From positions 1-64,000 of the forward strand of contig NZ_AP018721.1 of NCBI RefSeq assembly GCF_003967275.1: a stretch of DNA of 64,000 nucleotides. Reading direction: 5' to 3'. This document shows, piece after piece, positions 1-64,000 of the stretch. The position numbers and the translations under genes were made by a program. Position 1 is the first letter of the stretch; each line of letters starts with the position of its first letter. Origin of the DNA: Sulfuritortus calidifontis (GTDB lineage Bacteria; Pseudomonadota; Gammaproteobacteria; Burkholderiales; Thiobacillaceae). The notes under the pieces are model-generated. The model was given only the letters and a program-made list of their open reading frames with translations, did not search any database and was not told where the DNA came from.

Positions 1-32
1 TTTGTCAAACCTTTTCTGCCAGTTTCTGCGGC

Positions 33-61
33 TTATGCCAACCTTCGCGCAGTGCTAGAAT
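33..61 (+). promoter_or_regulatory. Putative dnaA promoter
   Basis: A TAGAAT -10 element at 56-61 lies 17 bp after a weak TTATGC -35 element at 33-38. Transcription would start near 68, downstream of the ATG at 60, which favours the ATG at 105 as the dnaA start. This is inferred from sequence pattern only. Confidence 0.35.
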
Positions 62-104
62 GCCCGTCGATCATTCCAATAACATTTCTCGCACAACCCT
101 CCCG

Positions 105-1463
<1,359 letters not shown>

Positions 1464-1663
1464 CCCTGTGGATGAACTTGGGATGAAATGTGGATAACTT
1501 GCTGGAACCGATGCTGAGCGGAAAAACCATCCACAGATCCCCACAGCTATCCACAGCCCGGCCCGGAGACTTGTCCACAAGATAACAGTATAATTTTGCA
1601 GCACTTTTTGGCCTTATCCAGAGAAATGGTCGTCGCTAATCATCAACATCAGGAAGATTTCTT
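1464..1663. other. Replication origin oriC (dnaA-dnaN intergenic region)
   Basis: About 200 bp contains one perfect DnaA box (TTATCCACA on the minus strand, 1489-1497). Near-matches lie at 1467-1475, 1527-1535, 1547-1555 (CTATCCACA), 1571-1579 (TTGTCCACA) and 1614-1622 (TTATCCAGA). An AT-richer stretch at about 1581-1610 could be the unwinding element. Position between dnaA and dnaN is the usual one in proteobacteria of this type. Confidence 0.85.
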
Positions 1664-2767
1664 ATGCTAGTTCTGAAAACCGGCAAAGACGCAATCCTCA
1701 AACCCCTGCAGGCCGTGATCGGCGTGGTCGAGCGCAAGCACACCCTGCCCATCCTCTCCAACGTCCTGATCGAAGCGGTCGAGGGCAAGGCGGCCTTCAT
1801 TGCCACCGACCTCGAGCTGCAACTCACCGCTTGGGCCGACGAAGCCGCGGCCAAGGATAGTGCCTTCACCGTCTCCGCCCGCAAGCTCTTGGACATCTGC
1901 CGCTCCTTGCCCGATACCGACATTGGCCTGGAGCTGTCCGGCGAGCAGCTCAAGCTGGCCGCCGGCAAGAGCCGGTTCAACTTGCAGACCCTGCCGGCGC
2001 GCGACTTCCCCCGGCTGCAAATCCCGGAAGGCGAAGGCGTCAGTTTCACGCTGGCCCAGGGCAAGCTGCGCCACCTGCTGGCCCGGGTGCAGTACGCCAT
2101 GGCGGTGCAGGACATCCGCTTCTATCTGAACGGCATGCTCATGCAGCTCAAAGACGGCCGGCTGATCGTCGCGGCCACCGACGGCCACCGTCTGGCCATC
2201 GACTCGGCCAAGCTGGACCAGGCCCCGGGCAAGGAGCTCGATGTCATCCTGCCGCGCAAGGCCGTGGTCGAGCTGATCAAGCTCCTGGGCGACAGCGACG
2301 AGGCGGTCGAGGTCCAGGTCAGCCCCAACCAGGTGGTGGTGCGCGGCAGCCATTTCGAGCTGCGCAGCAAGGTGGTCGACGGCAAGTTCCCCGACTACCA
2401 GCGGGTGATCCCGACCGGCCACGACAAGGACTTCACCATCGGTCGCCAGTTGTTCAACCAGTCGCTTACCCGCGCCGCCATCCTGACCAACGAGAAGTAT
2501 CGCGGCGTGCGCCTGGCCCTGACCTCGGGCAGTCTGCGCATCGTCTGCAGCAACAACGAACAGGAAGAGGCGCAGGAAGAGCTCGACATCGAGTACGACA
2601 AGGCCCCGCTCGACATCGGCTTCAATGTCCAGTACCTGCAGGACGTGTTGAACAACCTCGACAGCGAATCGGTCCGCTGCTCTTTCGGCGACCCCAGCAG
2701 CAGCCTCTTGATCACGGTGCCGGGCGAGGACAACTTCCGCTATGTCGTGATGCCCATGCGCATCTGA
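1664..2767 (+). CDS. dnaN: DNA polymerase III beta subunit (sliding clamp)
   Basis: Forms the ring-shaped dimer that tethers DNA polymerase III to DNA. At 367 aa it matches the family length, with the typical N-terminal stretch VVERKHTLPILSNVLIEA, the FYLNGMLM segment and the C-terminal end YVVMPMRI, the conserved clamp tail. It begins directly after oriC with an upstream AGGAAG ribosome site, and gyrB follows about 95 bp later. recF, which often sits between dnaN and gyrB, is absent here. Confidence 0.97.
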   Translation: MLVLKTGKDAILKPLQAVIGVVERKHTLPILSNVLIEAVEGKAAFIATDLELQLTAWADEAAAKDSAFTVSARKLLDICRSLPDTDIGLELSGEQLKLAAGKSRFNLQTLPARDFPRLQIPEGEGVSFTLAQGKLRHLLARVQYAMAVQDIRFYLNGMLMQLKDGRLIVAATDGHRLAIDSAKLDQAPGKELDVILPRKAVVELIKLLGDSDEAVEVQVSPNQVVVRGSHFELRSKVVDGKFPDYQRVIPTGHDKDFTIGRQLFNQSLTRAAILTNEKYRGVRLALTSGSLRIVCSNNEQEEAQEELDIEYDKAPLDIGFNVQYLQDVLNNLDSESVRCSFGDPSSSLLITVPGEDNFRYVVMPMRI

Positions 2768-2776
2768 ACAAACAAA

Positions 2777-2813
2777 CCCCTCTCCCTGGGGGAGAAGGTA
2801 GGGTGAGGGGGAA
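2777..2813. repeat. Intergenic C/G-tract repeat between dnaN and gyrB
   Basis: A CCCCTCTCC tract at 2777-2785 is followed by GGGGGAGA and then a GTGAGGGG tract, so the element can fold on itself. It resembles the C/G-rich hairpin repeats at 60174-60290 and may be a dispersed intergenic repeat or a dnaN terminator lacking a U-run. Confidence 0.4.
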
Positions 2814-2832
2814 CCACCCCTTTTCCTGGTAA

Positions 2833-5356
<2,524 letters not shown>

Positions 5357-5364
5357 GGCGGATC

Positions 5365-5715
5365 GTGCAACTGCTCAATGCCGACAAGGCCATCGTCGAG
5401 GCCGCCAAGCTGCGGGACTATTGCCTGAACCCCTCTCATCCTGAGGGGCGGCACAAGGCGAGGGTCTTCCGCTCGGCCCTGGGCATCGGCCAGGAACAGG
5501 CAGACTGGCTGCGCGAGGCGATCCTCGCCGCGGTCATGCAGGCGGAAGTTGCCCATGCCGAGCAAACGCCCTACGGTTGGCGTTATGATGTGGACATCGT
5601 TTTGACGCGCGGGGCCCTAACGGCCTTGGTGCGTACCGGCTGGCTGGTCAGGAAAACCGAGAACCTGCCCCGTCTCGCCACCTGTTTCGTGAGGTCACCG
5701 AATGAAACTGCTTGA
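5365..5715 (+). CDS. DUF6883-family protein
   Basis: A 116-aa protein with a GTG start. It contains the DUF6883-like core (KLRDYCLNPSHPEGRHKARV, then RYDVDIVLTRG and VRTGWLVR). The family is small and of unknown biochemistry; it is often found beside DUF4926 and near toxin-type loci. The gene overlaps the next one by 14 bp, so the two are probably cotranslated. Both sit between duplicated gyrB tails, which marks them as an inserted cassette. The family assignment is by recognition of the motif only. Confidence 0.7.
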   Translation: MQLLNADKAIVEAAKLRDYCLNPSHPEGRHKARVFRSALGIGQEQADWLREAILAAVMQAEVAHAEQTPYGWRYDVDIVLTRGALTALVRTGWLVRKTENLPRLATCFVRSPNETA

Positions 5716-5917
5716 TACCGTCGCACTCAAGCACGCCCTGCCCGAGCAGTCCCTGCCCGAGGGCTTGGTCGGCGTGCTGGTCGAGGAATGGGAACCGGGT
5801 GTGTTCGAGGTCGAGTTCGCCGACCTCGACGGCCGCGCCTATGCCAGGGCCGCGCTCAAGGAATCCGATCTGCTTCTGCTGCATCATTCCATCGACCAAC
5901 AGCGTCGAGCGGCCTGA
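5702..5917 (+). CDS. DUF4926-family protein
   Basis: A 71-aa acidic protein with the DUF4926 pattern (DTVALKHALPEQSLPEGLVG, then VLVEEWEPGVFEVEFADLDGR). This fold is a small SH3-like beta barrel and commonly accompanies DUF6883, probably as partner or antidote. It overlaps the preceding gene. Its stop codon lies inside the second gyrB-tail repeat, so the end of the gene coincides with the end of the inserted cassette. A toxin-antitoxin or immunity role is inference. Confidence 0.7.
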   Translation: MKLLDTVALKHALPEQSLPEGLVGVLVEEWEPGVFEVEFADLDGRAYARAALKESDLLLLHHSIDQQRRAA

Positions 5918-5991
5918 TGGGCGAAGAGGTCGAGCCGTCTCGGAGGTTCATCGAGACCAATGCGCTGGGTGTGCGGAACCTGGACGTTTAA
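5917..5991 (+). pseudogene. Orphan second copy of the gyrB 3' end
   Basis: The 75 nt from ATG to stop encode [18 protein letters not shown] and the final residues VRNLDV, matching the true GyrB C-terminus except that RR is SR. Base differences are six of 75, mostly silent. It lies next to the intact hairpin at 6002-6029, so it is probably the displaced original gyrB end. It is too short to function alone. Confidence 0.8.
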
Positions 5992-6001
5992 GGCTGTACA
6001 A

Positions 6002-6029
6002 CCTTATCCGGTCTGAGGGCCGGATAAGG
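6002..6029. terminator. Hairpin after the displaced gyrB tail
   Basis: CCTTATCCGG and CCGGATAAGG form a perfect 10-bp stem around an 8-nt loop. There is no clear U-run, though the next bases are AT-rich. The left arm is repeated after the first gyrB tail without a right arm, so this is likely the ancestral gyrB transcript end. Confidence 0.55.
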
Positions 6030-6080
6030 AATAAACAAAATAGGGCAAGTTAAGAAGCTTCTAACAAGGAAGGGGGGTTT

Positions 6081-6449
6081 ATGAGTTCAGCTGATTGGTC
6101 TGAAACTTACAAATCCCTTATCACGTTAGCGACCGAAGGCTTCAAATTTTGTGCCCTTACGAATGGTGGCGCAGCTGTAGCTATCCTTGCGTATCTCGGT
6201 AATGTTGCAGGAAAAGAATGTTCTGTCCCGGATATGCGCTATGCCATGGCGTCATTTCTGGCTGGTTTATTGTTCTGTGGCTTAGGAATGCTGTTTGCGT
6301 ATTTGGCACAGCTAAAGCGCCTAAATCGGTTGGTAGAGCAACAAGACACGAAAAACGATTGTCGTTTGTATGCGGCGTTATTTTTTGTTGTCTTAAGTCT
6401 AGCTATGTTTGGAATCGGTTCGTGGCTAGCAGTAGAGTCTTTTAGTTAA
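6081..6449 (+). CDS. Small membrane protein, unknown function
   Basis: A 122-aa protein with a strong ribosome site (AAGGAAGGGGGG) before the ATG. Three hydrophobic segments are visible: about residues 28-42 (GGAAVAILAYLG), 57-78 (FLAGLLFCGLGMLFAYLA) and 97-118 (LYAALFFVVLSLAMFGIGSW). Codon use is clearly AT-richer than the surrounding host genes, which suggests recent acquisition. It ends 6 bp before the interrupted DUF188 gene. No family is recognised. Confidence 0.7.
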   Translation: MSSADWSETYKSLITLATEGFKFCALTNGGAAVAILAYLGNVAGKECSVPDMRYAMASFLAGLLFCGLGMLFAYLAQLKRLNRLVEQQDTKNDCRLYAALFFVVLSLAMFGIGSWLAVESFS

Positions 6450-6455
6450 CACCAG

Positions 6456-6544
6456 ATGCAAATTTGGGTCGACGCCGACGCCTGCCCGGCGGTGATCAAG
6501 GACATCCTGTTCCGTGCCGCCGAGCGCATCCAGACCCCGCTGAC
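6456..6544 (+). pseudogene. yaiI: YaiI/YqxD family (DUF188) gene, 5' fragment cut by the prophage
   Basis: Encodes [20 protein letters not shown] and about ten further residues ending QTPLT, the conserved start of the YaiI/YqxD UPF0178 family including the DADACP motif. The reading frame is cut at 6544, where prophage sequence begins, and resumes exactly at 37642-38013. Joining the parts through one CTGAC gives a 151-aa protein of family length. The family is PIN-like and of unknown role. Confidence 0.9.
6540..6544. repeat. Target-site duplication CTGAC (left)
   Basis: The same 5 bp occurs at 37642-37646 on the other side of the element. Removing one copy and the element restores the DUF188 reading frame. 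Five-bp duplications are the hallmark of Mu-type transposition. Confidence 0.92.
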
Positions 6545-6712
6545 TGTGAGGTCTCAAGTGATGTGAGATTGTTGTGTGGCGTGGTGTGGCGGATGGAAAG
6601 TGCTTGTGTGGCGCGGGGTTAGGTGATTTTGGCGGTGGGCGGCGATGTGCGAGTGGGGCTGTGGATAAGTGGCTATTTCTGTGTTTTGTCGCAACTGATA
6701 TGCGATTGATTC
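6545..6712. promoter_or_regulatory. Prophage left end with candidate transposase-binding sites
   Basis: The terminal TGTGAGGTCTCAAG matches the inverted right terminus at 10 of 14 bases. An internal site at 6687-6711 (TGTCGCAACT, then TGCGATTG) matches the outermost right-end sequence at 37627-37636 and beyond (TGTCGCAACT, then TGCAATTG, on the minus strand). Mu-type ends carry several such MuA sites. The gap to the first gene at 6753 holds no convincing ORF. Confidence 0.6.
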
Positions 6713-6752
6713 AAGGCGGTTTCGCGGGCGTTTGAGCGGCGTTTAACAGTCT

Positions 6753-7364
6753 TCAGGCCGGCTTCTTTTGTGCGATGTAGGTGCGCGTCGCGGCCAGCTC
6801 ATCATCTGTCAGCTCTGTGAGGGACACCTTCCCGAAGCGGCGATTGATATAGGCGCGGTAGAGTTCGGCATCGCCAAGCTGGTTCTTGCAGCGGGCCTTG
6901 ATGTAGGCGATCTGGCGGGCGCGCCAGCGCGCGTCGCGCAAGGGCGCTGTCTTCATGCCGTCGATGCGGGCGCGCTGCTGCTGGAGCCAGCGGACGGCTT
7001 CGTCGAAGCGATCGAGCGGCAGGATGTGGTAGCTCGTGACGCGAAATTTCTTTTGAAATGAAGACCATGCGGCGGCATGGGTGAGCGGTCTGGCGCGCGT
7101 GCGGACGGTGTTGTGGACGGTGATCCACTCATTGATCAGCTCGCGCAGGCGCAGCTTTTGAGCTTCTGAGAGCTCGGATGCGCGCGGATCGATGGCGTTG
7201 CGCGGGCGCAGCGTCTGGGCGTGGATGAGGGTATTGCCGTCGCCGACGATGTTGTGGCTGCCCTCGATGCGCACGGCTGGCGCGGGCCTGGCTGGCTTGC
7301 GGCGTGGCTTCTTCTGGGCCGCGCCGCGCACGATCTCGATGAGCTTCTGCTTCTTGTCTTCCAT
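6753..7364 (-). CDS. Prophage regulatory-region protein, ORF6C-like
   Basis: A 203-aa basic protein. The N-terminal 50 residues are Lys/Arg/Pro-rich (AAQKKPRRKPARPAPAVRIE) followed by SHNIVGDGNT. The central and C-terminal part (LRLRELINEWITVHNTVRTR, AAWSSFQKKFRVTSYHILPL, then FDEAVRWLQQQ) resembles the ORF6C domain of phage regulators. It lies downstream of the repressor on the same strand, separated by the 14-bp repeat array. A DNA-binding regulatory role is inferred from domain resemblance and position; family recognition is tentative. Confidence 0.65.
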   Translation of the reverse strand: MEDKKQKLIEIVRGAAQKKPRRKPARPAPAVRIEGSHNIVGDGNTLIHAQTLRPRNAIDPRASELSEAQKLRLRELINEWITVHNTVRTRARPLTHAAAWSSFQKKFRVTSYHILPLDRFDEAVRWLQQQRARIDGMKTAPLRDARWRARQIAYIKARCKNQLGDAELYRAYINRRFGKVSLTELTDDELAATRTYIAQKKPA

Positions 7365-7413
7365 CGGTTTCTCCCCTGTTCTGGTTGACGAAGTGCGGGA
7401 AGTTTCGAATATA

Positions 7414-7496
7414 AACTTCCCGCAGTTAACTTCCCGCAGTTCCAGAAGTTCCCGCAGTTAACTTCCCGCATTTGCCGCAGTTAACTTCCCGCAGTT
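7414..7496. repeat. Iterated 14-bp repeats AACTTCCCGCAGTT
   Basis: Units lie at 7414-7427, 7428-7441, 7446-7459 (one mismatch), 7460-7473 (one mismatch) and 7483-7496, with a partial unit at 7474-7482. Each unit is partly palindromic (AACT N6 AGTT). The array fills the gap between the repressor stop and the start of the 203-aa gene. It looks like a multi-site operator or iteron set. The spacing is too short for CRISPR. Confidence 0.85.
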
Positions 7497-7888
7497 CACG
7501 CCACGCGGCGGATGAGCGCGACGACGTTGTCGCGGGTGGCCGCTGGCTCGGCGAGCAGCTCGTAGGCGGTCAGGATGGCCTCGGCCTTCTTGGCAGGCGG
7601 CAGGCGCCTGTCGCCCAGACCCTCCTCGATGACCTCGATGGCGGCCTGAAGGCGCGCGCGATCGGTTAGCTCACTGGCCGGCCGCTCGCGGCGGCCGGTG
7701 AGGATGTAGATGACATCGGCACCTGCTGCAGCGATGTTCGCGAGGTAATCAGCAGTCGGCGGCTTACCCTTCTCGTACAGAATTTGAGACCCCTTTGACG
7801 CGCCGCCAATAGAGGCGAAATCAGTCTGACTTAGGCCAAGCCGTTCCCTTTCCTGCCGTAGACGACTCCATCTATCAAAATTTTCCAC
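7496..7888 (-). CDS. Prophage repressor, XRE-type helix-turn-helix
   Basis: A 130-aa protein. The N-terminal HTH reads WSRLRQERERLGLSQTDFAS, GGASKGSQILYEKGKPPTAD, ending DVIYILTGRR, a common form of prophage XRE regulators. The C-terminal half (ELTDRARLQAAIEVIEEGLG) is helical and could mediate oligomerisation. The GTG at 7888 has a GGGGGTGA ribosome site; a TTG at 7903 is also open. It is divergent from the Ner-like gene, with a palindromic operator between them, the layout of a lysis-lysogeny switch. Confidence 0.8.
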   Translation of the reverse strand: MENFDRWSRLRQERERLGLSQTDFASIGGASKGSQILYEKGKPPTADYLANIAAAGADVIYILTGRRERPASELTDRARLQAAIEVIEEGLGDRRLPPAKKAEAILTAYELLAEPAATRDNVVALIRRVA

Positions 7889-7903
7889 CTCACCCCCTTG
7901 CAA

Positions 7904-7921
7904 GGTTCAAAATTTTGAACC
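7904..7921. promoter_or_regulatory. Operator palindrome in the early divergent promoter
   Basis: GGTTCAAAATTTTGAACC is a perfect 18-bp palindrome between the repressor and the Ner-like gene. A related half site (CAAAATTTT) lies at 7876-7884 inside the repressor start. It is the best candidate binding site for the repressor or the Ner-like protein. Confidence 0.7.
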
Positions 7922-7963
7922 ATACTTCGCACCATCACGTTACAACTTCCACTAGGTGAAAGT

Positions 7964-8239
7964 ATGGCAGAGACGGTACGGATTGATAAGGAGCGCGCCC
8001 GGCGGGCGCGCGAGGCCATCGAGCGGCTGGGCATTTCCCAGACGGCGCTGGCGCGGGCGCTGGGGGTGAACCCCAGGATCGTCAACGAGGTGGTGCGCGG
8101 GCGGCTGGTGGGCGTGCGCGGCGACACGCACAAGGTGGCGGTGGCGCTGGGCATCAAGGATGGGGTGATTCCGCCCAAGGATGCGAGCACGGAGGAGCTG
8201 ATCGCGCTTTTGCGCCGCGCGGCGAAGGGGGCGGAATGA
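7964..8239 (+). CDS. Ner/Cro-like early DNA-binding protein
   Basis: A 91-aa protein with a helix-turn-helix (REAIERLGISQTALARALGV, then NPRIVNEVVRGRL) of the kind found in Mu Ner and other phage Cro-like proteins. It is the first gene of the rightward early operon, divergent from the repressor, with AGGTG upstream of the ATG. By analogy it would lower transcription from both early promoters and favour the lytic path. Its stop overlaps the next start (ATGATG). Confidence 0.75.
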   Translation: MAETVRIDKERARRAREAIERLGISQTALARALGVNPRIVNEVVRGRLVGVRGDTHKVAVALGIKDGVIPPKDASTEELIALLRRAAKGAE

Positions 8240-8526
8240 TGCGCCGCCGGATTCTCAAGTATCCAGCGGCGCGGCCCTGCGATGTGGGCGGCCCGGCCCT
8301 GCCGCATATCCAGGTGGCGGACGAGGACGACCCGGCGGCCGAGACGGCAACCGACATTTTTTACACCTCCCGGCGCGGCCAGCAGGCGGCCGAGCGGATC
8401 GCGCGCGAGATCGCGGCGTGCGGGGTTGCGCTGGTGTATCCGTGCGAGCGCGACGTGGAGGTGTTCGTCGGGCCGCTGCATCGGGTGATCGCCATCGGCG
8501 AGCGCGTGGAGGCGTGCGATGAGTGA
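8236..8526 (+). CDS. Early prophage protein, unknown function
   Basis: A 96-aa protein overlapping both the Ner-like gene before it and the transposase gene after it, so translation is probably coupled. No known domain is recognised. The middle (DIFYTSRRGQQAAERIAREI) is helical and charged. It starts at ATG 8236 or 8239. Being placed directly before the transposase suggests a role in early regulation, but this is position only. Confidence 0.65.
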   Translation: MMRRRILKYPAARPCDVGGPALPHIQVADEDDPAAETATDIFYTSRRGQQAAERIAREIAACGVALVYPCERDVEVFVGPLHRVIAIGERVEACDE

Positions 8527-10699
8527 TCTGGTCGATCTAGCCGCCATCGCCGATGCGGTTGGTGCTTCGTACAGGACTGTTTCTGAGAACTGGGCCACCT
8601 CCCCAGACTGGCCGCCGCACCACGACCGGGCGGGCCTGGGCGGGGCGAAGCGCTGGCGTGTCGAGGACTTGCCGACGGCCTTCAAGCGGCGCGGGAAGGT
8701 GGTCGATGTGCGGCAGGCGGTGGAGCGCTATTTGATCGAGCAGCAGGCGGCGGCGATTTCCGCTACGCCAAATGTAGCTGTTGCTACGCCAAATGTAGCT
8801 CCCCTTCCCGCCCCCAGCGGCGAGCCTACCGATGGGGTGCGCTCCTGCCCCGCTTCCGCGCCCGCCAGCGCGGGCGGTGGGCTCGCCGGTGGGGGTTTCG
8901 GCGCCTTGGCCGGAGGCGCCAGCGAGTATCCGGCTGTTGCCTCCTCCCTTCCCGGCGCGATGCCGGGTTTGCCGGGCGGCGCGGCGGGTGCGCCTGCCGT
9001 CCGCCCGGCGTCTTTTTCTGATGAGGAACTTGTAAGGATTTCTGATCACTTGGCTACGCGACCGCAGCGGGTGCGCGAGGAGGCGATGCGTCGGGCGCGG
9101 GTGTGCCTGACCGTGAAGCGCTGGATGGCGGCAGGACTCTCCGCGACTGAGGCGATCGCGCAGGCGGCGCGGGAGCATGGGGTCTCGAAGGGGACGCTGG
9201 CGCGCTGGTGGTGGGGGGATAGGCGCTTGCCTGGGGTGGCGGGGATCGAGAACGTGGCGGCGTGGGCGGGCTTGCTTGCGCCGCGCTGGGGGATGAAGGA
9301 GCACGAGGCGCCGATGCCGGAGGCGGCGTGGCGGCAGCTTTTGGCGCTGTGGCTGAGGCCGGAGAAGCCGAGCCTGCGGATGTGCTATCGGCAGGTGCAG
9401 AGGATGGCGCAGCAGCACGGCTGGCGGCTGCCGAGCTTTGCTTCGGTGGCGCGGCGGGTGCAGCGGCTGCCCAAGCCGCTGGTGGTGCTGCAGCGGGAAG
9501 GCAAGGAGGCTTACGACCGGCTGTGGCCGCCGATGAAACGGTCGGTGGCGCATCTTGCGGCGCTGGAGTGGGTGAATGCGGACGGGCACCGGCTGGATGT
9601 GTTCGTGCGGCTGCCGGAGCGCTTCGGCGGCGGCATCGAGCGGGTGCATCTGGTGGCCTGGCAGGACATCTACAGCCGGAAGATTCTGGCGTGGCGGCTG
9701 ACGCCGACCTTGAACGCCTACAGCGTGATCCTCTCCTTTGCCGATCTGGTGACGGAATACGGCGTGCCGGATCACGCCTTGATGGACAACGGACGGGAGT
9801 TCGGCGCGAAGTGCGTGTCTGGAAAGGCGCAGTGGCGCTTCCGTTTCAAGGCGGCCGAGGATGAGATGACGGGCATCCTGCCTTTGCTTGGCGTGGATGT
9901 GCACTGGGCGACCCCGTTTCACGGGCAGGCGAAGCCGATCGAGCGGGCTTTCCGCGATCTGGCGGAGGCGATTTCAAAAGACCCGCGTTTGGCTGGGGCT
10001 TACACGGGCAATAAACCGGATGCAAAGCCGGAGAACTATGGCTCGAAGGCGGTGGAGTGGGCGCTGCTTGAGCAGGTGGTGCGCGAGGCGATTGCCGAAC
10101 ACAACGCGCGCACGGGGCGACGCACGGAGACGGCCAAGGGCGCGAGCTTCGATGCGGTATTCGCCGAGTCTTTCGGCCGCCGGGTGGTCAAGCGGCTGGC
10201 GCCGAGCCAGCGGGCGATGCTGCTGCTCGCCTCGGAGCCCGTGACGGTGCGGCAAAACGGCACGTTCGAGGTGGCGGGCAATACCTACGGTATCGACCCG
10301 CGCCTGGGGCTGGCGGGCAAGCGGATCGTGGCGCGGTTCGACCCGGACGACCTCAAGAAGCCGGTGATGGTGTTCTCGCTCGATGGGCGGCTGCTGGGCG
10401 AGGCCGCGCCCACGGTGCGGCGCTTCGACGACCAGGCGGCGGCGCAGAGCTTCAAGCGCGAGCAGCGGCGGGCGAAGCGGGCGTATCGCGAGCACATGGC
10501 GTCGCTGGAAAAGCTGGCCGGGATGGAGATTCCGGCGGCGGTGGCGGCTGGCGATGTGCCAGCGCCTGCGGCGGTGCGCATGGTGCAGCCGATGGTTCCA
10601 GAGCGTGAGCGGGATGAGGATGTGGAGGCGCTGGTGGCGAAGGCCGACGCCTTTATTTTGGAGATGAGCCGCCTGACGGCAGCCGGCGGCGGGGTGTGA
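8519..10699 (+). CDS. Mu-type DDE transposase (MuA-like)
   Basis: A 726-aa transposase for integration and replicative transposition of the phage. The N-terminus has a winged-helix DNA-binding domain (AIADAVGASYRTVSENWATS). Residues 80-165 form an Ala/Gly/Pro-rich linker. End-binding HTH domains follow (KGTLARWWWGD; LRMCYRQVQRMAQQHGWRLP). The catalytic core shows D355 (VNADGH), D423 (LMDNGREFG) and E475 (KPIERAFRD), spacing D-67-D-51-E, close to MuA. The C-terminal domain and Arg/Lys-rich tail fit the MuB-interacting part. It overlaps the preceding gene by 8 bp. Confidence 0.95.
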   Translation: MSDLVDLAAIADAVGASYRTVSENWATSPDWPPHHDRAGLGGAKRWRVEDLPTAFKRRGKVVDVRQAVERYLIEQQAAAISATPNVAVATPNVAPLPAPSGEPTDGVRSCPASAPASAGGGLAGGGFGALAGGASEYPAVASSLPGAMPGLPGGAAGAPAVRPASFSDEELVRISDHLATRPQRVREEAMRRARVCLTVKRWMAAGLSATEAIAQAAREHGVSKGTLARWWWGDRRLPGVAGIENVAAWAGLLAPRWGMKEHEAPMPEAAWRQLLALWLRPEKPSLRMCYRQVQRMAQQHGWRLPSFASVARRVQRLPKPLVVLQREGKEAYDRLWPPMKRSVAHLAALEWVNADGHRLDVFVRLPERFGGGIERVHLVAWQDIYSRKILAWRLTPTLNAYSVILSFADLVTEYGVPDHALMDNGREFGAKCVSGKAQWRFRFKAAEDEMTGILPLLGVDVHWATPFHGQAKPIERAFRDLAEAISKDPRLAGAYTGNKPDAKPENYGSKAVEWALLEQVVREAIAEHNARTGRRTETAKGASFDAVFAESFGRRVVKRLAPSQRAMLLLASEPVTVRQNGTFEVAGNTYGIDPRLGLAGKRIVARFDPDDLKKPVMVFSLDGRLLGEAAPTVRRFDDQAAAQSFKREQRRAKRAYREHMASLEKLAGMEIPAAVAAGDVPAPAAVRMVQPMVPERERDEDVEALVAKADAFILEMSRLTAAGGGV

Positions 10700-10718
10700 G
10701 CAACTGAAGGAGCGATTG

Positions 10719-11156
10719 ATGAAACCCGATCAAGCTGTTTGCAAGTTCGATTCAGTCGATGAGGCGATGGAAGTCTTGTGTGAATTCAAAAAAGCCCGTG
10801 CTGCTCTACGTGGGCCAGATACACCACGCCCAGCGAGTGCTGAAGGATGCGAGGCCCCCATTCCATTGGCGCGAGCACTATGGGCGGTGCTGGATGCGCT
10901 TGGGCCTGAGCCGTCGTTTGGTGAGGCGCTGCTTGGATTTCGCGCAGTTGCTGCGCTCGGGCGCGAAGCTGGAGCGCGGCAGCCGTCAGGGCGTGGTCAT
11001 CACCTATGGCAGCAAGCGCTTGGCGAATGCATGTGTCTGATTCATGAAGCAGCGTGTAGGCAAAGCGCATCCACGACTCCTGAAAACGGTCGAGAAAGTG
11101 GCGGTCCACGTCGAGCAGAGGCTTTGCCGGGATGGATGGAACACGCTTGCCAATGA
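10719..11156 (+). CDS. Possible early gene between transposase and MuB-like ATPase
   Basis: A 145-aa reading frame with a strong GAAGGAG ribosome site seven bases before the ATG. The first 35 residues (MKPDQAVCKFDSVDEAMEVL, then CEFKKARAALRG) look like a real protein, but later residues have poorer codon bias and the opposite strand carries a better-looking frame (10786-11265). It may be the stump of a gene disrupted by an inverted insert, or a genuine gene overlapped by an antisense one. Confidence 0.4.
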   Translation: MKPDQAVCKFDSVDEAMEVLCEFKKARAALRGPDTPRPASAEGCEAPIPLARALWAVLDALGPEPSFGEALLGFRAVAALGREAGARQPSGRGHHLWQQALGECMCLIHEAACRQSASTTPENGRESGGPRRAEALPGWMEHACQ

Positions 11157-11265
11157 GTTCTTCTGCGGCATCGGCGATGGCGTCGAGTTCGGCTGCGGCT
11201 TCTTGCAGGCTCATCAGCTTTTGGATGCTTCTGCCGAGCGCGCGCCTAAGCGTGTCGATATCCAT
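10786..11265 (-). CDS. Antisense prophage protein, unknown function
   Basis: A 159-aa minus-strand frame beginning MDIDTLRRALGRSIQKLM. Codon choice is GC3-rich with the CTG/GCC/ATC bias of genuine genes here, and the product is strongly helical (AAAELDAIADAAEELIG; RFQESWMRFAYTLLHESDT). No obvious ribosome site precedes the ATG. It opposes the early operon between transposase and MuB-like gene, where a minus-strand accessory gene is unusual. It and the plus frame 10719-11156 are probably mutually exclusive. Confidence 0.5.
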   Translation of the reverse strand: MDIDTLRRALGRSIQKLMSLQEAAAELDAIADAAEELIGKRVPSIPAKPLLDVDRHFLDRFQESWMRFAYTLLHESDTCIRQALAAIGDDHALTAAALQLRARAQQLREIQAAPHQTTAQAQAHPAPPIVLAPMEWGPRILQHSLGVVYLAHVEQHGLF

Positions 11266-11297
11266 GTGTGAAACGCAACGGTGAAAAGGAGCGAATC

Positions 11298-12200
11298 GTG
11301 GAAGACATCTTAAACGAAGTGCGCCGGTTGATCGAGTCCGGCGAGGTGACGCAGGCACGGGTGGCGAAGGAGGCCGGGGTGTCTGCGACGGCCCTGTCGC
11401 AGGTGCTGGCAGGCAAGTATGCCGCCGACCCGGCAGGGATCGTGGAGCGGCTCTCCGCGTGGCTGGCGGCGCGCTCGGAGCGGGCGGCGGCGCTGCTGCC
11501 GGAGATGCCCGGGTTCGTGGCGACGCCGACGGCGCAGCGGGTGCTGGCGGCGTTGACTTACGCGCAAATGGCCGCGGATGTGGCGGTGGTGTATGGCGCG
11601 GCAGGCGTTGGCAAGACGACGGCGATTGCCGAGTACGCGCGGACGCGCCCTTCTGTGTGGGTGGCAGTGATGACGCCTGGGCATGCCGGGGTCACGGCGG
11701 CGCTGGAGGAGGTGGCGTTCGCGGTGGGCCTGAAGGACTTGCCGCAGTCGCCGGCGCGCATTCACCGCGAGATCGTCTCAAGGGTGCGCGGCACGGGCGG
11801 GGTGATCGTGGTGGATGAGGCGCAGCACCTGGTGGTGGCTGCGCTGGACGCGCTGCGCTCGATCCACGATGCGGCGGGCGTGGGGCTGGCGCTGGTGGGC
11901 AATGACTTGCTCTACGGGCGCATGACGGGCGGCACGCGGGCGGCGTATCTCGACCGGCTGTTCTCTCGCATCGGCAAGCGGGTTTCGCTGCGCCGGGCCA
12001 CCGATGCGGACATCGAGGCGGTGGCCAAGGCCGCCGGCGGCGAGGCCTGGGGGGTGGTGCGTGACGTGGGCCGCCAGGCGGGGGCGCTGCGTGCGGTGGT
12101 GAAGGTGCTGCGGCTGGCCAGGATGATGGCGCAGGCGGCGGGTGAGAGTCTGACTGCAGCGCATGTGCAGGCCGCTCGGCGCGATCTGGAAGGGGTTTGA
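11298..12200 (+). CDS. MuB-like AAA+ target-selection ATPase
   Basis: A 300-aa ATPase that in Mu binds target DNA and activates the transposase. The N-terminal 65 residues carry a lambda-repressor-like HTH (GEVTQARVAKEAGVSATALS). The ATPase core has Walker A YGAAGVGKTTAI and Walker B GVIVVDEAQHL, plus a sensor-1 VGNDLL. The GTG at 11298 has AAGGAG five bases upstream. Length and architecture match MuB/TnsC-like proteins of Mu phages. Confidence 0.9.
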   Translation: MEDILNEVRRLIESGEVTQARVAKEAGVSATALSQVLAGKYAADPAGIVERLSAWLAARSERAAALLPEMPGFVATPTAQRVLAALTYAQMAADVAVVYGAAGVGKTTAIAEYARTRPSVWVAVMTPGHAGVTAALEEVAFAVGLKDLPQSPARIHREIVSRVRGTGGVIVVDEAQHLVVAALDALRSIHDAAGVGLALVGNDLLYGRMTGGTRAAYLDRLFSRIGKRVSLRRATDADIEAVAKAAGGEAWGVVRDVGRQAGALRAVVKVLRLARMMAQAAGESLTAAHVQAARRDLEGV

Positions 12201-12255
12201 CGGTTTTTTCGAGGGGCGAGCCCGTGGCGGCGGGCGTTCAAAGAGGAATCGCATC

Positions 12256-12732
12256 ATGGCAAAAGCGAATGTAAAGACGGTTGAAAAGGCGGTTGAAAAG
12301 GTGGTGAACCTGCCGGCTGGCGAGAAGATCGAGCGCGATGGCGGCGAGGTGACGGCGCTCGATGCAGCCAGCATCCGGCTGGTGATGCAGGGCTGGGAGA
12401 TCAGGAAGAAGATCGACGAGCTCGATGCGCAACTGAAGTCGATCAACGCGCAACTGATCGAGGCGCACGGCGCGGGCGCGAGCCTGGTCGTGCACGGGGT
12501 GTGCCGCGCGTCCATCGCCGAGCGCGAGGCGGTGAAGATCACGAACGCCGAGCGGCTCAAGGCGGTGTTGGGCTTCCGGTTTACCGATTTGGTCAAGACC
12601 GAGATCGCCTACAAGCCGGAGGCCAAGCTCATCGAGATGGCCGCCGATGGCGATGAGCCGATGGCGCCATCCATCCGCGAATGCCTGACGGTGGGCAAGT
12701 CGGCCAGCGTGACGTGGAGGGCCGAGAAATGA
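12256..12732 (+). CDS. Early prophage protein, unknown (Gam position)
   Basis: A 158-aa protein with an AGAGGA site before the ATG. The N-terminus is Lys/Glu-rich. A coiled coil follows (IRKKIDELDAQLKSINAQLI), then a basic C-terminal region ending SASVTWRAEK. In Mu the host-nuclease inhibitor Gam lies at this place and also has an N-terminal helical hairpin, but I see no clear sequence match, so that role is only a suggestion. It overlaps the next gene by ATGA. Confidence 0.65.
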   Translation: MAKANVKTVEKAVEKVVNLPAGEKIERDGGEVTALDAASIRLVMQGWEIRKKIDELDAQLKSINAQLIEAHGAGASLVVHGVCRASIAEREAVKITNAERLKAVLGFRFTDLVKTEIAYKPEAKLIEMAADGDEPMAPSIRECLTVGKSASVTWRAEK

Positions 12733-12923
12733 CCCTGGTTGATCGGATCGGGCGCGGCCTGTCCGACCGCGAGGATGCGCTTGTCGTTCAGCTGATGATG
12801 GAGGCGCTGGCGCAGATGATGAGCGCGTGGCCTGTCGGCGCGCGTGAGACGCCCTCTTACCGCATGGCAGAGCAGGCGCTGGCCGATGCCCTGGCGCTGC
12901 GCAGTGCTTTTGACGAAGCGTGA
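12729..12923 (+). CDS. Small early prophage protein
   Basis: A 64-aa protein starting at an ATGA overlap with the upstream gene: MTLVDRIGRGLSDREDALVV. It is helical and mildly acidic, with no recognised domain. A strong hairpin follows at 12931-12957, before gemA. Confidence 0.6.
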   Translation: MTLVDRIGRGLSDREDALVVQLMMEALAQMMSAWPVGARETPSYRMAEQALADALALRSAFDEA

Positions 12924-12930
12924 CCCAGCC

Positions 12931-12957
12931 CATGCCCATGCCGCTGGCGTGGGCATG
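12931..12957. terminator. Strong hairpin between early genes and gemA
   Basis: A 12-bp stem (CATGCCCATGCC with GGCGTGGGCATG, one T-G pair) closes on a 3-nt loop. It lacks a U-run, so it may pause or process the early transcript rather than end it. Confidence 0.4.
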
Positions 12958-12983
12958 CACGGGGTCATGACTGGGAGACAGGC

Positions 12984-13409
12984 ATGGATGAGAGACGCAA
13001 GCGGCTGATCGCACTGGCGCACGTGGCGGCGGCGCGGCTTGGGCTGGATGATGAGACGCGCCGGGCGGTGCAAAAGGCCGTCACGGGCGTGGATTCGTGC
13101 GCGAAGATGGATGCGGCGGCCTTGCAGCGGCTGATCCGCCACTATCAGCAGAAAGGGGCCGAGGTGTGGATGCCGGGGCCGATGGTGAAGGCAGCGGAAG
13201 ACCGCGCGCCCTTGATCGGCAAGCTCGCCGCCATGTGCCATGCGGGCGGCTATCCGTTCCCGGCGTATCCGCTTGGCATCCTCAAACACATGGGCTGCTC
13301 GGTGGAGCGCATCGAGTGGGCGCCCGCGCCGATGCTCAAGAATGCGGTGGCGGCGATGCGGTATCAGGAGAAGCGCAAGGAGGCGAAACATGCACGCGGC
13401 GAGCATTGA
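12984..13409 (+). CDS. gemA: GemA-like regulatory protein (Mu gp16, DUF1018)
   Basis: A 141-aa protein with the Mu gp16/GemA pattern: KRLIALAHVAAARLGLDDET, then RAVQKAVTGVDSCAKMDAAA and LQRLIRHYQQKG. In Mu, GemA modulates host gene expression and DNA relaxation. The C-terminal half here (HAGGYPFPAYPLGILKHMGC, then SVERIEWAPAPMLKNAVAAM) suits DNA or protein binding. It ends overlapping the next gene by 20 bp, as in tight phage operons. Confidence 0.85.
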   Translation: MDERRKRLIALAHVAAARLGLDDETRRAVQKAVTGVDSCAKMDAAALQRLIRHYQQKGAEVWMPGPMVKAAEDRAPLIGKLAAMCHAGGYPFPAYPLGILKHMGCSVERIEWAPAPMLKNAVAAMRYQEKRKEAKHARGEH

Positions 13410-13623
13410 GAAAAGCGCGCGGTTGCAGCGGGTGCTGTGGCTGCTGCTGGACGAGCGCTGGCACACGACGATGGAGATCGTCGATGGCGCGCGGGTGTGC
13501 GCAGTCAACAGTATCATCGCCGAGCTGCGGGCCAACGGCATTGAGATCGAGACGCGCTGCATGGGGCGCGGGGTGTACGCCTACCGTCTGGCGGCGCTGC
13601 CGCAGGAGGCCGCATGCGCCTGA
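13390..13623 (+). CDS. Small winged-helix protein
   Basis: A 77-aa protein that reads as a compact winged helix: RLQRVLWLLLDERWHTTMEI, VCAVNSIIAELRANG (recognition helix) and the beta wing IEIETRCMGRGVYAYRLAAL. It overlaps GemA and the next gene. A role as an early or middle regulator is plausible from fold and position. Confidence 0.65.
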   Translation: MHAASIEKSARLQRVLWLLLDERWHTTMEIVDGARVCAVNSIIAELRANGIEIETRCMGRGVYAYRLAALPQEAACA

Positions 13624-14084
13624 GGTGCCCGGTGTGTCATGCGGAGGCGGCGCTGGAGGCGTGGGCGGAGGACGAGGCGGCGCGGGAGATGATGGGCTTG
13701 CTCGCCGGGCTGGATGCTGCCCTTGGGCGGGCGCTGGCGGCGTATCTTGGGCTCTTCCGCTCCAAGAGCCGGGCGCTTTCCTGGGAGCGGGCCGTGCGGC
13801 TGGCGCGCGAGGTGCTCGCGCTCGGGCTAGAGGAGGCGGTGCTCTCCCAGGCGCTCTCGGACACGGTGGAGGCGATGCGCGTCAAGCGCGAGGCGGGCGA
13901 CATCCGGCCGCTGGAGAACCACAACTATCTCAAGCGCGTGGCCGAGAGCGTGGCGGCGCGCTGGATTGCGTCAGGCCATGCGGTCGTGCAGCGGGTAGAG
14001 CGCAGGCCGGCTGGCATGAGCCGTACGATGGCCGCCATCGGCGGGTTTTTGGGCGCGGCGGATGTGGGGGTGATGGATGGCTGA
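13614..14084 (+). CDS. Prophage protein with N-terminal CxxC, unknown function
   Basis: A 156-aa protein starting MRLRCPVCHAEAALEAWAED. The single CPVC pair suggests half of a zinc site. The rest is helical and basic (SWERAVRLAREVLALGLEEA; HNYLKRVAESVAARW). Similar proteins occur in Mu-like prophages beside GemA without assigned role. It overlaps neighbours on both sides. Confidence 0.6.
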   Translation: MRLRCPVCHAEAALEAWAEDEAAREMMGLLAGLDAALGRALAAYLGLFRSKSRALSWERAVRLAREVLALGLEEAVLSQALSDTVEAMRVKREAGDIRPLENHNYLKRVAESVAARWIASGHAVVQRVERRPAGMSRTMAAIGGFLGAADVGVMDG

Positions 14085-14430
14085 GGACTGGCTTTCGCAG
14101 GCGATCTCCGTCGGGCTGGCGAAGCTGGCCGCCTTGCAACTGCCGGGCACGCCCATCGACGCGCCCTCGGCGGCGGCCTGCCGCGCGGTGTGGGTGGAGG
14201 CGATCACGGATGGCCGCGCCTGGGTGCGCGAGCGCGATGTGCCGCGCATCGAGGCGGCATTTATCACCCTGGCCAAGACAGCCGAGCGCTGGCCGGCGCC
14301 GGCGCAGTTTTTGCGCGCCCTGCCCGCCGTGACGCATCCGGTGGCGCTGCCCGAGCCGCCGATGGATGAGGCGCAGCGCGCGCAGGTGCGCGAGCTGCTG
14401 CGCAAGGCGCGCGAGGCGCTCACGCGATGA
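14077..14430 (+). CDS. Prophage protein, unknown function
   Basis: A 117-aa protein overlapping the upstream gene by 8 bp. It contains the pattern RWPAPAQFLRALP after a helical core (FITLAKTAERW), a feature of many phage proteins that act with replication or packaging genes, but no domain can be named. It is followed by an ATGA overlap with the zinc-ribbon gene. Confidence 0.6.
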   Translation: MAEDWLSQAISVGLAKLAALQLPGTPIDAPSAAACRAVWVEAITDGRAWVRERDVPRIEAAFITLAKTAERWPAPAQFLRALPAVTHPVALPEPPMDEAQRAQVRELLRKAREALTR

Positions 14431-14648
14431 AGTGCCCGGCGTGCGGCTCCAGATCGCCGGTCTATGGCACGCGGCTTCTGATCGAATCCGGCGCTGGTTT
14501 GAAACTGCGCTACCGGCGCTGTCCTGAGTGCGGCGCGAAGTGGAAGAGCTACGAGGAGGCCGACTTGAGGACACTCAAGATCAAGGAATGCGATGATGGA
14601 CAGAGAGACCTGTTTGAGGACGCTGAGAGCCATCCTGATCAAGGATGA
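14427..14648 (+). CDS. Zinc-ribbon regulator, Ogr/NrdR-like
   Basis: A 73-aa protein with paired cysteines at 3/6 and 32/35 (KCPACGSRSPVYGTR; YRRCPECGAKWKSYEE), the layout of the Ogr/Delta late activators of P2-type phages and of the NrdR zinc ribbon. Because the head genes downstream are arranged as in P2 with a palindromic divergent promoter, a late-gene activator role is an attractive inference. No Mor or C activator of the Mu type was found in the window. Confidence 0.6.
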   Translation: MKCPACGSRSPVYGTRLLIESGAGLKLRYRRCPECGAKWKSYEEADLRTLKIKECDDGQRDLFEDAESHPDQG

Positions 14649-15942
14649 GGCGGCCTTCGATGCGCTACGCCAGCGGCTGGCCGATGGCATGAGCCGGGCG
14701 TGGGCCTTCGGCGCTGAGGCGGCGTTCCGCGATGCGCTGGAGGCGCTGCGCGGCATCGATCCGCAGGCGTTTTCCGCGCAGGACGAGGCGCGGATTCTTG
14801 CGGCCATCGAGGCGCGGATCGGCGGCGAGGCGATGCGGCGGGCGATGGAGGGGCCGGTGGTGTCGGCCACAGACTCGATCTGGCGCGTGGGCGCGGACGA
14901 GGCGGCGCGGCCGGCCGGGGTGGATTACGCCTTTGGCCTGAAAGACGAGCGGGCGCTGGCGCTCCTCAACCGCTTCGACCTGCACTGGATCGGGCGGCAC
15001 TGGGACGCCGGCACGCGCGAGACGGTGACGGGCGCGGTGCGCGAGTTCTTCGAGCAGGGCTGGAGTTATGAGACGCTCGCAGACCGGTTGCGACAGGCGT
15101 TCGATGGGATCGAAGAGCGCGGGATGGTCTACTGGCAGCTCACCGCCGACACGATCGCCACCAAGACGCGCGAGCTTGCGCGCGTGGGCGGCTACGAGCA
15201 GGCCGGGGTGCGCTACGTGGAAGTGCGCGCGCACATGGATCACCGCACCACGCCGATCTGCCGCAGCTTGCATGGGCGCTTGATCCCGATCGGCCACCTC
15301 CAGACGCAGCGCGATCGGTATCTCGATGCGATCTCGCGCGGCAATATGGAGGCGGCCAAGAATGCCTGGCCGATGATGGATGCCGCGCAGGATGTTGGCG
15401 GAGGCAAGGTGCTGCCTGGAAATATCGGGCTGCCGCCGTACCACTTCCGCTGCCGCACGGTGACGGTGTCGTATCTGGGCGCCGACCCGGAGACGGTGGC
15501 GCGCGAGGCGGACGACATCGAGCGCTGGTCGATGGCCGCGCGGCAACGTGATGCGCTGCCCAGGCGCGATCTTTTGCGCATCGTCGAGCGGGCGATGACG
15601 GCGCGGTGGGACAATCTGGCCTATGCGCGCGGGCATCTGGACAAGCATCGCGACGATCTGGCGGATGCCGGGGTGCGCGTGGAGACACTGACCGAGTACA
15701 ATGAGGCGATGGACTGGTTGATCCGGCGCGGCGACCGGGATATCGCGCTGTCGATCCGGCGCGGCAGGCTCTACGCGGAGTTCTCGCGCGAGATGCCAGC
15801 CGGGCGGCTGGTGGCCATCGTCAACCTGTCCGATGGCAAGCGCGCCAGCCTGCACCTCAAAGGCAAGAGCGGGCGCGGCAGCCTGCAAAACGAGATGTAC
15901 GCGCCACAGAACGGGCGAGGAGTGAGGAAATGGATGTGGTGA
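14593..15942 (+). CDS. MuF-type head morphogenesis protein with C-terminal extension (possible toxin)
   Basis: A 449-aa protein. Residues 140-295 contain the MuF domain: DHRTTPICRSLHGRLIP and, after a spacer, LPPYHFRCRTVTVSYLG. Residues 325-449 form a separate extension with a His/Lys cluster (ARGHLDKHRDDLADAGV, H348 and H352) and a basic beta-rich part (DIALSIRRGRLYAEFSRE; GRLVAIVNLSDGKRASLHLK). MuF proteins with C-terminal nuclease-type domains (including the PBECR group) are known polymorphic toxins. The next gene overlaps by 13 bp. The toxin reading is inference. Confidence 0.8.
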   Translation: MMDRETCLRTLRAILIKDEAAFDALRQRLADGMSRAWAFGAEAAFRDALEALRGIDPQAFSAQDEARILAAIEARIGGEAMRRAMEGPVVSATDSIWRVGADEAARPAGVDYAFGLKDERALALLNRFDLHWIGRHWDAGTRETVTGAVREFFEQGWSYETLADRLRQAFDGIEERGMVYWQLTADTIATKTRELARVGGYEQAGVRYVEVRAHMDHRTTPICRSLHGRLIPIGHLQTQRDRYLDAISRGNMEAAKNAWPMMDAAQDVGGGKVLPGNIGLPPYHFRCRTVTVSYLGADPETVAREADDIERWSMAARQRDALPRRDLLRIVERAMTARWDNLAYARGHLDKHRDDLADAGVRVETLTEYNEAMDWLIRRGDRDIALSIRRGRLYAEFSREMPAGRLVAIVNLSDGKRASLHLKGKSGRGSLQNEMYAPQNGRGVRKWMW

Positions 15943-16301
15943 ACCTGATGAGGTGTGTGCGTGATCACCCGAAGGATGACGCCTTCCTCGGGTTTTACGA
16001 CGTGATCACGCGCCCGGACTGGCAGGACTACGAGTTCGACCTGGACTGGACGCTGCATCACCGATCGGTCTACGAGTTCGCGCGCGAGCAGGGCTTGCTG
16101 TCCGAGACGGCGGTGGCTGAGTTGGCCGAGATCGACGCCTTCTGGCGCGCGCACACGGCGGAGTTTGAGCAGGCGTTCGGCACGCTCATCAGACGCATCG
16201 ACCCGGCGAACGAGCTTGCAGGCTGGGTGGAGGACGAGACTGGCCGCCCTGTGACGATCCCGCCGTCTCACTGGTGGTGGCGGTTGCCGAAGGATTGGTA
16301 G
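15930..16301 (+). CDS. Small acidic protein, candidate immunity protein for the MuF extension
   Basis: A 123-aa, Asp/Glu- and Trp-rich protein (FYDVITRPDWQDYEFDLDWT; HTAEFEQAFGTLI; ending SHWWWRLPKDW). It overlaps the MuF gene by 13 bp with AGGAG eight bases upstream, so the two are probably coupled. Size, acidity and position are those of immunity proteins beside polymorphic toxins, against the basic MuF extension. No family is recognised; a structural role is the alternative. Confidence 0.65.
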   Translation: MDVVNLMRCVRDHPKDDAFLGFYDVITRPDWQDYEFDLDWTLHHRSVYEFAREQGLLSETAVAELAEIDAFWRAHTAEFEQAFGTLIRRIDPANELAGWVEDETGRPVTIPPSHWWWRLPKDW

Positions 16302-16477
16302 CGCTGCCAGTCGTCGCGGCAGTCGGCGTCGCACCAGCGCAGGCCAGGCTTGAGCGGCTCGCCGCAGTTGAGGCATGACCCGGTGGGAGGCGGCCCGCCG
16401 GGTTTTTTTGCGCCTTGAATCGCCGCGCCGAGCAGCAGGTCGATGACGTCTTGGGCGCGGTCTGCCTCATCGGCCAT
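16268..16477 (-). CDS. Small zinc-finger protein (TraR/DksA-like)
   Basis: A 69-aa protein beginning MADEADRAQDVIDLLLGAAI with four cysteines (CLNCGEPLKPGLRWCDADC). Short prophage C4 zinc-finger proteins of the TraR/DksA type have this form. It overlaps the Rz stop by 11 bp on the same strand and converges with the candidate immunity gene, overlapping its last 34 bp. Confidence 0.7.
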   Translation of the reverse strand: MADEADRAQDVIDLLLGAAIQGAKKPGGPPPTGSCLNCGEPLKPGLRWCDADCRDDWQRYQSFGNRHHQ

Positions 16478-17027
16478 GCGTCACCTCGTCCCACTGGCGG
16501 ATGGCGTCGATGCGGGCGCGGCACTGCTCGTAGAGGCTGGCGGCGTCGAGGATCCACTGGCCGACGGCGGCGTCGGTGCTGCCTGCCGCGTGTCCGCCGG
16601 GATCGGCGGCAGGCTCGGCAGGGGCTGGATGAGGCTCGCCGGCACGCGCGGGCACTGAATCGGCGGCGATGGCGGCGTTGAGGCGCAGCCGCAGAGGGCC
16701 AGCGAGGCACTCGCGGCCAGTAGAGAGGCTGTAGATTTCATTTCTGGTCTCCTTCAGGCGGGCTTTAAAGTCGGCTTCGCGGCGGCTGAGTTCGGCCTGG
16801 GCGGATCGGGCGGCGTCTTCTGCGGCAGCCAGCCGATGGGCGGCGTCTTCCGCGGCGCGGCGCTGAAAGTCGGCGCTGGCACGACGGCATTCGGCGACGC
16901 CTGCTTCGGCGCGGGCGATGGCCGCCTCATCCAGGCGGCCCTTGAGCGTGTAGCCGCCTGCAAAGCCTGCGCCCACGCAGATGAGCGCTGCGGCGATGAC
17001 GGGCCAATGGGATGTGGCCTGGATCAT
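16467..17027 (-). CDS. Rz: Inner-membrane spanin (Rz-like)
   Basis: A 186-aa protein with one N-terminal membrane helix (WPVIAAALICVGAGFAGGYT) and a long periplasmic coiled coil (AEDAARSAQAELSRREADFK). With Rz1 it bridges inner and outer membranes and completes lysis. A second gene is nested in another frame of its 3' part, the classic Rz/Rz1 arrangement. The start MIQATSHW is chosen because it leads directly into the membrane segment. Confidence 0.85.
   Translation of the reverse strand: MIQATSHWPVIAAALICVGAGFAGGYTLKGRLDEAAIARAEAGVAECRRASADFQRRAAEDAAHRLAAAEDAARSAQAELSRREADFKARLKETRNEIYSLSTGRECLAGPLRLRLNAAIAADSVPARAGEPHPAPAEPAADPGGHAAGSTDAAVGQWILDAASLYEQCRARIDAIRQWDEVTHGR
16481..16741 (-). 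CDS. Rz1: Outer-membrane spanin lipoprotein (Rz1-like), nested in Rz
   Basis: An 86-aa protein fully inside the Rz gene in a different frame. It has a lipoprotein signal peptide (MKSTASLLAASASLALCGCA) with lipobox LCGC and a Pro/Ser-rich mature part, as in Rz1. Its extent inside Rz and composition make the call firm despite no homology search. Confidence 0.85.
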   Translation of the reverse strand: MKSTASLLAASASLALCGCASTPPSPPIQCPRVPASLIQPLPSLPPIPADTRQAAPTPPSASGSSTPPASTSSAAPASTPSASGTR

Positions 17028-17050
17028 AAAGTTGTATCCTTGTCGGCACA

Positions 17051-17959
17051 ATGGAACACGTGCGCATCACTTACGACGGCCCAGCGCTTGCCAGCCACAC
17101 GATGGACGTGCGCCAGATCGCCCCGGCGTTGCTGGCGTTTGGCGACCTGTGCGAAGAAGCCGGGCGCGCCCTCTTCGGCGACGCCTTCGCGCTGCGCGTG
17201 GAGGTCAAGGCGAGCTTTCGCACCGGCAGTTTCGGCATCGATCTGTCCGTGGCGCAGCAGCTGTCGCAGCAGCTCATCGGCTTGCTCACTGGCGATGGCG
17301 TCACCGCGGCGGTCAACGCGAAGGCGGTTCTGGAGATCATTGGCGTTGCCGGAGGCGGCGCTGCGGCCAGCCTGATCGGCCTGTTGCGCTGGCTCAGGAA
17401 CCGGCGCATCAAGCGCGTCGAGACGGCTGAGCATGGGCGGCGCATCGTCACCGAAGATGACGACGCAATCGTCGTCGAGGAGCGCGTCATCGTGCTGCTG
17501 CAGCGGCGCACGGTGCGCGAGAGCCTGCAGCGCGTGGTCGAGCCCATCGAGCAGGACGGCGTGGAGCGCGTGGCCTTTGGCGGCGACGATGCGATCGTGA
17601 CCGTCATCGAGCGGTGGGAAGCGCCGTTTTTCCGCGCGCCGCAGGCCGAAGACGCGTTGATCCAGGAAGAAACGCGGGTGATTCCGTTTTCGATCGTCTC
17701 GCTCTCCTTCCGCGATGACAACAAGTGGCGGCTCTACGACGGGCAGGCCACGGTGTTCGTGACCATGGCCGATCAGGCGTTTTTGGACCGGGTGGATCGC
17801 AACCTGGAGCGCTTCGCCAAGGGCGACATCCTGCTGGCCGAAACCCGCGTGCAGCATTGGCAAACCGCCTCGGGCGGGCTGCGCACCGATTACATGGTGC
17901 AAAAAGTCATCGAGCACCGCATCGGCGCATCGCAAATCCACCTGCCGTTCGACGGCTGA
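17051..17959 (+). CDS. Conserved hypothetical protein inside the lysis cassette (moron candidate)
   Basis: A 302-aa protein on the plus strand between minus-strand Rz and endolysin genes. It begins MEHVRITYDGPALASHTMDV, continues RQIAPALLAFGDLCEEAGRA, and has a hydrophobic Gly/Ala segment at about 100-116 (IGVAGGGAAASLIGLLRWLR) and a beta-rich C-terminal half. No domain with known function is recognised. Opposite orientation and its own upstream gap are typical of lysogen-expressed accessory genes (superinfection exclusion or defence), but this is inference. Confidence 0.75.
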   Translation: MEHVRITYDGPALASHTMDVRQIAPALLAFGDLCEEAGRALFGDAFALRVEVKASFRTGSFGIDLSVAQQLSQQLIGLLTGDGVTAAVNAKAVLEIIGVAGGGAAASLIGLLRWLRNRRIKRVETAEHGRRIVTEDDDAIVVEERVIVLLQRRTVRESLQRVVEPIEQDGVERVAFGGDDAIVTVIERWEAPFFRAPQAEDALIQEETRVIPFSIVSLSFRDDNKWRLYDGQATVFVTMADQAFLDRVDRNLERFAKGDILLAETRVQHWQTASGGLRTDYMVQKVIEHRIGASQIHLPFDG

Positions 17960-17967
17960 GCGCGGCG

Positions 17968-18450
17968 TCACGTCTTCTCTCCCATGCACATCTTGTATTC
18001 GGCCTCGCGGCGCTTGACGAGGCCTGGCAGCACGCGGCCGCCGGCGCGCGTCCACTTGAGCAGCTCGCGGCAGGCCCCGGCGTAGTCGGGCGGGGTCTCG
18101 TGCAGCTTTTTGACCAGGGTAGAGCGGCAGGCGGCGGCGCTGCCGACGTTGTAGGCCCATGAGACGTAGGCGTCCCACTCATATTTATATAGTGGGACTG
18201 GGCCAAGACAGGCGGCCAGTTCCTGCGCGATGCGGTCGGCGTCGCGGGCGAGCAGGATCACGGCGCGGCCTGGCGTGATGGTGTCGCCGCGCTGCACCGG
18301 CGAGCCATCCTCGCGGCGGGTGCTGCCAAAGCCCACGGTCTGCACGCCCACGCCGTCGTCGTAGGCGCGCTGCCGGTAGCCTTCAAAGCCTGCGATCATG
18401 GCCACGGCGATGGCCGAGGCCCCGGCGGTGGCGATGAGGGTGCGTTTCAC
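17968..18450 (-). CDS. Phage lysozyme (GH24), SAR-type endolysin
   Basis: A 160-aa muramidase of the T4 lysozyme/RrrD family. The catalytic triad region reads IAGFEGYRQRAYDDGVGVQT followed by VGFGST, giving the Glu-Asp-Thr set. The N-terminus (MKRTLIATAGASAIAVAMIA) is weakly hydrophobic and Ala/Gly-rich, like signal-arrest-release sequences, so export may be holin-independent. The start overlaps the upstream tail-completion gene by ATGA-type coupling. Confidence 0.9.
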   Translation of the reverse strand: MKRTLIATAGASAIAVAMIAGFEGYRQRAYDDGVGVQTVGFGSTRREDGSPVQRGDTITPGRAVILLARDADRIAQELAACLGPVPLYKYEWDAYVSWAYNVGSAAACRSTLVKKLHETPPDYAGACRELLKWTRAGGRVLPGLVKRREAEYKMCMGEKT

Positions 18451-18914
18451 GAGCGTTTGACCTCCAGTCCAAGGCGTTTGAAATTGGCTTCGAGCGCGCG
18501 GGCGACGTCTTCGCCGACGCGCTCGCGGATGAAGGGCGGCAGCGGCTCGCTGGCAAAGCGCGCGGCGGCGCGGGCGAGATACGGATTGGGTTTGATGGTG
18601 ACCTTGCGGGCGACCGCGAGGTTGGTGTTCTTGATCATGGGCCCGCCCCAGCCAGCCGGGGCCGGGAAGACCAGCGCCTTGGCGCGCTTTGGCCGGATGA
18701 CCGCGCCATCGTGCACGGCGCGGGCGTAGTGCAGATTGGTGCCGACCACGGCTTCGGTGTCGGACAATGTGTGCGCTTCGATGGAGCCGCGCAGTTGCGT
18801 GTGCTTATGCCTTGCGCTGGTGGGGCCGACCGGCGCTTCTTCGATGGCCAGATTGCGCAGGTGCTGCGCGAGGAGCCAGATGAGCTGGCGGGTGTCGATG
18901 GCACGGGCTACCAC
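18447..18914 (-). CDS. Head-tail joining / tail completion protein (HK97 gp10-like)
   Basis: A 155-aa protein with a GTG start overlapping the terminase stop, preceded by GGAGGT. It contains the pattern TNLHYARAVHDGAVIRPKRA, GGPMIKNTN and TIKPNPYLARAAARFASE, typical of phage virion morphogenesis proteins of the HK97 gp10 / gpG type that cap the head-tail connector. It is cotranscribed with terminase and endolysin on the minus strand, unlike the other tail genes. Confidence 0.75.
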   Translation of the reverse strand: MVARAIDTRQLIWLLAQHLRNLAIEEAPVGPTSARHKHTQLRGSIEAHTLSDTEAVVGTNLHYARAVHDGAVIRPKRAKALVFPAPAGWGGPMIKNTNLAVARKVTIKPNPYLARAAARFASEPLPPFIRERVGEDVARALEANFKRLGLEVKRS

Positions 18915-20701
18915 AGCTCGACCTCCATGCCGGCGCTGCGGGCATAGCCTTCCATGCCATCGAGCGCCATGGCCAGCGCCCAGAAGCGGTCGGCGTGGCC
19001 GGCGGCGGTGCGCGGGGCGTCGTATTTGACGCCGGTAGCGGTGGCTTCGCGCTTGATGGCGTGCATCTCTGCCATGAGCGCGGCGTCGCGCGGGATGGAC
19101 AGGCGCTTTTGCTCGGCCAGGCGCAGCAGGTTCAGCGCCATGCGTTCCTTGGACTGCGCGGTGAAGGCGCGCGGGACGACGAGGCCCGGGTGCGCCCGGG
19201 CGAGGTCTTCGGCGAGTTGCCAGCCCAGGCCGGTGCGGTCGATGACGACTTGCTCCAGCGGCCACTGGCTGATCCAGCGCTCGATGATGGCGCGCTGTTC
19301 GGCAAAGGGCTTGCCCTGGTGGGTCTCGTGGGCGAGCAGGCGCAGCTTGCCCGAGGGGGCGAGTGATACGGGGTCGAGGATTTCGCCCACCAGCACCAGC
19401 GCGGTGCGGTCGGCCACGCGCCCGAGGTCTATCCCTAAGCGCAGGCGGCCAAATCGCGGCGCGGCGCTGGCCTTCCTGCCCTTTCCTTGCGGCGCGGCGA
19501 GGTCCTCGGCCAGCTCATCCAAGAGCGTCCATGGCAAGAGCGCCCCCTCCTCTTCCGCCCATTGGCACTCGAAGAACATGGCCCATGAGGCGGCGTCGAA
19601 GTTGAGCCGCAGCTCATCCAGCCCGCCTGGCAGCGGCATGCCCTGACCGATGGCGTCGTGGATGGTGATGGTGTGGCGGCTGAAGTGGTCGAAGCGGCCC
19701 TGGTGGTTGGTGGCGATCTTCCAGAACAGGTTGCCCGGCACCCAGGGCGTGGAGCAGACGGTGACGCGCCCGCCCACGCGGGTGATGGCGGGCAGGATGG
19801 CGTTGTAGAGCATGTCGGCCTTGGGAGCCCAGGCGAATTCGTCGAACCAGACGTCGCCGGTGTAGCCCTGGGCGGTGCGGTAGTTGGTGGAAAGCGCCAC
19901 GGCCTTGGAGCCGTTGATGCGGATTTCGCGTTCGCCGTCGTCTTCGATGGGGATGCCGAGCTTTTCTGCGTGGGCGCGGATGTGGCCCATGACCAGCCGC
20001 GCCTGGTCTTCGGAGGCCGAGACGATGATCTGGTCGCGCCCGGCGGCCAGCCCGAGCACGGCGGACAGGCCGATCACGTAGGTAAAGCCGATCTGCCGCG
20101 CCTTGAGCACGACACGGTAGCGGGCATCGTCGAGCAGGAAGGCGCGCTGGTAGGGCAAGAGGCCGTAGTCTGCGGCGGTGGCCGCCTCCAGCAGCTCGCG
20201 CGCGGCAAAGTTGGCCACTTTTGGCAAGGGCTTGGGCCGTGGCAGGCTTTTCTTCAAGCCGTCGAGGGCTTTTTGCAGCATGCGCAGGCGCAGCGCAAGG
20301 CGGTAGGCGTCCGGGCCGTCGCCGGCCTGGGAGAGCATGGCGGTGAGCCGGGCGACTTCTTCTTCCAGCTGCTGCGGGGTTTGCCGCCGGCGGGCCAAGT
20401 CTTCGCGCCAGCCGTACTGCCGCGCCCAGGTGCGCACCGTGCTCTCGGTGATGCCCAGCGCGGCGGCGATCAGCGCCACCGGCTCGCCGGCGAGATACCT
20501 GCTCCTGGCTTCGGCGCGCACCTCCTGACCGTGCACGGGCGGGCGCTGGCCCGGCGTGCCGGGGCCATAGAGGCGGCGCTTTTGCACATCGACGAACTTT
20601 TTGGAGACGCCGTGCTTTTCCGCGACACGGGCCGAGGGCAGCCCGGCCTTGATGTCCTTGAGGATGGCGCGGCGCACCTCATCCGGGATGCGCGCGGCCA
20701 T
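18908..20701 (-). CDS. Terminase large subunit with N-terminal HTH (gpP-like)
   Basis: A 597-aa packaging ATPase/nuclease. The N-terminus carries two HTH segments (LPSARVAEKHGVSKKFVDVQ; ALIAAALGITESTVRTWARQ), as in P2 gpP. The ATPase has a KARQIGFTYVIGLSA Walker-A-like segment and the Walker B GYTGDVWFDEFAWAP. The nuclease half starts LRLGIDLGRVADRTALVLVG and has VVIDRTGLGWQ. No separate small terminase was found, so the N-terminal HTH may serve that role. The gene follows portal without a gap. Confidence 0.9.
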   Translation of the reverse strand: MAARIPDEVRRAILKDIKAGLPSARVAEKHGVSKKFVDVQKRRLYGPGTPGQRPPVHGQEVRAEARSRYLAGEPVALIAAALGITESTVRTWARQYGWREDLARRRQTPQQLEEEVARLTAMLSQAGDGPDAYRLALRLRMLQKALDGLKKSLPRPKPLPKVANFAARELLEAATAADYGLLPYQRAFLLDDARYRVVLKARQIGFTYVIGLSAVLGLAAGRDQIIVSASEDQARLVMGHIRAHAEKLGIPIEDDGEREIRINGSKAVALSTNYRTAQGYTGDVWFDEFAWAPKADMLYNAILPAITRVGGRVTVCSTPWVPGNLFWKIATNHQGRFDHFSRHTITIHDAIGQGMPLPGGLDELRLNFDAASWAMFFECQWAEEEGALLPWTLLDELAEDLAAPQGKGRKASAAPRFGRLRLGIDLGRVADRTALVLVGEILDPVSLAPSGKLRLLAHETHQGKPFAEQRAIIERWISQWPLEQVVIDRTGLGWQLAEDLARAHPGLVVPRAFTAQSKERMALNLLRLAEQKRLSIPRDAALMAEMHAIKREATATGVKYDAPRTAAGHADRFWALAMALDGMEGYARSAGMEVELW

Positions 20702-21862
20702 TCAGCCGTCTCCCATCGCGTCCAGCAGGCTGGCGATGATCCTGGCGCGCTCGATGTCTTTGACCTTGGCGGATTTTTCCAGGTCTATCCAGGCGCGCGC
20801 TTCGGGCACGCTCATGACGCCTGCGGCCACCAGTTGCGGGATGGCGGCGATGTCCTCGCCCGGCGGGGTGAGGTCGAGCGGCGCGATGGCCGCATCCTGC
20901 GCCCCGGCTTCGAGGAGCGCGGGCGCGAGCGCGGCCTGCAAGAGCCGGCGGCGCGGGGCCAGCGTGAAGAGCTCGAACATGTGCATCTGCTCGCGGGCCT
21001 CGCTCAGCCCCCCCAGCGCCCCCGGCGTGGCGATGCCCAGAAGGCGCGGCGGCACGCCGTGGGCGGCGGGCAGCACTTCGCGCGCGGTCTTGTAGAGCTC
21101 GATGAATTTGCCGTCGTTGGGCTGGGCGACCGGCGTGATGTCCAGCGTCTGGCCTTCGGCCAGGCTTACAAAAAGGGTTTTACGGGCGTTCGACAGGCCC
21201 TTGAACTCGGTTTGAAAGAAGTCTCGTATGGCCGATTTCTGCGCATCGGACAGGCTGCCGCCGGTCTGCTTGATGACGTGATCCGGCACCGCGTTGTGCT
21301 CGAAAAACCTTGTGTTGTAGCGGGTGATGGCATCCAAAAGCTCGATGACGCCGGCGGCGGCCGCCCAGGCCGGCGTGGCGTACCAGCCTGGCAGGCTGGA
21401 AGGCAGGCGGATGTGGATGACGCGATCCGCGGCGTAGTCGGCGCGGATTTCCTTCATGCCGTCCCAGACGCGGGTGCGAAAGCCCCCGGCGCGGGTGCGG
21501 CGCACGCTCCAGGCGGGCAGACGGTCCAGACGGGCGATGCGCCCTGCGCGGTCGCGCGCGATCGCGGCAAAGGCGTTGCCGTAGGTCTCCAGGTCGAGCG
21601 CGATGGCCAGCAGCTCGTCGTGCGCGAGCACGCGGCGGGCGGCTTCATCCGTCAGCCCAAGGCCTGCGATGCCTTCGGCCTTGAGCGCCAGCGCCCGGGC
21701 GTGCGTGGGCTCGGCCTGCGTCCAGCCGATGATGCGCGCCGGGTCGATGGGCCAAGGGTATTCGTCGCTGGCCGCGCCGAGCAGATCGGCGTCTTGCCGC
21801 GCGCTGCTCTTGATGAGGGTGACGTCCATGCGGCGCATGATGCCAGCGCCATCTCGCGCCAT
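20702..21862 (-). CDS. Phage portal protein (PBSX/P2 gpQ type)
   Basis: A 386-aa portal subunit forming the DNA entry vertex. Recognisable parts are LLAIALDLETYGNAFAAIAR, HIRLPSSLPGWYATPAWAAA, RFFEHNAVPDHVIKQTGGSL and the clip region KTLFVSLAEGQTLDITPVAQ. The start may be any of ATG 21862, 21838 or 21829. Portal then terminase on one strand, with protease and capsid divergent on the other, is the P2 plan. Confidence 0.9.
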   Translation of the reverse strand: MARDGAGIMRRMDVTLIKSSARQDADLLGAASDEYPWPIDPARIIGWTQAEPTHARALALKAEGIAGLGLTDEAARRVLAHDELLAIALDLETYGNAFAAIARDRAGRIARLDRLPAWSVRRTRAGGFRTRVWDGMKEIRADYAADRVIHIRLPSSLPGWYATPAWAAAAGVIELLDAITRYNTRFFEHNAVPDHVIKQTGGSLSDAQKSAIRDFFQTEFKGLSNARKTLFVSLAEGQTLDITPVAQPNDGKFIELYKTAREVLPAAHGVPPRLLGIATPGALGGLSEAREQMHMFELFTLAPRRRLLQAALAPALLEAGAQDAAIAPLDLTPPGEDIAAIPQLVAAGVMSVPEARAWIDLEKSAKVKDIERARIIASLLDAMGDG

Positions 21863-21871
21863 CGCGTGCCG

Positions 21872-21901
21872 CTGTCCATATATGGACAGTGAGCGCTCAC
21901 T
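21872..21901. promoter_or_regulatory. Paired palindromes in the divergent head-gene promoter
   Basis: CTGTCCATATATGGACAG (21872-21889, perfect) is joined to AGTGAGCGCTCACT (21888-21901, perfect) between the portal and protease genes. TGT-N10-ACA within the first resembles, but does not equal, the TGT-N12-ACA sites of P2 Ogr-type activators. It is a good candidate control site for both head operons. Confidence 0.65.
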
Positions 21902-21930
21902 AACAAGCGCGTATGCGGCAGGATGGCGAC

Positions 21931-22701
21931 ATGCCGAAGATCACCGACCTCGACGTGCAGTTCATCAGCCTGGTCAAGCGCCCGGCCAATGGGCGCGGGA
22001 TCATCCTGCGCGGGGCGACATCCGGCGCGCGCGAGTTCGCCATCGCCAAGGCCGACCCGATGCTCAAGCGCGTCTACGGGATCGTCTACGCGCCGGACTC
22101 GGTGGACGCGCAGGGCGACTGGACGGACGCCGAGACGATCCGCCGCGCGGCTGACGTGTGGATGCAGACCGGGCGCAGCCGCAATGTGGATGCCGAGCAC
22201 GATTTCACGCCGCTGCCCGCCTTCGTGGCCGAAAGCTGGCTCGTCAAGAGCGGCGACCCCCTGTTTCCAGACGAGAAGCCCGGCGCCTGGGCGGTGGGCA
22301 TCCAGATCGATGATGCCGCGCTGTGGGATGCGATCGAGGCGGGCGAGGTGGAGGGTCTGAGTCTGGCCGGCACCGCGCGGCTGGAGAAGATGGCCAACAG
22401 GATCAAGCAGTTCTTTACCCGAAAGGAGACCGACGAGATGGATGCAACCGAGATCAAGCGCATCGTCAAGGATGTGCTGGCCGAGACGGTGAGCGAGGCC
22501 GAAGACCAGGCACAGCGCGAGAAGCTGGAGAAGGCCGCCGAGGAGGCGCGCGCCGAGGTGGCGGCGCTCAAGGCGCAACTGGCCGATGCGCTCAAGGCGC
22601 TCGATGAAGCCAAGGCGCGCATCGAGAGCATCGAGAAGGCCGCGCCTGGCAAGCCCGCCGAGGGCAACACGGCTACTGGCGCGCCCGCGAGCTTCATTTA
22701 A
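21931..22701 (+). CDS. XkdF-like head maturation protease with scaffold tail
   Basis: A 256-aa protein. Residues 40-160 match the XkdF-type putative serine protease: VYGIVYAPDSVDAQGDWTDA, VDAEHDFTPLPAFVAESWLV, WAVGIQIDDAALWDAIEAGE, VEGLSLAG. The C-terminal 75 residues form a Glu/Lys/Ala coiled coil (EKAAEEARAEVAALKAQLAD), likely the scaffold for capsid assembly, as in P2 gpO. The ATG at 21931 is preferred over 21913, which lacks a ribosome site. Confidence 0.82.
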   Translation: MPKITDLDVQFISLVKRPANGRGIILRGATSGAREFAIAKADPMLKRVYGIVYAPDSVDAQGDWTDAETIRRAADVWMQTGRSRNVDAEHDFTPLPAFVAESWLVKSGDPLFPDEKPGAWAVGIQIDDAALWDAIEAGEVEGLSLAGTARLEKMANRIKQFFTRKETDEMDATEIKRIVKDVLAETVSEAEDQAQREKLEKAAEEARAEVAALKAQLADALKALDEAKARIESIEKAAPGKPAEGNTATGAPASFI

Positions 22702-22712
22702 AGGAGACGACC

Positions 22713-23609
22713 ATGCATGACCTGATCAAAATTGCCAAGGGCATCGTCCAGCCGGGCGATGTGACCCCCGGCGGCACGCTGCGCCCGGAGGCCTCCGAGC
22801 GGCTCATCTCGCTGGTGTTCAAGGACGATTTCCTGAAGACCGTCACCACCCGGCGCATGAGCAAGCTCAGCGCCGACGTGCAGGTCTGGGGGGTGGAGAC
22901 GCGCAAGCTGGTGCGCGTGGCCGAAGGGGCTGAGCCGTCTGCCGCGCAGATCGTCGGCGGCGGCGAGTATGGCTGCACGCTGCGCGCGCTGCCGGTGCAG
23001 CTTTTCCCGTCACTGTCGCTCTCGTTCCTGCGCGACAACCAGGACAACCCGAACCTGGTGGCCGAGGTGGAGCAGAGCTTCGCCACCCAGTTCGCCAACG
23101 AATACCTTGACCTGGGCTTCAATGGCACGCTGGACGATAACTCGGCGGGCTGGGCCACGCTCAACAAGGGCTGGGTGCAGATCGCCTCTGAGCACGCCAA
23201 CACGGCCAAGGTCGACATCGACCCGACGGGCGTGGGCAAGAACTGGCGCACCGAGCTGAAAGCCATGCTCGATGCGCTGCCCGAGCGCTTCCGGGCGACC
23301 TCGGCCTTCATCATGAACACCGGCGATGCCGACGCCTATGCCTTCGAGCTGGCCGGCTTCGTCACCGGCCAGCCGCTGGCCGGGGAGAGCCCGCTGCGCC
23401 GCTTCATGGGGCTGCCCATCATCGCAACGCCCTGGATGCCCGCCGGCAAGGTGCTGCTCACGCCGCCTGCGAACCTGGTGTTCGGCGTCTCGACCGAGAT
23501 GGTGGCCACGCGCCGCTTCAACGAGCGCGCGCGCGCCATCGAGTGGACGTTCGACACGGCCTGCGACTACGAGATCGCGGTCAAGCAGGCCTGCGTCTAC
23601 GGCTACTGA
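22713..23609 (+). CDS. Major capsid protein
   Basis: A 298-aa protein directly after the protease-scaffold gene with an AAGGAG site. Features of P2 gpN-type or HK97-fold capsids include a helical N-terminus (EASERLISLVFKDDFLKTVT), FATQFANEYLDLGFNGTLDD, WRTELKAMLDALPERFRATS and the C-terminal RRFMGLPIIATPWMPAG followed by NLVFGVSTEM. It probably builds the icosahedral shell. Confidence 0.88.
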   Translation: MHDLIKIAKGIVQPGDVTPGGTLRPEASERLISLVFKDDFLKTVTTRRMSKLSADVQVWGVETRKLVRVAEGAEPSAAQIVGGGEYGCTLRALPVQLFPSLSLSFLRDNQDNPNLVAEVEQSFATQFANEYLDLGFNGTLDDNSAGWATLNKGWVQIASEHANTAKVDIDPTGVGKNWRTELKAMLDALPERFRATSAFIMNTGDADAYAFELAGFVTGQPLAGESPLRRFMGLPIIATPWMPAGKVLLTPPANLVFGVSTEMVATRRFNERARAIEWTFDTACDYEIAVKQACVYGY

Positions 23610-23624
23610 TCGGGCTGATGCGCC

Positions 23625-23990
23625 ATGACGCCGCAGCGGGTGCGCGAGCTGACCGGCTGGCCGCTGGAGGTGCCGGATGCGCTGCTAAATGCGCATCTGG
23701 CGGCCGCCAGCCGCGCGGTGGACGCTCTCACCCCGGCGCGATCCGGGGCGGACTATGAGGACGCCATCGCCTGGGAGGCGGCGGCCACGAGCGCGCCCAT
23801 GCTGCACACCTTCGCGCTCTCGGGCGCGGGCAAGGTGGGCAGGCTGGAAGGCACGGTGGAGTGGCGCTTTCTGTCGCCCGAGGAGGCGGCGGCGTTTGCC
23901 GACCGCTGCCGGGCGATGCGCAATGCGGCGCTCGTGCGGCTCAACGGCACCAGCCTTGTCGCGGTGGGTTTGATGCTCTATGCGATCTAG
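23625..23990 (+). CDS. Head-tail connector protein
   Basis: A 121-aa helical protein after the capsid gene: VRELTGWPLEVPDALLNAHL, then EAAATSAPMLHTFALSGAGK and EEAAAFADRCRAMR. Size, helical make-up and position fit the adaptor proteins that bind the portal from below. Exact family not recognised. Confidence 0.6.
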   Translation: MTPQRVRELTGWPLEVPDALLNAHLAAASRAVDALTPARSGADYEDAIAWEAAATSAPMLHTFALSGAGKVGRLEGTVEWRFLSPEEAAAFADRCRAMRNAALVRLNGTSLVAVGLMLYAI

Positions 23991-24055
23991 GGCCCGTGGA
24001 GCGATTTTTTGCGCTGGCGGCTAGGGTGACATGGGCGGCAGGCAGATCGGCGAAA

Positions 24056-24081
24056 TTAAACGGGTTTTAAACGGGTTTAAA
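24056..24081. repeat. Tandem 11-bp repeat TTAAACGGGTT
   Basis: Two full units (24056-24066 and 24067-24077) and a partial third lie in the 100-bp gap after the connector gene. This AT-rich patch is unlike the rest of the operon and could hold an internal promoter. Confidence 0.5.
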
Positions 24082-24091
24082 GGGGTGTCTT

Positions 24092-24391
24092 GTGGCCATC
24101 GATGATATCGCTGAACGCATGGCGCGCATGGAGGCGCTGATGACCGGCATGCAGGGCGAGATGAGCGCCATGCGCGAGGCCATCGTGCGGCTGGTGCGCA
24201 TCGAGGAGCAGCACGCCGCGACCCAAGATGCGGTGCGCCGCGCCTTCGAGCGGCTGGATCGGCTCGATGAGCGTCTGGATGCGCTGGACGAGACCGTGGC
24301 CGGCATCAAGGGGCCGCTGATGTGGCTGGCCGGCATCGCCGCCTCCGTGGTGGCCTCCCTGGTGTCCTTATTTATAGGAGCGCGGCTGTGA
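24092..24391 (+). CDS. Coiled-coil protein with C-terminal membrane helix
   Basis: A 99-aa protein (GTG start after AAAGGGG). It has a long heptad region (RRAFERLDRLDERLDALDET) and a terminal membrane helix (LMWLAGIAASVVASLVSLFI). Such small tail-anchored proteins in phage operons are often linked to lysis or superinfection control; its place among tail genes is unusual. It could be a holin-like factor, as no other holin was found. Confidence 0.65.
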   Translation: MAIDDIAERMARMEALMTGMQGEMSAMREAIVRLVRIEEQHAATQDAVRRAFERLDRLDERLDALDETVAGIKGPLMWLAGIAASVVASLVSLFIGARL

Positions 24392-24726
24392 GGCAGGCGC
24401 TGGAGGCGGCGATCCGCGCCCGCATCGAGGCGGTGGCGCCGGCGCTCATCTGTGATCTGTGGGGGCGCCAGCAGGTGACGCTGCTCATCACCCGGCTGGC
24501 CATCTCGGCAACCAGCCGCGCCGCCGAGGGCGAAGCGCAGGCCGTGCTGATGGCCGAGACGCCGGACGCATTCCCTGTCGATGCCATGCTTGAGGCGCTG
24601 CGCGATCCGATTTTTGTCTCTGGCGCCACCTTCCGGCTGCGCGCCAGGCTCACCTCGCTTGCCGAGCGCATCGAGGACATGGCCGCCGTCTGCCGCCTGA
24701 CTTTCACGATCGAGGTGATGCAATGA
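24388..24726 (+). CDS. Minor tail / tail terminator-like protein
   Basis: A 112-aa protein whose GTG overlaps the preceding stop, with AGGAG six bases upstream. Sequence includes ITRLAISATSRAAEGEAQAV, DAMLEALRDPIF and a beta-rich C-terminus (CRLTFTIEVMQ). Position before the tail tube gene matches tail completion or terminator proteins. Family not recognised. Confidence 0.6.
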   Translation: MRQALEAAIRARIEAVAPALICDLWGRQQVTLLITRLAISATSRAAEGEAQAVLMAETPDAFPVDAMLEALRDPIFVSGATFRLRARLTSLAERIEDMAAVCRLTFTIEVMQ

Positions 24727-24938
24727 ACATCGAACTCACCCAGCCCCACACCCACGCCGGGGAGATCTACCCGCCCGGCGCGACGCTCGACCTGCCAGAC
24801 GACGCCGCCCGCTGGCTGATCGACAAGGGCGTTGCGCGCGCGGCATCTGGCGTCGCCCCGAATCCGGTGCTCGACGGCATGGTCGATGTTCCCGCCGTCC
24901 AGCCCAGGAAATCCGACAAACCCAACCGCAAGGAGTAA
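24723..24938 (+). CDS. Small prophage protein, unknown function
   Basis: A 71-aa protein: MNIELTQPHTHAGEIYPPGA followed by DDAARWLIDKGVARAAS. This pattern, a beta strand then a helix ending WLI.KG.A, is common in short proteins encoded next to tail tube genes. The C-terminus is basic and unstructured. It overlaps the previous gene by ATGA. Confidence 0.65.
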   Translation: MNIELTQPHTHAGEIYPPGATLDLPDDAARWLIDKGVARAASGVAPNPVLDGMVDVPAVQPRKSDKPNRKE

Positions 24939-24944
24939 AACATC

Positions 24945-25691
24945 ATGGCCATCGATACCCAGTATTACAGCTTCCAGGGCATCGTCACGCTCGGCACTGC
25001 CGGCAGCAACGCGCTGGAGGAATACGAGGTCGGCAACTGCCCCGCCTTGTCCGTCGATCTTCAGGTGGAGACCATCGAGCACACCGAGAGCTGGTCCGGC
25101 CAGCGCATGACCGATCTGCGCCTCATCAAGGCCAAGAAGGCCAGCATCAAGATGACGCTTGAGAGCTTCAGCCTGGACAATCTGGCGCTCGGGCTCTATG
25201 GGCAGACACTCACCCGCGCTGCCGGCACCGTCACCGCCGAGTCGCTCGGCACGGTGGTGGCCGGCATGGTCTACCCGCTCGCCAACCCGGTCGGCGTCTC
25301 GTCCGTGGTGGTCAAGGACGGCGCGGATGCGACCGTGCCGGCCACGAAATACGAGCTGGATGCCACCTTTGGCGCGGTCAAGGTGCTCGACACCACCGGC
25401 ACCACCATGCCGTGGAAGGTGGACTATGCCTACGGCAGCGCTAAAAACGTGGGCATGTTCCTGGTCAATCCGCCCGCGCGGCGGCTGCGCCTGCGCGGCG
25501 TGAACACCGCGAAGTCGAATGCGCCGGTGCTGGTGGAGCTCTACAAGGTGCAGTTCGACCCGATCAAGAACCTTGCGCTGATCCAGGACGATCTGGGCAA
25601 GCTGGAGTTCGAGGGCTCGGTGCTGGCCGATCCCACGAAGGCCACCGATCCGATGCTCGGCATGTTCGGGCGGGTGGTGATGGCGGGGTAA
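24945..25691 (+). CDS. Major tail tube protein
   Basis: A 248-aa beta-rich protein with an AAGGAG site. Parts include YSFQGIVTLGTAGSNALEEY, VETIEHTESWSGQRMTDLRL, ASIKMTLESFSLDNLALGLY and a C-terminal ELYKVQFDPIKNLALIQDDL, EFEGSVLADP. This is the usual fold and place of siphovirus tail tube subunits, upstream of the tail chaperones and tape measure. Confidence 0.8.
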   Translation: MAIDTQYYSFQGIVTLGTAGSNALEEYEVGNCPALSVDLQVETIEHTESWSGQRMTDLRLIKAKKASIKMTLESFSLDNLALGLYGQTLTRAAGTVTAESLGTVVAGMVYPLANPVGVSSVVVKDGADATVPATKYELDATFGAVKVLDTTGTTMPWKVDYAYGSAKNVGMFLVNPPARRLRLRGVNTAKSNAPVLVELYKVQFDPIKNLALIQDDLGKLEFEGSVLADPTKATDPMLGMFGRVVMAG

Positions 25692-25694
25692 GCG

Positions 25695-25961
25695 ATGAGT
25701 GATCGCACCATCGAGCCTGTCTCCGTGGCCGACCGTGCCGGCTACGGCCTGGCAGGTTGCCCGGATTGCCATTGGGCCAGCGTCGGGGCCGATCCCGCCC
25801 CGTTCGACTGGATGTGCCATGCGCCTCTGGTGGTGGCCATGCTCGACGGCAACGCGGCCACGCCTTGTCGCTACGCGCGGGAGTTCTCTACCGTGTGCGG
25901 CGCGCAGGGTCGATTCTTTCGCGCGCGCGAGGGCGGGATCAATGGCTGTCTTGCGGTTTAA
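25695..25961 (+). CDS. Small cysteine-rich prophage protein
   Basis: An 88-aa protein. Its first residues (IEPVSVADRA) copy the start of the tail chaperone at 26144 (LEPVSVADLP). The rest has a C-x2-C...C...C...C pattern (LAGCPDCHWAS; WMCHAP; TPCRYAREFSTVCGAQGRFF) like small zinc-binding phage proteins. It seems to sit in a short insert between tube and chaperone genes. Confidence 0.55.
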   Translation: MSDRTIEPVSVADRAGYGLAGCPDCHWASVGADPAPFDWMCHAPLVVAMLDGNAATPCRYAREFSTVCGAQGRFFRAREGGINGCLAV

Positions 25962-26145
25962 ACAGTTGACAGCGGCTGCTTGCCCACGCGCCGCAGGCGC
26001 GTCTGTGCGAGCAGTCGATCGGCCTGTCCATGATGAAATCGATCTGCCGCTTACCTGTCATGCTTTCCGTGTGCTCGATGCGACGAAACGTCACGGTCAC
26101 GTTAGCGGCGGTCGTGGCGCAATCAATCATCCGGTCATGAATCAT
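25939..26145 (-). CDS. Possible small minus-strand protein
   Basis: A 68-aa frame starting MIHDRMIDCATTAANVTVTF. It includes RRIEHTESMTGKRQIDFIMD, whose IEHTES-x2-G-x-R part copies the tail tube segment IEHTESWSGQR at both DNA and protein level. It runs against the tail operon and overlaps two plus-strand genes, so it may be a fragment moved and inverted from a tail gene rather than an expressed gene. Confidence 0.3.
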   Translation of the reverse strand: MIHDRMIDCATTAANVTVTFRRIEHTESMTGKRQIDFIMDRPIDCSHRRACGAWASSRCQLFKPQDSH

Positions 26146-26515
26146 GAATCCAAGTCTACCTGAAACATTAGAACCCGTCTCCGTCGCCGACCTGCCGGCT
26201 TTTCTCAAGGCCATCGAACCCATCGCTGCCGAGATCGCATCGGGCGACATCATGGGTGCGCTGCTGCGCCATGCCGATGCCGTGATCGAGGCTACCGCCA
26301 TCGGCGCCAGAGTGGATCGCGCCTGGCTTGGCGCGCAGAAACCGGACGTGCTGGTGGAGCTCGCCTCCCGCGTGCTGGAGGTGAACTGGGATTTTTTCGT
26401 CCAGCGCGTGCTGCCCGCGATCAATCAGGCGGCCGAGCGGCTGGCGCGGATCGTCTCTGGTGGCACGAGTGGGTCGCCCGACTCGTCGGCGCAGGATTCG
26501 ACTACGCAGCCGTGA
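26144..26515 (+). CDS. Tail assembly chaperone, first frame
   Basis: A 123-aa helical acidic protein (VADLPAFLKAIEPIAAEIAS; LVELASRVLEVNWDFFVQRV). It occupies the slot between tail tube and tape measure, where siphoviruses and Mu-like phages encode a chaperone pair joined by frameshifting. Its last 19 residues (from SGGTSG) lose protein-like character while the -1 frame becomes coding, see the 26515 entry. Confidence 0.7.
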   Translation: MNPSLPETLEPVSVADLPAFLKAIEPIAAEIASGDIMGALLRHADAVIEATAIGARVDRAWLGAQKPDVLVELASRVLEVNWDFFVQRVLPAINQAAERLARIVSGGTSGSPDSSAQDSTTQP

Positions 26516-26664
26516 TGAAGATGCCGTGGACGCTGGCGCGCGATTTCGCCGAAGCCGTGGTGCGGATCGAGCGCGAGAAGCTCCTCGCAGCGGCGGTGGC
26601 GGCGCGGGCCGCGCAGGCGGATGAAAAGGGGTGGGAGAAGTGGCTGAAGGCGGTCAGCGCATGA
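26515..26664 (+). CDS. Tail assembly chaperone, second frame
   Basis: A 49-aa frame starting MKMPWTLARDFAEAVVRIER that is open upstream with coding-like residues (WHEWVARLVGAGFDYAAV) overlapping the end of the first frame. The two are offset by -1. It can be made by a TGATG restart or, more likely, as a fusion by -1 frameshifting around 26440-26465, as with lambda G-GT. No canonical slippery heptamer is obvious. Confidence 0.65.
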   Translation: MKMPWTLARDFAEAVVRIEREKLLAAAVAARAAQADEKGWEKWLKAVSA

Positions 26665-26860
26665 ACAGGATGCGGCCGAGCATCCTCGGCCAGCGCCAGC
26701 CGACGCCTTCGGCGATGCCGAGCACGATGCCCAGGATGAGCACGCAAGCCCACGTCATGACGATCCAGCCAAGGCCGCCTGCCCACAGCAGGAAGGCTGC
26801 CGCAGGCATGGCGACGAGCAGCGCGCCCGTGAAAAGACCGGAGAGGATGGACTGACACAT
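26654..26860 (-). CDS. Small two-helix membrane protein on the minus strand
   Basis: A 68-aa protein starting MCQSILSGLFTGALLVAMPA with two hydrophobic helices (LLVAMPAAAFLLWAGG; WIVMTWACVLILGIVLGIAE) and a basic tail. It fills the 195-bp gap between chaperone and tape measure genes, where no good plus-strand frame exists. No ribosome site is evident, so expression is uncertain. Confidence 0.45.
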   Translation of the reverse strand: MCQSILSGLFTGALLVAMPAAAFLLWAGGLGWIVMTWACVLILGIVLGIAEGVGWRWPRMLGRILFMR

Positions 26861-29800
26861 GGCGACCGATACTACCATCGCCATCCGCCTCGCGCTAGAG
26901 GGCAACCAGCGTGTCAAGGCCGCGCTGCGCGACGTCGAATCGCAGTCCGACCGGCTTGCTCAGGCGCTGCGCCGCATCGGTCATTACGGCGCAGCCGCTT
27001 TTGCGTTTTCGGGTCTCAACAACAGCCTGTCCGGCCTTGCGCAACTGGCCGATCAAGTGCAGGCGGTCAATGCGCGGCTCAAGCTTTCCACGGACGGCCT
27101 GCGCGAATTCGTCGCCGCGCAGCAGTTGGCCTACCGGGTCGCGGCGCAGACGGGCGCGGGCTACGAGGCGGTGGCCACGCTCTACACGCGGCTCGCGCAG
27201 GGCGCGCGCGGCTTCGGTCTCACGCAGGAACAAGTGGCGCGCACCACGGAGGCGACCGCGCTGGCGCTCAAGGTCTCAGGCGCTTCAGCGGCCGAGGCCT
27301 CCTCCGTCATCCGCCAGTTTTCCCAGGCGCTGGGCGCGGGCGCGCTGCGTGGCGACGAGTTCAATTCCATCATGGAGAACGGCGGGCGGCTCGCCCAGGC
27401 GCTGGCCGATGGCCTTGGCCTGCCGATCGGCCGCCTGCGCGAGCTGGCCGAGCAGGGTCTGCTCACCACGGACATCATCACGCGCGCGCTCGAATCGCAG
27501 CGGCAGAAACTAGCCGACGAAGCCGCGCGCATGCCAAATACGATAGGCCAGTCGCTCTCCGAGGTGCGCGACCAGTTTAGCCGCGTGGTCGATGAGTTCA
27601 ATCGGGCGACGGGCGCGACGGCGGGGCTGGCCAGCGGCTTCTCGGCGCTGGCGCAGCACATGCAGACGGCGCTGGGGGTGGCGGGTGTCGCCGCCGCCGG
27701 GGCCATGACGGCCGCCATCGTGCGCGGCGCGCAGGCGGCGCGCACAGCCATCGGCGAGATGCTGGCGAAGATCGCCGCCGACCGGCAGGCGGCGATTTCG
27801 GCTCAGGCCGTGACCGCCCACGAGGTGGCCAAGGCACAGGCCATGCTTGCGTCAGCCAATGCAGCGGTCGCCGCATCGAGCGGCATGGCGCGTCTTTCCG
27901 TCGTGCAGACGCAACTTGTCCCGGCGCAGCAGCGGCTCGCCGCCGCTCAGGCGGCGCACAATGCGGCGATGGCCGCCGGAACCGGCATCACGCGCGGCCT
28001 GTCCGCGGCGCTTGGCCTGGTCGGCGGCCCGCTCGGCCTGATACTCACGCTGCTCACCGCCGGAGCGACGGCCTGGGCCATCTGGGGCGATCGCGCGAAA
28101 TCGTCGGCTGACAAAGCCAGGGACGCCATCGACGCGGCGCGTGAGGCCGCCGAGCGGCTGCGCAAAGAGGAGCGATTCGGCACGGGCGACGCCGCCATCT
28201 TCCGCGAGAGCATCGCCGCGCTGGAGCAAAAGGAGCGGCTGCTCAATGAGTCCGTGGCAAAGGCCGGTTCGAAGGCGGCCGCCGAGGAACTCAAGCGGGT
28301 GCGCGCAGAACTCGCCGCGCGCAAGGATGAACTTGCCAAGATCGAAGCGCGCGAAAAAGCGCTCGGCGGCCCTACCGTACTGGGCGCGGAACTGCTCGGC
28401 AAGCAGTTCGACCAGTACATCGACCAATATCGCAAGAAGCTCGACCCGCTTTCCGCCGCGCTCAAGGAGCTGCGTGAGCAGGCCGCGAAGGCCGGGATCG
28501 CGTTGAATTCCGATAAGTTCAAGCAAGCCGAGGCATTGGTGCGCAAGTCGTTCGAGAAAAGCGAAACCCGGCTGCCCTCCCTCGCCGATGCCTTCGACGC
28601 CGAACTCGCCCGCCTCAAGGACGGCTTGAAGACGGCCGAAAGCGTGATAGAAGCGTCCTACAAGGGCCGTTTTATCACCGAAGACCAGTACTGGCAGGCC
28701 AGGGCCGAAACCCAGCGCCGCGCGCTCGATCTGGAAGAGCGCGACCTCTCCGACAAGCTCGCCGCGCAGCAAGACCTGATCCGGCGGCTCTCCGCCGTGA
28801 AGCCAAAGGACGCCAAAGAGCAGGCCGAGATCGCAGACAAACTGCGCGAGGCGACCGGCAGGGCGGCTGAATTGCAGGCGCAGCTCGATGCCCTGAATGA
28901 CCGCCGGGTGGCGGTTGATCTGGCGATCCAGGTCGATCGCGCCAGGCTGGACAATGAACTGGCCGACATCAAGGCCAGGCTCGCACAGGAGTTCGCCCAG
29001 GCCACCGGCGCCGAGACGCCCGAGATGCGCCTGGCCGCCATCCGCCGCGAGTACGACGAGCTGCTCGCCCGCTTCGGCGACGACCCGGCCTTGCGCGAGC
29101 TGGTGGACAAGCTCGTGCCGGTCAAGGCCGCGCAGGCCAATCTCGCCGCGCTGGAAGCGAAGTGGCGCGAGGCCATCGAGCGCATGCGCCAGGCCCAGGA
29201 CAACGCCAACGTCTTGCAGCAGGCTGGCACGCTGACTCCCGCGCAGGCGCAGGCGCGCATCGAGGCCGCCGCGCGTGAGACCAAGGGCGCGCTGGAGGCG
29301 CTATTGCCCGACCTGGAAGCGGCCATGCGCACGCTCTTCCCGCCCGAGGAGGTGGCGCGGCGCATGGAGAACCTGCGCGCCGAGATTCTCAAGACCCAGC
29401 CGGTGGCCGATTCGCTGATGACCAAGGTCGCCGGGCAGATGCAGGATGCCTTCTCGACCGCCTTCGGCGACATCGTGACCGGCACGAAGAAGGTGTCGGA
29501 CGCCTTCCGCTCGATGGCGCAGTCCATCCTGCAGTCGCTGGCGCGCATCTTCGCGCAGCGGGCGGCGGAGCAGATATTTGGCTGGCTGTTCCCTTCCTTC
29601 GGCGGCGTGAAGAAAAACGCGCAAGGCGGCGTCTATAAGTCCGCATCGCTGGCGCAGTATGCCAACCGTATCGTCGCCGCGCCGACCTTGTTCACCTTCG
29701 CCGCCGGCGGCGTCCCGCGCCTGGGGCTGATGGGCGAGGCCGGGCCGGAGGCCATCATGCCGCTCAAACGCGGGCCGGATGGCAGGCTGGGCGTGGAGGC

Positions 29801-29966
29801 GCATGGGGCGGGCAATGTCGTGGTCAACGTCGCTGTCGACGCCTCCGGCTCGCGGGTCGAAGGCGATGCGGGCAGCGCGCGGCAACTCGGCGACATGATC
29901 GCCGGCGCGGTGCGCGGCATCCTGGTGGCGGAGAAGCGGCCCGGCGGGCTGCTGGCGGGGGCCTGA
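26859..29966 (+). CDS. Tail tape measure protein
   Basis: A 1035-aa protein that sets tail length and acts in DNA injection. The N-terminus holds the tape-measure domain (KLSTDGLREFVAAQQLAYRV; SSVIRQFSQALGAGALRGDE; FNSIMENGGRLAQALADGLG). A hydrophobic stretch lies near 385-410 (LSAALGLVGGPLGLILTLLT), then a long charged coiled coil to about 900. The C-terminus (AAGGVPRLGLMGEAGPEAIM, then PLKRGPDGRLGV) is the usual end of such proteins. Confidence 0.95.
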   Translation: MATDTTIAIRLALEGNQRVKAALRDVESQSDRLAQALRRIGHYGAAAFAFSGLNNSLSGLAQLADQVQAVNARLKLSTDGLREFVAAQQLAYRVAAQTGAGYEAVATLYTRLAQGARGFGLTQEQVARTTEATALALKVSGASAAEASSVIRQFSQALGAGALRGDEFNSIMENGGRLAQALADGLGLPIGRLRELAEQGLLTTDIITRALESQRQKLADEAARMPNTIGQSLSEVRDQFSRVVDEFNRATGATAGLASGFSALAQHMQTALGVAGVAAAGAMTAAIVRGAQAARTAIGEMLAKIAADRQAAISAQAVTAHEVAKAQAMLASANAAVAASSGMARLSVVQTQLVPAQQRLAAAQAAHNAAMAAGTGITRGLSAALGLVGGPLGLILTLLTAGATAWAIWGDRAKSSADKARDAIDAAREAAERLRKEERFGTGDAAIFRESIAALEQKERLLNESVAKAGSKAAAEELKRVRAELAARKDELAKIEAREKALGGPTVLGAELLGKQFDQYIDQYRKKLDPLSAALKELREQAAKAGIALNSDKFKQAEALVRKSFEKSETRLPSLADAFDAELARLKDGLKTAESVIEASYKGRFITEDQYWQARAETQRRALDLEERDLSDKLAAQQDLIRRLSAVKPKDAKEQAEIADKLREATGRAAELQAQLDALNDRRVAVDLAIQVDRARLDNELADIKARLAQEFAQATGAETPEMRLAAIRREYDELLARFGDDPALRELVDKLVPVKAAQANLAALEAKWREAIERMRQAQDNANVLQQAGTLTPAQAQARIEAAARETKGALEALLPDLEAAMRTLFPPEEVARRMENLRAEILKTQPVADSLMTKVAGQMQDAFSTAFGDIVTGTKKVSDAFRSMAQSILQSLARIFAQRAAEQIFGWLFPSFGGVKKNAQGGVYKSASLAQYANRIVAAPTLFTFAAGGVPRLGLMGEAGPEAIMPLKRGPDGRLGVEAHGAGNVVVNVAVDASGSRVEGDAGSARQLGDMIAGAVRGILVAEKRPGGLLAGA

Positions 29967-29967
29967 G

Positions 29968-30297
29968 ATGGCAGCGTGGGGCTGGCCCGTCGTCGCTGGC
30001 GAGCGCATGGAGATGAGCCCGCGCGTGCGCGTGACACGCTTCGGCGACGGCTACGAGCAGCGCGCGCCGGATGGCATCAACACCCTGCTGCGCAAGTGGA
30101 GCGTGCGCCTGGCGGCGGACGAGGCGACGGTCAAGGCGGCGGATGACTTCCTGCGCGCGCGCGCTGGCGTCGAGGCGTTCGACTGGACGGCGCTGGATCA
30201 CCTGCCCGGCAAGTGGGTGTGCCGATCCTGGAGCGTGTCATACGGGCCTGGCGGCGGCGCGGAGCTGGCCGCGACCTTCGAGGAGGTGGCGCTGTGA
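29968..30297 (+). CDS. Minor tail protein, lambda gpM-like
   Basis: A 109-aa protein with the gpM pattern: SPRVRVTRFGDGYEQRAPDG, LRKWSVRL, VEAFDWTALDHLPGKWVCRS and YGPGGGAELAATFEEV. It begins two bases after the tape measure stop and is the first of the M-L-K-I-J tail tip series. Confidence 0.88.
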   Translation: MAAWGWPVVAGERMEMSPRVRVTRFGDGYEQRAPDGINTLLRKWSVRLAADEATVKAADDFLRARAGVEAFDWTALDHLPGKWVCRSWSVSYGPGGGAELAATFEEVAL

Positions 30298-30983
30298 GCA
30301 TCCAGGCCGACATCCAGCAGGCCCAGCTTCCAGCCATCGTCGAGCTCTATGAGCTGGATACGACCGTCGTGGGCGGCATGGATGTGCTGCGCTTCACCCC
30401 GCACGGCCCGAACGAGCTGGGCGGCGACATCGTGTTCGGCGGGCTGACCTATACCAGCCTGCCAATCGAGGCCTCCGGCTTCGCGCGTTCCGGCCAAGGC
30501 GCGCTGCCGCGCCCGAAGCTGGCGGTCGCCAACGTCAGCGGGCTGGTGGGCGCGGTGGCCGACGATCTGATCGGCGCGAAGCTCATCCGCGAGCGCACGT
30601 TCATCAAGTATCTCGACGCGGTCAACTTCGCCGGCGGCAACCCGCAGGCCGACCCGAACCAGGTGATCGACCGCGAAATCTGGTTCGTCGATCGCAAGGC
30701 CACCGAGAACAAGCTGCTGGTGGAGTTCGAGCTGGCGGCGGCCTTCGACCTGGCCGGCGTGATGCTGCCGCGCCGCCAGTTCGTGCAGAACGTCTGCCCG
30801 TGGCGCTACCGGGGGCCGGAGTGCGGCTACACCGGCGGTGCGGTCGCCGACGAGAAAGACCAGCCGACCGCCGACCCGGCAAAAGACCGCTGCGGCAAGC
30901 GGCTCGCTTCCTGCAAGCTGCGCTTCGGGCCATACGCAGAACTCCCGTTCGGCGGCTTCCCTGCCGTGGGGCTGCTGCGATGA
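30294..30983 (+). CDS. Minor tail protein, lambda gpL-like
   Basis: A 229-aa protein whose GTG overlaps the preceding stop, with GGAGG upstream. It has the gpL features ELYELDTTVVGGMDVLRFTP, PRPKLAVANVSGLVGAVADD and a C-terminal cysteine set (NVCPWRYRGPECGYTGG, later CGKRLASCKLRF), which in lambda gpL holds an iron-sulfur cluster. Confidence 0.88.
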   Translation: MSIQADIQQAQLPAIVELYELDTTVVGGMDVLRFTPHGPNELGGDIVFGGLTYTSLPIEASGFARSGQGALPRPKLAVANVSGLVGAVADDLIGAKLIRERTFIKYLDAVNFAGGNPQADPNQVIDREIWFVDRKATENKLLVEFELAAAFDLAGVMLPRRQFVQNVCPWRYRGPECGYTGGAVADEKDQPTADPAKDRCGKRLASCKLRFGPYAELPFGGFPAVGLLR

Positions 30984-31690
30984 TGGATTTCTCGCCCATC
31001 TTGGATGACGTCCGCGAACACGCCGCGCGCGAAGCGCCGCGCGAGTGCTGCGGGCTGGCGGTGGTGGTCAAGGGCCGGTTGCGCTATTGGCCTTGCCGCA
31101 ACATCGCGGGCGAGGCCGAGTTCGCCATCCACCCGGAAGACCAGGCCGCGGCAGAAGACGCTGGCGAGGTGGTGGCTGTCTGCCACAGCCACGTGCATCT
31201 GCCGCCCGTGCCGTCCGAGGCTGATCGGGTGATGTGCGAGGCCACCGGGCTGCCGTGGTTGATCGTCTCGCATCCGGCTGGCACGCATGAGATGCTCGCG
31301 CCATCCGGCTACCGCGCGCCGCTCATCGGGCGGCCCTTCGTGCATGGTGTGCTCGACTGCTACGCGCTGTGCCGCGACTACTACCGCGAGGTGTGCGGCG
31401 TCACCCTGCCCGACTACCGGCGCGAGGACGACTGGTGGCTCAAGGGCGGCAATTTGTATCTCGACCACTTCGCCGAGGCCGGGTTTGTGGAGATCGCGCC
31501 CGATGCGCTCGGGCCACACGACGCGGTGCTGATGCAGATCGCCAGCCCCGTGCCCAACCACGCAGGCGTGATCGACGCCGACGGCTATCTCGTGCACCAC
31601 TGTCACGGCAGGCTCTCCAGCCGCGATGTCTATGGCGGCTATTGGCGCAAGGTGACCACCCACGTGCTGCGGCACAGGAGCATGGCATGA
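30980..31690 (+). CDS. Tail assembly protein K-like: JAMM plus NlpC/P60 peptidase
   Basis: A 236-aa protein. The N-terminal half is a JAB/MPN domain with E of REAPRECCGLAVV and the motif VCHSHVHLPPVPSEADR (HxH...SxxD). The C-terminal half is NlpC/P60 with the catalytic Cys in HGVLDCYALCRDYYREV and His in VPNHAGVID. It likely cuts peptidoglycan during tail assembly or entry. ATGATG start overlaps gpL. Confidence 0.9.
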   Translation: MMDFSPILDDVREHAAREAPRECCGLAVVVKGRLRYWPCRNIAGEAEFAIHPEDQAAAEDAGEVVAVCHSHVHLPPVPSEADRVMCEATGLPWLIVSHPAGTHEMLAPSGYRAPLIGRPFVHGVLDCYALCRDYYREVCGVTLPDYRREDDWWLKGGNLYLDHFAEAGFVEIAPDALGPHDAVLMQIASPVPNHAGVIDADGYLVHHCHGRLSSRDVYGGYWRKVTTHVLRHRSMA

Positions 31691-32289
31691 GGACGGTGCG
31701 GCTCTACGGCCATCTGGCCAAGCGCTTCGGGCGCGTGCACCGCTATGAGGTGCGCACGCCGGCCGAGGCCGTGCGCGCATTGTGTGCGACGCTGCCCGGC
31801 TTCCGGCAGCACGTGATCGAGCACTCCAGGCCAGGTTACCGCGTGCTCGATGGCAAGGTGGCGCGCGACATCGACACGCTGGCGCTGCCAGCCGATGGCG
31901 TGATCAAGATCGTGCCCGTGACGGCTGGCGCCGGGCGCGGGCTTGGAAGTGTCATCCTGGGAGCGGCATTGATCGCCGTTGGCGTCGCCACCGGCGGCTC
32001 CGGGCTGTCGCTTAGCGCAGCCTGGGCCGCAGGCGGCGCAACCTTCGCTGGAGCAATCGCGTTCAACGTCGGCATGTCTCTGGTACTGGGCGGCGTGGCG
32101 CAGATGCTCTCGCCGCAGCCCAAGACGCCAGGCGCGCCGGATCGTCCGGAAAACCGCCCATCCTACATCTTCGACGGGCCGGTCAACACCGCCGCGCAGG
32201 GCAACCCGGTGCCGGTGTGCTATGGGCGGCTCATCGTCGGCTCGCAGGTCATCTCCGCTGGCATGGCCGCCGAGGAGTACGCGGCATGA
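31687..32289 (+). CDS. Tail assembly protein I-like
   Basis: A 200-aa protein. The N-terminal ubiquitin-like part (VRLYGHLAKRFGRVHRYEVR; LPGFRQHVIEH) is followed by a Gly/Ala hydrophobic central region (LGSVILGAALIAVGVATGGS; GGVAQMLSPQ) and SYIFDGPVNTAAQGNPVPVC, all as in lambda gpI. ATG overlaps the gpK stop. Confidence 0.9.
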   Translation: MRTVRLYGHLAKRFGRVHRYEVRTPAEAVRALCATLPGFRQHVIEHSRPGYRVLDGKVARDIDTLALPADGVIKIVPVTAGAGRGLGSVILGAALIAVGVATGGSGLSLSAAWAAGGATFAGAIAFNVGMSLVLGGVAQMLSPQPKTPGAPDRPENRPSYIFDGPVNTAAQGNPVPVCYGRLIVGSQVISAGMAAEEYAA

Positions 32290-35270
32290 ACGATCTGATC
32301 GCGCGCGGCGCTGGCGGCGGCGGAGGCGGCAAGGGCGGAGGTGGCGGCTCTTCCCATGTGCCGACCGAGGCGCCGAACACCTTGCGCAGTCGCGCCTACG
32401 CGCGGGTGATCGATGTGCTCTCCGAGGGCGAGATCGAGGGCCTGGTCGATGGGCTCAAGAGCATCTATCTGGACGATACGCCGATCCAGTCCGCCGATGG
32501 CGCGATGAACTTTTCCGGGGTGTCGGTCGCCTGGCGCAATGGTCTGCCAGCGCAGAGCCATGTACCAGGCTTTCCCGCCGTCGAAAACGAGATCGCCGTG
32601 GCGACCGAGGTGAAGAATACCGCCCCGGTCGCGCGCGCCATCACCAACCCGAATCTCTCCGCCGTGCGCGTCACCGTCTCGGTGCCGCAGCTGTCCTACC
32701 AGAATCCCTCCAATGGCGATCTGTCTGGCACGTCTGTCGAGATCGCCATCGACATCGACAACGCCGGCGGCGGCTGGCAGGAAGTCAGGCGCGACACCAT
32801 CAGCGGCAAGACCATGAGCCGCTACCAGCGCAGCTACCGCATCGACCTGCCGCAGCCCGGCCCGTGGCAGGTGCGCGTGCGGCGCATCACGCCTGATTCC
32901 ACGCAGGCCAACATGCAAAACAAGACCTTCTGGGACAGCTACACCGAGATCATCGACTCGAAGCTGCGCTATCCGAACTCGGCGCTGGTGGCGCTCCAGA
33001 TCGACGCGGCGCAGTTCAATCGCATCCCACGCCGGGGCTACGACATCCTGGGCCTGCGCGTGCGCGTGCCGGTCAACTACGATCCGATCGCCCGCAGCTA
33101 CAGCGGCGTGTGGAACGGCGCTTTCAAGATCGCCTGGACGGACAACCCGGCCTGGTGCTTTTACGACCTGTTGACCTCAGAGCGCTACGGCCTGGGCCAG
33201 TATCTCGACGCAAGCCAGATCGACCAGTGGGCGCTCTACGAGATCGCGCGCTACTGCGACGAGCGCTTGCCGGACGGCTTCGGCGGCACCGAGCCGCGCT
33301 TTACATGCAACATCTATTTGCAGACGCGACAAGAGGCCTTTACCGTCATCCAGCAGATGGCCGCGATCTTCCGCGGCATGACGTGGTGGGCGAATGGAAC
33401 GCTCACCTGCTCGCAGGACGCGCCCGCCGATCCGGTGGCGCTGTTCACGGCGGCGAACGTGGTCGATGGGCTGTTCACCTACTCCGGCAGCTCGGCGAAG
33501 CAGCGCCACACAGTGGCGCTGGTGACCTGGAACGATCCGGCCGACATGTACCGGCAGAAGGTCGAATACGTCGAAGACGAGGACGGCATCCGCCGCTTCG
33601 GCGTGCGCGAGACCGAGATCGTTGCGGTGGGCTGCACCTCGCGCGGCCAGGCGCATCGCGTGGGCCGCTGGCTGCTCTACACCGAGCGCATGGAGACCGA
33701 GACGGTCACCTTCCGCGCCGGTCTCGATGCCGCGCTGGTGTGGCCGGGCGCGGTGATCGCGGTGCAAGATGCCGCGCGCGCCGGTGTGCGCTTCGGCGGG
33801 CGCGTGATGGCGGCGACCACGGAGAGCGTGACGCTCGACTCTCCGGTCACGATCGAGCCCGGCAATAGCTACACGCTCTCGGTCATGCTGCCCGATGGCA
33901 CGGTGGGTAGCGGCGCGGTGGCGAACTCGCCCGGCGAGACGACGGTTCTCAACCTGTCCTCCGCGCTGCCTGCCGCGCCTGTGACGGGCGCGGTGTGGGT
34001 GCTTGCCGCCTCTGATCTGGCGCCCACGCTATGGCGCGTGATCGGCATCCGTGAGGTAGACGGCCACCAGGTCGAGGTGACCGCGCTCGCGCATCAGCCC
34101 GGCAAGTACGACGCCATCGAGCGCGACATCGTGCTGGAGCCTGCGCGCACCACGCTGCTCGGCGATGGGCCAGCGCCGCAGGTCGATCTCACCGTCACCG
34201 AGTCGCTCTATCTACTCAACCCGGCGGTGGTGGCTGGCAGAGCAACGCTGTCCTGGACGGGATCGGCCTCTCGATACGAGGTGCGCTGGACGAGGGCAGA
34301 CGGCCAGTCAGGCACGGCGACTACCGACGCGCCGTCGCTCGACATCGCGCCCATCGAGCCGGGCATCTACGACTTCTCCGTCGTCGCGGTGGATGCGCTG
34401 GGCCGCCGCTCCGCTGCCGCCACGGCGCGTCGCGAGATTTACGGCATCACCGCCGCGCCGCAGGATGTGCATGGCTTTACCGCGCGGCCGATGGCGGGGC
34501 TCGCCTTCGCCTCGTGGGATCGCGCCACCGATCTCGATGTGCTGGTCGGCGGCGACATCGAAATCCGCTGGTCGCCGCTCACCTCTGGCGCGACATGGCA
34601 TGATGCCGTGGTGCTGCCTGACGGCGCGCACAACGGCAGCGCGAGCAACGCGGTCGTCTCGCTCGCTCAAGGCACATACTTCGCCAAGTTCGTCGACTCC
34701 GGCGGTCGCCACTCGGCCAATGCCGCCAGCTTCGTGATGACCGAGGCGATTCTGACCGGCTTCCAGACCGTGGCCACGAGCGTGCAGCATCCGGCCTTCG
34801 CCGGCGCGAAGACCGGCGTCTATCTCGACGGCGGCGCGATCCGGCTCGCCAACCAGACCGACATCGACGATTACGGCGCGATAGACGATCAGCCGGACAT
34901 CGACACCGTGGGCGGCATCGCATCGACCGGCGAATACGCCTTCGACGCCGTGCTCGATCTCGGCTCATCCGCAGCAAGGCGCTTCCAGGCTCATATCGCG
35001 GCGCTGTCCTACGATGCCGCCGACCTGATCGATACCCGCACCCAGTCGGTTGACGACTGGCTCAACGTGCATGGCGACATCGACGACTGCACGGCGACCG
35101 TCTTCGCCTCCCTCTCGGATGACGGCATCGCCTGGGGGCCGTGGACGCCGTTTCTCACGGCCGATTTCACCGGGCGCTACGCGCGCTTCAAATGCGTGCT
35201 GGAGTCAGGATCGCCAGCGCACAACATCGCCGTCTCGGAACTTGCCGTGGCGGCCAAGATACCCGTGTAA
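32286..35270 (+). CDS. Tail tip / host specificity protein J-like
   Basis: A 994-aa central tip protein. The Gly-rich start (ARGAGGGGGGKGGGGGSS) leads to LSEGEIEGLVDGLKSIYLDD, IYLQTRQEAFTVIQQMAAIF and RGMTWWANGTLTCSQDAP, the conserved gpJ core. Fibronectin-like segments follow (about 640-800), then a C-terminal part with SSAARRFQAHIAALSYDAAD. The C-terminal region usually decides receptor binding. Confidence 0.92.
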   Translation: MNDLIARGAGGGGGGKGGGGGSSHVPTEAPNTLRSRAYARVIDVLSEGEIEGLVDGLKSIYLDDTPIQSADGAMNFSGVSVAWRNGLPAQSHVPGFPAVENEIAVATEVKNTAPVARAITNPNLSAVRVTVSVPQLSYQNPSNGDLSGTSVEIAIDIDNAGGGWQEVRRDTISGKTMSRYQRSYRIDLPQPGPWQVRVRRITPDSTQANMQNKTFWDSYTEIIDSKLRYPNSALVALQIDAAQFNRIPRRGYDILGLRVRVPVNYDPIARSYSGVWNGAFKIAWTDNPAWCFYDLLTSERYGLGQYLDASQIDQWALYEIARYCDERLPDGFGGTEPRFTCNIYLQTRQEAFTVIQQMAAIFRGMTWWANGTLTCSQDAPADPVALFTAANVVDGLFTYSGSSAKQRHTVALVTWNDPADMYRQKVEYVEDEDGIRRFGVRETEIVAVGCTSRGQAHRVGRWLLYTERMETETVTFRAGLDAALVWPGAVIAVQDAARAGVRFGGRVMAATTESVTLDSPVTIEPGNSYTLSVMLPDGTVGSGAVANSPGETTVLNLSSALPAAPVTGAVWVLAASDLAPTLWRVIGIREVDGHQVEVTALAHQPGKYDAIERDIVLEPARTTLLGDGPAPQVDLTVTESLYLLNPAVVAGRATLSWTGSASRYEVRWTRADGQSGTATTDAPSLDIAPIEPGIYDFSVVAVDALGRRSAAATARREIYGITAAPQDVHGFTARPMAGLAFASWDRATDLDVLVGGDIEIRWSPLTSGATWHDAVVLPDGAHNGSASNAVVSLAQGTYFAKFVDSGGRHSANAASFVMTEAILTGFQTVATSVQHPAFAGAKTGVYLDGGAIRLANQTDIDDYGAIDDQPDIDTVGGIASTGEYAFDAVLDLGSSAARRFQAHIAALSYDAADLIDTRTQSVDDWLNVHGDIDDCTATVFASLSDDGIAWGPWTPFLTADFTGRYARFKCVLESGSPAHNIAVSELAVAAKIPV

Positions 35271-35279
35271 GGAGATGAC

Positions 35280-36740
35280 ATGGCGCAACATGACTATCTG
35301 ATCGACAACCAGCCAGGCGTTGCCTTCCGCGCCGACCTCAACGCGGCGCTCGCCGCCATCGTGAGCAACAACGCCGGCGCGACCGAGCCGGCGACGACCT
35401 ATCCCTATCAGTGGTGGGCCGACACCACCAGCGGCAAGCTCAAGCTGCGCAACGCCGCCAATACCGGCTGGATCGAGGTGGGAAGCTTGAGCGACCCGAA
35501 TCTCGGCCTCGCACTCAAGGGTGCGATCACATCCTCCGGTCTCACCCAGTCCTCCGGCAAGCTGCTCGGTCGCGCGTCGAGCGGCGACGGCGCGGTAGAA
35601 GAGATCAGCGTCGGGAGCGGGCTGTCGTTGACAGGTGTGGTCCTGAGCGCATCCGGCGTGCCGGTCGGCAGTATCATCTATACGTCTAGCAAAACGCCGC
35701 CGTCTGGGTTTTTACGCTGCAACGGGCAGGAGGTGAGCCAGACTACATACGCGGAGTTGTATGCCGTTGTCGGCGATACTTACAACTACACGCGCAACGT
35801 GTATGTCAACGGGAAGCCGCACAGACAGCAGTATTGGGAAAACACTACGCAGAATGCGGATATTACTGGATGGACGACCGGCACGAGCCTGCCAGGAGCG
35901 TTGTACGCTTCTCAAGCCATCGTCACGAACAGCAGAGTATATCTGCTCGGCGGCTATGTCAGCAGTGCTGTAAGCACTGTCTACACTGCGCCGATCAATC
36001 CGGACGGTACGCTAGGCGCATGGACGACCGGCACGAGCCTGCCAGGAGCGTTGTACGCTTCTCAAGCCATCGTCACGAACAGCAGAGTATATCTGCTCGG
36101 CGGCTATGTCAGCAGTGCTGTAAGCACTGTCTACACTGCGCCGATCAATCCGGACGGTACGCTAGGCGCATGGACTACCGGAACGAGCCTGCCAGGGGCG
36201 TTAAGCCGTCCTCAAGCCATCGTCACGAACAGCCTAGTATATTTGCTCGGCGGCGATAACGGCGGTTCCGTAAGCACTGTCTACACTGCGCCGATCAATC
36301 CGGACGGTACGCTAGGCGCATGGACGACCGGAACGAGCCTGCCAGTGGCGTTAAGCCTTTCTCAAGCCATCGTCACCAACAGCCGAGTATATCTGCTCGG
36401 TGGTTATGTCAGCAGTGCTGTAAGCACTGTCTACACTGCGCCGATCAATCCGGACGGTACGCTAGGCGCATGGACTACCGGAACGAGCCTGCCAGGGGCG
36501 TTAAGCATTTCTCAAGCCATCGTCACCAACAGCCGAGTATATCTGCTCGGTGGTTATGTCAGCAGTGCTGTAAGCACTGTCTACACCGCTTCGTTTTCAG
36601 GCGGGCTTAACGATTATTTAACCCCGCATAAGTCCTACATCGCGCAGAACCCGTCAACTGGAAACTTCTACTTGCCAAACGTTGGGCCAGAAGCAACTTA
36701 CTACGGCGAAGACGCGATTTACGCACACATCAAATACTAA
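35280..36740 (+). CDS. Tail fibre with collar domain and Kelch-like repeats
   Basis: A 486-aa fibre. The N-terminus joins the tail tip. Residues 128-165 form the start of a phage tail-collar domain (VPVGSIIYTSSKTPPSGFLR, CNGQEVSQTTYAELYAVVGD). The domain is then interrupted by five 50-residue Kelch-like repeats (SRVYLLGGYVSSAVSTVYTA), which would fold as a beta-propeller, and resumes near the C-terminus (NPSTGNFYLPNVGPEATYYG). It is the likely receptor-binding protein. AT-richer codons in the repeats suggest separate origin. Confidence 0.85.
   Translation: MAQHDYLIDNQPGVAFRADLNAALAAIVSNNAGATEPATTYPYQWWADTTSGKLKLRNAANTGWIEVGSLSDPNLGLALKGAITSSGLTQSSGKLLGRASSGDGAVEEISVGSGLSLTGVVLSASGVPVGSIIYTSSKTPPSGFLRCNGQEVSQTTYAELYAVVGDTYNYTRNVYVNGKPHRQQYWENTTQNADITGWTTGTSLPGALYASQAIVTNSRVYLLGGYVSSAVSTVYTAPINPDGTLGAWTTGTSLPGALYASQAIVTNSRVYLLGGYVSSAVSTVYTAPINPDGTLGAWTTGTSLPGALSRPQAIVTNSLVYLLGGDNGGSVSTVYTAPINPDGTLGAWTTGTSLPVALSLSQAIVTNSRVYLLGGYVSSAVSTVYTAPINPDGTLGAWTTGTSLPGALSISQAIVTNSRVYLLGGYVSSAVSTVYTASFSGGLNDYLTPHKSYIAQNPSTGNFYLPNVGPEATYYGEDAIYAHIKY
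35871..36596 (+). repeat. Tandem 150-bp repeats in the tail fibre gene
   Basis: Units begin at 35871, 36021, 36171, 36321 and 36471 (last one partial, about 125 bp). Units 1 and 2 are identical over all 150 bp; units 4 and 5 are nearly so; unit 3 differs most. In-frame length means copy number can change by recombination without breaking the gene. Confidence 0.95.
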
Positions 36741-36749
36741 GGGGGCGCC

Positions 36750-37247
36750 ATGATCTATTACGCTTTCAATCCAATCACTCGTCGATATAGCGGTGAGACC
36801 GAGTCCGAAGGTTGTCCCACGTTCGCTACAGCTACGGCCCCGCACCGCCCAGACGCGGTTTACGACGTCATCCACCGTGTGTGGGTCGATCCGCCTGATA
36901 CCACGCCGTCCATTGCCGAAGTCAAAGCCGCCAAGAAGCTCCAGATCGAAGCCGAGCGCGACGCGCAGTGCGTGGCGAACGTCACTGTCAACGGCCACGT
37001 GTGGCAGGCAGACAAGCGCAGCCAAGAGCTACTCGGCCAAGCCATCTCGCTTGCGCAAGCCGGGCTCCCGCTGCCGTCGGTATGGCGTGACGCAGACAAC
37101 AACGACGTGCCTGTCACGTCCATCGCAGACTTGCTCGCCATCGCTGGCGTGATCGCGCAGCAGGTGCAGACTGCCTACTCCACGTCATGGGCGCGGAAGG
37201 CTGCGCTTGAGGCCGCGACGACGATCGAAGAGGTGAATGCGGTATGA
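36750..37247 (+). CDS. Tail fibre assembly-like protein (DUF4376-like)
   Basis: A 165-aa protein with GGGGGCG before the ATG. The N-terminus (MIYYAFNPITRRYSGETESE) and C-terminal helices (ERDAQCVANVTVNGHVWQAD, KRSQELLGQAISLAQAG) match the DUF4376-type fibre chaperones that follow fibre genes. It would help fold or trimerise the fibre. Confidence 0.75.
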   Translation: MIYYAFNPITRRYSGETESEGCPTFATATAPHRPDAVYDVIHRVWVDPPDTTPSIAEVKAAKKLQIEAERDAQCVANVTVNGHVWQADKRSQELLGQAISLAQAGLPLPSVWRDADNNDVPVTSIADLLAIAGVIAQQVQTAYSTSWARKAALEAATTIEEVNAV

Positions 37248-37507
37248 GATGGCGTGTGCTCAATCTCCTGATAGCGCTCGACCAACTTGCCTGGGTGTTG
37301 CTCACGCTCGGCAACGGCAGCCCGGACGAGACGATTAGCGCGGCAGCGTACCGGATGGAGCGCCAGGGCAAGCTCGCCGGCCGCATCCTGCGCCCGCTGA
37401 TCGACGCTATCTTCCGCCCGGTCGAGCGCGATCACTGCCGCCGGAGCTACGCGTCCGAGATAGCCGGCTCACAGCTACCGGATAGCTACCGTGCACGCAT
37501 TACATGA
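37244..37507 (+). CDS. Small prophage protein at the right end
   Basis: An 87-aa protein starting MRWRVLNLLIALDQLAWVLL with GNGSPDETISAAAYRMERQG. This pattern is widespread in tailed-phage tail regions with unknown role. It overlaps the fibre chaperone by ATGA and is the last gene before the right terminus. Confidence 0.7.
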   Translation: MRWRVLNLLIALDQLAWVLLTLGNGSPDETISAAAYRMERQGKLAGRILRPLIDAIFRPVERDHCRRSYASEIAGSQLPDSYRARIT

Positions 37508-37535
37508 GATGCGCGTCGTCGCATGGAATGTGAGC

Positions 37536-37641
37536 ACGCCTAGCTAGGCGTCTCATCTGGTATGCGAATTTTATCTCATACCATATGAGACGATTCGCAA
37601 ACCTTTCGAGACACCAATTGCAAACTAGTTGCGACATTACA
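37536..37641. promoter_or_regulatory. Prophage right end with transposase sites
   Basis: Holds the perfect palindrome ACGCCTAGCTAGGCGT (37536-37551), the inverted repeat TCTCATA/TATGAGA (37574-37590) and, at the tip, a site (minus strand TGTCGCAACT at 37627-37636) shared with the left end at 6687. Recurrent GTCTC and TGCGAAT elements suggest several MuA-type contacts. Confidence 0.6.
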
Positions 37642-38013
37642 CTGACCCTGGTGGCCAACAAGCTGTTGCGGGTGCCGCCCTCCCCCTGGCTCAAGGCCCT
37701 GCAAGTGCCCGGCGGCTTCGATGTCGCCGATGCCGAGATCGCCCGCCGCTGCGAGCCGGGCGACCTGGTGATCACCGCCGACATCCCGCTCGCCGCCCAG
37801 GTCATCGAAAAGGGCGGCCATGCCCTCAACCCCCGGGGCGAGTTCTACTCCAAGGAAAACATCCGCGAGGCCCTGAACCTGCGCGACTTCATGGACGGCC
37901 TGCGCGGCAGCGGCGTGCAGACCGGCGGCCCGCCACCCCTGTCGCAGGCCGACCGCCAGGCCTTCGCCAATCAGTTGGACCGCTTTCTGGCCAAGGCTAA
38001 AATCCGGCCATGA
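37642..38013 (+). pseudogene. yaiI: YaiI/YqxD family (DUF188) gene, 3' fragment
   Basis: Encodes the remaining 120 or so residues ([60 protein letters not shown]) of the gene begun at 6456. The frame stays open into the prophage end back to an ATG at 37585, so a hybrid without the DADACP motif could be made. It overlaps the SDR gene by ATGA, so the original pair was an operon. Confidence 0.9.
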
Positions 38014-38693
38014 AAAAGACTATCCTCATCACCGGCACGAGCCGCGGCCTGGGCCGGGCCATGACCGCCGAATTCGTCCGCCTGGGCCACACCGTGATCG
38101 GCTGCGGCCGCGACAAGAGTGCGATCGCCCGGCTCAAGAAACAATACGGCCCGCCCCACCGCTTCGACGTGGTCGACGTCACCGACGATGCCGCGGTGAA
38201 GCACTGGGCCAAGGCGGTGCTGGCCGAGTACGCGCCGCCCGACCTGCTGCTCAACAACGCCGCCCTGATCAACCCGCTCGCCCCGCTGTGGGAGGTGCCG
38301 CAGCAGGCGTTCGACGCGGTGATCGACGTCAACATCAAGGGCGTGGCCAACGTCATCCGCCACTTCGTGCCGGCCATGGTGGCGAAGAAGCACGGGGTGA
38401 TCTGCAACTTCAGCTCGGGCTGGGGCCGCTCGACCGACGCCCAGGTCGCGCCCTACTGCGCGAGCAAGTGGGCGATCGAGGGCCTGACCCAGGCCCTGGC
38501 CCAGGAACTGCCCCGGGGCATGGCCGCCATCCCGCTCTCGCCCGGCATCATCAACACCGACATGCTCAAGGCCTGCTTCGGCACGGACGCCGCCGCCTAT
38601 CCCACGGCCGAGGAATGGGCCGAGGATGCCGTGCCCTGGCTGCTCAAGCTCGGGCCCAGGGACAACGGCCGCTCGCTCACCATCGGCGACTGA
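38010..38693 (+). CDS. Short-chain dehydrogenase/reductase
   Basis: A 227-aa Rossmann-fold oxidoreductase. Cofactor motif TGTSRGLG is at residues 8-15, NNAAL follows in the core, and the catalytic Ser and Tyr-x3-Lys appear as NFSSGWG and [10 protein letters not shown]. The substrate cannot be told from sequence. It was translationally coupled to the DUF188 gene now interrupted by the prophage. Confidence 0.88.
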
Positions 38694-38697
38694 GCCC

Positions 38698-38713
38698 TGT
38701 TTCACGTGAAACC
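38698..38713. promoter_or_regulatory. parS site upstream of ppiA
   Basis: TGTTTCACGTGAAACC matches the parS consensus at 15 of 16 positions. With the site at 2855-2870 it makes a pair near oriC, originally about 4 kb apart before the insertions. Confidence 0.85.
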
Positions 38714-38728
38714 AAACCAAGGAAAACC

Positions 38729-39331
38729 ATGATCAGCAAAATCTTGCGTGCCCTGCTCGCCGCCGCCGCCCTCCTCGCCCCGCCCGCCTTCGCCGGCAAC
38801 CCAATGGTCCGGATGACCACCAACGTCGGCCCGGTCGAGATCGAGCTGTATCAGGACAAGGCCCCGGCCACAGTGAAGAACTTCCTGACCTATGTCGATG
38901 CCGGCTTCTACAACGGCACGATCTTCCACCGGGTGATCCCCGGCTTCATGATCCAGGGCGGCGGCTTCGAGCCCGGCCTGAAGGAGAAGCCGACCCGGGC
39001 GCCGATCCAGAACGAGGCCGACAACGGCCTGAAGAACACCGTCGGCACCCTGGCCATGGCCCGGACCATGGACCCGCACTCGGCCAGCGCCCAGTTCTTC
39101 ATCAACGTGGCCAACAACCGCGGCCTCGACCACACCCGCAAGAGCATGAACGGCTGGGGCTACGCCGTGTTCGGCCGGGTGGTGAAAGGCATGGAGGTGG
39201 TGGGCAAGATCGCCGAGGTGGCCACCCGCTCGGTCGGCCCCTTCGACGACGTGCCGCGGGTGGACATCGTGATCACCAAGATGGAACGCCTGCCGGAGCC
39301 CGGCCAGGCGGCGCCGGCCAAGCCGAAATAA
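38729..39331 (+). CDS. ppiA: Periplasmic peptidyl-prolyl cis-trans isomerase (cyclophilin)
   Basis: A 200-aa cyclophilin for proline isomerisation of exported proteins. A signal peptide ([20 protein letters not shown], cut after AFA) precedes the domain with [31 protein letters not shown] and [14 protein letters not shown]. The C-terminal tail is Pro/Ala/Lys-rich. AAGGAA lies before the ATG, and a terminator follows. Confidence 0.92.
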
Positions 39332-39354
39332 GCCGGCTGCCTGTCGATGAAAAC

Positions 39355-39380
39355 GGGGCCGTCATGGCCCCTTTTCTTTT
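39355..39380. terminator. Rho-independent terminator after ppiA
   Basis: GGGGCC and GGCCCC pair around a 5-nt loop, followed by a T-rich run (39372-39380). It lies between the convergent ppiA and DsrE2 genes. Confidence 0.85.
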
Positions 39381-39390
39381 GCTAATGCGG

Positions 39391-39999
39391 CTAGATGAAC
39401 AGGCAGACATCGGACTGCTGCGCCTTGGGCAAGACCGAGGTCGCGCCCAGCCACTCGCTGATCTCGGGGATGAAGTCGTCCCGCTGCCAGCCGAACAGGT
39501 CTACCGTCATCTGGCAGGCCGAGAGCTTGACCCCGGCCTCGATGCAAAGCCCGCGCAGCTCGGCGATCGAGGCCACGCCCTTGTCCGAGAGGGTCTTTTT
39601 CATCATCGCCGTCGCCGCGCCTTCGAAGCCCGGGATGCCGGCCATCAGCAGGTTGGGCATGGACCAATCGATGCCGCGCAGCCACGCCGGCCCCACCGGC
39701 AGCTTCATCGGCATGGCCGGATTGCCCAGCGGGCTGATGCCGAGATCGAGGTCCTTCTTCAGCAGGTTGAGCGCATAGAAGGAAAAGAAAATCTCGACCT
39801 CCCAGTCGAGCGAGGCAGCGGTAGAGGCCAGGATGAAAGGCGGATAGGCCATGTCCAGCGTGCCCTTGGTGGTGATCAGGGTCAGGCGCGGCGTGCGGGC
39901 CGCTTCGCGTTCCTGCAGCTTGGCCTCCAGCCGTTCATCGAGCCAGGCGTCGAGCTCGTGCAGGTTATACGGCGGCAAGGGGCTGACGACGGCATTCAT
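39391..39999 (-). CDS. DsrE2-like sulfur-trafficking protein
   Basis: A 202-aa protein of the DsrE/DsrF-like (DsrE2) family: RLTLITTKGTLDMAYPPFIL, VEIFFSFYALNLLKKDLDLG and the conserved cysteine at 162 in LSACQMTVDLFGW. DsrE2 proteins carry sulfane sulfur between rhodanese and TusA in sulfur oxidisers. It is divergent from a LysR gene that probably controls it. No rhodanese or tusA gene is adjacent. Confidence 0.85.
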   Translation of the reverse strand: MNAVVSPLPPYNLHELDAWLDERLEAKLQEREAARTPRLTLITTKGTLDMAYPPFILASTAASLDWEVEIFFSFYALNLLKKDLDLGISPLGNPAMPMKLPVGPAWLRGIDWSMPNLLMAGIPGFEGAATAMMKKTLSDKGVASIAELRGLCIEAGVKLSACQMTVDLFGWQRDDFIPEISEWLGATSVLPKAQQSDVCLFI

Positions 40000-40099
40000 G
40001 CAATTTCCTCTTTGGTGGCAACGCAGTCACTCTATAGAAAAGGAAATCGCAGATAATCCGGGCTAATCGAAAATAATCATTAACCGGGGGTTAACAATC

Positions 40100-40993
40100 G
40101 TGAGCCTGCTCGCCTATATGGAATACTTCGCCACCGTGGTCGAATGCGGCAGCGTCACCGCCGCCGCTGAGCGGTTGGGCCTGTCGAAACCGGCGGTGAG
40201 CAAGCAGCTGGGGCAACTGGAGCTGCGCCTGGGTGTGCGCCTGCTCAACCGCACCACCCGGCGCATGCACCTGACCGAGGCCGGCGAGCAGTTCTACCGC
40301 CACTGTCGCCGGGCGCTGGACGAGGCGATGGAGGCCGAGCAGGCGGTGGCGCCCTTGCAGAGCGAGCCGCAAGGCCAGCTGCGCATCTCGGCGCCGCAGT
40401 GCCTGGCGCTGTCCCTGTTCAAGACCGCCCTCCCCGCCTTCCAGGCCCGCTATCCCAAGATCGGCCTGGAGATCTCTATCAGCGGCCGCTATGTCGATCT
40501 GGTGAAGGACGGCTTCGATGCCGGCCTGCGCATCGGCGAACTGGAAGACTCCAGCCTGATCGCGCGGCGCATCGCGCCGGTGCGTTCGCTGGTCTGCGCC
40601 GCGCCCGGCTATTGGCGGCGTCACGGCAAGCCGACACACCCGGGCGAGCTGGCGGCGCACAACTGCCTGATTTACAGCGAGCGGCAGCAGGCCAGGCAAT
40701 GGGGCTTCACGGAAAAAGACGGCAAGGCATTCCGGGTGGCGGTCAGCGGCAATCTGGTGTCGGACGACGCCTCGCTCTTGCTGACGGCGGCCAGGCAGGG
40801 ACAAGGGGTGGTGATGGGGCCGGCCTTCATGTATGCCGACGCGGTGAGTAACGGCGAACTGGAACCTGCCTTGGAGGATTACGCCCGGCCCGCGGCGGGG
40901 CTCTATGTGGTCTATCCGAACGCGCCGCACCTCGCCTCGAAGGTGCGGGTCTTTGCCGATTTCATGCAGCAGGCGGGCCTGGTGCTGAACTAA
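40100..40993 (+). CDS. LysR-type transcriptional regulator
   Basis: A 297-aa regulator with GTG start. The HTH lies at about 20-45 (SVTAAAERLGLSKPAVSKQL) followed by LGVRLLNRTTRRMHLTEAGE, then a substrate-binding domain with the CrgA-like features ARRIAPVRSLVCAAPGYWRR. The 100-bp gap to the divergent DsrE2 gene has AT-rich dyads (ATAATC...AATAATCATTAA) typical of LysR boxes. The signal is unknown. Confidence 0.92.
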   Translation: MSLLAYMEYFATVVECGSVTAAAERLGLSKPAVSKQLGQLELRLGVRLLNRTTRRMHLTEAGEQFYRHCRRALDEAMEAEQAVAPLQSEPQGQLRISAPQCLALSLFKTALPAFQARYPKIGLEISISGRYVDLVKDGFDAGLRIGELEDSSLIARRIAPVRSLVCAAPGYWRRHGKPTHPGELAAHNCLIYSERQQARQWGFTEKDGKAFRVAVSGNLVSDDASLLLTAARQGQGVVMGPAFMYADAVSNGELEPALEDYARPAAGLYVVYPNAPHLASKVRVFADFMQQAGLVLN

Positions 40994-41005
40994 GCGCCGA
41001 AGCGA

Positions 41006-41029
41006 AAAAGGGGCCGTCGGGCCCCTTTT
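41006..41029. terminator. Terminator between lysR and peroxiredoxin genes
   Basis: AAAAGGGGCC and GGCCCCTTTT make a 10-bp stem around a 4-nt loop. A- and T-runs on both sides let it end transcription from either strand, suiting the convergent genes. Confidence 0.85.
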
Positions 41030-41050
41030 CCTTGTACCGGCGAAGACGGC

Positions 41051-41653
41051 CTACAGCTCCTTGCTGTGCTTGGCCAGGTAGTCGGCGACGCCGTCGGGGT
41101 TGGCCTTCATGCCGGCCTTGCCCTTGTTCCAGCCGGCCGGGCAGACCTCGCCGTGCTGCTCGGTGAACTGCAGGGCGTCGACCATGCGCAGCATCTCGTC
41201 GATGTTGCGGCCCAGCGGCAGGTCGTTGACCACCTGGTGGCGGACGACGCCGGCCTTGTCGATCAGGAAGGAGCCGCGGAAGGCGACGCCGGCGTCGGCC
41301 TCGACGTCATAGGCCTTGCAGATCTCGTGCTTGATGTCGGCGACCAGCGGGTAGCCGACCTTGCCGATGCCGCCCTTCTCGATCGGGGTGTTCTTCCAGG
41401 CCAGGTGGGTGAACTGGGAGTCGATGGAAACGCCGATGACCTCAACGTTGCGGTCCTTGAACTCCTTCAGGCGGTGGTCGAAGGCGATCAGTTCGGACGG
41501 GCAGACGAAGGTGAAGTCGAGCGGATAGAAGAAGACCACGGCGTACTTGCCTTTGGTGTAGGCGGCAAAGTTGAAGGAGGCGTTGATGTCGTTGTCGCCC
41601 ATGACGGCGACAGCGGTGAAATCGGGGGCTTGCTTGCCAACCAGAACGGCCAT
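41051..41653 (-). CDS. 2-Cys peroxiredoxin (AhpC/Prx1 type)
   Basis: A 200-aa thiol peroxidase that reduces peroxides. The peroxidatic Cys51 is in YPLDFTFVCPSELIAF and the resolving Cys171 in EQHGEVCPAGWNKG. GGIGKVGYPLVAD and the C-terminal YLAKHSKEL (like the YF-type tail) fit typical 2-Cys enzymes. It stands alone with its own promoter region upstream. Confidence 0.94.
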   Translation of the reverse strand: MAVLVGKQAPDFTAVAVMGDNDINASFNFAAYTKGKYAVVFFYPLDFTFVCPSELIAFDHRLKEFKDRNVEVIGVSIDSQFTHLAWKNTPIEKGGIGKVGYPLVADIKHEICKAYDVEADAGVAFRGSFLIDKAGVVRHQVVNDLPLGRNIDEMLRMVDALQFTEQHGEVCPAGWNKGKAGMKANPDGVADYLAKHSKEL

Positions 41654-41793
41654 GTCGGATTCCTTTGTTGATTGTGGGATGCGGGTCGGCCGGCGGCCGA
41701 GGCGGCGAATCTTACTAAATTAGTCGGGCTAGATAAACCGGGTCTAAAGGCTGATTCGCCATTCCGCGCCGGCCGACATAAGGTAGGCGGTGC

Positions 41794-42168
41794 CTACACC
41801 CACTCGCGCAGTACCGCCTCCAATTCCGCCTCTCTCACCGGCAAGGTGAGCGCGGCGTCGATGCGGAAGCGCTGCCGCACCTTGTCCAGGGCGTCCTGGT
41901 GGCCAGGCACGTAGAAGACCAGGGTCTTGCAGCCGGCCTGCTTCTGCGCGGCGGCCAGCAGGGACTCCAGGTTGCTCACCCGGTCGCGGAAGTCGGAATC
42001 GGAGAAGAAGTCGGCCACCACCACGTCGGGCGGGGTCTTGCGCATGAGGGCGATGGCCTTGCGCACCGAGAACTCGGTGGCGACCTTGTAGCCCAGGCGC
42101 TCGTAGAGCGGGCGCATGTTGGGGTAGCCCAGAAACTCGATGACCGAGAGCAAGACTTTCTGTGACAT
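41794..42168 (-). CDS. Response-regulator-like protein, unknown function
   Basis: A 124-aa protein with a receiver-like alternation of strands and helices (VLLSVIEFLGYPNMRPLYER; TPPDVVVADFFSDSDFRDRV; CKTLVFYVPG). The acidic phosphorylation pocket of real receivers is not clear (ADFFSD replaces the usual D at the strand end). It starts 6 bp after topA, so it belongs to that operon. Confidence 0.65.
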   Translation of the reverse strand: MSQKVLLSVIEFLGYPNMRPLYERLGYKVATEFSVRKAIALMRKTPPDVVVADFFSDSDFRDRVSNLESLLAAAQKQAGCKTLVFYVPGHQDALDKVRQRFRIDAALTLPVREAELEAVLREWV

Positions 42169-42174
42169 CGCCGC

Positions 42175-44733
<2,559 letters not shown>

Positions 44734-44743
44734 GTTTTGCTTA

Positions 44744-45205
44744 TTAATGAAGCGTCGGCGGCTCGTCGTCCAGATCCTGGACCAGGTCTTCCAGCCAGAA
44801 CGCCTCCAGCGGGCCGCCCAGGCGCCACAGCGCGATCAGGGCGATCCATTTGATCTTGTCGGCCGGCACCTCGCGGTCGTCCAGGGCCAAAGCGCGCTCG
44901 ATCACCCACTCGCGGCCGTAGGGCGAGAGCAGCCCGGCCGACTCCAGGTAGGTGATGAAGCCCCGACCGGCGGCGTCGAGCCGGCTGATCTCGAGGTCGG
45001 TGTAATGGCGCAGGCCGGCATGGGCGAGCTGGCCGTTCTCGTCCTGCGGCGTGAGGCTTTCCAGGCCCGAGAGCCAGTCCAGCGCGCGATCGATCTCGGC
45101 CTGCTCGAAGCCTGCGGCGAGCAGCTTGCGGGCCAGAGATTCGACGTCGGGGTAATAGTCGTCGGCGAGGTAGTTTTCGTAGAGGTATTGGAGGATTTCG
45201 AACAT
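44744..45205 (-). CDS. smg: Smg family protein (DUF494)
   Basis: A 153-aa protein beginning MFEILQYLYENYLADDYYPD with LARKLLAAGFEQAEIDRALD and, at the end, PADKIKWIALIALWRLGGPL. This matches Smg/DUF494, usually found between dprA and topA, as here. GAGG precedes the ATG. Its molecular role is not established. Confidence 0.92.
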   Translation of the reverse strand: MFEILQYLYENYLADDYYPDVESLARKLLAAGFEQAEIDRALDWLSGLESLTPQDENGQLAHAGLRHYTDLEISRLDAAGRGFITYLESAGLLSPYGREWVIERALALDDREVPADKIKWIALIALWRLGGPLEAFWLEDLVQDLDDEPPTLH

Positions 45206-45212
45206 GTCGACC

Positions 45213-46289
45213 TCAATACAGGCGTTGATATAAGCCGCCCGGCAGTGCGGCAACCTTGCCGTTCAGTTCGTGCGCGAGAAGCATCGCTGAAACGGTATCC
45301 ACCGTCAAGCCGGAACCGGCGACCAGGGCGTCGAGGCCGACCGGCTCCGGGCCCATGAGCCCAAGCAGGACGTCGGTTTCAGGCGGCTCGGTGGCAGTCA
45401 CGTAAGTAGGCGCCCACTGAAAGCGCAATTCCTCGAGGATGTCCTCGGCCGACTCGACCAGCTTGGCCCCCTGTTTAATGAGGGCGTGGCAGCCGCGGCT
45501 CAAGGGCGAATGGATCGAGCCGGGCAGGGCGAACACCTCCCTACCCTGCTCCGCCGCCAGCTTGGCCGTGATCAGCGAGCCGCTGTCGGGCGCTGCCTCG
45601 ATCACCAGCGTGCCCAGGGCCAGGCCGCTGATGATGCGGTTGCGCCGGGGGAAATGACCGGGCCTGGGCGGGGTGCCCAGGGCGAATTCGGAGACGATGG
45701 CGCCCTGTTCCGCCATTTTGTGTGCAAGATCACGGTTTTTCGCCGGGTAAATCCGGTCCAGCCCGGTGCCGACCACGGCCACGCTGCGGCCCTGCCCGGC
45801 CAGACCGCCTTCATGGGCGGCGGCGTCGATGCCCTCGGCCAGACCGCTGACCACGGTCAGCCCCGCCTCGGCCAGGGCCTGGGCGAAGGCCCGGGCGTCG
45901 CGCTTGCCCTGGGGGGTGGCGTTGCGGCTGCCGACGATGGCGATCATCGGCCGGGCAAGCCAGGCGGGATCACCTTTTATATACAGCCAGGCCGGCGGGT
46001 CGGGCAGGTTGCGCAGGGCCTCGGGGTAGGCCGGGTCGGTGCAGGGCAGGAAGTGGTTGCCGGGCTCGGCCAGCCAGGTCAGGGCGTCCTGGTGCCGGGC
46101 CGCGTCCACCCCTTGGGCGATGGCCGAGGCCAGTGGCTCGCCCACGATGGGCTTGAGCAGCCCCACCGGGGCGTCGAAGACGCTTTTCGCGTCGGGGAAG
46201 TGTTCGAACAGGCGCCGGGCGGCGTCCGGACCGAGGCCGGGGATGGCCTCCAGGGCGAGCCAGTGGAGGGCGTCGGCCGGGGCGGTCAA
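45213..46289 (-). CDS. dprA: DNA processing protein DprA/Smf
   Basis: A 358-aa protein that loads RecA on incoming single-stranded DNA in transformation. The Rossmann core shows MIAIVGSRNATPQGKRDARA, VVSGLAEGIDAAAHEGGLAG, VAVVGTGLDRIYPAKNRDLA and FPRRNRIISGLALGTLVIEA. A C-terminal winged helix follows (VGLDALVAGSGLTVDTVSAM). The TTG start overlaps the LysM gene stop. A SAM-like N-terminal helix set begins it. Confidence 0.93.
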   Translation of the reverse strand: MTAPADALHWLALEAIPGLGPDAARRLFEHFPDAKSVFDAPVGLLKPIVGEPLASAIAQGVDAARHQDALTWLAEPGNHFLPCTDPAYPEALRNLPDPPAWLYIKGDPAWLARPMIAIVGSRNATPQGKRDARAFAQALAEAGLTVVSGLAEGIDAAAHEGGLAGQGRSVAVVGTGLDRIYPAKNRDLAHKMAEQGAIVSEFALGTPPRPGHFPRRNRIISGLALGTLVIEAAPDSGSLITAKLAAEQGREVFALPGSIHSPLSRGCHALIKQGAKLVESAEDILEELRFQWAPTYVTATEPPETDVLLGLMGPEPVGLDALVAGSGLTVDTVSAMLLAHELNGKVAALPGGLYQRLY

Positions 46290-47374
46290 GGGTTGCGCAC
46301 GGCGTCCTTGATGGCCACCGGTTGTTCGCCCTTGAGCACCAGGGCGTAGGCCGCGCGCTCGAACACGCGGTAGACGAAGGCGACGGCGATGCGCTTGTCC
46401 GGGATCGACTGGCCGTTTTCGTCGTACTTGCTGCACTCGTCCTTGGCATTCTTGCGGCCGGCGATGAAGGCCAGCTTCTCGGCGCGCAGGCATCGGGGGT
46501 CGGCGATCGAGGGCGCGGCGCGGTAGACGCCGAGCACGTGACCGACCTCGAGGCCGTCGCGGCTGCCCTTGTTCAGCACCAGGCTGCTGTAGGTGCCGGT
46601 GAGCTTGGCGCCGGACAGGGTGGCGGCGACCTTGGCCGCGATCGGTTTGTCCGGCGCGTGCGGCGCGAAGGCCATGTCGCTGTTGCCGAAGTGGGGGTAG
46701 AGCCGGTCGCGCTCGAGCACTTCCTGGCTGGTCTTGTCGATCTCGAACAGGGCGGGCTGGCCCGGCTCGATCATGTGCATCATGCCGACGTGGATCAACA
46801 GGTTGCCCAGGGTCTCGCCGCTGTCCGGGTCGATCACCGCGGGGCCGGCGCGGACGATCTCCCAGCGCGGCACGCTGGTGTCATTGGCGGTGGCGTAGAC
46901 CCGGTCGCCGGCGCCGTAGAGCACGCGACCCTCGCTCGAGCCGAGGATGCGCGGTGCCTTGGCCAGCTCGTTGTCGTCGATCAGGCCACCCTGGTTGAGC
47001 AGGGAGGCGATGGCCTCATACGGGATGCTGGGGATGGCGGCGGCCTTCTCCTCGATCGGTTCGGCCCGTGCCTGCGGCGACAGCTTCACCGTCTCCAGGG
47101 CGTCACGCTCCAGCACCAGCTGCGGCTGGTCCCCGCGCATGAGGCGCACGGTGTCGCCCGGATAGATCAGGTGCGGGTTCTTGATCTCTTCGCGGTTGAG
47201 CCGCCAGACCTCCGGCCATTTCCATGGGTTCTTCAGGAAGCGCTCGGAGATGCCCCAGAGGGTGTCGCCCTTGACCACGGTGTGCCGGTCGGGCGCGTTG
47301 TCCTGGAGCTGGACCTCGTCGGCCATCGCGGTGAACGATGCCAGGACGAGGGCGGTCAATAGTGCAAGACGCAT
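46286..47374 (-). CDS. LysM-domain periplasmic protein
   Basis: A 362-aa exported protein: signal peptide MRLALLTALVLASFTAMA, then a LysM domain (HTVVKGDTLWGISERFLKNP, WKWPEVWRLN, NPHLIYPGDTVRL) that binds peptidoglycan, and a long beta-rich C-terminal part with no known activity. The ATG at 47374 has GGGGA upstream and is preferred to 47386. Upstream of dprA in many betaproteobacteria; divergent from def. Confidence 0.9.
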   Translation of the reverse strand: MRLALLTALVLASFTAMADEVQLQDNAPDRHTVVKGDTLWGISERFLKNPWKWPEVWRLNREEIKNPHLIYPGDTVRLMRGDQPQLVLERDALETVKLSPQARAEPIEEKAAAIPSIPYEAIASLLNQGGLIDDNELAKAPRILGSSEGRVLYGAGDRVYATANDTSVPRWEIVRAGPAVIDPDSGETLGNLLIHVGMMHMIEPGQPALFEIDKTSQEVLERDRLYPHFGNSDMAFAPHAPDKPIAAKVAATLSGAKLTGTYSSLVLNKGSRDGLEVGHVLGVYRAAPSIADPRCLRAEKLAFIAGRKNAKDECSKYDENGQSIPDKRIAVAFVYRVFERAAYALVLKGEQPVAIKDAVRNP

Positions 47375-47470
47375 GGTTTTCCCCATCGGAGAGGCGATTC
47401 TGGTTCGTTATACTAACGCCAACTGAATATGGAAAAGGCAAGATCGCGCTTGCCTCACGGGTTCAAGCAT

Positions 47471-47974
47471 ATGGCTTTGTTGAAAATACTGCACTACCCC
47501 GATCCGCGCCTGCACATCGTGGCCAAGCCGGTGGACAAGGTCGACGAGCACATCCGCAAACTGGCGGCGGACATGGCCGAGACCATGTATGCCGCGCCGG
47601 GCATCGGCCTGGCGGCAACCCAGGTCGACCATCACATCCAGATGCTGGTGCTCGACGTCAGCGAGACCCACGATCAGCTGATGACCTTCATCAACCCGCA
47701 GATCGTCGAGGCCAACGGCGAGACGGTGTACGAGGAAGGCTGCCTGTCGGTGCCCGGCATCTACGATGAGGTCAAGCGCGCCGAGCGCATCCGGGTGCGC
47801 GCGCTCAACCTCGACGGCGAGGAATTCGAGCTGGAGGCCGACGGCCTGCTCGCCATCTGCATCCAGCACGAGATCGATCACCTCAAAGGCAAGGTCTTCG
47901 TCGAATACCTGTCGCGCTTGAAGCAGGACCGGATCAAGCAGAAGCTGATGAAACGGGCGCGCGAGGCCATGTAA
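47471..47974 (+). CDS. def: Peptide deformylase
   Basis: A 167-aa metal enzyme removing the formyl group from nascent proteins. Motifs GIGLAATQ (44-51), EGCLSVPG with Cys91, and QHEIDHLKG with His133, Glu134 and His137 are all present. A TATACT -10-like element lies at 47409-47414 in the gap shared with the divergent LysM gene. fmt follows. Confidence 0.96.
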
Positions 47975-48046
47975 TCGCGCGCGGCGTTGGGGGGGCGCCG
48001 CAGTACAATTCCCCCTCGTTGCCAACGTCCCGCACCTTTTGCCTTC

Positions 48047-48985
48047 ATGCGCCTCATCTTCGCCGGTACCCCCGAGTTCGCCGCCCAGGCCCTGGCCGCC
48101 CTGATCGCGGCCGGCCACGACATCCCCCTGGTCTTGACCCAGCCCGACCGCCCGGCCGGCCGTGGCATGAAACTCAAGGCCAGCCCGGTCAAGGCGCTGG
48201 CGCTCCGGCACGGCCTGCGCGTCGAACAGCCGGAACGGCTGAAGGATGCGGCTTCCTGGGCACCGATCATCGAGGCGAAGGCCGATCTGATGATCGTCGC
48301 CGCCTACGGCCTGATCCTGCCGCAAGGGGTGCTCGACATCCCGCGCCTGGGCTGCATCAACATCCACGCCTCGCTGCTGCCGCGCTGGCGCGGCGCGGCG
48401 CCGATCCAGCGGGCGATCGAGGCGGGCGATGCGCAGACCGGCATCACCCTGATGCAGATGGACGCCGGCCTCGACACCGGCGCCATGTTGAGTAAAGCGG
48501 CGCTGCCCATCGCGGCCGACGACACCGCCGGCAGCCTGCACGACAAGCTGGCCGCGCTGGGTGCGCGCGAGATCGTCGCTCTCCTCCCGCGGCTCGAGGC
48601 CGGCACCATCCGGGCCGAGGCGCAAGATGAGAATCTGGCGACCTACGCGAAAAAGATCGGCAAGGCGGATGCCGCCATCGACTGGCGCCGGCCGGCCATT
48701 GAGCTCGACCGCCAGATCCGCGCCTTCAACCCGGTGCCCGGCGCCCATGCCCTGCTTGCCGGCGAGACGGTCAAGCTCTGGCACGCGCGGCCGGCCGAGG
48801 GCCGCGGTGCGCCGGGCGAGATCGTGGCGCTCGGGCGCGACGCGATCACCGTGGCCTGCGGCGAGGGCGCGCTGGCGCTACTCGAATTGCAGAAGGCCGG
48901 CGGCAAGCGCCTGCCGGCGGCGGCCTTCCTGGCCGGCAATCCGCTGACGGTTGGCCAGCATTTCGAGCCGCCGGCAGGCGCTTGA
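48047..48985 (+). CDS. fmt: Methionyl-tRNA formyltransferase
   Basis: A 312-aa enzyme that formylates initiator Met-tRNA. It opens [20 protein letters not shown], has the folate-binding and catalytic segment [20 protein letters not shown] with [18 protein letters not shown], and a C-terminal OB-like domain ([20 protein letters not shown]). Placed after def, the usual pair. Confidence 0.96.
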
Positions 48986-49042
48986 ATTTTGCCGGGACGG
49001 CGGCATCTAATCGCCGTTCGGTTTGATAGAGGAACTCCAACC

Positions 49043-49897
49043 ATGTTGAACAACTGGCTCAAGACCACGCTGCTGATGGCGGCCATCGTCGCCCTGTTCG
49101 GCGCGGTCGGCATGGCCATCGGCGGCGCCGGCGGCATGCTGATCGCCCTGCTCATCGGCGGCGCCGTGAACCTGTGGGCCTATTGGAATTCCGACAAGAT
49201 GGTGCTGCGCATGTACAACGCGCACGAGGTCGGTCCGCACGAGGCACCCGAGTTCTACGCCATGGTCGCCGACCTCGCCCGTCGCGCAAACCTGCCCATG
49301 CCGCGGGTGTATGTGATCGACGAGGCCCAGCCCAACGCCTTCGCCACCGGGCGCAATCCGGAAAACGCCGCGGTCGCGGCGACCACCGGCATCATGCGCA
49401 TCCTGACCGAGCGCGAGTTGCGCGGGGTCATGGCGCACGAGCTGGCCCACGTGAAGAACCGCGACACCCTGATCTCGACCCTGTCGGCCACGGTGGCCGG
49501 CGCCATCTCCTCGCTTGCCCAGTTCGGCTTCCTGTTCGGCGGTGGCAACAACAATGAGCGCTCGGTCCACCCGGTGGTGCAGATCGTGATCATGATCCTG
49601 GCGCCGCTGGCCGCCATGCTGATCCAGATGGCGATCTCCCGCGCCCGCGAGTTCGGGGCCGACCGCGGCGGCGCCGAGATCTGCGGCGACCCCGAAGCGC
49701 TGGCCTCGGCCCTGAACAAGATCGAGGCCTATGCCCGGGGCGTACCCATGGACGCGGCCGAACTCCATCCGGAGACGGCGCAGATGATGATCATCAACCC
49801 GCTTGCCGCTGGCGAGGGCCTGACCGGGCTGTTCCGCACCCACCCCGCCACCGAGGAACGGGTCCGGCGCCTGCTCGCCCTGGCCCGGGTGATCTGA
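49043..49897 (+). CDS. htpX: Membrane zinc metalloprotease HtpX
   Basis: A 284-aa M48 protease for membrane protein quality control. Two N-terminal membrane helices ([36 protein letters not shown]), the zinc site HELAH at 132-136, two further helices ([37 protein letters not shown]) and the third ligand in [12 protein letters not shown] are visible. Confidence 0.96.
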
Positions 49898-49935
49898 GAT
49901 GCGGCACCCCGCACAATCCCCCGGGGTGCACTCAC

Positions 49936-51213
49936 TTGGCTAAAACCCCCGACACTGCGCGTGGCCTGGCTGCCGACTTGGTGTCGGCGGTGCTGGCCGA
50001 ACACCGCAGCCTCACCGCCGCCCTCGCCGCCGCCCGCGGCCAGCGGCTCGATCCCCGCGTATTGGCCGCCGCCCAGGACCTGGCCTACGGCACTCTGCGC
50101 CACAACGGCCGGCTGCGCTTCTACCTTGATCGCCTGCTCGCCAAGCCGCTTGCGGATGCCGAGCTGACCGGCTTCCTGCTGGTTGGCCTCTATGAACTGG
50201 ATCGCACCGATGCCGCGGCCTATGCCGTGGTCAACGAGACGGTGGCCGCTGCCGCCCAGCGCTTTCCCAAGGCGCGCGGTCTGGTCAATGCCGTGCTGCG
50301 CAACTTCCAGCGCCGGCAGGCCGAGCTCTCGGCCGCGGCCGAGGGCGACACGGTCGCCAAGTGGAACTTCCCCAAGTGGTGGATCAAGCGGGTGCAGGCC
50401 GATTGGCCCGAGCATTGGCAGGCGGTCCTGGAATCGGCCGCCCAGCATCCGCCCATGACCCTGCGGGTGAACCGCCGGCGTGTAAGCCTCGCCGACTATC
50501 AGGAACAGCTGGCGGCCGAGGGTATCGAGGCCCACCAGACCGGCCCCTGGGCCCTGACCCTGGCCAAGCCGGTGCCGGTCGCCGCCCTGCCCGGCTTCGC
50601 CGGGGGCGAGGTCTCGGTGCAGGACCTCGGCGCCCAGGCAGCGGTCGAACTGCTGGAATGCGGCGACGGCATGCATGTGCTCGATGCCTGCGCCGCCCCG
50701 GGCGGCAAGACCGGCCATCTGCTCGAGGCCCACGCCCTGGACCTGGTCGCCCTCGACAGCGACACCGACCGTTTGAGCCGGGTGCGGGAAAACCTCGACC
50801 GCCTGGGCCTGAGCGCTCGGCTGCTGGCGGCCGATGCCGGCAAGCCGGCGACCTGGTGGGACGGCAGGCCCTTCGACCGCATCCTGCTCGATGCCCCCTG
50901 CTCCGCCTCCGGCGTGGTGCGTCGGCATCCGGACGGCAAATGGCTCAAGCGTGTCTCCGATGTTGAAAGCCTGACAAAAGAGCAGGACCGATTGCTCGAG
51001 GCTTTATGGCCTTGCCTGGGGTCGGGTGGTAAATTGCTCTACGCCACTTGCAGCGTCTTCCGCCAGGAAAACATGGCGCGGGTGCAGGCCTTCCTCGGCC
51101 GCCACCCCGATGCCCGCCTGGACGCCCTGACCCTGCCGGGGGCAATCGACGGACAATGGCTACCCGACCCGCAGCATGACGGATTCTTCTATGCCCGCCT
51201 GGTCAAGGCGTAA
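49936..51213 (+). CDS. rsmB: 16S rRNA (cytosine-967-C5)-methyltransferase RsmB
   Basis: A 425-aa methyltransferase with a NusB-like N-terminal RNA-binding domain (AAQDLAYGTLRHNGRLRFYL) and a SAM-dependent domain with VLDACAAPGGKTGHLLE, DAPCSASGVVRRHPDGKWLK and the catalytic Cys in LLYATCSVF. TTG start. Its 3' end overlaps the DUF4390 gene. Confidence 0.95.
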   Translation: MAKTPDTARGLAADLVSAVLAEHRSLTAALAAARGQRLDPRVLAAAQDLAYGTLRHNGRLRFYLDRLLAKPLADAELTGFLLVGLYELDRTDAAAYAVVNETVAAAAQRFPKARGLVNAVLRNFQRRQAELSAAAEGDTVAKWNFPKWWIKRVQADWPEHWQAVLESAAQHPPMTLRVNRRRVSLADYQEQLAAEGIEAHQTGPWALTLAKPVPVAALPGFAGGEVSVQDLGAQAAVELLECGDGMHVLDACAAPGGKTGHLLEAHALDLVALDSDTDRLSRVRENLDRLGLSARLLAADAGKPATWWDGRPFDRILLDAPCSASGVVRRHPDGKWLKRVSDVESLTKEQDRLLEALWPCLGSGGKLLYATCSVFRQENMARVQAFLGRHPDARLDALTLPGAIDGQWLPDPQHDGFFYARLVKA

Positions 51214-51754
51214 ATTTCTCACCGCGATGCTGGGATCGGCCCTGCTGCTCGCGCTCGCCCCGGCCCGGGCCGAGGGCATCCAGGCTAGGCAGATCGAACT
51301 GGTGGCGCGCGACGACCACTATGTCCTGTCCGGCGGCTTCGAGGTCCAGCTCAACGACAAGCTGGAAGAGGCCTTGAAGCGCGGGGTCACCATCACCTTC
51401 ATCCAGGAATTCGAACTGGTGCGGCCCCGCGACTACTGGCTGAACGAGGACATCGCCGAGGCCAGCCGTACCCTCAAGCTCAGTCACAATGCCCTGCTGC
51501 GCAGTTTCACCGTCAACACCGCCGGCCGTTTGAGCAGCCACGACAGCCTGGCTGACGCCCTGGCCGCCGTGGGCAATCTCGGCAACTGGGCGGTGGTCGA
51601 GCGCCAGCAGCTGAAGAAGAAGACCACCTATCGGGCCGGTGTGCGCATGTACGTCGACCTGGCCCAGCTTCCGAAACCCCTGCAGGTCAATGCCTTCGCC
51701 TCCGATCGTTGGCAGATGGATTCCGACTGGATTCGCTGGCCGCTGAAAACCTGA
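51176..51754 (+). CDS. DUF4390 exported protein
   Basis: A 192-aa protein (or 187 from ATG 51191). The signal SRRKFLTAMLGSALLLALAP has a twin-arginine-like motif. The body (EGIQARQIELVARDDHYVLS; FEVQLNDKLEEALKRGVTIT; FIQEFELVRPRDYWLNEDIA) matches DUF4390, which lies between rsmB and ntrY in betaproteobacteria. Function unknown; its overlap with rsmB and closeness to ntrY suggest a shared transcript. Confidence 0.85.
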   Translation: MTDSSMPAWSRRKFLTAMLGSALLLALAPARAEGIQARQIELVARDDHYVLSGGFEVQLNDKLEEALKRGVTITFIQEFELVRPRDYWLNEDIAEASRTLKLSHNALLRSFTVNTAGRLSSHDSLADALAAVGNLGNWAVVERQQLKKKTTYRAGVRMYVDLAQLPKPLQVNAFASDRWQMDSDWIRWPLKT

Positions 51755-51755
51755 G

Positions 51756-53891
51756 ATGATCGCCCTCGTCAGCCTGAGCCTGATCGCCGGCGCGGTGCTG
51801 ATCGCACTGCTGTCCCTTGCGGCTGACAACACCGCCTTCTTCGCCGAGCACTTCACCCTGCTGCTCAGCCTGACCGCGGTGGCCGCCCTGGCCCTGATCG
51901 GCCTGATCGGCTATCAGGCCTACGTCCTCATCCGCCGCATCCGCGCCGGCGTCTTCGGCGCCAAGCTGACCGCCCGGCTATTGCTGGTCTTCGCCCTCAT
52001 GGCCCTGGTGCCGGGGGCCATCGTCTACACCGTGTCGGTGCAGTTCCTCACCCGCTCCATCGAGTCCTGGTTCGACGTGCGCATGGAGCGCGCTTTGCAA
52101 GGCGGCCTGAGCCTGGGCCAGTCGGCGCTGGAGCATGTCCGGCGCGACCTGGTGAAAAAGGCCGAGTCCATGGCCGTGCAATTGGCCGAGATGCCGCCGG
52201 AGGAGCAGGCCTATCGGCTGAACGAATTGCGCGAGACCATCGCCGCGCAGGAGGCCGCCCTCTACGATCTGGAGGGCCGCCTGCTCGGCTTCGCCTCCGG
52301 CGACAAGGCCGGCCTGGCGCCGCAGCCGCCGAGCAGCGCCGCCATTTGGCAGGTTCGTCTGCAGCAGCCCTGGTCGCGGGTGGAACCGACGGCCGACGGC
52401 GAAGGCCTGGTCGCCCGCGCCGCGGTACCGGTCAACCTGCTTTCGCTGGGCGAGAGCGTGCGGGTGCTGCTGTTGCAGCAGGCCATCCCGTCACAACTCG
52501 CGCGCGATGCCCGCGAGGTCGAGACGGCGCACAGCAACTACCAGGAGCTGGCGCTGTCGCGCATCGGGCTCAAGCGGCTCTATGGCTTCTCGCTCACCCT
52601 CGCCCTCGCCTTGGCGTTGTTCTCGGCCATCTCGCTTGCCTTCATCCTGTCCGAGCGCATGGCCGCCCCCCTGCGCGCGCTGGCCCGCGGCACCCGGGCC
52701 GTGGCCCGCGGCGACTTCAGCCAGGTCCAGGCGAGCGGCGCCCAGGACGAGCTGGGCATGCTGACCCAGTCGTTCAACCGCATGACCCGGCAGCTGGCCG
52801 ACGCCCGGGCCTTGGCCCAGGAGAACCAGGACATGCTGCAGGAGGCCAAGGCCTATCTGGAGAGCATCCTCGGCAGCGTTAGCACCGGTGTCATCACGTT
52901 GAGTCCCGACTACACCGTGCGCACGGTCAATGCCGCCGCCGCCGCTGCGCTGGGTGTCGAGCCCGGACAGCTGATCGGCCGCCGGCTCGCCGAACTGGGC
53001 GAACCGGGAAGCGGCCTGGCCCGCCTGGCCGGCGAGATGGAGCAATGCTTCGTCGAGTCCGGCCAGGGCCACTGGCAGGGCGAGATGGAATACGACAGCG
53101 GCAATGGCGTGCGTGTGCTGCTGGCCCGCGGCGCCTCGCTGACCAGCGAGCTCGACAGCGACCGCCTGCTCGCCTTCGACGACATCACCGAGATGATCCG
53201 CGCCCAGCGCGATGCCGCCTGGGGCGAGGTGGCGCGGCGCATGGCGCACGAGATCAAGAACCCGCTCACCCCGATCCAGCTCTCGGCCGAGCGCCTGCAG
53301 CGCAAGCTGGCCGACAAGCTGGACGAACACGAGCGGCAGATACTCACCCGCTCGACCGAGACCATCGTCGGCCAGGTGGCGGCGATGAAGGGCCTGGTCG
53401 ATGCCTTCGCCCAATATGCCAAGCTGCCGGCGGCGCGGATCGAGGCGGTCGACCTCAACGCCCTGATCCGCGAAGTGCTGGTGCTCTACGAAGGCCAGGT
53501 GCCGATGCAGGTCATGCTGGCCGACGACCTGCCGCCGGTCGCGGGCGACCCGGCGCTGCTGCGCCAGGTGCTGCACAATCTGGTGAAGAACGCGAAGGAG
53601 GCGCTGGTCGAAACGGCGGAGCCGGAGTTGCGCGTCGCTACCGGCCTCGGCAAGAATGGCGTCGAATTGCGCGTCGGCGACAGTGGTCCCGGTTTTCCCG
53701 AGCATCTGCTCAGCCGCCTGTTCGAGCCCTATGCCACGACCAAGCCGAAGGGCACCGGTCTGGGCCTGACCATCGTGAAGAAGATCATCGATGAGCACGG
53801 CGGCGCGATCGACGTGCGCAACGCGCAGCCCCACGGGGCGTGCATAACGATTACACTACCGCTTATGGAAGGTGAATCTGCCGATGAGTGA
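51756..53891 (+). CDS. ntrY: NtrY-like sensor histidine kinase
   Basis: A 711-aa membrane kinase. Hydrophobic helices lie at about 1-20, 33-58, 70-95 and 285-305; a HAMP linker follows (RMAAPLRALARGTRAVARGD), then PAS (SVSTGVITLSPDYTVRTVNA), HisKA with MAHEIKNPLTPIQLSAERLQ, and the ATPase with N box NLVKNAKEAL and GTGLGLTIVKK. It forms an operon with ntrX and probably senses redox or nitrogen state. Confidence 0.94.
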   Translation: MIALVSLSLIAGAVLIALLSLAADNTAFFAEHFTLLLSLTAVAALALIGLIGYQAYVLIRRIRAGVFGAKLTARLLLVFALMALVPGAIVYTVSVQFLTRSIESWFDVRMERALQGGLSLGQSALEHVRRDLVKKAESMAVQLAEMPPEEQAYRLNELRETIAAQEAALYDLEGRLLGFASGDKAGLAPQPPSSAAIWQVRLQQPWSRVEPTADGEGLVARAAVPVNLLSLGESVRVLLLQQAIPSQLARDAREVETAHSNYQELALSRIGLKRLYGFSLTLALALALFSAISLAFILSERMAAPLRALARGTRAVARGDFSQVQASGAQDELGMLTQSFNRMTRQLADARALAQENQDMLQEAKAYLESILGSVSTGVITLSPDYTVRTVNAAAAAALGVEPGQLIGRRLAELGEPGSGLARLAGEMEQCFVESGQGHWQGEMEYDSGNGVRVLLARGASLTSELDSDRLLAFDDITEMIRAQRDAAWGEVARRMAHEIKNPLTPIQLSAERLQRKLADKLDEHERQILTRSTETIVGQVAAMKGLVDAFAQYAKLPAARIEAVDLNALIREVLVLYEGQVPMQVMLADDLPPVAGDPALLRQVLHNLVKNAKEALVETAEPELRVATGLGKNGVELRVGDSGPGFPEHLLSRLFEPYATTKPKGTGLGLTIVKKIIDEHGGAIDVRNAQPHGACITITLPLMEGESADE

Positions 53892-55140
53892 GATTCTGGT
53901 AGTCGACGACGAGGCCGGCATCCGCGAGCTGATGCGCGAGATCCTCGAAGACGAGGGCTACGAAGTGCGCCTGGCGGAGAACGGCCAGGCGGCGCGCCAG
54001 GAGCGTCTGGCCAAGGAACCGTCGCTGGTCCTGCTCGACATCTGGATGCCCGATGTCGACGGCATCACCCTGCTCAAGGAGTGGTCCGCCGACGGTCTGC
54101 TCACCATGCCGGTTGTCATCATGTCCGGCCACGGCACCATCCACACCGCGGTCGAGGCCACCCGCCTGGGTGCCTTCGACTATCTGGAAAAGCCCGTCCC
54201 CTACAACCACCTGATCGATACCGTCGCCCGTGCGCTCAAGGCCCAGGGCCCGGCGCCGACGCCAAGCTTCAATCTCGACGGTCTCGGCAGCAGTCCGGCG
54301 ATCCAGAACCTGGCCCAGCGGCTGAAGCAGGTGGCCACGGTCGACTCGCCCTTGCTGGTGACGGCCGAATCGGGTGCCGGCGCCGAGGCCTGTGCCCGCT
54401 TCCTGCACGTGCCGGGCACGCCCTGGTTCGTGCCCGAGAGCATGAGCGATCTGGCCGAACGGCCGATCGACTGGCTGAACCAGGCCAAGGGCGGCCTGCT
54501 GTTCTTGCGCGAGGTGGCCGAACTTACACCCATGCAGCAGAAGGGGCTTCTCCTGCTGCTATCGCGCCGGCGGGAATTCAATGTCCGCATCGTTTGCGCC
54601 TCTGCCCAGAACCTGGCGCAGAAGGCCCTGGAAGGCGGCTACTCCAAGGACCTATACAACGCCCTGACCCAGGCCGCGGTCCGGGTGCCGCCGCTGCGCG
54701 AGCACAAGGAAGACATCCCCGCACTGGCCCAGGCTGAATTGGCAAAGGTGGTCCAGGAACAGGGTCTACCGCCGCGCCGGTTCAGCGAAGCGGCCTTGGC
54801 CGCGCTCAATCAGTTCACCTGGCCGGGCAATATCGATGAGTTGCGCGCCCGTGTGCGCAGCCTGGCGACCACCGCGCTCAACGAGGAGATCGACGTCGAC
54901 GAGGTGGCGGCCCAGATGGGCGACAGCCGCGCCGAGGAAAAGGCGGTGGCCGACCTCAACCTCGACATGCCGTTGAAGGATGCCCGCGAGATCTTCGAGC
55001 GTCGTTACCTGGAGGCCCTGCTCGGCAGCTGCGGCGGCAACATGACCCGGGTGGCCGAGAAGAGCGGGCTGGAGCGCACCCATCTCTATCGCAAGCTCAA
55101 GCAACTGGGCATACAATTGCCGGCCAAAAAAGAGGCCTAG
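53884..55140 (+). CDS. ntrX: NtrX-like response regulator with degenerate AAA+ domain
   Basis: A 418-aa regulator. The receiver (ILVVDDEAGIRELMREILED; LLDIWMPDVDG with the phosphorylated Asp) is intact. The central sigma-54-type domain is reduced: Walker A is TAESGAGAEACARF instead of GxxGxGKE, the GAFTGA loop is missing and Walker B reads GGLLFLREVAEL instead of FLDE. The C-terminal Fis-type HTH (MTRVAEKSGLERTHLYRKLK) is intact. It likely works without ATP-driven sigma-54 activation. Confidence 0.92.
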   Translation: MSEILVVDDEAGIRELMREILEDEGYEVRLAENGQAARQERLAKEPSLVLLDIWMPDVDGITLLKEWSADGLLTMPVVIMSGHGTIHTAVEATRLGAFDYLEKPVPYNHLIDTVARALKAQGPAPTPSFNLDGLGSSPAIQNLAQRLKQVATVDSPLLVTAESGAGAEACARFLHVPGTPWFVPESMSDLAERPIDWLNQAKGGLLFLREVAELTPMQQKGLLLLLSRRREFNVRIVCASAQNLAQKALEGGYSKDLYNALTQAAVRVPPLREHKEDIPALAQAELAKVVQEQGLPPRRFSEAALAALNQFTWPGNIDELRARVRSLATTALNEEIDVDEVAAQMGDSRAEEKAVADLNLDMPLKDAREIFERRYLEALLGSCGGNMTRVAEKSGLERTHLYRKLKQLGIQLPAKKEA

Positions 55141-55180
55141 CCGACCGGCCATGCCGGCTGCGTCCTACGCCTCACCGATC

Positions 55181-55198
55181 GCAGGCACGCTTGCCTGC
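55181..55198. terminator. Hairpin between ntrX and trkA
   Basis: GCAGGCA and TGCCTGC pair around a 4-nt loop just before trkA, followed by CTTT. A second small stem (CCGGC/GCCGG) lies at 55145-55157. It is a weak terminator candidate; a repeat element is the alternative. Confidence 0.35.
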
Positions 55199-55218
55199 AC
55201 CTTTCGCGCAGGCGAGTC

Positions 55219-56592
55219 ATGAAAATCATCATTCTCGGCGCCGGCCAGGTCGGGTCGAATCTGGCCTTCGGCCTGGTCTCGGAGGCCAACGACATCACCG
55301 TGGTCGATGTCGACCAGGCCAAGCTCGACTGGTTACAGGACCGTTATGACCTGCGCACGATCTGCGGCCAGGCCGCCCACCCCTCGATTCTGCGCCAGGC
55401 CGGCGCCGAAGATGCCGACATGCTGGTGGCGGTGACCCAGAACGACGAGATCAACATGCTGGCCTGCAAGCTGGCCGCCACCCTGTTCCGCATCCCGACC
55501 AAGATCGCCCGCATCCGCGCCCTCGATTACATGAAACAGCCCGAGATCTTCGCGCCGGAGAACATGGCGGTGGACTTCGTGATCAGCCCCGAGCAGGAGG
55601 TGACCAACTACCTGCGCCGGCTGATCGACTACCCCGAGGCCTTGCAGGTGGTCGACTTCGCCGACGGCCGCATCCGCCTGGTCGCCATGCGCGCCCACTT
55701 CGGCGGCCCACTGGTCGGCCACGAGCTGCGCGATATCCGCAAGCACCTGCCCAAGCTGGATGCCCGGGTCGCCGCCATCTTCCGCCGCGATCGCATGTTC
55801 GTGCCCGAGGGCCGCACCGTGATCGAGGACGGCGACGAGGTCTTCTTCATCGCCGCCACCGAAAACATCCGTGCCGTGATGAAGGAGATGCGCCGGGCCG
55901 ACAAGACCGTGCGCCGAGTGATGATCGCCGGCGGCGGCAACATCGGCAGCCGCCTGGCCGCGGCGCTGGAGGACGATTACCAGGTCAAGCTGATCGACCG
56001 CAACAAGAAGAACGCCGAGCAGCTGGCGGCGCAGCTCAAGCACACCATGGTGTTCACCGGCAACGCCACCGACGAGGAATTGCTGCTGCAGGAGAACGTC
56101 GACGACATGGACGTGTTCTGCGCCCTGACCAACGATGACGAGGACAACATCATGTCCTGCCTCTTGGCCAAGCGCATGGGCGCGCGCAAGGTGGTCGCCC
56201 TGATCAACCGCTCGACCTATGTCGACCTCTTGCAGGGCGGCGAGATCGACATTGCCCTGTCGCCGGCCCAGGCCACCATCAGCCCCCTGCTCACCCACAT
56301 CCGGCGCGGCGACATGGTGGCGGTGCACAGCCTGCGCCGGGGCGCGGTCGAGGCCATGGAGGCCGTGGTCCACGGCGACCGCAACTCGTCCCGCCTGGTC
56401 GGCCGTCGGGTCGAGGAGACCGACCTGCCGGAAGGCGTCAGCATCGGTGCCATCCTGCGCGGCGACGAGGTGATCATCGCCCACCACGACACGGTGATCG
56501 AGGCGGAGGACCACGTCATCCTGTTCGTGCCCAACAAGCGCCTGATCCCCAAGGTGGAGAAGCTGTTCCAGGTCGGCATGGGCTTCTTCTGA
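55219..56592 (+). CDS. trkA: Trk potassium uptake regulatory protein TrkA
   Basis: A 457-aa cytoplasmic gating subunit with two RCK units. NAD-binding motifs IIILGAGQVGSNLA (start) and VMIAGGGNIGSRLAAAL (middle) each head a Rossmann domain, each followed by a TrkA-C domain (LVGHELRDIRKHLPKLDARV; LVGRRVEETDLPEGVSIGAI). TGATG overlap with trkH shows coupling. Confidence 0.96.
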   Translation: MKIIILGAGQVGSNLAFGLVSEANDITVVDVDQAKLDWLQDRYDLRTICGQAAHPSILRQAGAEDADMLVAVTQNDEINMLACKLAATLFRIPTKIARIRALDYMKQPEIFAPENMAVDFVISPEQEVTNYLRRLIDYPEALQVVDFADGRIRLVAMRAHFGGPLVGHELRDIRKHLPKLDARVAAIFRRDRMFVPEGRTVIEDGDEVFFIAATENIRAVMKEMRRADKTVRRVMIAGGGNIGSRLAAALEDDYQVKLIDRNKKNAEQLAAQLKHTMVFTGNATDEELLLQENVDDMDVFCALTNDDEDNIMSCLLAKRMGARKVVALINRSTYVDLLQGGEIDIALSPAQATISPLLTHIRRGDMVAVHSLRRGAVEAMEAVVHGDRNSSRLVGRRVEETDLPEGVSIGAILRGDEVIIAHHDTVIEAEDHVILFVPNKRLIPKVEKLFQVGMGFF

Positions 56593-58052
56593 TGCAGGAC
56601 CGCCTCATCCCCATCCTCAAGGTCTTGGGCATGGTCATCGCCTTGTTCGGCCTGACCATGTTGTTCCCCTTGGTCATCTCCGAGGCCATGGCCGATGCGG
56701 CGCGCCATGCCCACGACGAGGCGGTGCTGGCCACCATCGGCAGCGGCGTCTTTCTCTGGCTGCTGACCCGCCACAACAAGCGCGAGCTGCGTTCGCGCGA
56801 CGGCTTCCTCCTGGTGGTGCTGATCTGGACGGTGCTGCCCATCTTCGCCGCCCTGCCCCTGCTGATCTATCTGCCGGACCTGAGTTTCACCGATGCCTAT
56901 TTCGAGACCATGTCGGGTCTGACCACCACGGGCGCGACCGTGCTCTCGGGCCTGGACAACCTGCCGGCCTCGATCAACATCTGGCGGGCGCAGCTGCATC
57001 TGCTCGGCGGCCTGGGCGTCATCGTGCTGGTGGTCGCCGTGCTCCCCCTGCTCGGCGTCGGCGGCCGCCAGATGTACAAGGCCGAGACCCCGGGGCCGAT
57101 GAAGGACACCAAGCTCACCCCGCGCATGGAAGAGACCGCCAAGGGCCTGTGGGTGGTTTATCTCTTTTTCACTTTGCTGTGCTTCATTGCCTTCTGGCTG
57201 GGCGGCATGGGCTGGGTCGATGCCGTGGTCCACGCCTTCTCGGTCATGGGTCTGGGCGGTTTCTCCTCGCACGATGCCAGCTTCGGCCATTTCAATTCGC
57301 CCTTGCTCGAGGGCATCGCCGTGGTCTTCGCCCTGATCGCCGGCATGAACTTCGCCACCCATTTCCTGGCCTTCCGCCAGCGCAGCTTCCATCCCTACCG
57401 GGTCGATCCCGAACTGCGCTGGTACCTCTTCATCGTGCTCGGCAGCTGTCTGGGCCTGGCCCTGTTTCTTTGGTACCAGGATGTCTACGTCGATTTCCTG
57501 ACCGCCCTGCGCTATGCCAGCTTCAACACCATCTCCGTGGCCACCACCATGGGCCTGGCCAATGCCGATTTCAACGCCTGGCCCTATTTCGCCGGGCTGT
57601 GGATGCTCTTTCTGTGCAGCTTTTCCACCAGCGCCGGCTCCACCGGCGGCGGCATCAAGATGATGCGCGCCATCCTGCTCTACAAACAGGTTTACCGCGA
57701 GCTGGTGCACCTGCTGCATCCCAACGCCAACCTGCTCACCCGCCTGGGCGGCGTGCCGGTAACGAACAAGATCACCTACGCCGTGCTGGCTTATCTGTTC
57801 ATCTACATCGCCTCCATCGTGGTGCTGTCCTTCGTCCTGATCGCCAGCGGCCTCGATGTCTTCACCGCCTTCTCCGCCGTGGTCGCCACCATCAACAACA
57901 CCGGCCCCGGCCTCAACCAGGTCGGCCCGGCCACCACCTATGCCGTGCTCACCGACTTCCAGACCTGGGTCTGCAGCTTCTCCATGTTGCTCGGCCGGCT
58001 GGAGCTGTTCACCTTGCTGGTGGTGCTGACCCCGGCCTTCTGGCGAAAATGA
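56592..58052 (+). CDS. trkH: Trk potassium uptake channel TrkH
   Basis: A 486-aa membrane channel of the SKT superfamily. Pore-loop filters are visible as FETMSGLTTTGATVLS, AFSVMGLGGFSSHD, ASFNTISVATTMGLAN and VATINNTGPGLNQVGP. Many membrane helices are obvious. It works with the TrkA protein encoded just upstream. Confidence 0.96.
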   Translation: MQDRLIPILKVLGMVIALFGLTMLFPLVISEAMADAARHAHDEAVLATIGSGVFLWLLTRHNKRELRSRDGFLLVVLIWTVLPIFAALPLLIYLPDLSFTDAYFETMSGLTTTGATVLSGLDNLPASINIWRAQLHLLGGLGVIVLVVAVLPLLGVGGRQMYKAETPGPMKDTKLTPRMEETAKGLWVVYLFFTLLCFIAFWLGGMGWVDAVVHAFSVMGLGGFSSHDASFGHFNSPLLEGIAVVFALIAGMNFATHFLAFRQRSFHPYRVDPELRWYLFIVLGSCLGLALFLWYQDVYVDFLTALRYASFNTISVATTMGLANADFNAWPYFAGLWMLFLCSFSTSAGSTGGGIKMMRAILLYKQVYRELVHLLHPNANLLTRLGGVPVTNKITYAVLAYLFIYIASIVVLSFVLIASGLDVFTAFSAVVATINNTGPGLNQVGPATTYAVLTDFQTWVCSFSMLLGRLELFTLLVVLTPAFWRK

Positions 58053-58375
58053 GCGCACTGGAAAACTTCGAGAAGATGCTGGCCGCGGGTCGCGACAACG
58101 CCCTGCTCCGCTACTCCCTGGGCAACGAATACCTCAAGGCCGAACGCTACGCCGAGGCCTGCACCCAGTTCGAGGCGGCCCTCGCCTTCGACCCCAAGTA
58201 CTCCGCGGCCTGGAAGCTGCTCGGCCGTGCCCGCATGGACCTCGGCCAGTTCGCCGAGGCGGCCGAGGCCTATCGTCAGGGCATCGAGGTGGCCGAGGCC
58301 CGGGGCGACGTCCAAGCGGCCAAGGAGATGGCCGTGTTCCGCAAGCGGGCGCTCAAGCAGCTGGGCGAAGGGTGA
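58049..58375 (+). CDS. Tetratricopeptide-repeat protein
   Basis: A 108-aa soluble protein built of about three TPR units (LLRYSLGNEYLKAERYAEAC; TQFEAALAFDPKYSAAWKLL; ARMDLGQFAEAAEAYRQGIE). It probably binds a partner protein. ATGA overlap with trkH places it in the same operon; a role with Trk is not established. Confidence 0.85.
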   Translation: MSALENFEKMLAAGRDNALLRYSLGNEYLKAERYAEACTQFEAALAFDPKYSAAWKLLGRARMDLGQFAEAAEAYRQGIEVAEARGDVQAAKEMAVFRKRALKQLGEG

Positions 58376-58436
58376 CGGCCGAGGCCGCATCCGCTACTAT
58401 CCGCTTTCACCCCGGAATACCTGAAGGAGCACCCCC

Positions 58437-58703
58437 ATGGCGCGCATGGTCAATTGCGTCAAACTGGGCCGCGAGGCCGAAGGCATGGATTTCCCGCCCT
58501 ACCCCGGCGACTTGGGCAAGCGCATCTTCGACAATGTGTCGAAAGAGGCGTGGCAAGGCTGGATTCGCCTGCAAACCATGATCATCAACGAGAACCGGCT
58601 CAACCTGGCCGATGCCCAGCACCGCAAATATCTGGCCGAGCAGGCCGAGAAGTATTTCTTCGGCGAAGGCGTCGGCGCCCCCGAGGGCTTCCGGCCCAAC
58701 TGA
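58437..58703 (+). CDS. yggX: Fe(2+)-trafficking protein YggX
   Basis: An 88-aa protein starting [20 protein letters not shown] with Cys7, then [20 protein letters not shown] and AEKYFFGEG, all family hallmarks. YggX protects iron-sulfur clusters from oxidation. AAGGAG precedes the ATG. Confidence 0.95.
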
Positions 58704-58713
58704 CTGTCATGCC

Positions 58714-59451
58714 ATGAGCGACAAGCAGACCCACTTCGGCTTCGAATCGGTCGCCGAGCGCGACAAGGCGCGCAAGGTCGCCGAGGTCTTCCATTCCGTG
58801 GCCCAGCGCTACGATGTGATGAACGACCTCATGTCGCTTGGCCTGCATCGCATCTGGAAGCGCTTCACCGCCCTGCAGGCCGCTGTGCGGCCGGGCATGC
58901 GCGTTCTCGACATCGCCGGCGGCACCGGCGACATCTCGCGCCTTTTGGCCAAGGATGCCGGCCCCACCGGCGAGGTCTGGCTGACCGACATCAATGGCTC
59001 CATGCTCGGCGTGGGGCGCGACCGCCTGCTCGACGAGGGCCTGGCCCTGCCGGTTGCCCAATGCGATGCCGAGCACCTGCCCTTCCCCGACGGTTATTTC
59101 GATCTGGTCAGCGTCGCCTTCGGCCTGCGCAACATGACCCACAAGGATGTCGCCCTGCAGGAGATGTGCCGGGTGCTCAAGCCCGGCGGCAAGCTGCTGG
59201 TGTTGGAGTTCTCCAAGGTCTGGAAGCCGCTGGCCCCGGCCTACGACGCCTATTCCTTCGGCCTGCTGCCGCGCCTCGGCCAACTCGTGGCCAAGGATGC
59301 CGCCAGCTACAAATACCTGGCCGAATCCATCCGCATGCACCCGGACCAGGAGACGCTGAAGCAGATGATGTTGGATGCCGGCTTCGGCAAGGTGGATTAC
59401 TTCAACCTGACCGCGGGCGTGGTCGCCCTGCACGTCGGCGTCAAGTTCTAA
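58714..59451 (+). CDS. ubiE: Ubiquinone/menaquinone biosynthesis C-methyltransferase UbiE
   Basis: A 245-aa SAM methyltransferase for quinone biosynthesis. It has the family start [40 protein letters not shown], the SAM site [35 protein letters not shown] and the C-terminal [14 protein letters not shown]. It lies 10 bp after yggX. Confidence 0.96.
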
Positions 59452-59462
59452 GCGCCTCGCCC

Positions 59463-60014
59463 TCAGTCGAGGCTAAGGTATTCAACCGCAAGGATCTCCA
59501 GCTCCCGCACCCCGCCCGGGGTCGCTACCCGCACGCTGTCACCCGTGCGCGCCTTGAGCAGGGCGCGCGCCAGGGGCGACACCCAGGAGATGCGGCCCCG
59601 GCCTGGGTCGGCCTCGTCGATGCCGACGATGCTGTAGGTGAACTCGGTATCACCGTCGAGCACGGTGACCGTGGCGCCGAAGAACACCTGGTCGGTGTTC
59701 TCCTGCCGCGCCGGGTCGACCACCACGGCCTGCTCGATCCGCTTGGTCAGAAAGCGCAGGCGGCGGTCGATCTCGCGCAGCCGTTTCTTGCCGTAGATAT
59801 AGTCGCCGTTCTCCGAGCGGTCGCCGTTGCCGGCCGCCCAGGACACGACGTTGACCACCTGCGGCCGCTCCACCCGGACCAGGTGGTTGAGCTCGGCCTG
59901 CAGCCGGGCATAGCCGGCGGGCGTGACATAGTTCTTGCCGCCGGCGGGCAGCGCCGGGGTGGGGTCGTCGTCTTCCTGCTCGTCACCGTCGTCGCGGACG
60001 AAGGCCTTGCTCAT
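59463..60014 (-). CDS. greB: Transcription elongation factor GreB
   Basis: A 183-aa factor that rescues backtracked RNA polymerase. It begins MSKAFVRDDGDEQEDDDPTP, has the N-terminal coiled coil with the acidic tip (RSENGDYIYGKKRLREIDRR) and the C-terminal FKBP-like part (GRGRISWVSPLARALLKART). Slightly longer N-terminus than E. coli GreB. Convergent with ubiE. Confidence 0.93.
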   Translation of the reverse strand: MSKAFVRDDGDEQEDDDPTPALPAGGKNYVTPAGYARLQAELNHLVRVERPQVVNVVSWAAGNGDRSENGDYIYGKKRLREIDRRLRFLTKRIEQAVVVDPARQENTDQVFFGATVTVLDGDTEFTYSIVGIDEADPGRGRISWVSPLARALLKARTGDSVRVATPGGVRELEILAVEYLSLD

Positions 60015-60173
60015 GGGTGCTTGCCGTCTTGAAAAGGGATGCGCGAAAAGCCGAATATCGTCATGCCGGCGCAAGCCGGAATCCAGCTCGAATCATAGAC
60101 TGGATGCCTGCCTGCGGGGGCATGACAAGGCCAACTTAAGAGTAGTTGCTGATTGTACAGTTCCCCCTCCCGA

Positions 60174-60290
60174 CCTCCCCCATAAATGGGGGAGGGGTCT
60201 AGTGCCAGGCCTGACTTGAGCCCCTCCCAGCCTCCCCCATAAATGGGGGAGGGGTCTAGCGCCAGGCCTGACTTGAGCCCCTCCCAGCCT
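60174..60290. repeat. Tandem 57-bp hairpin repeat in the greB-mlaA gap
   Basis: Two units, starting at 60174 and 60231, each contain the near-perfect hairpin CCTCCCCCAT/ATGGGGGAGG followed by the same linker (GGTCTAG...CCTGACTTGAGCCCC). A degenerate third hairpin follows to about 60360. The 405-bp gap 60015-60419 holds nothing else I can support. Confidence 0.8.
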
Positions 60291-60419
60291 CCCCTTTATG
60301 CCCCTCGGGAGGCACAGGTGCGGGAGGCGTGCAGGCACCCTCCCCATTCATGGGGAGGGCTGGGGTGGGGACGAAATTTAGGTGTCTCCGCTACCCGAGG
60401 ATAGAGGCCGGGACGGAGT

Positions 60420-61118
60420 TCAGTCTTCCAGCTTCGGCGGCTTGCCGTCGTAGATCAGGGCGCGGCGGCGCTCCAGGTAGAAGTCGCGGGTGTACTCGTA
60501 GCCGTCCACCGCGGCGGCATCCAAGGCTTCCTTGGCGTCGAGCAGCTCGGCCCGCTTGCTGATCAGGCGGGCGAACAGCACGCCGGCCTTGGCCTCGTCG
60601 TCCTGCAGGTCGTAGACCGGGTCGAGGTATTTGCCGTCGACCACGCGACCGGCGGTGTCGCGGATGTTGCTCGGCCCCAGGATGGGCAGCACCAGATAGG
60701 GCCCGCTGCCCACGCCCCAGTGGCCCAGGGTCTGGCCGAAGTCCTCGTTGTGCTTTTTCAGGCCGGCCTCGCTGGCGATGTCGAGCACGCCGGCCAGGCC
60801 GAAGGTGGTGTTGATGGCCAGGCGCATGAAATCGCGCGCGGCCAGTTCGATCTTCAATTGCAGCAGGTCGTTGGCCAGCACCGAGACGTCGTCCAGGTTG
60901 GCGAAGAAGTTGCGCACCCCGGTCTGGGCGAAGCCGGGCATCACCGCCTGGTAGCCCTGGGCGATCGGCTTGATCGCCGCCTTGTCGACGCCCTCGTTGA
61001 AGCTGTGGATGGCCCGGTTCATCGGCTCCAACGGATCGCGCGGGTCGCCGTTGCTGGCGCAGCCGGCCAGCAGAGAGAGGGCGGCGCAGGCCGCCAGGGT
61101 CGTTTTGGTGTTCAGCAT
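60420..61118 (-). CDS. mlaA: MlaA (VacJ) outer-membrane lipoprotein
   Basis: A 232-aa lipoprotein of the Mla system, which returns misplaced phospholipids from the outer leaflet. The lipobox is LSLLAGCAS. Family features are DPLEPMNRAIHSFNEGVDKA, RNFFANLDDVSVLANDLLQL, GLAGVLDIASEAGLKKHNED and FGQTLGHWGVGSGPYLVLPI. No mlaBCDEF genes are in the window. Confidence 0.95.
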   Translation of the reverse strand: MLNTKTTLAACAALSLLAGCASNGDPRDPLEPMNRAIHSFNEGVDKAAIKPIAQGYQAVMPGFAQTGVRNFFANLDDVSVLANDLLQLKIELAARDFMRLAINTTFGLAGVLDIASEAGLKKHNEDFGQTLGHWGVGSGPYLVLPILGPSNIRDTAGRVVDGKYLDPVYDLQDDEAKAGVLFARLISKRAELLDAKEALDAAAVDGYEYTRDFYLERRRALIYDGKPPKLED

Positions 61119-61215
61119 GATTCGGTCCCTAAGGGGTTTTTCTCTGGTTCAGGCCAAATTATCGCAGGCGGCGCGGCTTGTTAATAGGTAGTGGCCACAG
61201 GGCGGGCTGCGGCGA

Positions 61216-62889
61216 TCACTGAGGGATGGTCCCGGCAGGATATAGGCTGCCGGTTACCGCAGCGGGTTGGGCACCCGTCTGGAAAGCTGCAACACCGTTT
61301 ACCTGGAGCGGTGCGGAGAGGGTATTGGCGTGAATGCCATAGCCAAGACCAACATGGGTGCCGCCGGGGCCGGCTACGAAACCGGCGACATAACTGGGGC
61401 AATTGCCAGCGCCACAATTGAGACCATCGGTGCCCGTGTTGAAGGTCGTATTGCCGCTGCCGGTGATGCCGAAGGTGGTGGGGTTGAAACTTCCTGTAGT
61501 GGTGGCCAAGGTGTAACCGCCGAGGCTACCGCCATGATCGAGGTTCAACGTCAGGCTGGCCGAAGCGGCCAGCGTGGTGAAATTGATGGTGACGGAGCCG
61601 CCGGTGACCGCACTGTTCGTGTTTGCCGAACCATCGCTGAAGCTGGGTTTGGTGCTGGCGTTGGCTAGATAGTTATATGTCACGCTACCAGTCGGTAGGC
61701 TGCTGGGGGCTACGCCGCCGATGAAATGGACAGCTTGGAAATTGGATAGGGTGTCGATGTCTATTGAACCGTTGCTGTTGTAGACGGTGATCGTGCCATT
61801 CATCCATTTACCCCAGAACACGGCCAGATTGCCGCCAGTATCCTTGGCATGGCCGATATCCTGCAGGCTGGCGTCAATGAGCACCAAATCCTTTGCGTCG
61901 GTGATGACGCCGACCGGCTCCTGGTTCAGGAAGATGAAGTCTGAGAGGCCGTGGAATTCGGTGATTTCATTTGGGTAGGCACCGTAGGGCTGGCCGTCGC
62001 CGAAGGAGTGGGCGAGCAAGAACTGTTTGACCCCAACCACGGGAATCGGGGTGTCGCTGATGGTCTTGTCTTCTGTGGCCTTATAGCTGTCGTCGCTGGC
62101 GCCGACCACCGGCTCGGTTTTCACTGTCCCGGTATCCGTCACCACACCGGCCCGGCTGTCACCCTTGAAGCCGCTGCCGCCGTCTTCGGCCTTCGTCGTT
62201 TGCGCTTGGGGCTTGGCCTCGGCCTGGCCTTCTTCCTTCTCTTTCTTTGACTGCTTCTGGCCTTCCAGCTTGTCCTGCAAAAAGCTGGGCGGGGCGATCA
62301 GGCCCTGCGGGGTTTCGTTCGCGCTGGCGACGTGGAAGAATTCGTCGTTGCCGAAGGTCTTTTCGCCGGCGGTGTTGCTCACGGCGATCTTGCCGTCGAC
62401 CACGCCGCCATAGAGGCCGTCCTTGGCCTTGGAGCCATCGGGGTTGAAGCAGCCGGAGTCGCAGATGGCCAGGTTGTAGAAGGTGCCCCGGATGCCGATG
62501 TTGGCCATGGGTGTGGCGACCTTGTAGTTCTGCGGGTTCTGCTTGCCGATGGCACCGGTGATGGTGCGGAAGCCGCCCTTGACCAGGCTGAAGGCGCCCT
62601 TCTCCGTGCCGTCCTGCTTGCCGGTGAACTGGTAGTCGTCGAACTTGAACTCGGTGACCGGCTTGATCGCGATGATGGAGCCGTCGGTCAGACGGATCTG
62701 GGCGTTGCTGGCCGGGCCGGTCTTGATCAGGTCGCCCAACTCGATCTCGGCGCGGGCCTTGAGCGGCACCGTCTTGCCGTTGCGCTGAGCGCTGACGTCG
62801 CCGACGGCGACCAGGATGCGGCCGATCGGTGCCGCCGAGGCGGAGGCGGCGAGCAGAGACAGGATGAGCAGGGAGGGGGCGAATCGCAT
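61216..62889 (-). CDS. FecR-domain exported protein, possible surface protein
   Basis: A 557-aa protein with signal peptide MRFAPSLLILSLLAASASA, a FecR domain (GRILVAVGDVSAQRNGKTVP; ARAEIELGDLIKTGPASNAQ; VATPMANIGIRGTFYNL), a charged linker (KQSKKEKEEGQAEAKPQAQT) and a Thr/Ser/Gly-rich C-terminal half (GSVTINFTTLAASASLTLNL) like autotransporter or Slam-substrate barrels. GTG at 62901 overlaps the upstream stop; ATG 62889 is preferred. Codon use in the C-terminal half is less GC-rich. Confidence 0.8.
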   Translation of the reverse strand: MRFAPSLLILSLLAASASAAPIGRILVAVGDVSAQRNGKTVPLKARAEIELGDLIKTGPASNAQIRLTDGSIIAIKPVTEFKFDDYQFTGKQDGTEKGAFSLVKGGFRTITGAIGKQNPQNYKVATPMANIGIRGTFYNLAICDSGCFNPDGSKAKDGLYGGVVDGKIAVSNTAGEKTFGNDEFFHVASANETPQGLIAPPSFLQDKLEGQKQSKKEKEEGQAEAKPQAQTTKAEDGGSGFKGDSRAGVVTDTGTVKTEPVVGASDDSYKATEDKTISDTPIPVVGVKQFLLAHSFGDGQPYGAYPNEITEFHGLSDFIFLNQEPVGVITDAKDLVLIDASLQDIGHAKDTGGNLAVFWGKWMNGTITVYNSNGSIDIDTLSNFQAVHFIGGVAPSSLPTGSVTYNYLANASTKPSFSDGSANTNSAVTGGSVTINFTTLAASASLTLNLDHGGSLGGYTLATTTGSFNPTTFGITGSGNTTFNTGTDGLNCGAGNCPSYVAGFVAGPGGTHVGLGYGIHANTLSAPLQVNGVAAFQTGAQPAAVTGSLYPAGTIPQ

Positions 62890-62897
62890 GGCGGGCC

Positions 62898-64000
62898 TCA
62901 CTTGAAGTCGTAGCGCACGTTGACGGCGCCCAGGGTGCGTTTGTTGCTGTAGAGCTCGATGTTGGACTCGTTCTCGCTGTAGCTCAGCTCGCCGCGCAGG
63001 CTGAGCTGCTTGTTCACCAGGTAAGTCGCATTCAGGCCGAGCGACTGGTAGGTGTCCTTGCGGTCGACGCCCAGCGTTTTCCCATCATAGTTGCTCTTCT
63101 GGTAGCCATAGTTCACGCCTAGGCCCCATTTCGGGTCGGGCGACAGGCTCACGCCCAGGTTGAGGCCGGGCATGCTGCGGGAGAAATCGGGCCGGTGCAC
63201 GCGGTTGCTTTCCTTGCTGTAGCTCAGGCGGGCGCTGGCCACCGGCTGCCACTTGACGCTGAAGGCGCGGCGATAGCCGGCGCCGATGCCGGTAAGGGTG
63301 GCGTTGCGCACTCGGTTGGCGCCGCCGTATTCGAGATCGGCGTACTGGGCGAAGGCATTGACCGCCTGGAACTCGTCGAGCTGGTGGAACCATTCGCCGC
63401 TGGCGCCGAGCACGTCGCGGTAATGCTCGCTGCCGACGGTGGCGCCGTTCCAGTTCACGCTGGCCCGGTAGAGGTTGTTGTCCTTCACGTAGCTGACGCC
63501 ACCGGTGAGACCGAGCGAGGCCTGGTTGAAGGCCGATTCGTCGCGGTTGTACTTGCCGTCGAAGCCGGTGGCGCCGAACAAAGAGACACCGGGCGCGATC
63601 GGCTTGGCCACCTGGCCGCCGAGGGCGAGGTGGCCGAAGCTGTCGCGCTTCTCGACGCCGGTGTCACTCAGGGTGACGGCGCCGAACACCGGCAGGGTGA
63701 TGTTGGCGGTGGAGGCGCCGCCGTTGACGTTGGTGTCGATGCCGAAGCCGGCCTCGGCATAGAAGCTGGCCGTGGTCTGGTAGCGGCCCTCGCGGCTGCG
63801 GATGGCGTCGACGAAGCGGTCGATCGCCGCCAGCACCGAGGCCGGCGGGTTCAGCTTGCGCACGGCCTCGAACTCCTCGCGGGCGCGCACGTCGTCGCCC
63901 AGCACGAAGTAGCCGCGGGCCAGCTCCAGCCGGGCACGGGCGTTGTCCGGGTTGAGCAGCAGGAAGCGCTCCAGGGCCAGGATGCCCTCGGCCGCGTGGC
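62898..64000 (-). CDS. Slam-like outer-membrane protein (TPR plus DUF560 barrel), 5' end beyond window
   Basis: The visible 366 codons start inside TPR repeats (LALERFLLLNPDNARARLEL; RGYF then VLGDDVRAREEFEA) followed by the linker NPPASVLAAIDRFVDAIRSR and a barrel with regular aromatic strands, ending with Phe and Lys (VNVRYDFK). This is the plan of surface lipoprotein assembly modulators (Slam, DUF560). GTGA overlap with the FecR gene shows coupling. The start lies past 64000. Confidence 0.82.
   Translation of the reverse strand, partial: HAAEGILALERFLLLNPDNARARLELARGYFVLGDDVRAREEFEAVRKLNPPASVLAAIDRFVDAIRSREGRYQTTASFYAEAGFGIDTNVNGGASTANITLPVFGAVTLSDTGVEKRDSFGHLALGGQVAKPIAPGVSLFGATGFDGKYNRDESAFNQASLGLTGGVSYVKDNNLYRASVNWNGATVGSEHYRDVLGASGEWFHQLDEFQAVNAFAQYADLEYGGANRVRNATLTGIGAGYRRAFSVKWQPVASARLSYSKESNRVHRPDFSRSMPGLNLGVSLSPDPKWGLGVNYGYQKSNYDGKTLGVDRKDTYQSLGLNATYLVNKQLSLRGELSYSENESNIELYSNKRTLGAVNVRYDFK

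What the first reader, a model, noticed from the sequence alone, without database searches (positions are those of the whole stretch)
35280..36740. Beta-propeller repeats nested inside a tail-collar domain, with recently duplicated units
Five 50-residue Kelch-like units interrupt the collar domain between its GDTYN and NFYLPN parts. Units 1 and 2 are identical for all 150 bp, a sign of very recent duplication, and in-frame period allows gain or loss of blades. This may be a host-range variation device that needs no reverse transcriptase or invertase. Propellers normally have six to eight blades, so the count may vary between virions, or trimers may share blades.
Basis: partly seen in the sequence, partly recalled or inferred. 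Interest (0 to 1): 0.68.

Follow-up and report, generated by a model that had tools for sequence, protein, structure and literature searches.

The report
Six-bladed phage fibre missing one blade
A prophage tail-fibre gene carries a ring-shaped binding domain built from near-identical repeats; relatives nearly always have six repeats, this copy most likely lost one, and the repeats differ mainly at the presumed target-binding face.

Summary
ORF 35280-36740 carries five 150-bp Kelch units nested in a split tail-collar domain; units 1 and 2 are identical. The host genome shows what five means: a second prophage has the same gene with SIX units, and over 6.47 kb the two differ only by one whole unit and one substitution, both inside the array. 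Among 37 collar-nested propellers in 27 proteins (motif-scored, several from the same phages), 34 have six units, one has six split by an insert, the window copy five, one four. The six-unit AlphaFold model matches six-bladed Kelch domains well; the five-unit model is clearly worse. So six is the usual number and the window copy is most likely a one-blade deletion. What varies is the face rather than the count: in the sister array amino-acid changes concentrate in two loops, near where Keap1 binds its ligand, while the framework changes mostly silently. A third prophage with the same fibre anchor carries a diversity-generating retroelement instead. Receptor binding is inferred. New variant of a known kind.

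The parts
35280..36740 (+). tail-fibre gene, 486 aa: anchor, collar part 1, five Kelch units, collar part 2
   Evidence: downstream of a lambda-J-like tip protein (phrog_31)
35280..35654 (+). N-terminal anchor (aa 1-125), shared with prophages B (100%) and C (82-84%)
   Evidence: DNA homology to prophage C ends at 35624
35667..35789 (+). first part of the tail-collar domain (PF07484 positions 1-41)
35868..36617 (+). array of five 150-bp Kelch units (six in the sister copy; the unit matching sister unit 4 is absent)
35870..36025 (+). stretch identical at a lag of 150 bp (units 1 and 2), identical in the sister prophage too
36618..36740 (+). linker and second part of the collar domain (NFYLPN) to the C terminus
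36507..36507 (+). only substitution against the sister copy in the 6.47 kb shared block; Ile/Leu in hypervariable column 13
30846..37318 (+). block identical to prophage B except for one unit and one substitution
32217..35270 (+). lambda J-like tail tip protein just upstream
36750..37247 (+). DUF4376 protein, matches tail-fibre PHROGs, just downstream
8519..10699 (+). Mu-type transposase of the same prophage
   Evidence: phrog_310 E 2.1e-116

Best explanation
The gene encodes the distal tip of a tail fibre of a Mu-like prophage with a lambda-like tail tip. A Kelch beta-propeller sits in a loop of the collar domain, so both its ends enter the collar and the opposite face should point outward. 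The usual form has six blades. The face that Kelch proteins use for binding (the loop before the first strand and the hairpin after Gly-Gly) is where the units differ most. Units are copied and lost by recombination between identical stretches of about 90-156 bp. The window copy is most likely a one-unit deletion derivative of the six-unit sister form. Shown: nesting, five against six, six as the usual number, the position of variation. Predicted: the fold. Inferred: receptor binding, outward face, ring closure by the strand before the array, recombination as cause, direction of the change (loss), weaker function of the five-unit form.
For: Sister prophage with six units and otherwise one substitution over 30846-37318. 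Of 37 propellers in 27 collar-nested proteins, 34 have six units. Six-unit model pLDDT 84.5, pTM 0.75, best Z 30.9 (rmsd 2.3, 277 aligned) against Kelch domains; five-unit model with the same 15 sequences pLDDT 73.6, pTM 0.63, best Z 21.0 (rmsd 3.6, 225 aligned). The eleven most variable columns of six other arrays, 9-13 and 29-34, hold 8 of the 10 amino-acid-variable columns of the sister array and 1 of its 9 silent-only columns (hypergeometric 1e-5; Fisher 0.0055). In Keap1 a ligand lies on the side opposite the termini and touches hairpins after the Gly doublet plus Asn414 and Arg415 (PMC4506958 passages). Sister units form neighbouring pairs 1-2, 3-4, 5-6 with 0, 3 and 5 mismatches in 122 nt against 12-19 between pairs.
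Against: No binding partner, virion or infection data. L079, a four-unit collar-nested array whose longest exact internal repeat is 23 bp, is hard to explain as assembly collapse, so six is not absolute. The 24 six-unit proteins come from ten viral contigs plus this genome, several per contig and some shared between contigs, so they are far fewer than 24 independent cases. The number of columns (eleven) was set, which included the sister array. Pairwise counts are not independent, and nearly saturated loops look non-synonymous under mere relaxation too, so diversifying selection is not formally shown. The five-unit model may suffer from an alignment with a 50-residue gap.
Confidence: 0.68

Rival explanations
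1. Unit number itself is the switch: blades are gained and lost within a phage population and each count gives another host range.
For: 5 against 6 in sister prophages, 4 in L079 and 4 in L052; of the five arrays with mean internal DNA identity of at least 0.75, three have a count other than six.
Against: 34 of 37 collar-nested propellers have six units in a row and one more has six split by an insert; some of these proteins are identical in contigs of two samples; the other arrays are more diverged (mean identity 0.46-0.73) and less apt to recombine; the five-unit model is worse.
Confidence: 0.1
2. The five-unit array is an assembly or polishing error for six.
For: Units 1 and 2 share 156 bp and the two prophages share 6.47 kb, which can mislead assemblers; sequencing technology is unknown.
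Against: The genome is one contig of 2,720,636 bp, 100% complete; the missing unit is number 4, not one of the identical pair; one substitution also separates the arrays.
Confidence: 0.12
3. The window copy is a decaying gene: a neutral one-blade loss in a prophage that no longer needs its fibre, with no adaptive meaning. (This overlaps with the best explanation, which leaves the fate of the five-unit form open.)
For: Model of lower confidence; PMC9218822 (sections 16 and 18 read) treats some short forms as fragments and describes decay of young propellers.
Against: The frame is open to the end, the rest of the 6.47 kb block matches the sister copy, and transposase, MuB-like and head ORFs are present (intactness of the whole prophage was not tested).
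Confidence: 0.3
4. The propeller is an enzyme of the mutarotase or galactose-oxidase type acting on surface sugars rather than a plain binder.
For: Weak TIGR03548 match, 36.3 bits against a cut-off of 243.2; some viral relatives by fold are named galactose oxidase.
Against: Far below the cut-off; near-identical blades offer no obvious single active site; loops vary between units.
Confidence: 0.05

Closest known systems
Kelch beta-propellers (Keap1, KLHL12, LZTR1; designed SAKe6)
   Same: Gly-Gly after the second strand, six units, Z 28.6-30.9 for the 50 entries listed; variable columns lie near the Keap1 binding face.
   Different: Inserted in a phage tail-collar domain, blades nearly identical.
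Highly repetitive, recently amplified beta-propellers (Pereira and Lupas 2022, PMC9218822; passages and sections 16 and 18 read)
   Same: Blades more alike to each other than to other blades, gain and loss of blades, a preferred number.
   Different: Tail-fibre setting, a sister pair differing by exactly one blade in otherwise identical DNA, change concentrated on the presumed binding face. The word 'phage' does not occur in its main text (find).
Phage tail-collar fibres (PF07484)
   Same: Both halves of the collar are present and score together above the cut-off.
   Different: A whole propeller, or two to four of them, is inserted between the halves.
Diversity-generating retroelement tail fibres
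   Same: Same anchor and gene position as the retroelement fibre of prophage C in this genome.
   Different: No reverse transcriptase hit in prophages A and B and no template similarity.
Kelch proteins of giant phages such as CBB (PMC5259590, one passage read)
   Same: Kelch propellers in a phage, one of them found in the virion.
   Different: The passage mentions no collar nesting and no array turnover.
Uncultured Caudovirales collar protein A0A6J7W9V9 and other BFVD entries
   Same: Fold match to the six-unit model, named tail collar (rank 33, E 1.7e-10).
   Different: Low overlap (TM 0.30, 18% identity); not examined, so earlier deposition of an unnoticed relative is possible.

Membership tests
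Kelch beta-propeller | Kelch motif repeats at profile level | tested here: met
   PF01344 28.8 bits, cut-off 20.1, five stretches
Kelch beta-propeller | closed ring of four-stranded blades | tested here: met
   six-unit sister, predicted model only: Z 30.9, rmsd 2.3, 277 aligned; geometry not inspected directly
Kelch beta-propeller | closed ring in the five-unit window copy | tested here: inconclusive
   pLDDT 73.6, residues 51-67 of the model under 50, best Z 21.0
Phage tail collar (PF07484) | collar profile above the curated cut-off, both halves | tested here: met
   43.4 bits alone; 55.8 bits over 1-52 of 57 with the array left out; cut-off 24
Phage tail collar (PF07484) | trimeric fibre | not testable with these tools
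   only single chains were modelled
Highly repetitive beta-propeller | median internal protein identity above 60% | tested here: met
   mean DNA identity of blades 0.906; units 82-94% identical in protein to the first of six compared
Diversity-generating retroelement target | reverse transcriptase and template repeat for this gene | tested here: not met
   the one RVT_1 hit of the genome lies in prophage C; its retroelement has only 10-15 bp chance matches (E 3.8) to this gene
Repeat-number contingency locus | repeat number varies within one population | not testable with these tools
   no reads; variation seen only between two prophages

The most novel reading that the evidence does not exclude
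Phages have a protein-only counterpart to retroelement fibres: a closed six-blade scaffold nested in the collar whose blades are copied, swapped and lost while two loops per blade diversify on the outward face; fibres with this module and fibres with a retroelement target are exchanged on one and the same anchor within a single bacterial genome.
Probability: 0.35. Interest if true: 0.7.

Novelty: new variant of a known kind. Interest (0 to 1): 0.55.

Why it matters
It gives a natural pair of genes differing by one blade and one residue in 6.47 kb, which makes the question of how propellers keep their blade number directly testable, and it points to a family of collar-nested Kelch tips seen here in IMG/VR contigs, with only matches under 60% identity among 50,697 phage records, whose specificity may change by blade turnover without a dedicated mutator.

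Tried and rejected
Named phages and plasmids as relatives: tblastn of the window protein, the sister protein and a two-propeller relative found only matches under 60% identity (27, 75 and 5 phage records; 2 plasmid records for the window protein). Genomes near the host: 6 of 61 matched the whole protein, own included, the other five with best E from 5e-10 to 9e-6. In 369 genomes of the class 25 matched at E 1e-15, own included, the others with best E from 1e-37 to 7e-20; whether any of these is collar-nested was not examined. The anchor alone was found in 6 of 300 genomes of the order, own included. Further viral scans with L079, L052 and L060 gave no contig not already seen (their loci were not scored again). 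Of 13 loci brought by the anchor or collar alone (L037-L049) I read five ORFs (L037, L042, L047, L048, L049) and saw no Kelch unit; the others were not read. L080 was not followed.

A retroelement acting in trans on this array was considered and rejected (no template similarity). A rule that blades always resemble blades of the same protein was rejected: the nearest neighbour lies in the same protein for 50 of 235 units; it holds for the sister (6 of 6), L060 (6 of 6), L052 (4 of 4) and L051 (5 of 6), but only for 1 of 4 in L079, so the four units of L079 need not be a recent amplification. In the diverged arrays similarity hardly fell with distance between units (0.52 to 0.50), and three neighbour pairs as in the sister were not seen in the six other arrays compared.

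Rows dropped: truncated or duplicate ORFs of L031, L032, L073, L078 and the ORF of L081, ORFs contained in longer ones, and L037-L049 and L081 were not given. The collar marks are two text patterns of mine; Pfam Collar itself was run only on the window protein and on L079, L034 and L064, and matched in all four. Of 54 rows, 27 lack one or both marks: 13 have six units, L052 four, L091 (7256-9181) seven hits that I read by eye as six blades with one split in two, and 12 are fragments or distant forms with partial hits. In one search (44 rows) the rows under 0.75 identity that are not six are L058 (cut by the contig end), L072 (one propeller split 2 and 4) and L070 (five there, six).

Papers: searches. 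'tail collar' with 'kelch' gave none, 'diversity-generating retroelement' with 'tail fiber' and 'kelch' gave none; 'kelch', 'tail fiber', 'phage', 'propeller' gave two; of 23 papers, 20 were listed and seen as a listing only. The library lacks most subscription journals, so this does not show absence in print.

Full report
What is there. The ORF at 35280-36740 encodes a 486-residue tail-fibre protein right behind a lambda J-like tip protein in a prophage with Mu-type transposase and transposition genes. It has an N-terminal anchor, the first part of a tail-collar domain, five Kelch units of exactly 150 bp and the last part of the collar. Leaving the array out raises the collar match from 43.4 to 55.8 bits and extends it from profile position 40 to 52 of 57. 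The array (57.2% G+C) and the C-terminal part (48.0%) are poorer in G+C than the upstream tip gene (67.1%), and DNA homology to a third prophage stops at 35624. This suggests that the collar-propeller cassette was grafted onto the anchor; that is inference.

Five against six. The window is bases 1-64000 of a one-contig genome of 2.72 Mb. A second prophage, B, shares window 24724-37538 and carries the same gene with six units (536 aa). From window 30846 to 37318 the two are identical except for one whole 150-bp unit and one substitution, Ile/Leu at 36507. Both differences lie in the array, about 12% of the block. Outside it the match is patchy: 176 differing columns in the 500-bp bins from 28500 to 30845 and 12 in those from 25000 to 28499, so exchange between prophages is likely. 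Units 1 and 2 are identical in both copies. In B the units fall into neighbouring pairs 1-2, 3-4 and 5-6 with 0, 3 and 5 mismatches in 122 nt, against 12-19 between pairs, as if three blades had each been copied next to itself; local gene conversion would look the same. The window copy lacks B's unit 4; B has a 90-bp exact stretch at a lag of 150 bp across units 3-4 where such a loss could occur.

Six is the usual number. Scans of viral contigs (83-85 gave no new contig) and one of genome contigs brought relatives. In one search, 54 distinct ORFs had at least two unit hits, and 27 bear two motif marks of the collar, one on each side. These 27 hold 37 propellers: 34 of six units in 24 proteins (four propellers in L033, three in L066, two in five others, one in seventeen, the sister copy among them), L072 with six units split by an insert of about 490 residues, the window copy with five, and L079 with four. 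The 24 proteins lie on ten viral contigs and in this genome; one contig supplies five of them, others three or four, and some contigs share identical proteins, so the independent cases are fewer. Among complete arrays, counts other than six were seen only at high internal DNA identity: of five arrays with a mean of 0.75 or more the counts are 4 (L052, not collar-nested), 5, 6, 6 and 4 (L079). Collapse by an assembler is unlikely for L079 (longest exact internal repeat 23 bp) but possible for L052 (93 bp).

Structure. Modelled with the same 15 sequences, the six-unit protein gives pLDDT 84.5 and pTM 0.75, with ten-residue means of 82-96 over most of the propeller; the 50 entries listed by VIA-align 2, Kelch-type by their titles and by general knowledge, have Z 28.6-30.9 and rmsd 2.1-2.7 (Foldseek one search agrees). 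The five-unit protein gives 73.6 and 0.63, ten-residue means of 70-89 over most of the propeller, best Z 21.0 at rmsd 3.6. The stretch before the first unit is under 50 at residues 51-67 in the five-unit model and at 51-58 in the six-unit model, so only part of this is a difference. This fits a strained or open ring, but the alignment has a 50-residue gap for this query, and I could not inspect the coordinates.

What varies. In six arrays other than those of this genome, the eleven most variable columns of the unit are 9-13 and 29-34; in the remaining, more diverged arrays the top eleven are 9-13, 16, 29, 30 and 33-35. In the sister array 8 of 10 amino-acid-variable columns fall in the first set and 1 of 9 silent-only columns (hypergeometric p 1e-5, Fisher 0.0055); the set size was fixed, which included the sister. 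Pairwise counts in B are 69 changed and 12 silent of 150 inside those columns, 10 and 65 of 550 outside. L060 and L079 show the same contrast (126/3 inside against 76/146 outside; 48/4 against 16/63). L052 has 17/0 inside and 6/3 outside. In L051, L034 and L050 (128/10, 107/21, 103/26 inside) the outside counts are more balanced (141/140, 104/179, 107/187). Pairs are not independent, and saturated loops would look similar under relaxation. In Keap1 a ligand lies on the side opposite the chain ends and is touched by Tyr334, Arg336, Arg380, Asn382 and Arg483 in hairpins that go with the Gly doublet, and by Asn414 and Arg415 (passages of PMC4506958). By the model alignment end pairs column 29 falls on Tyr334 (ungapped reading); columns 12-13 fall on Asn414 and Arg415 by the recalled Keap1 sequence. 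Since both ends of the phage propeller enter the collar, the variable face should point outward (inference).

A sister with a retroelement. A third prophage, C, matches the window over G000 positions 2662.7-2695.5 kb and has the same anchor (82-84%) but another C-terminal part. Next to it lie a reverse transcriptase (81.7 bits, the one RVT_1 hit of the genome) and a 105-bp repeat of the gene's 3' end; 7 of the 9 differences are at adenines of the presumed template, the mark of a diversity-generating retroelement. So one anchor carries either a blade array or a retroelement target in the same genome.

Mechanism, what is shown and what is not. Shown: nesting, one-unit difference, six as the usual number, the place of variation. 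Predicted: the fold. Inferred: binding of a host receptor, outward face, recombination between units, loss rather than gain, lowered fitness of the five-unit form. Pereira and Lupas (PMC9218822; passages and sections 16 and 18 read) write that amplification has no counting system and that a new propeller is likely to converge rapidly on the preferred number; this gene pair is a clean natural case of such an excursion.

Verdict. Its reading is half right: blades come and go in frame and no reverse transcriptase is needed, but the number is mostly held at six, and the window copy looks like a loss rather than a setting of a switch.

Noticed in passing
L006 8553-11661 (minus strand; G000:C1 about 2663.5-2666.7 kb): Diversity-generating retroelement in a third related prophage: reverse transcriptase, template repeat and variable 3' end of a fibre gene with the same anchor as the window gene.
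   Followed up: partly
L033 1-4362: One fibre protein with four six-unit Kelch propellers in a row and collar marks at both ends (the ORF is cut at the contig start); L066 has three propellers, five other proteins have two.
   Followed up: partly
L072 2181-5414: A propeller itself interrupted after its second unit by about 490 residues with internal repeats of their own, a nest within a nest.
   Followed up: no
L031, L053, L055, L071, L101, L103: Several Kelch fibre genes stand side by side in one phage contig (three in L071, three in L053).
   Followed up: no
L052 579-7442: Four nearly identical Kelch units inside a 2288-residue protein without collar marks; units 1 and 3 are most alike (0.99) and the longest exact repeat lies at a lag of two units.
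   Followed up: partly
window 7414-7501: Short tandem repeats of a TTCCCGCAGTT core near the start of the Mu-like prophage genes.
   Followed up: no
window 60164-60294: A 57-bp unit repeated 2.3 times at 95% matches, far from the prophage.
   Followed up: no
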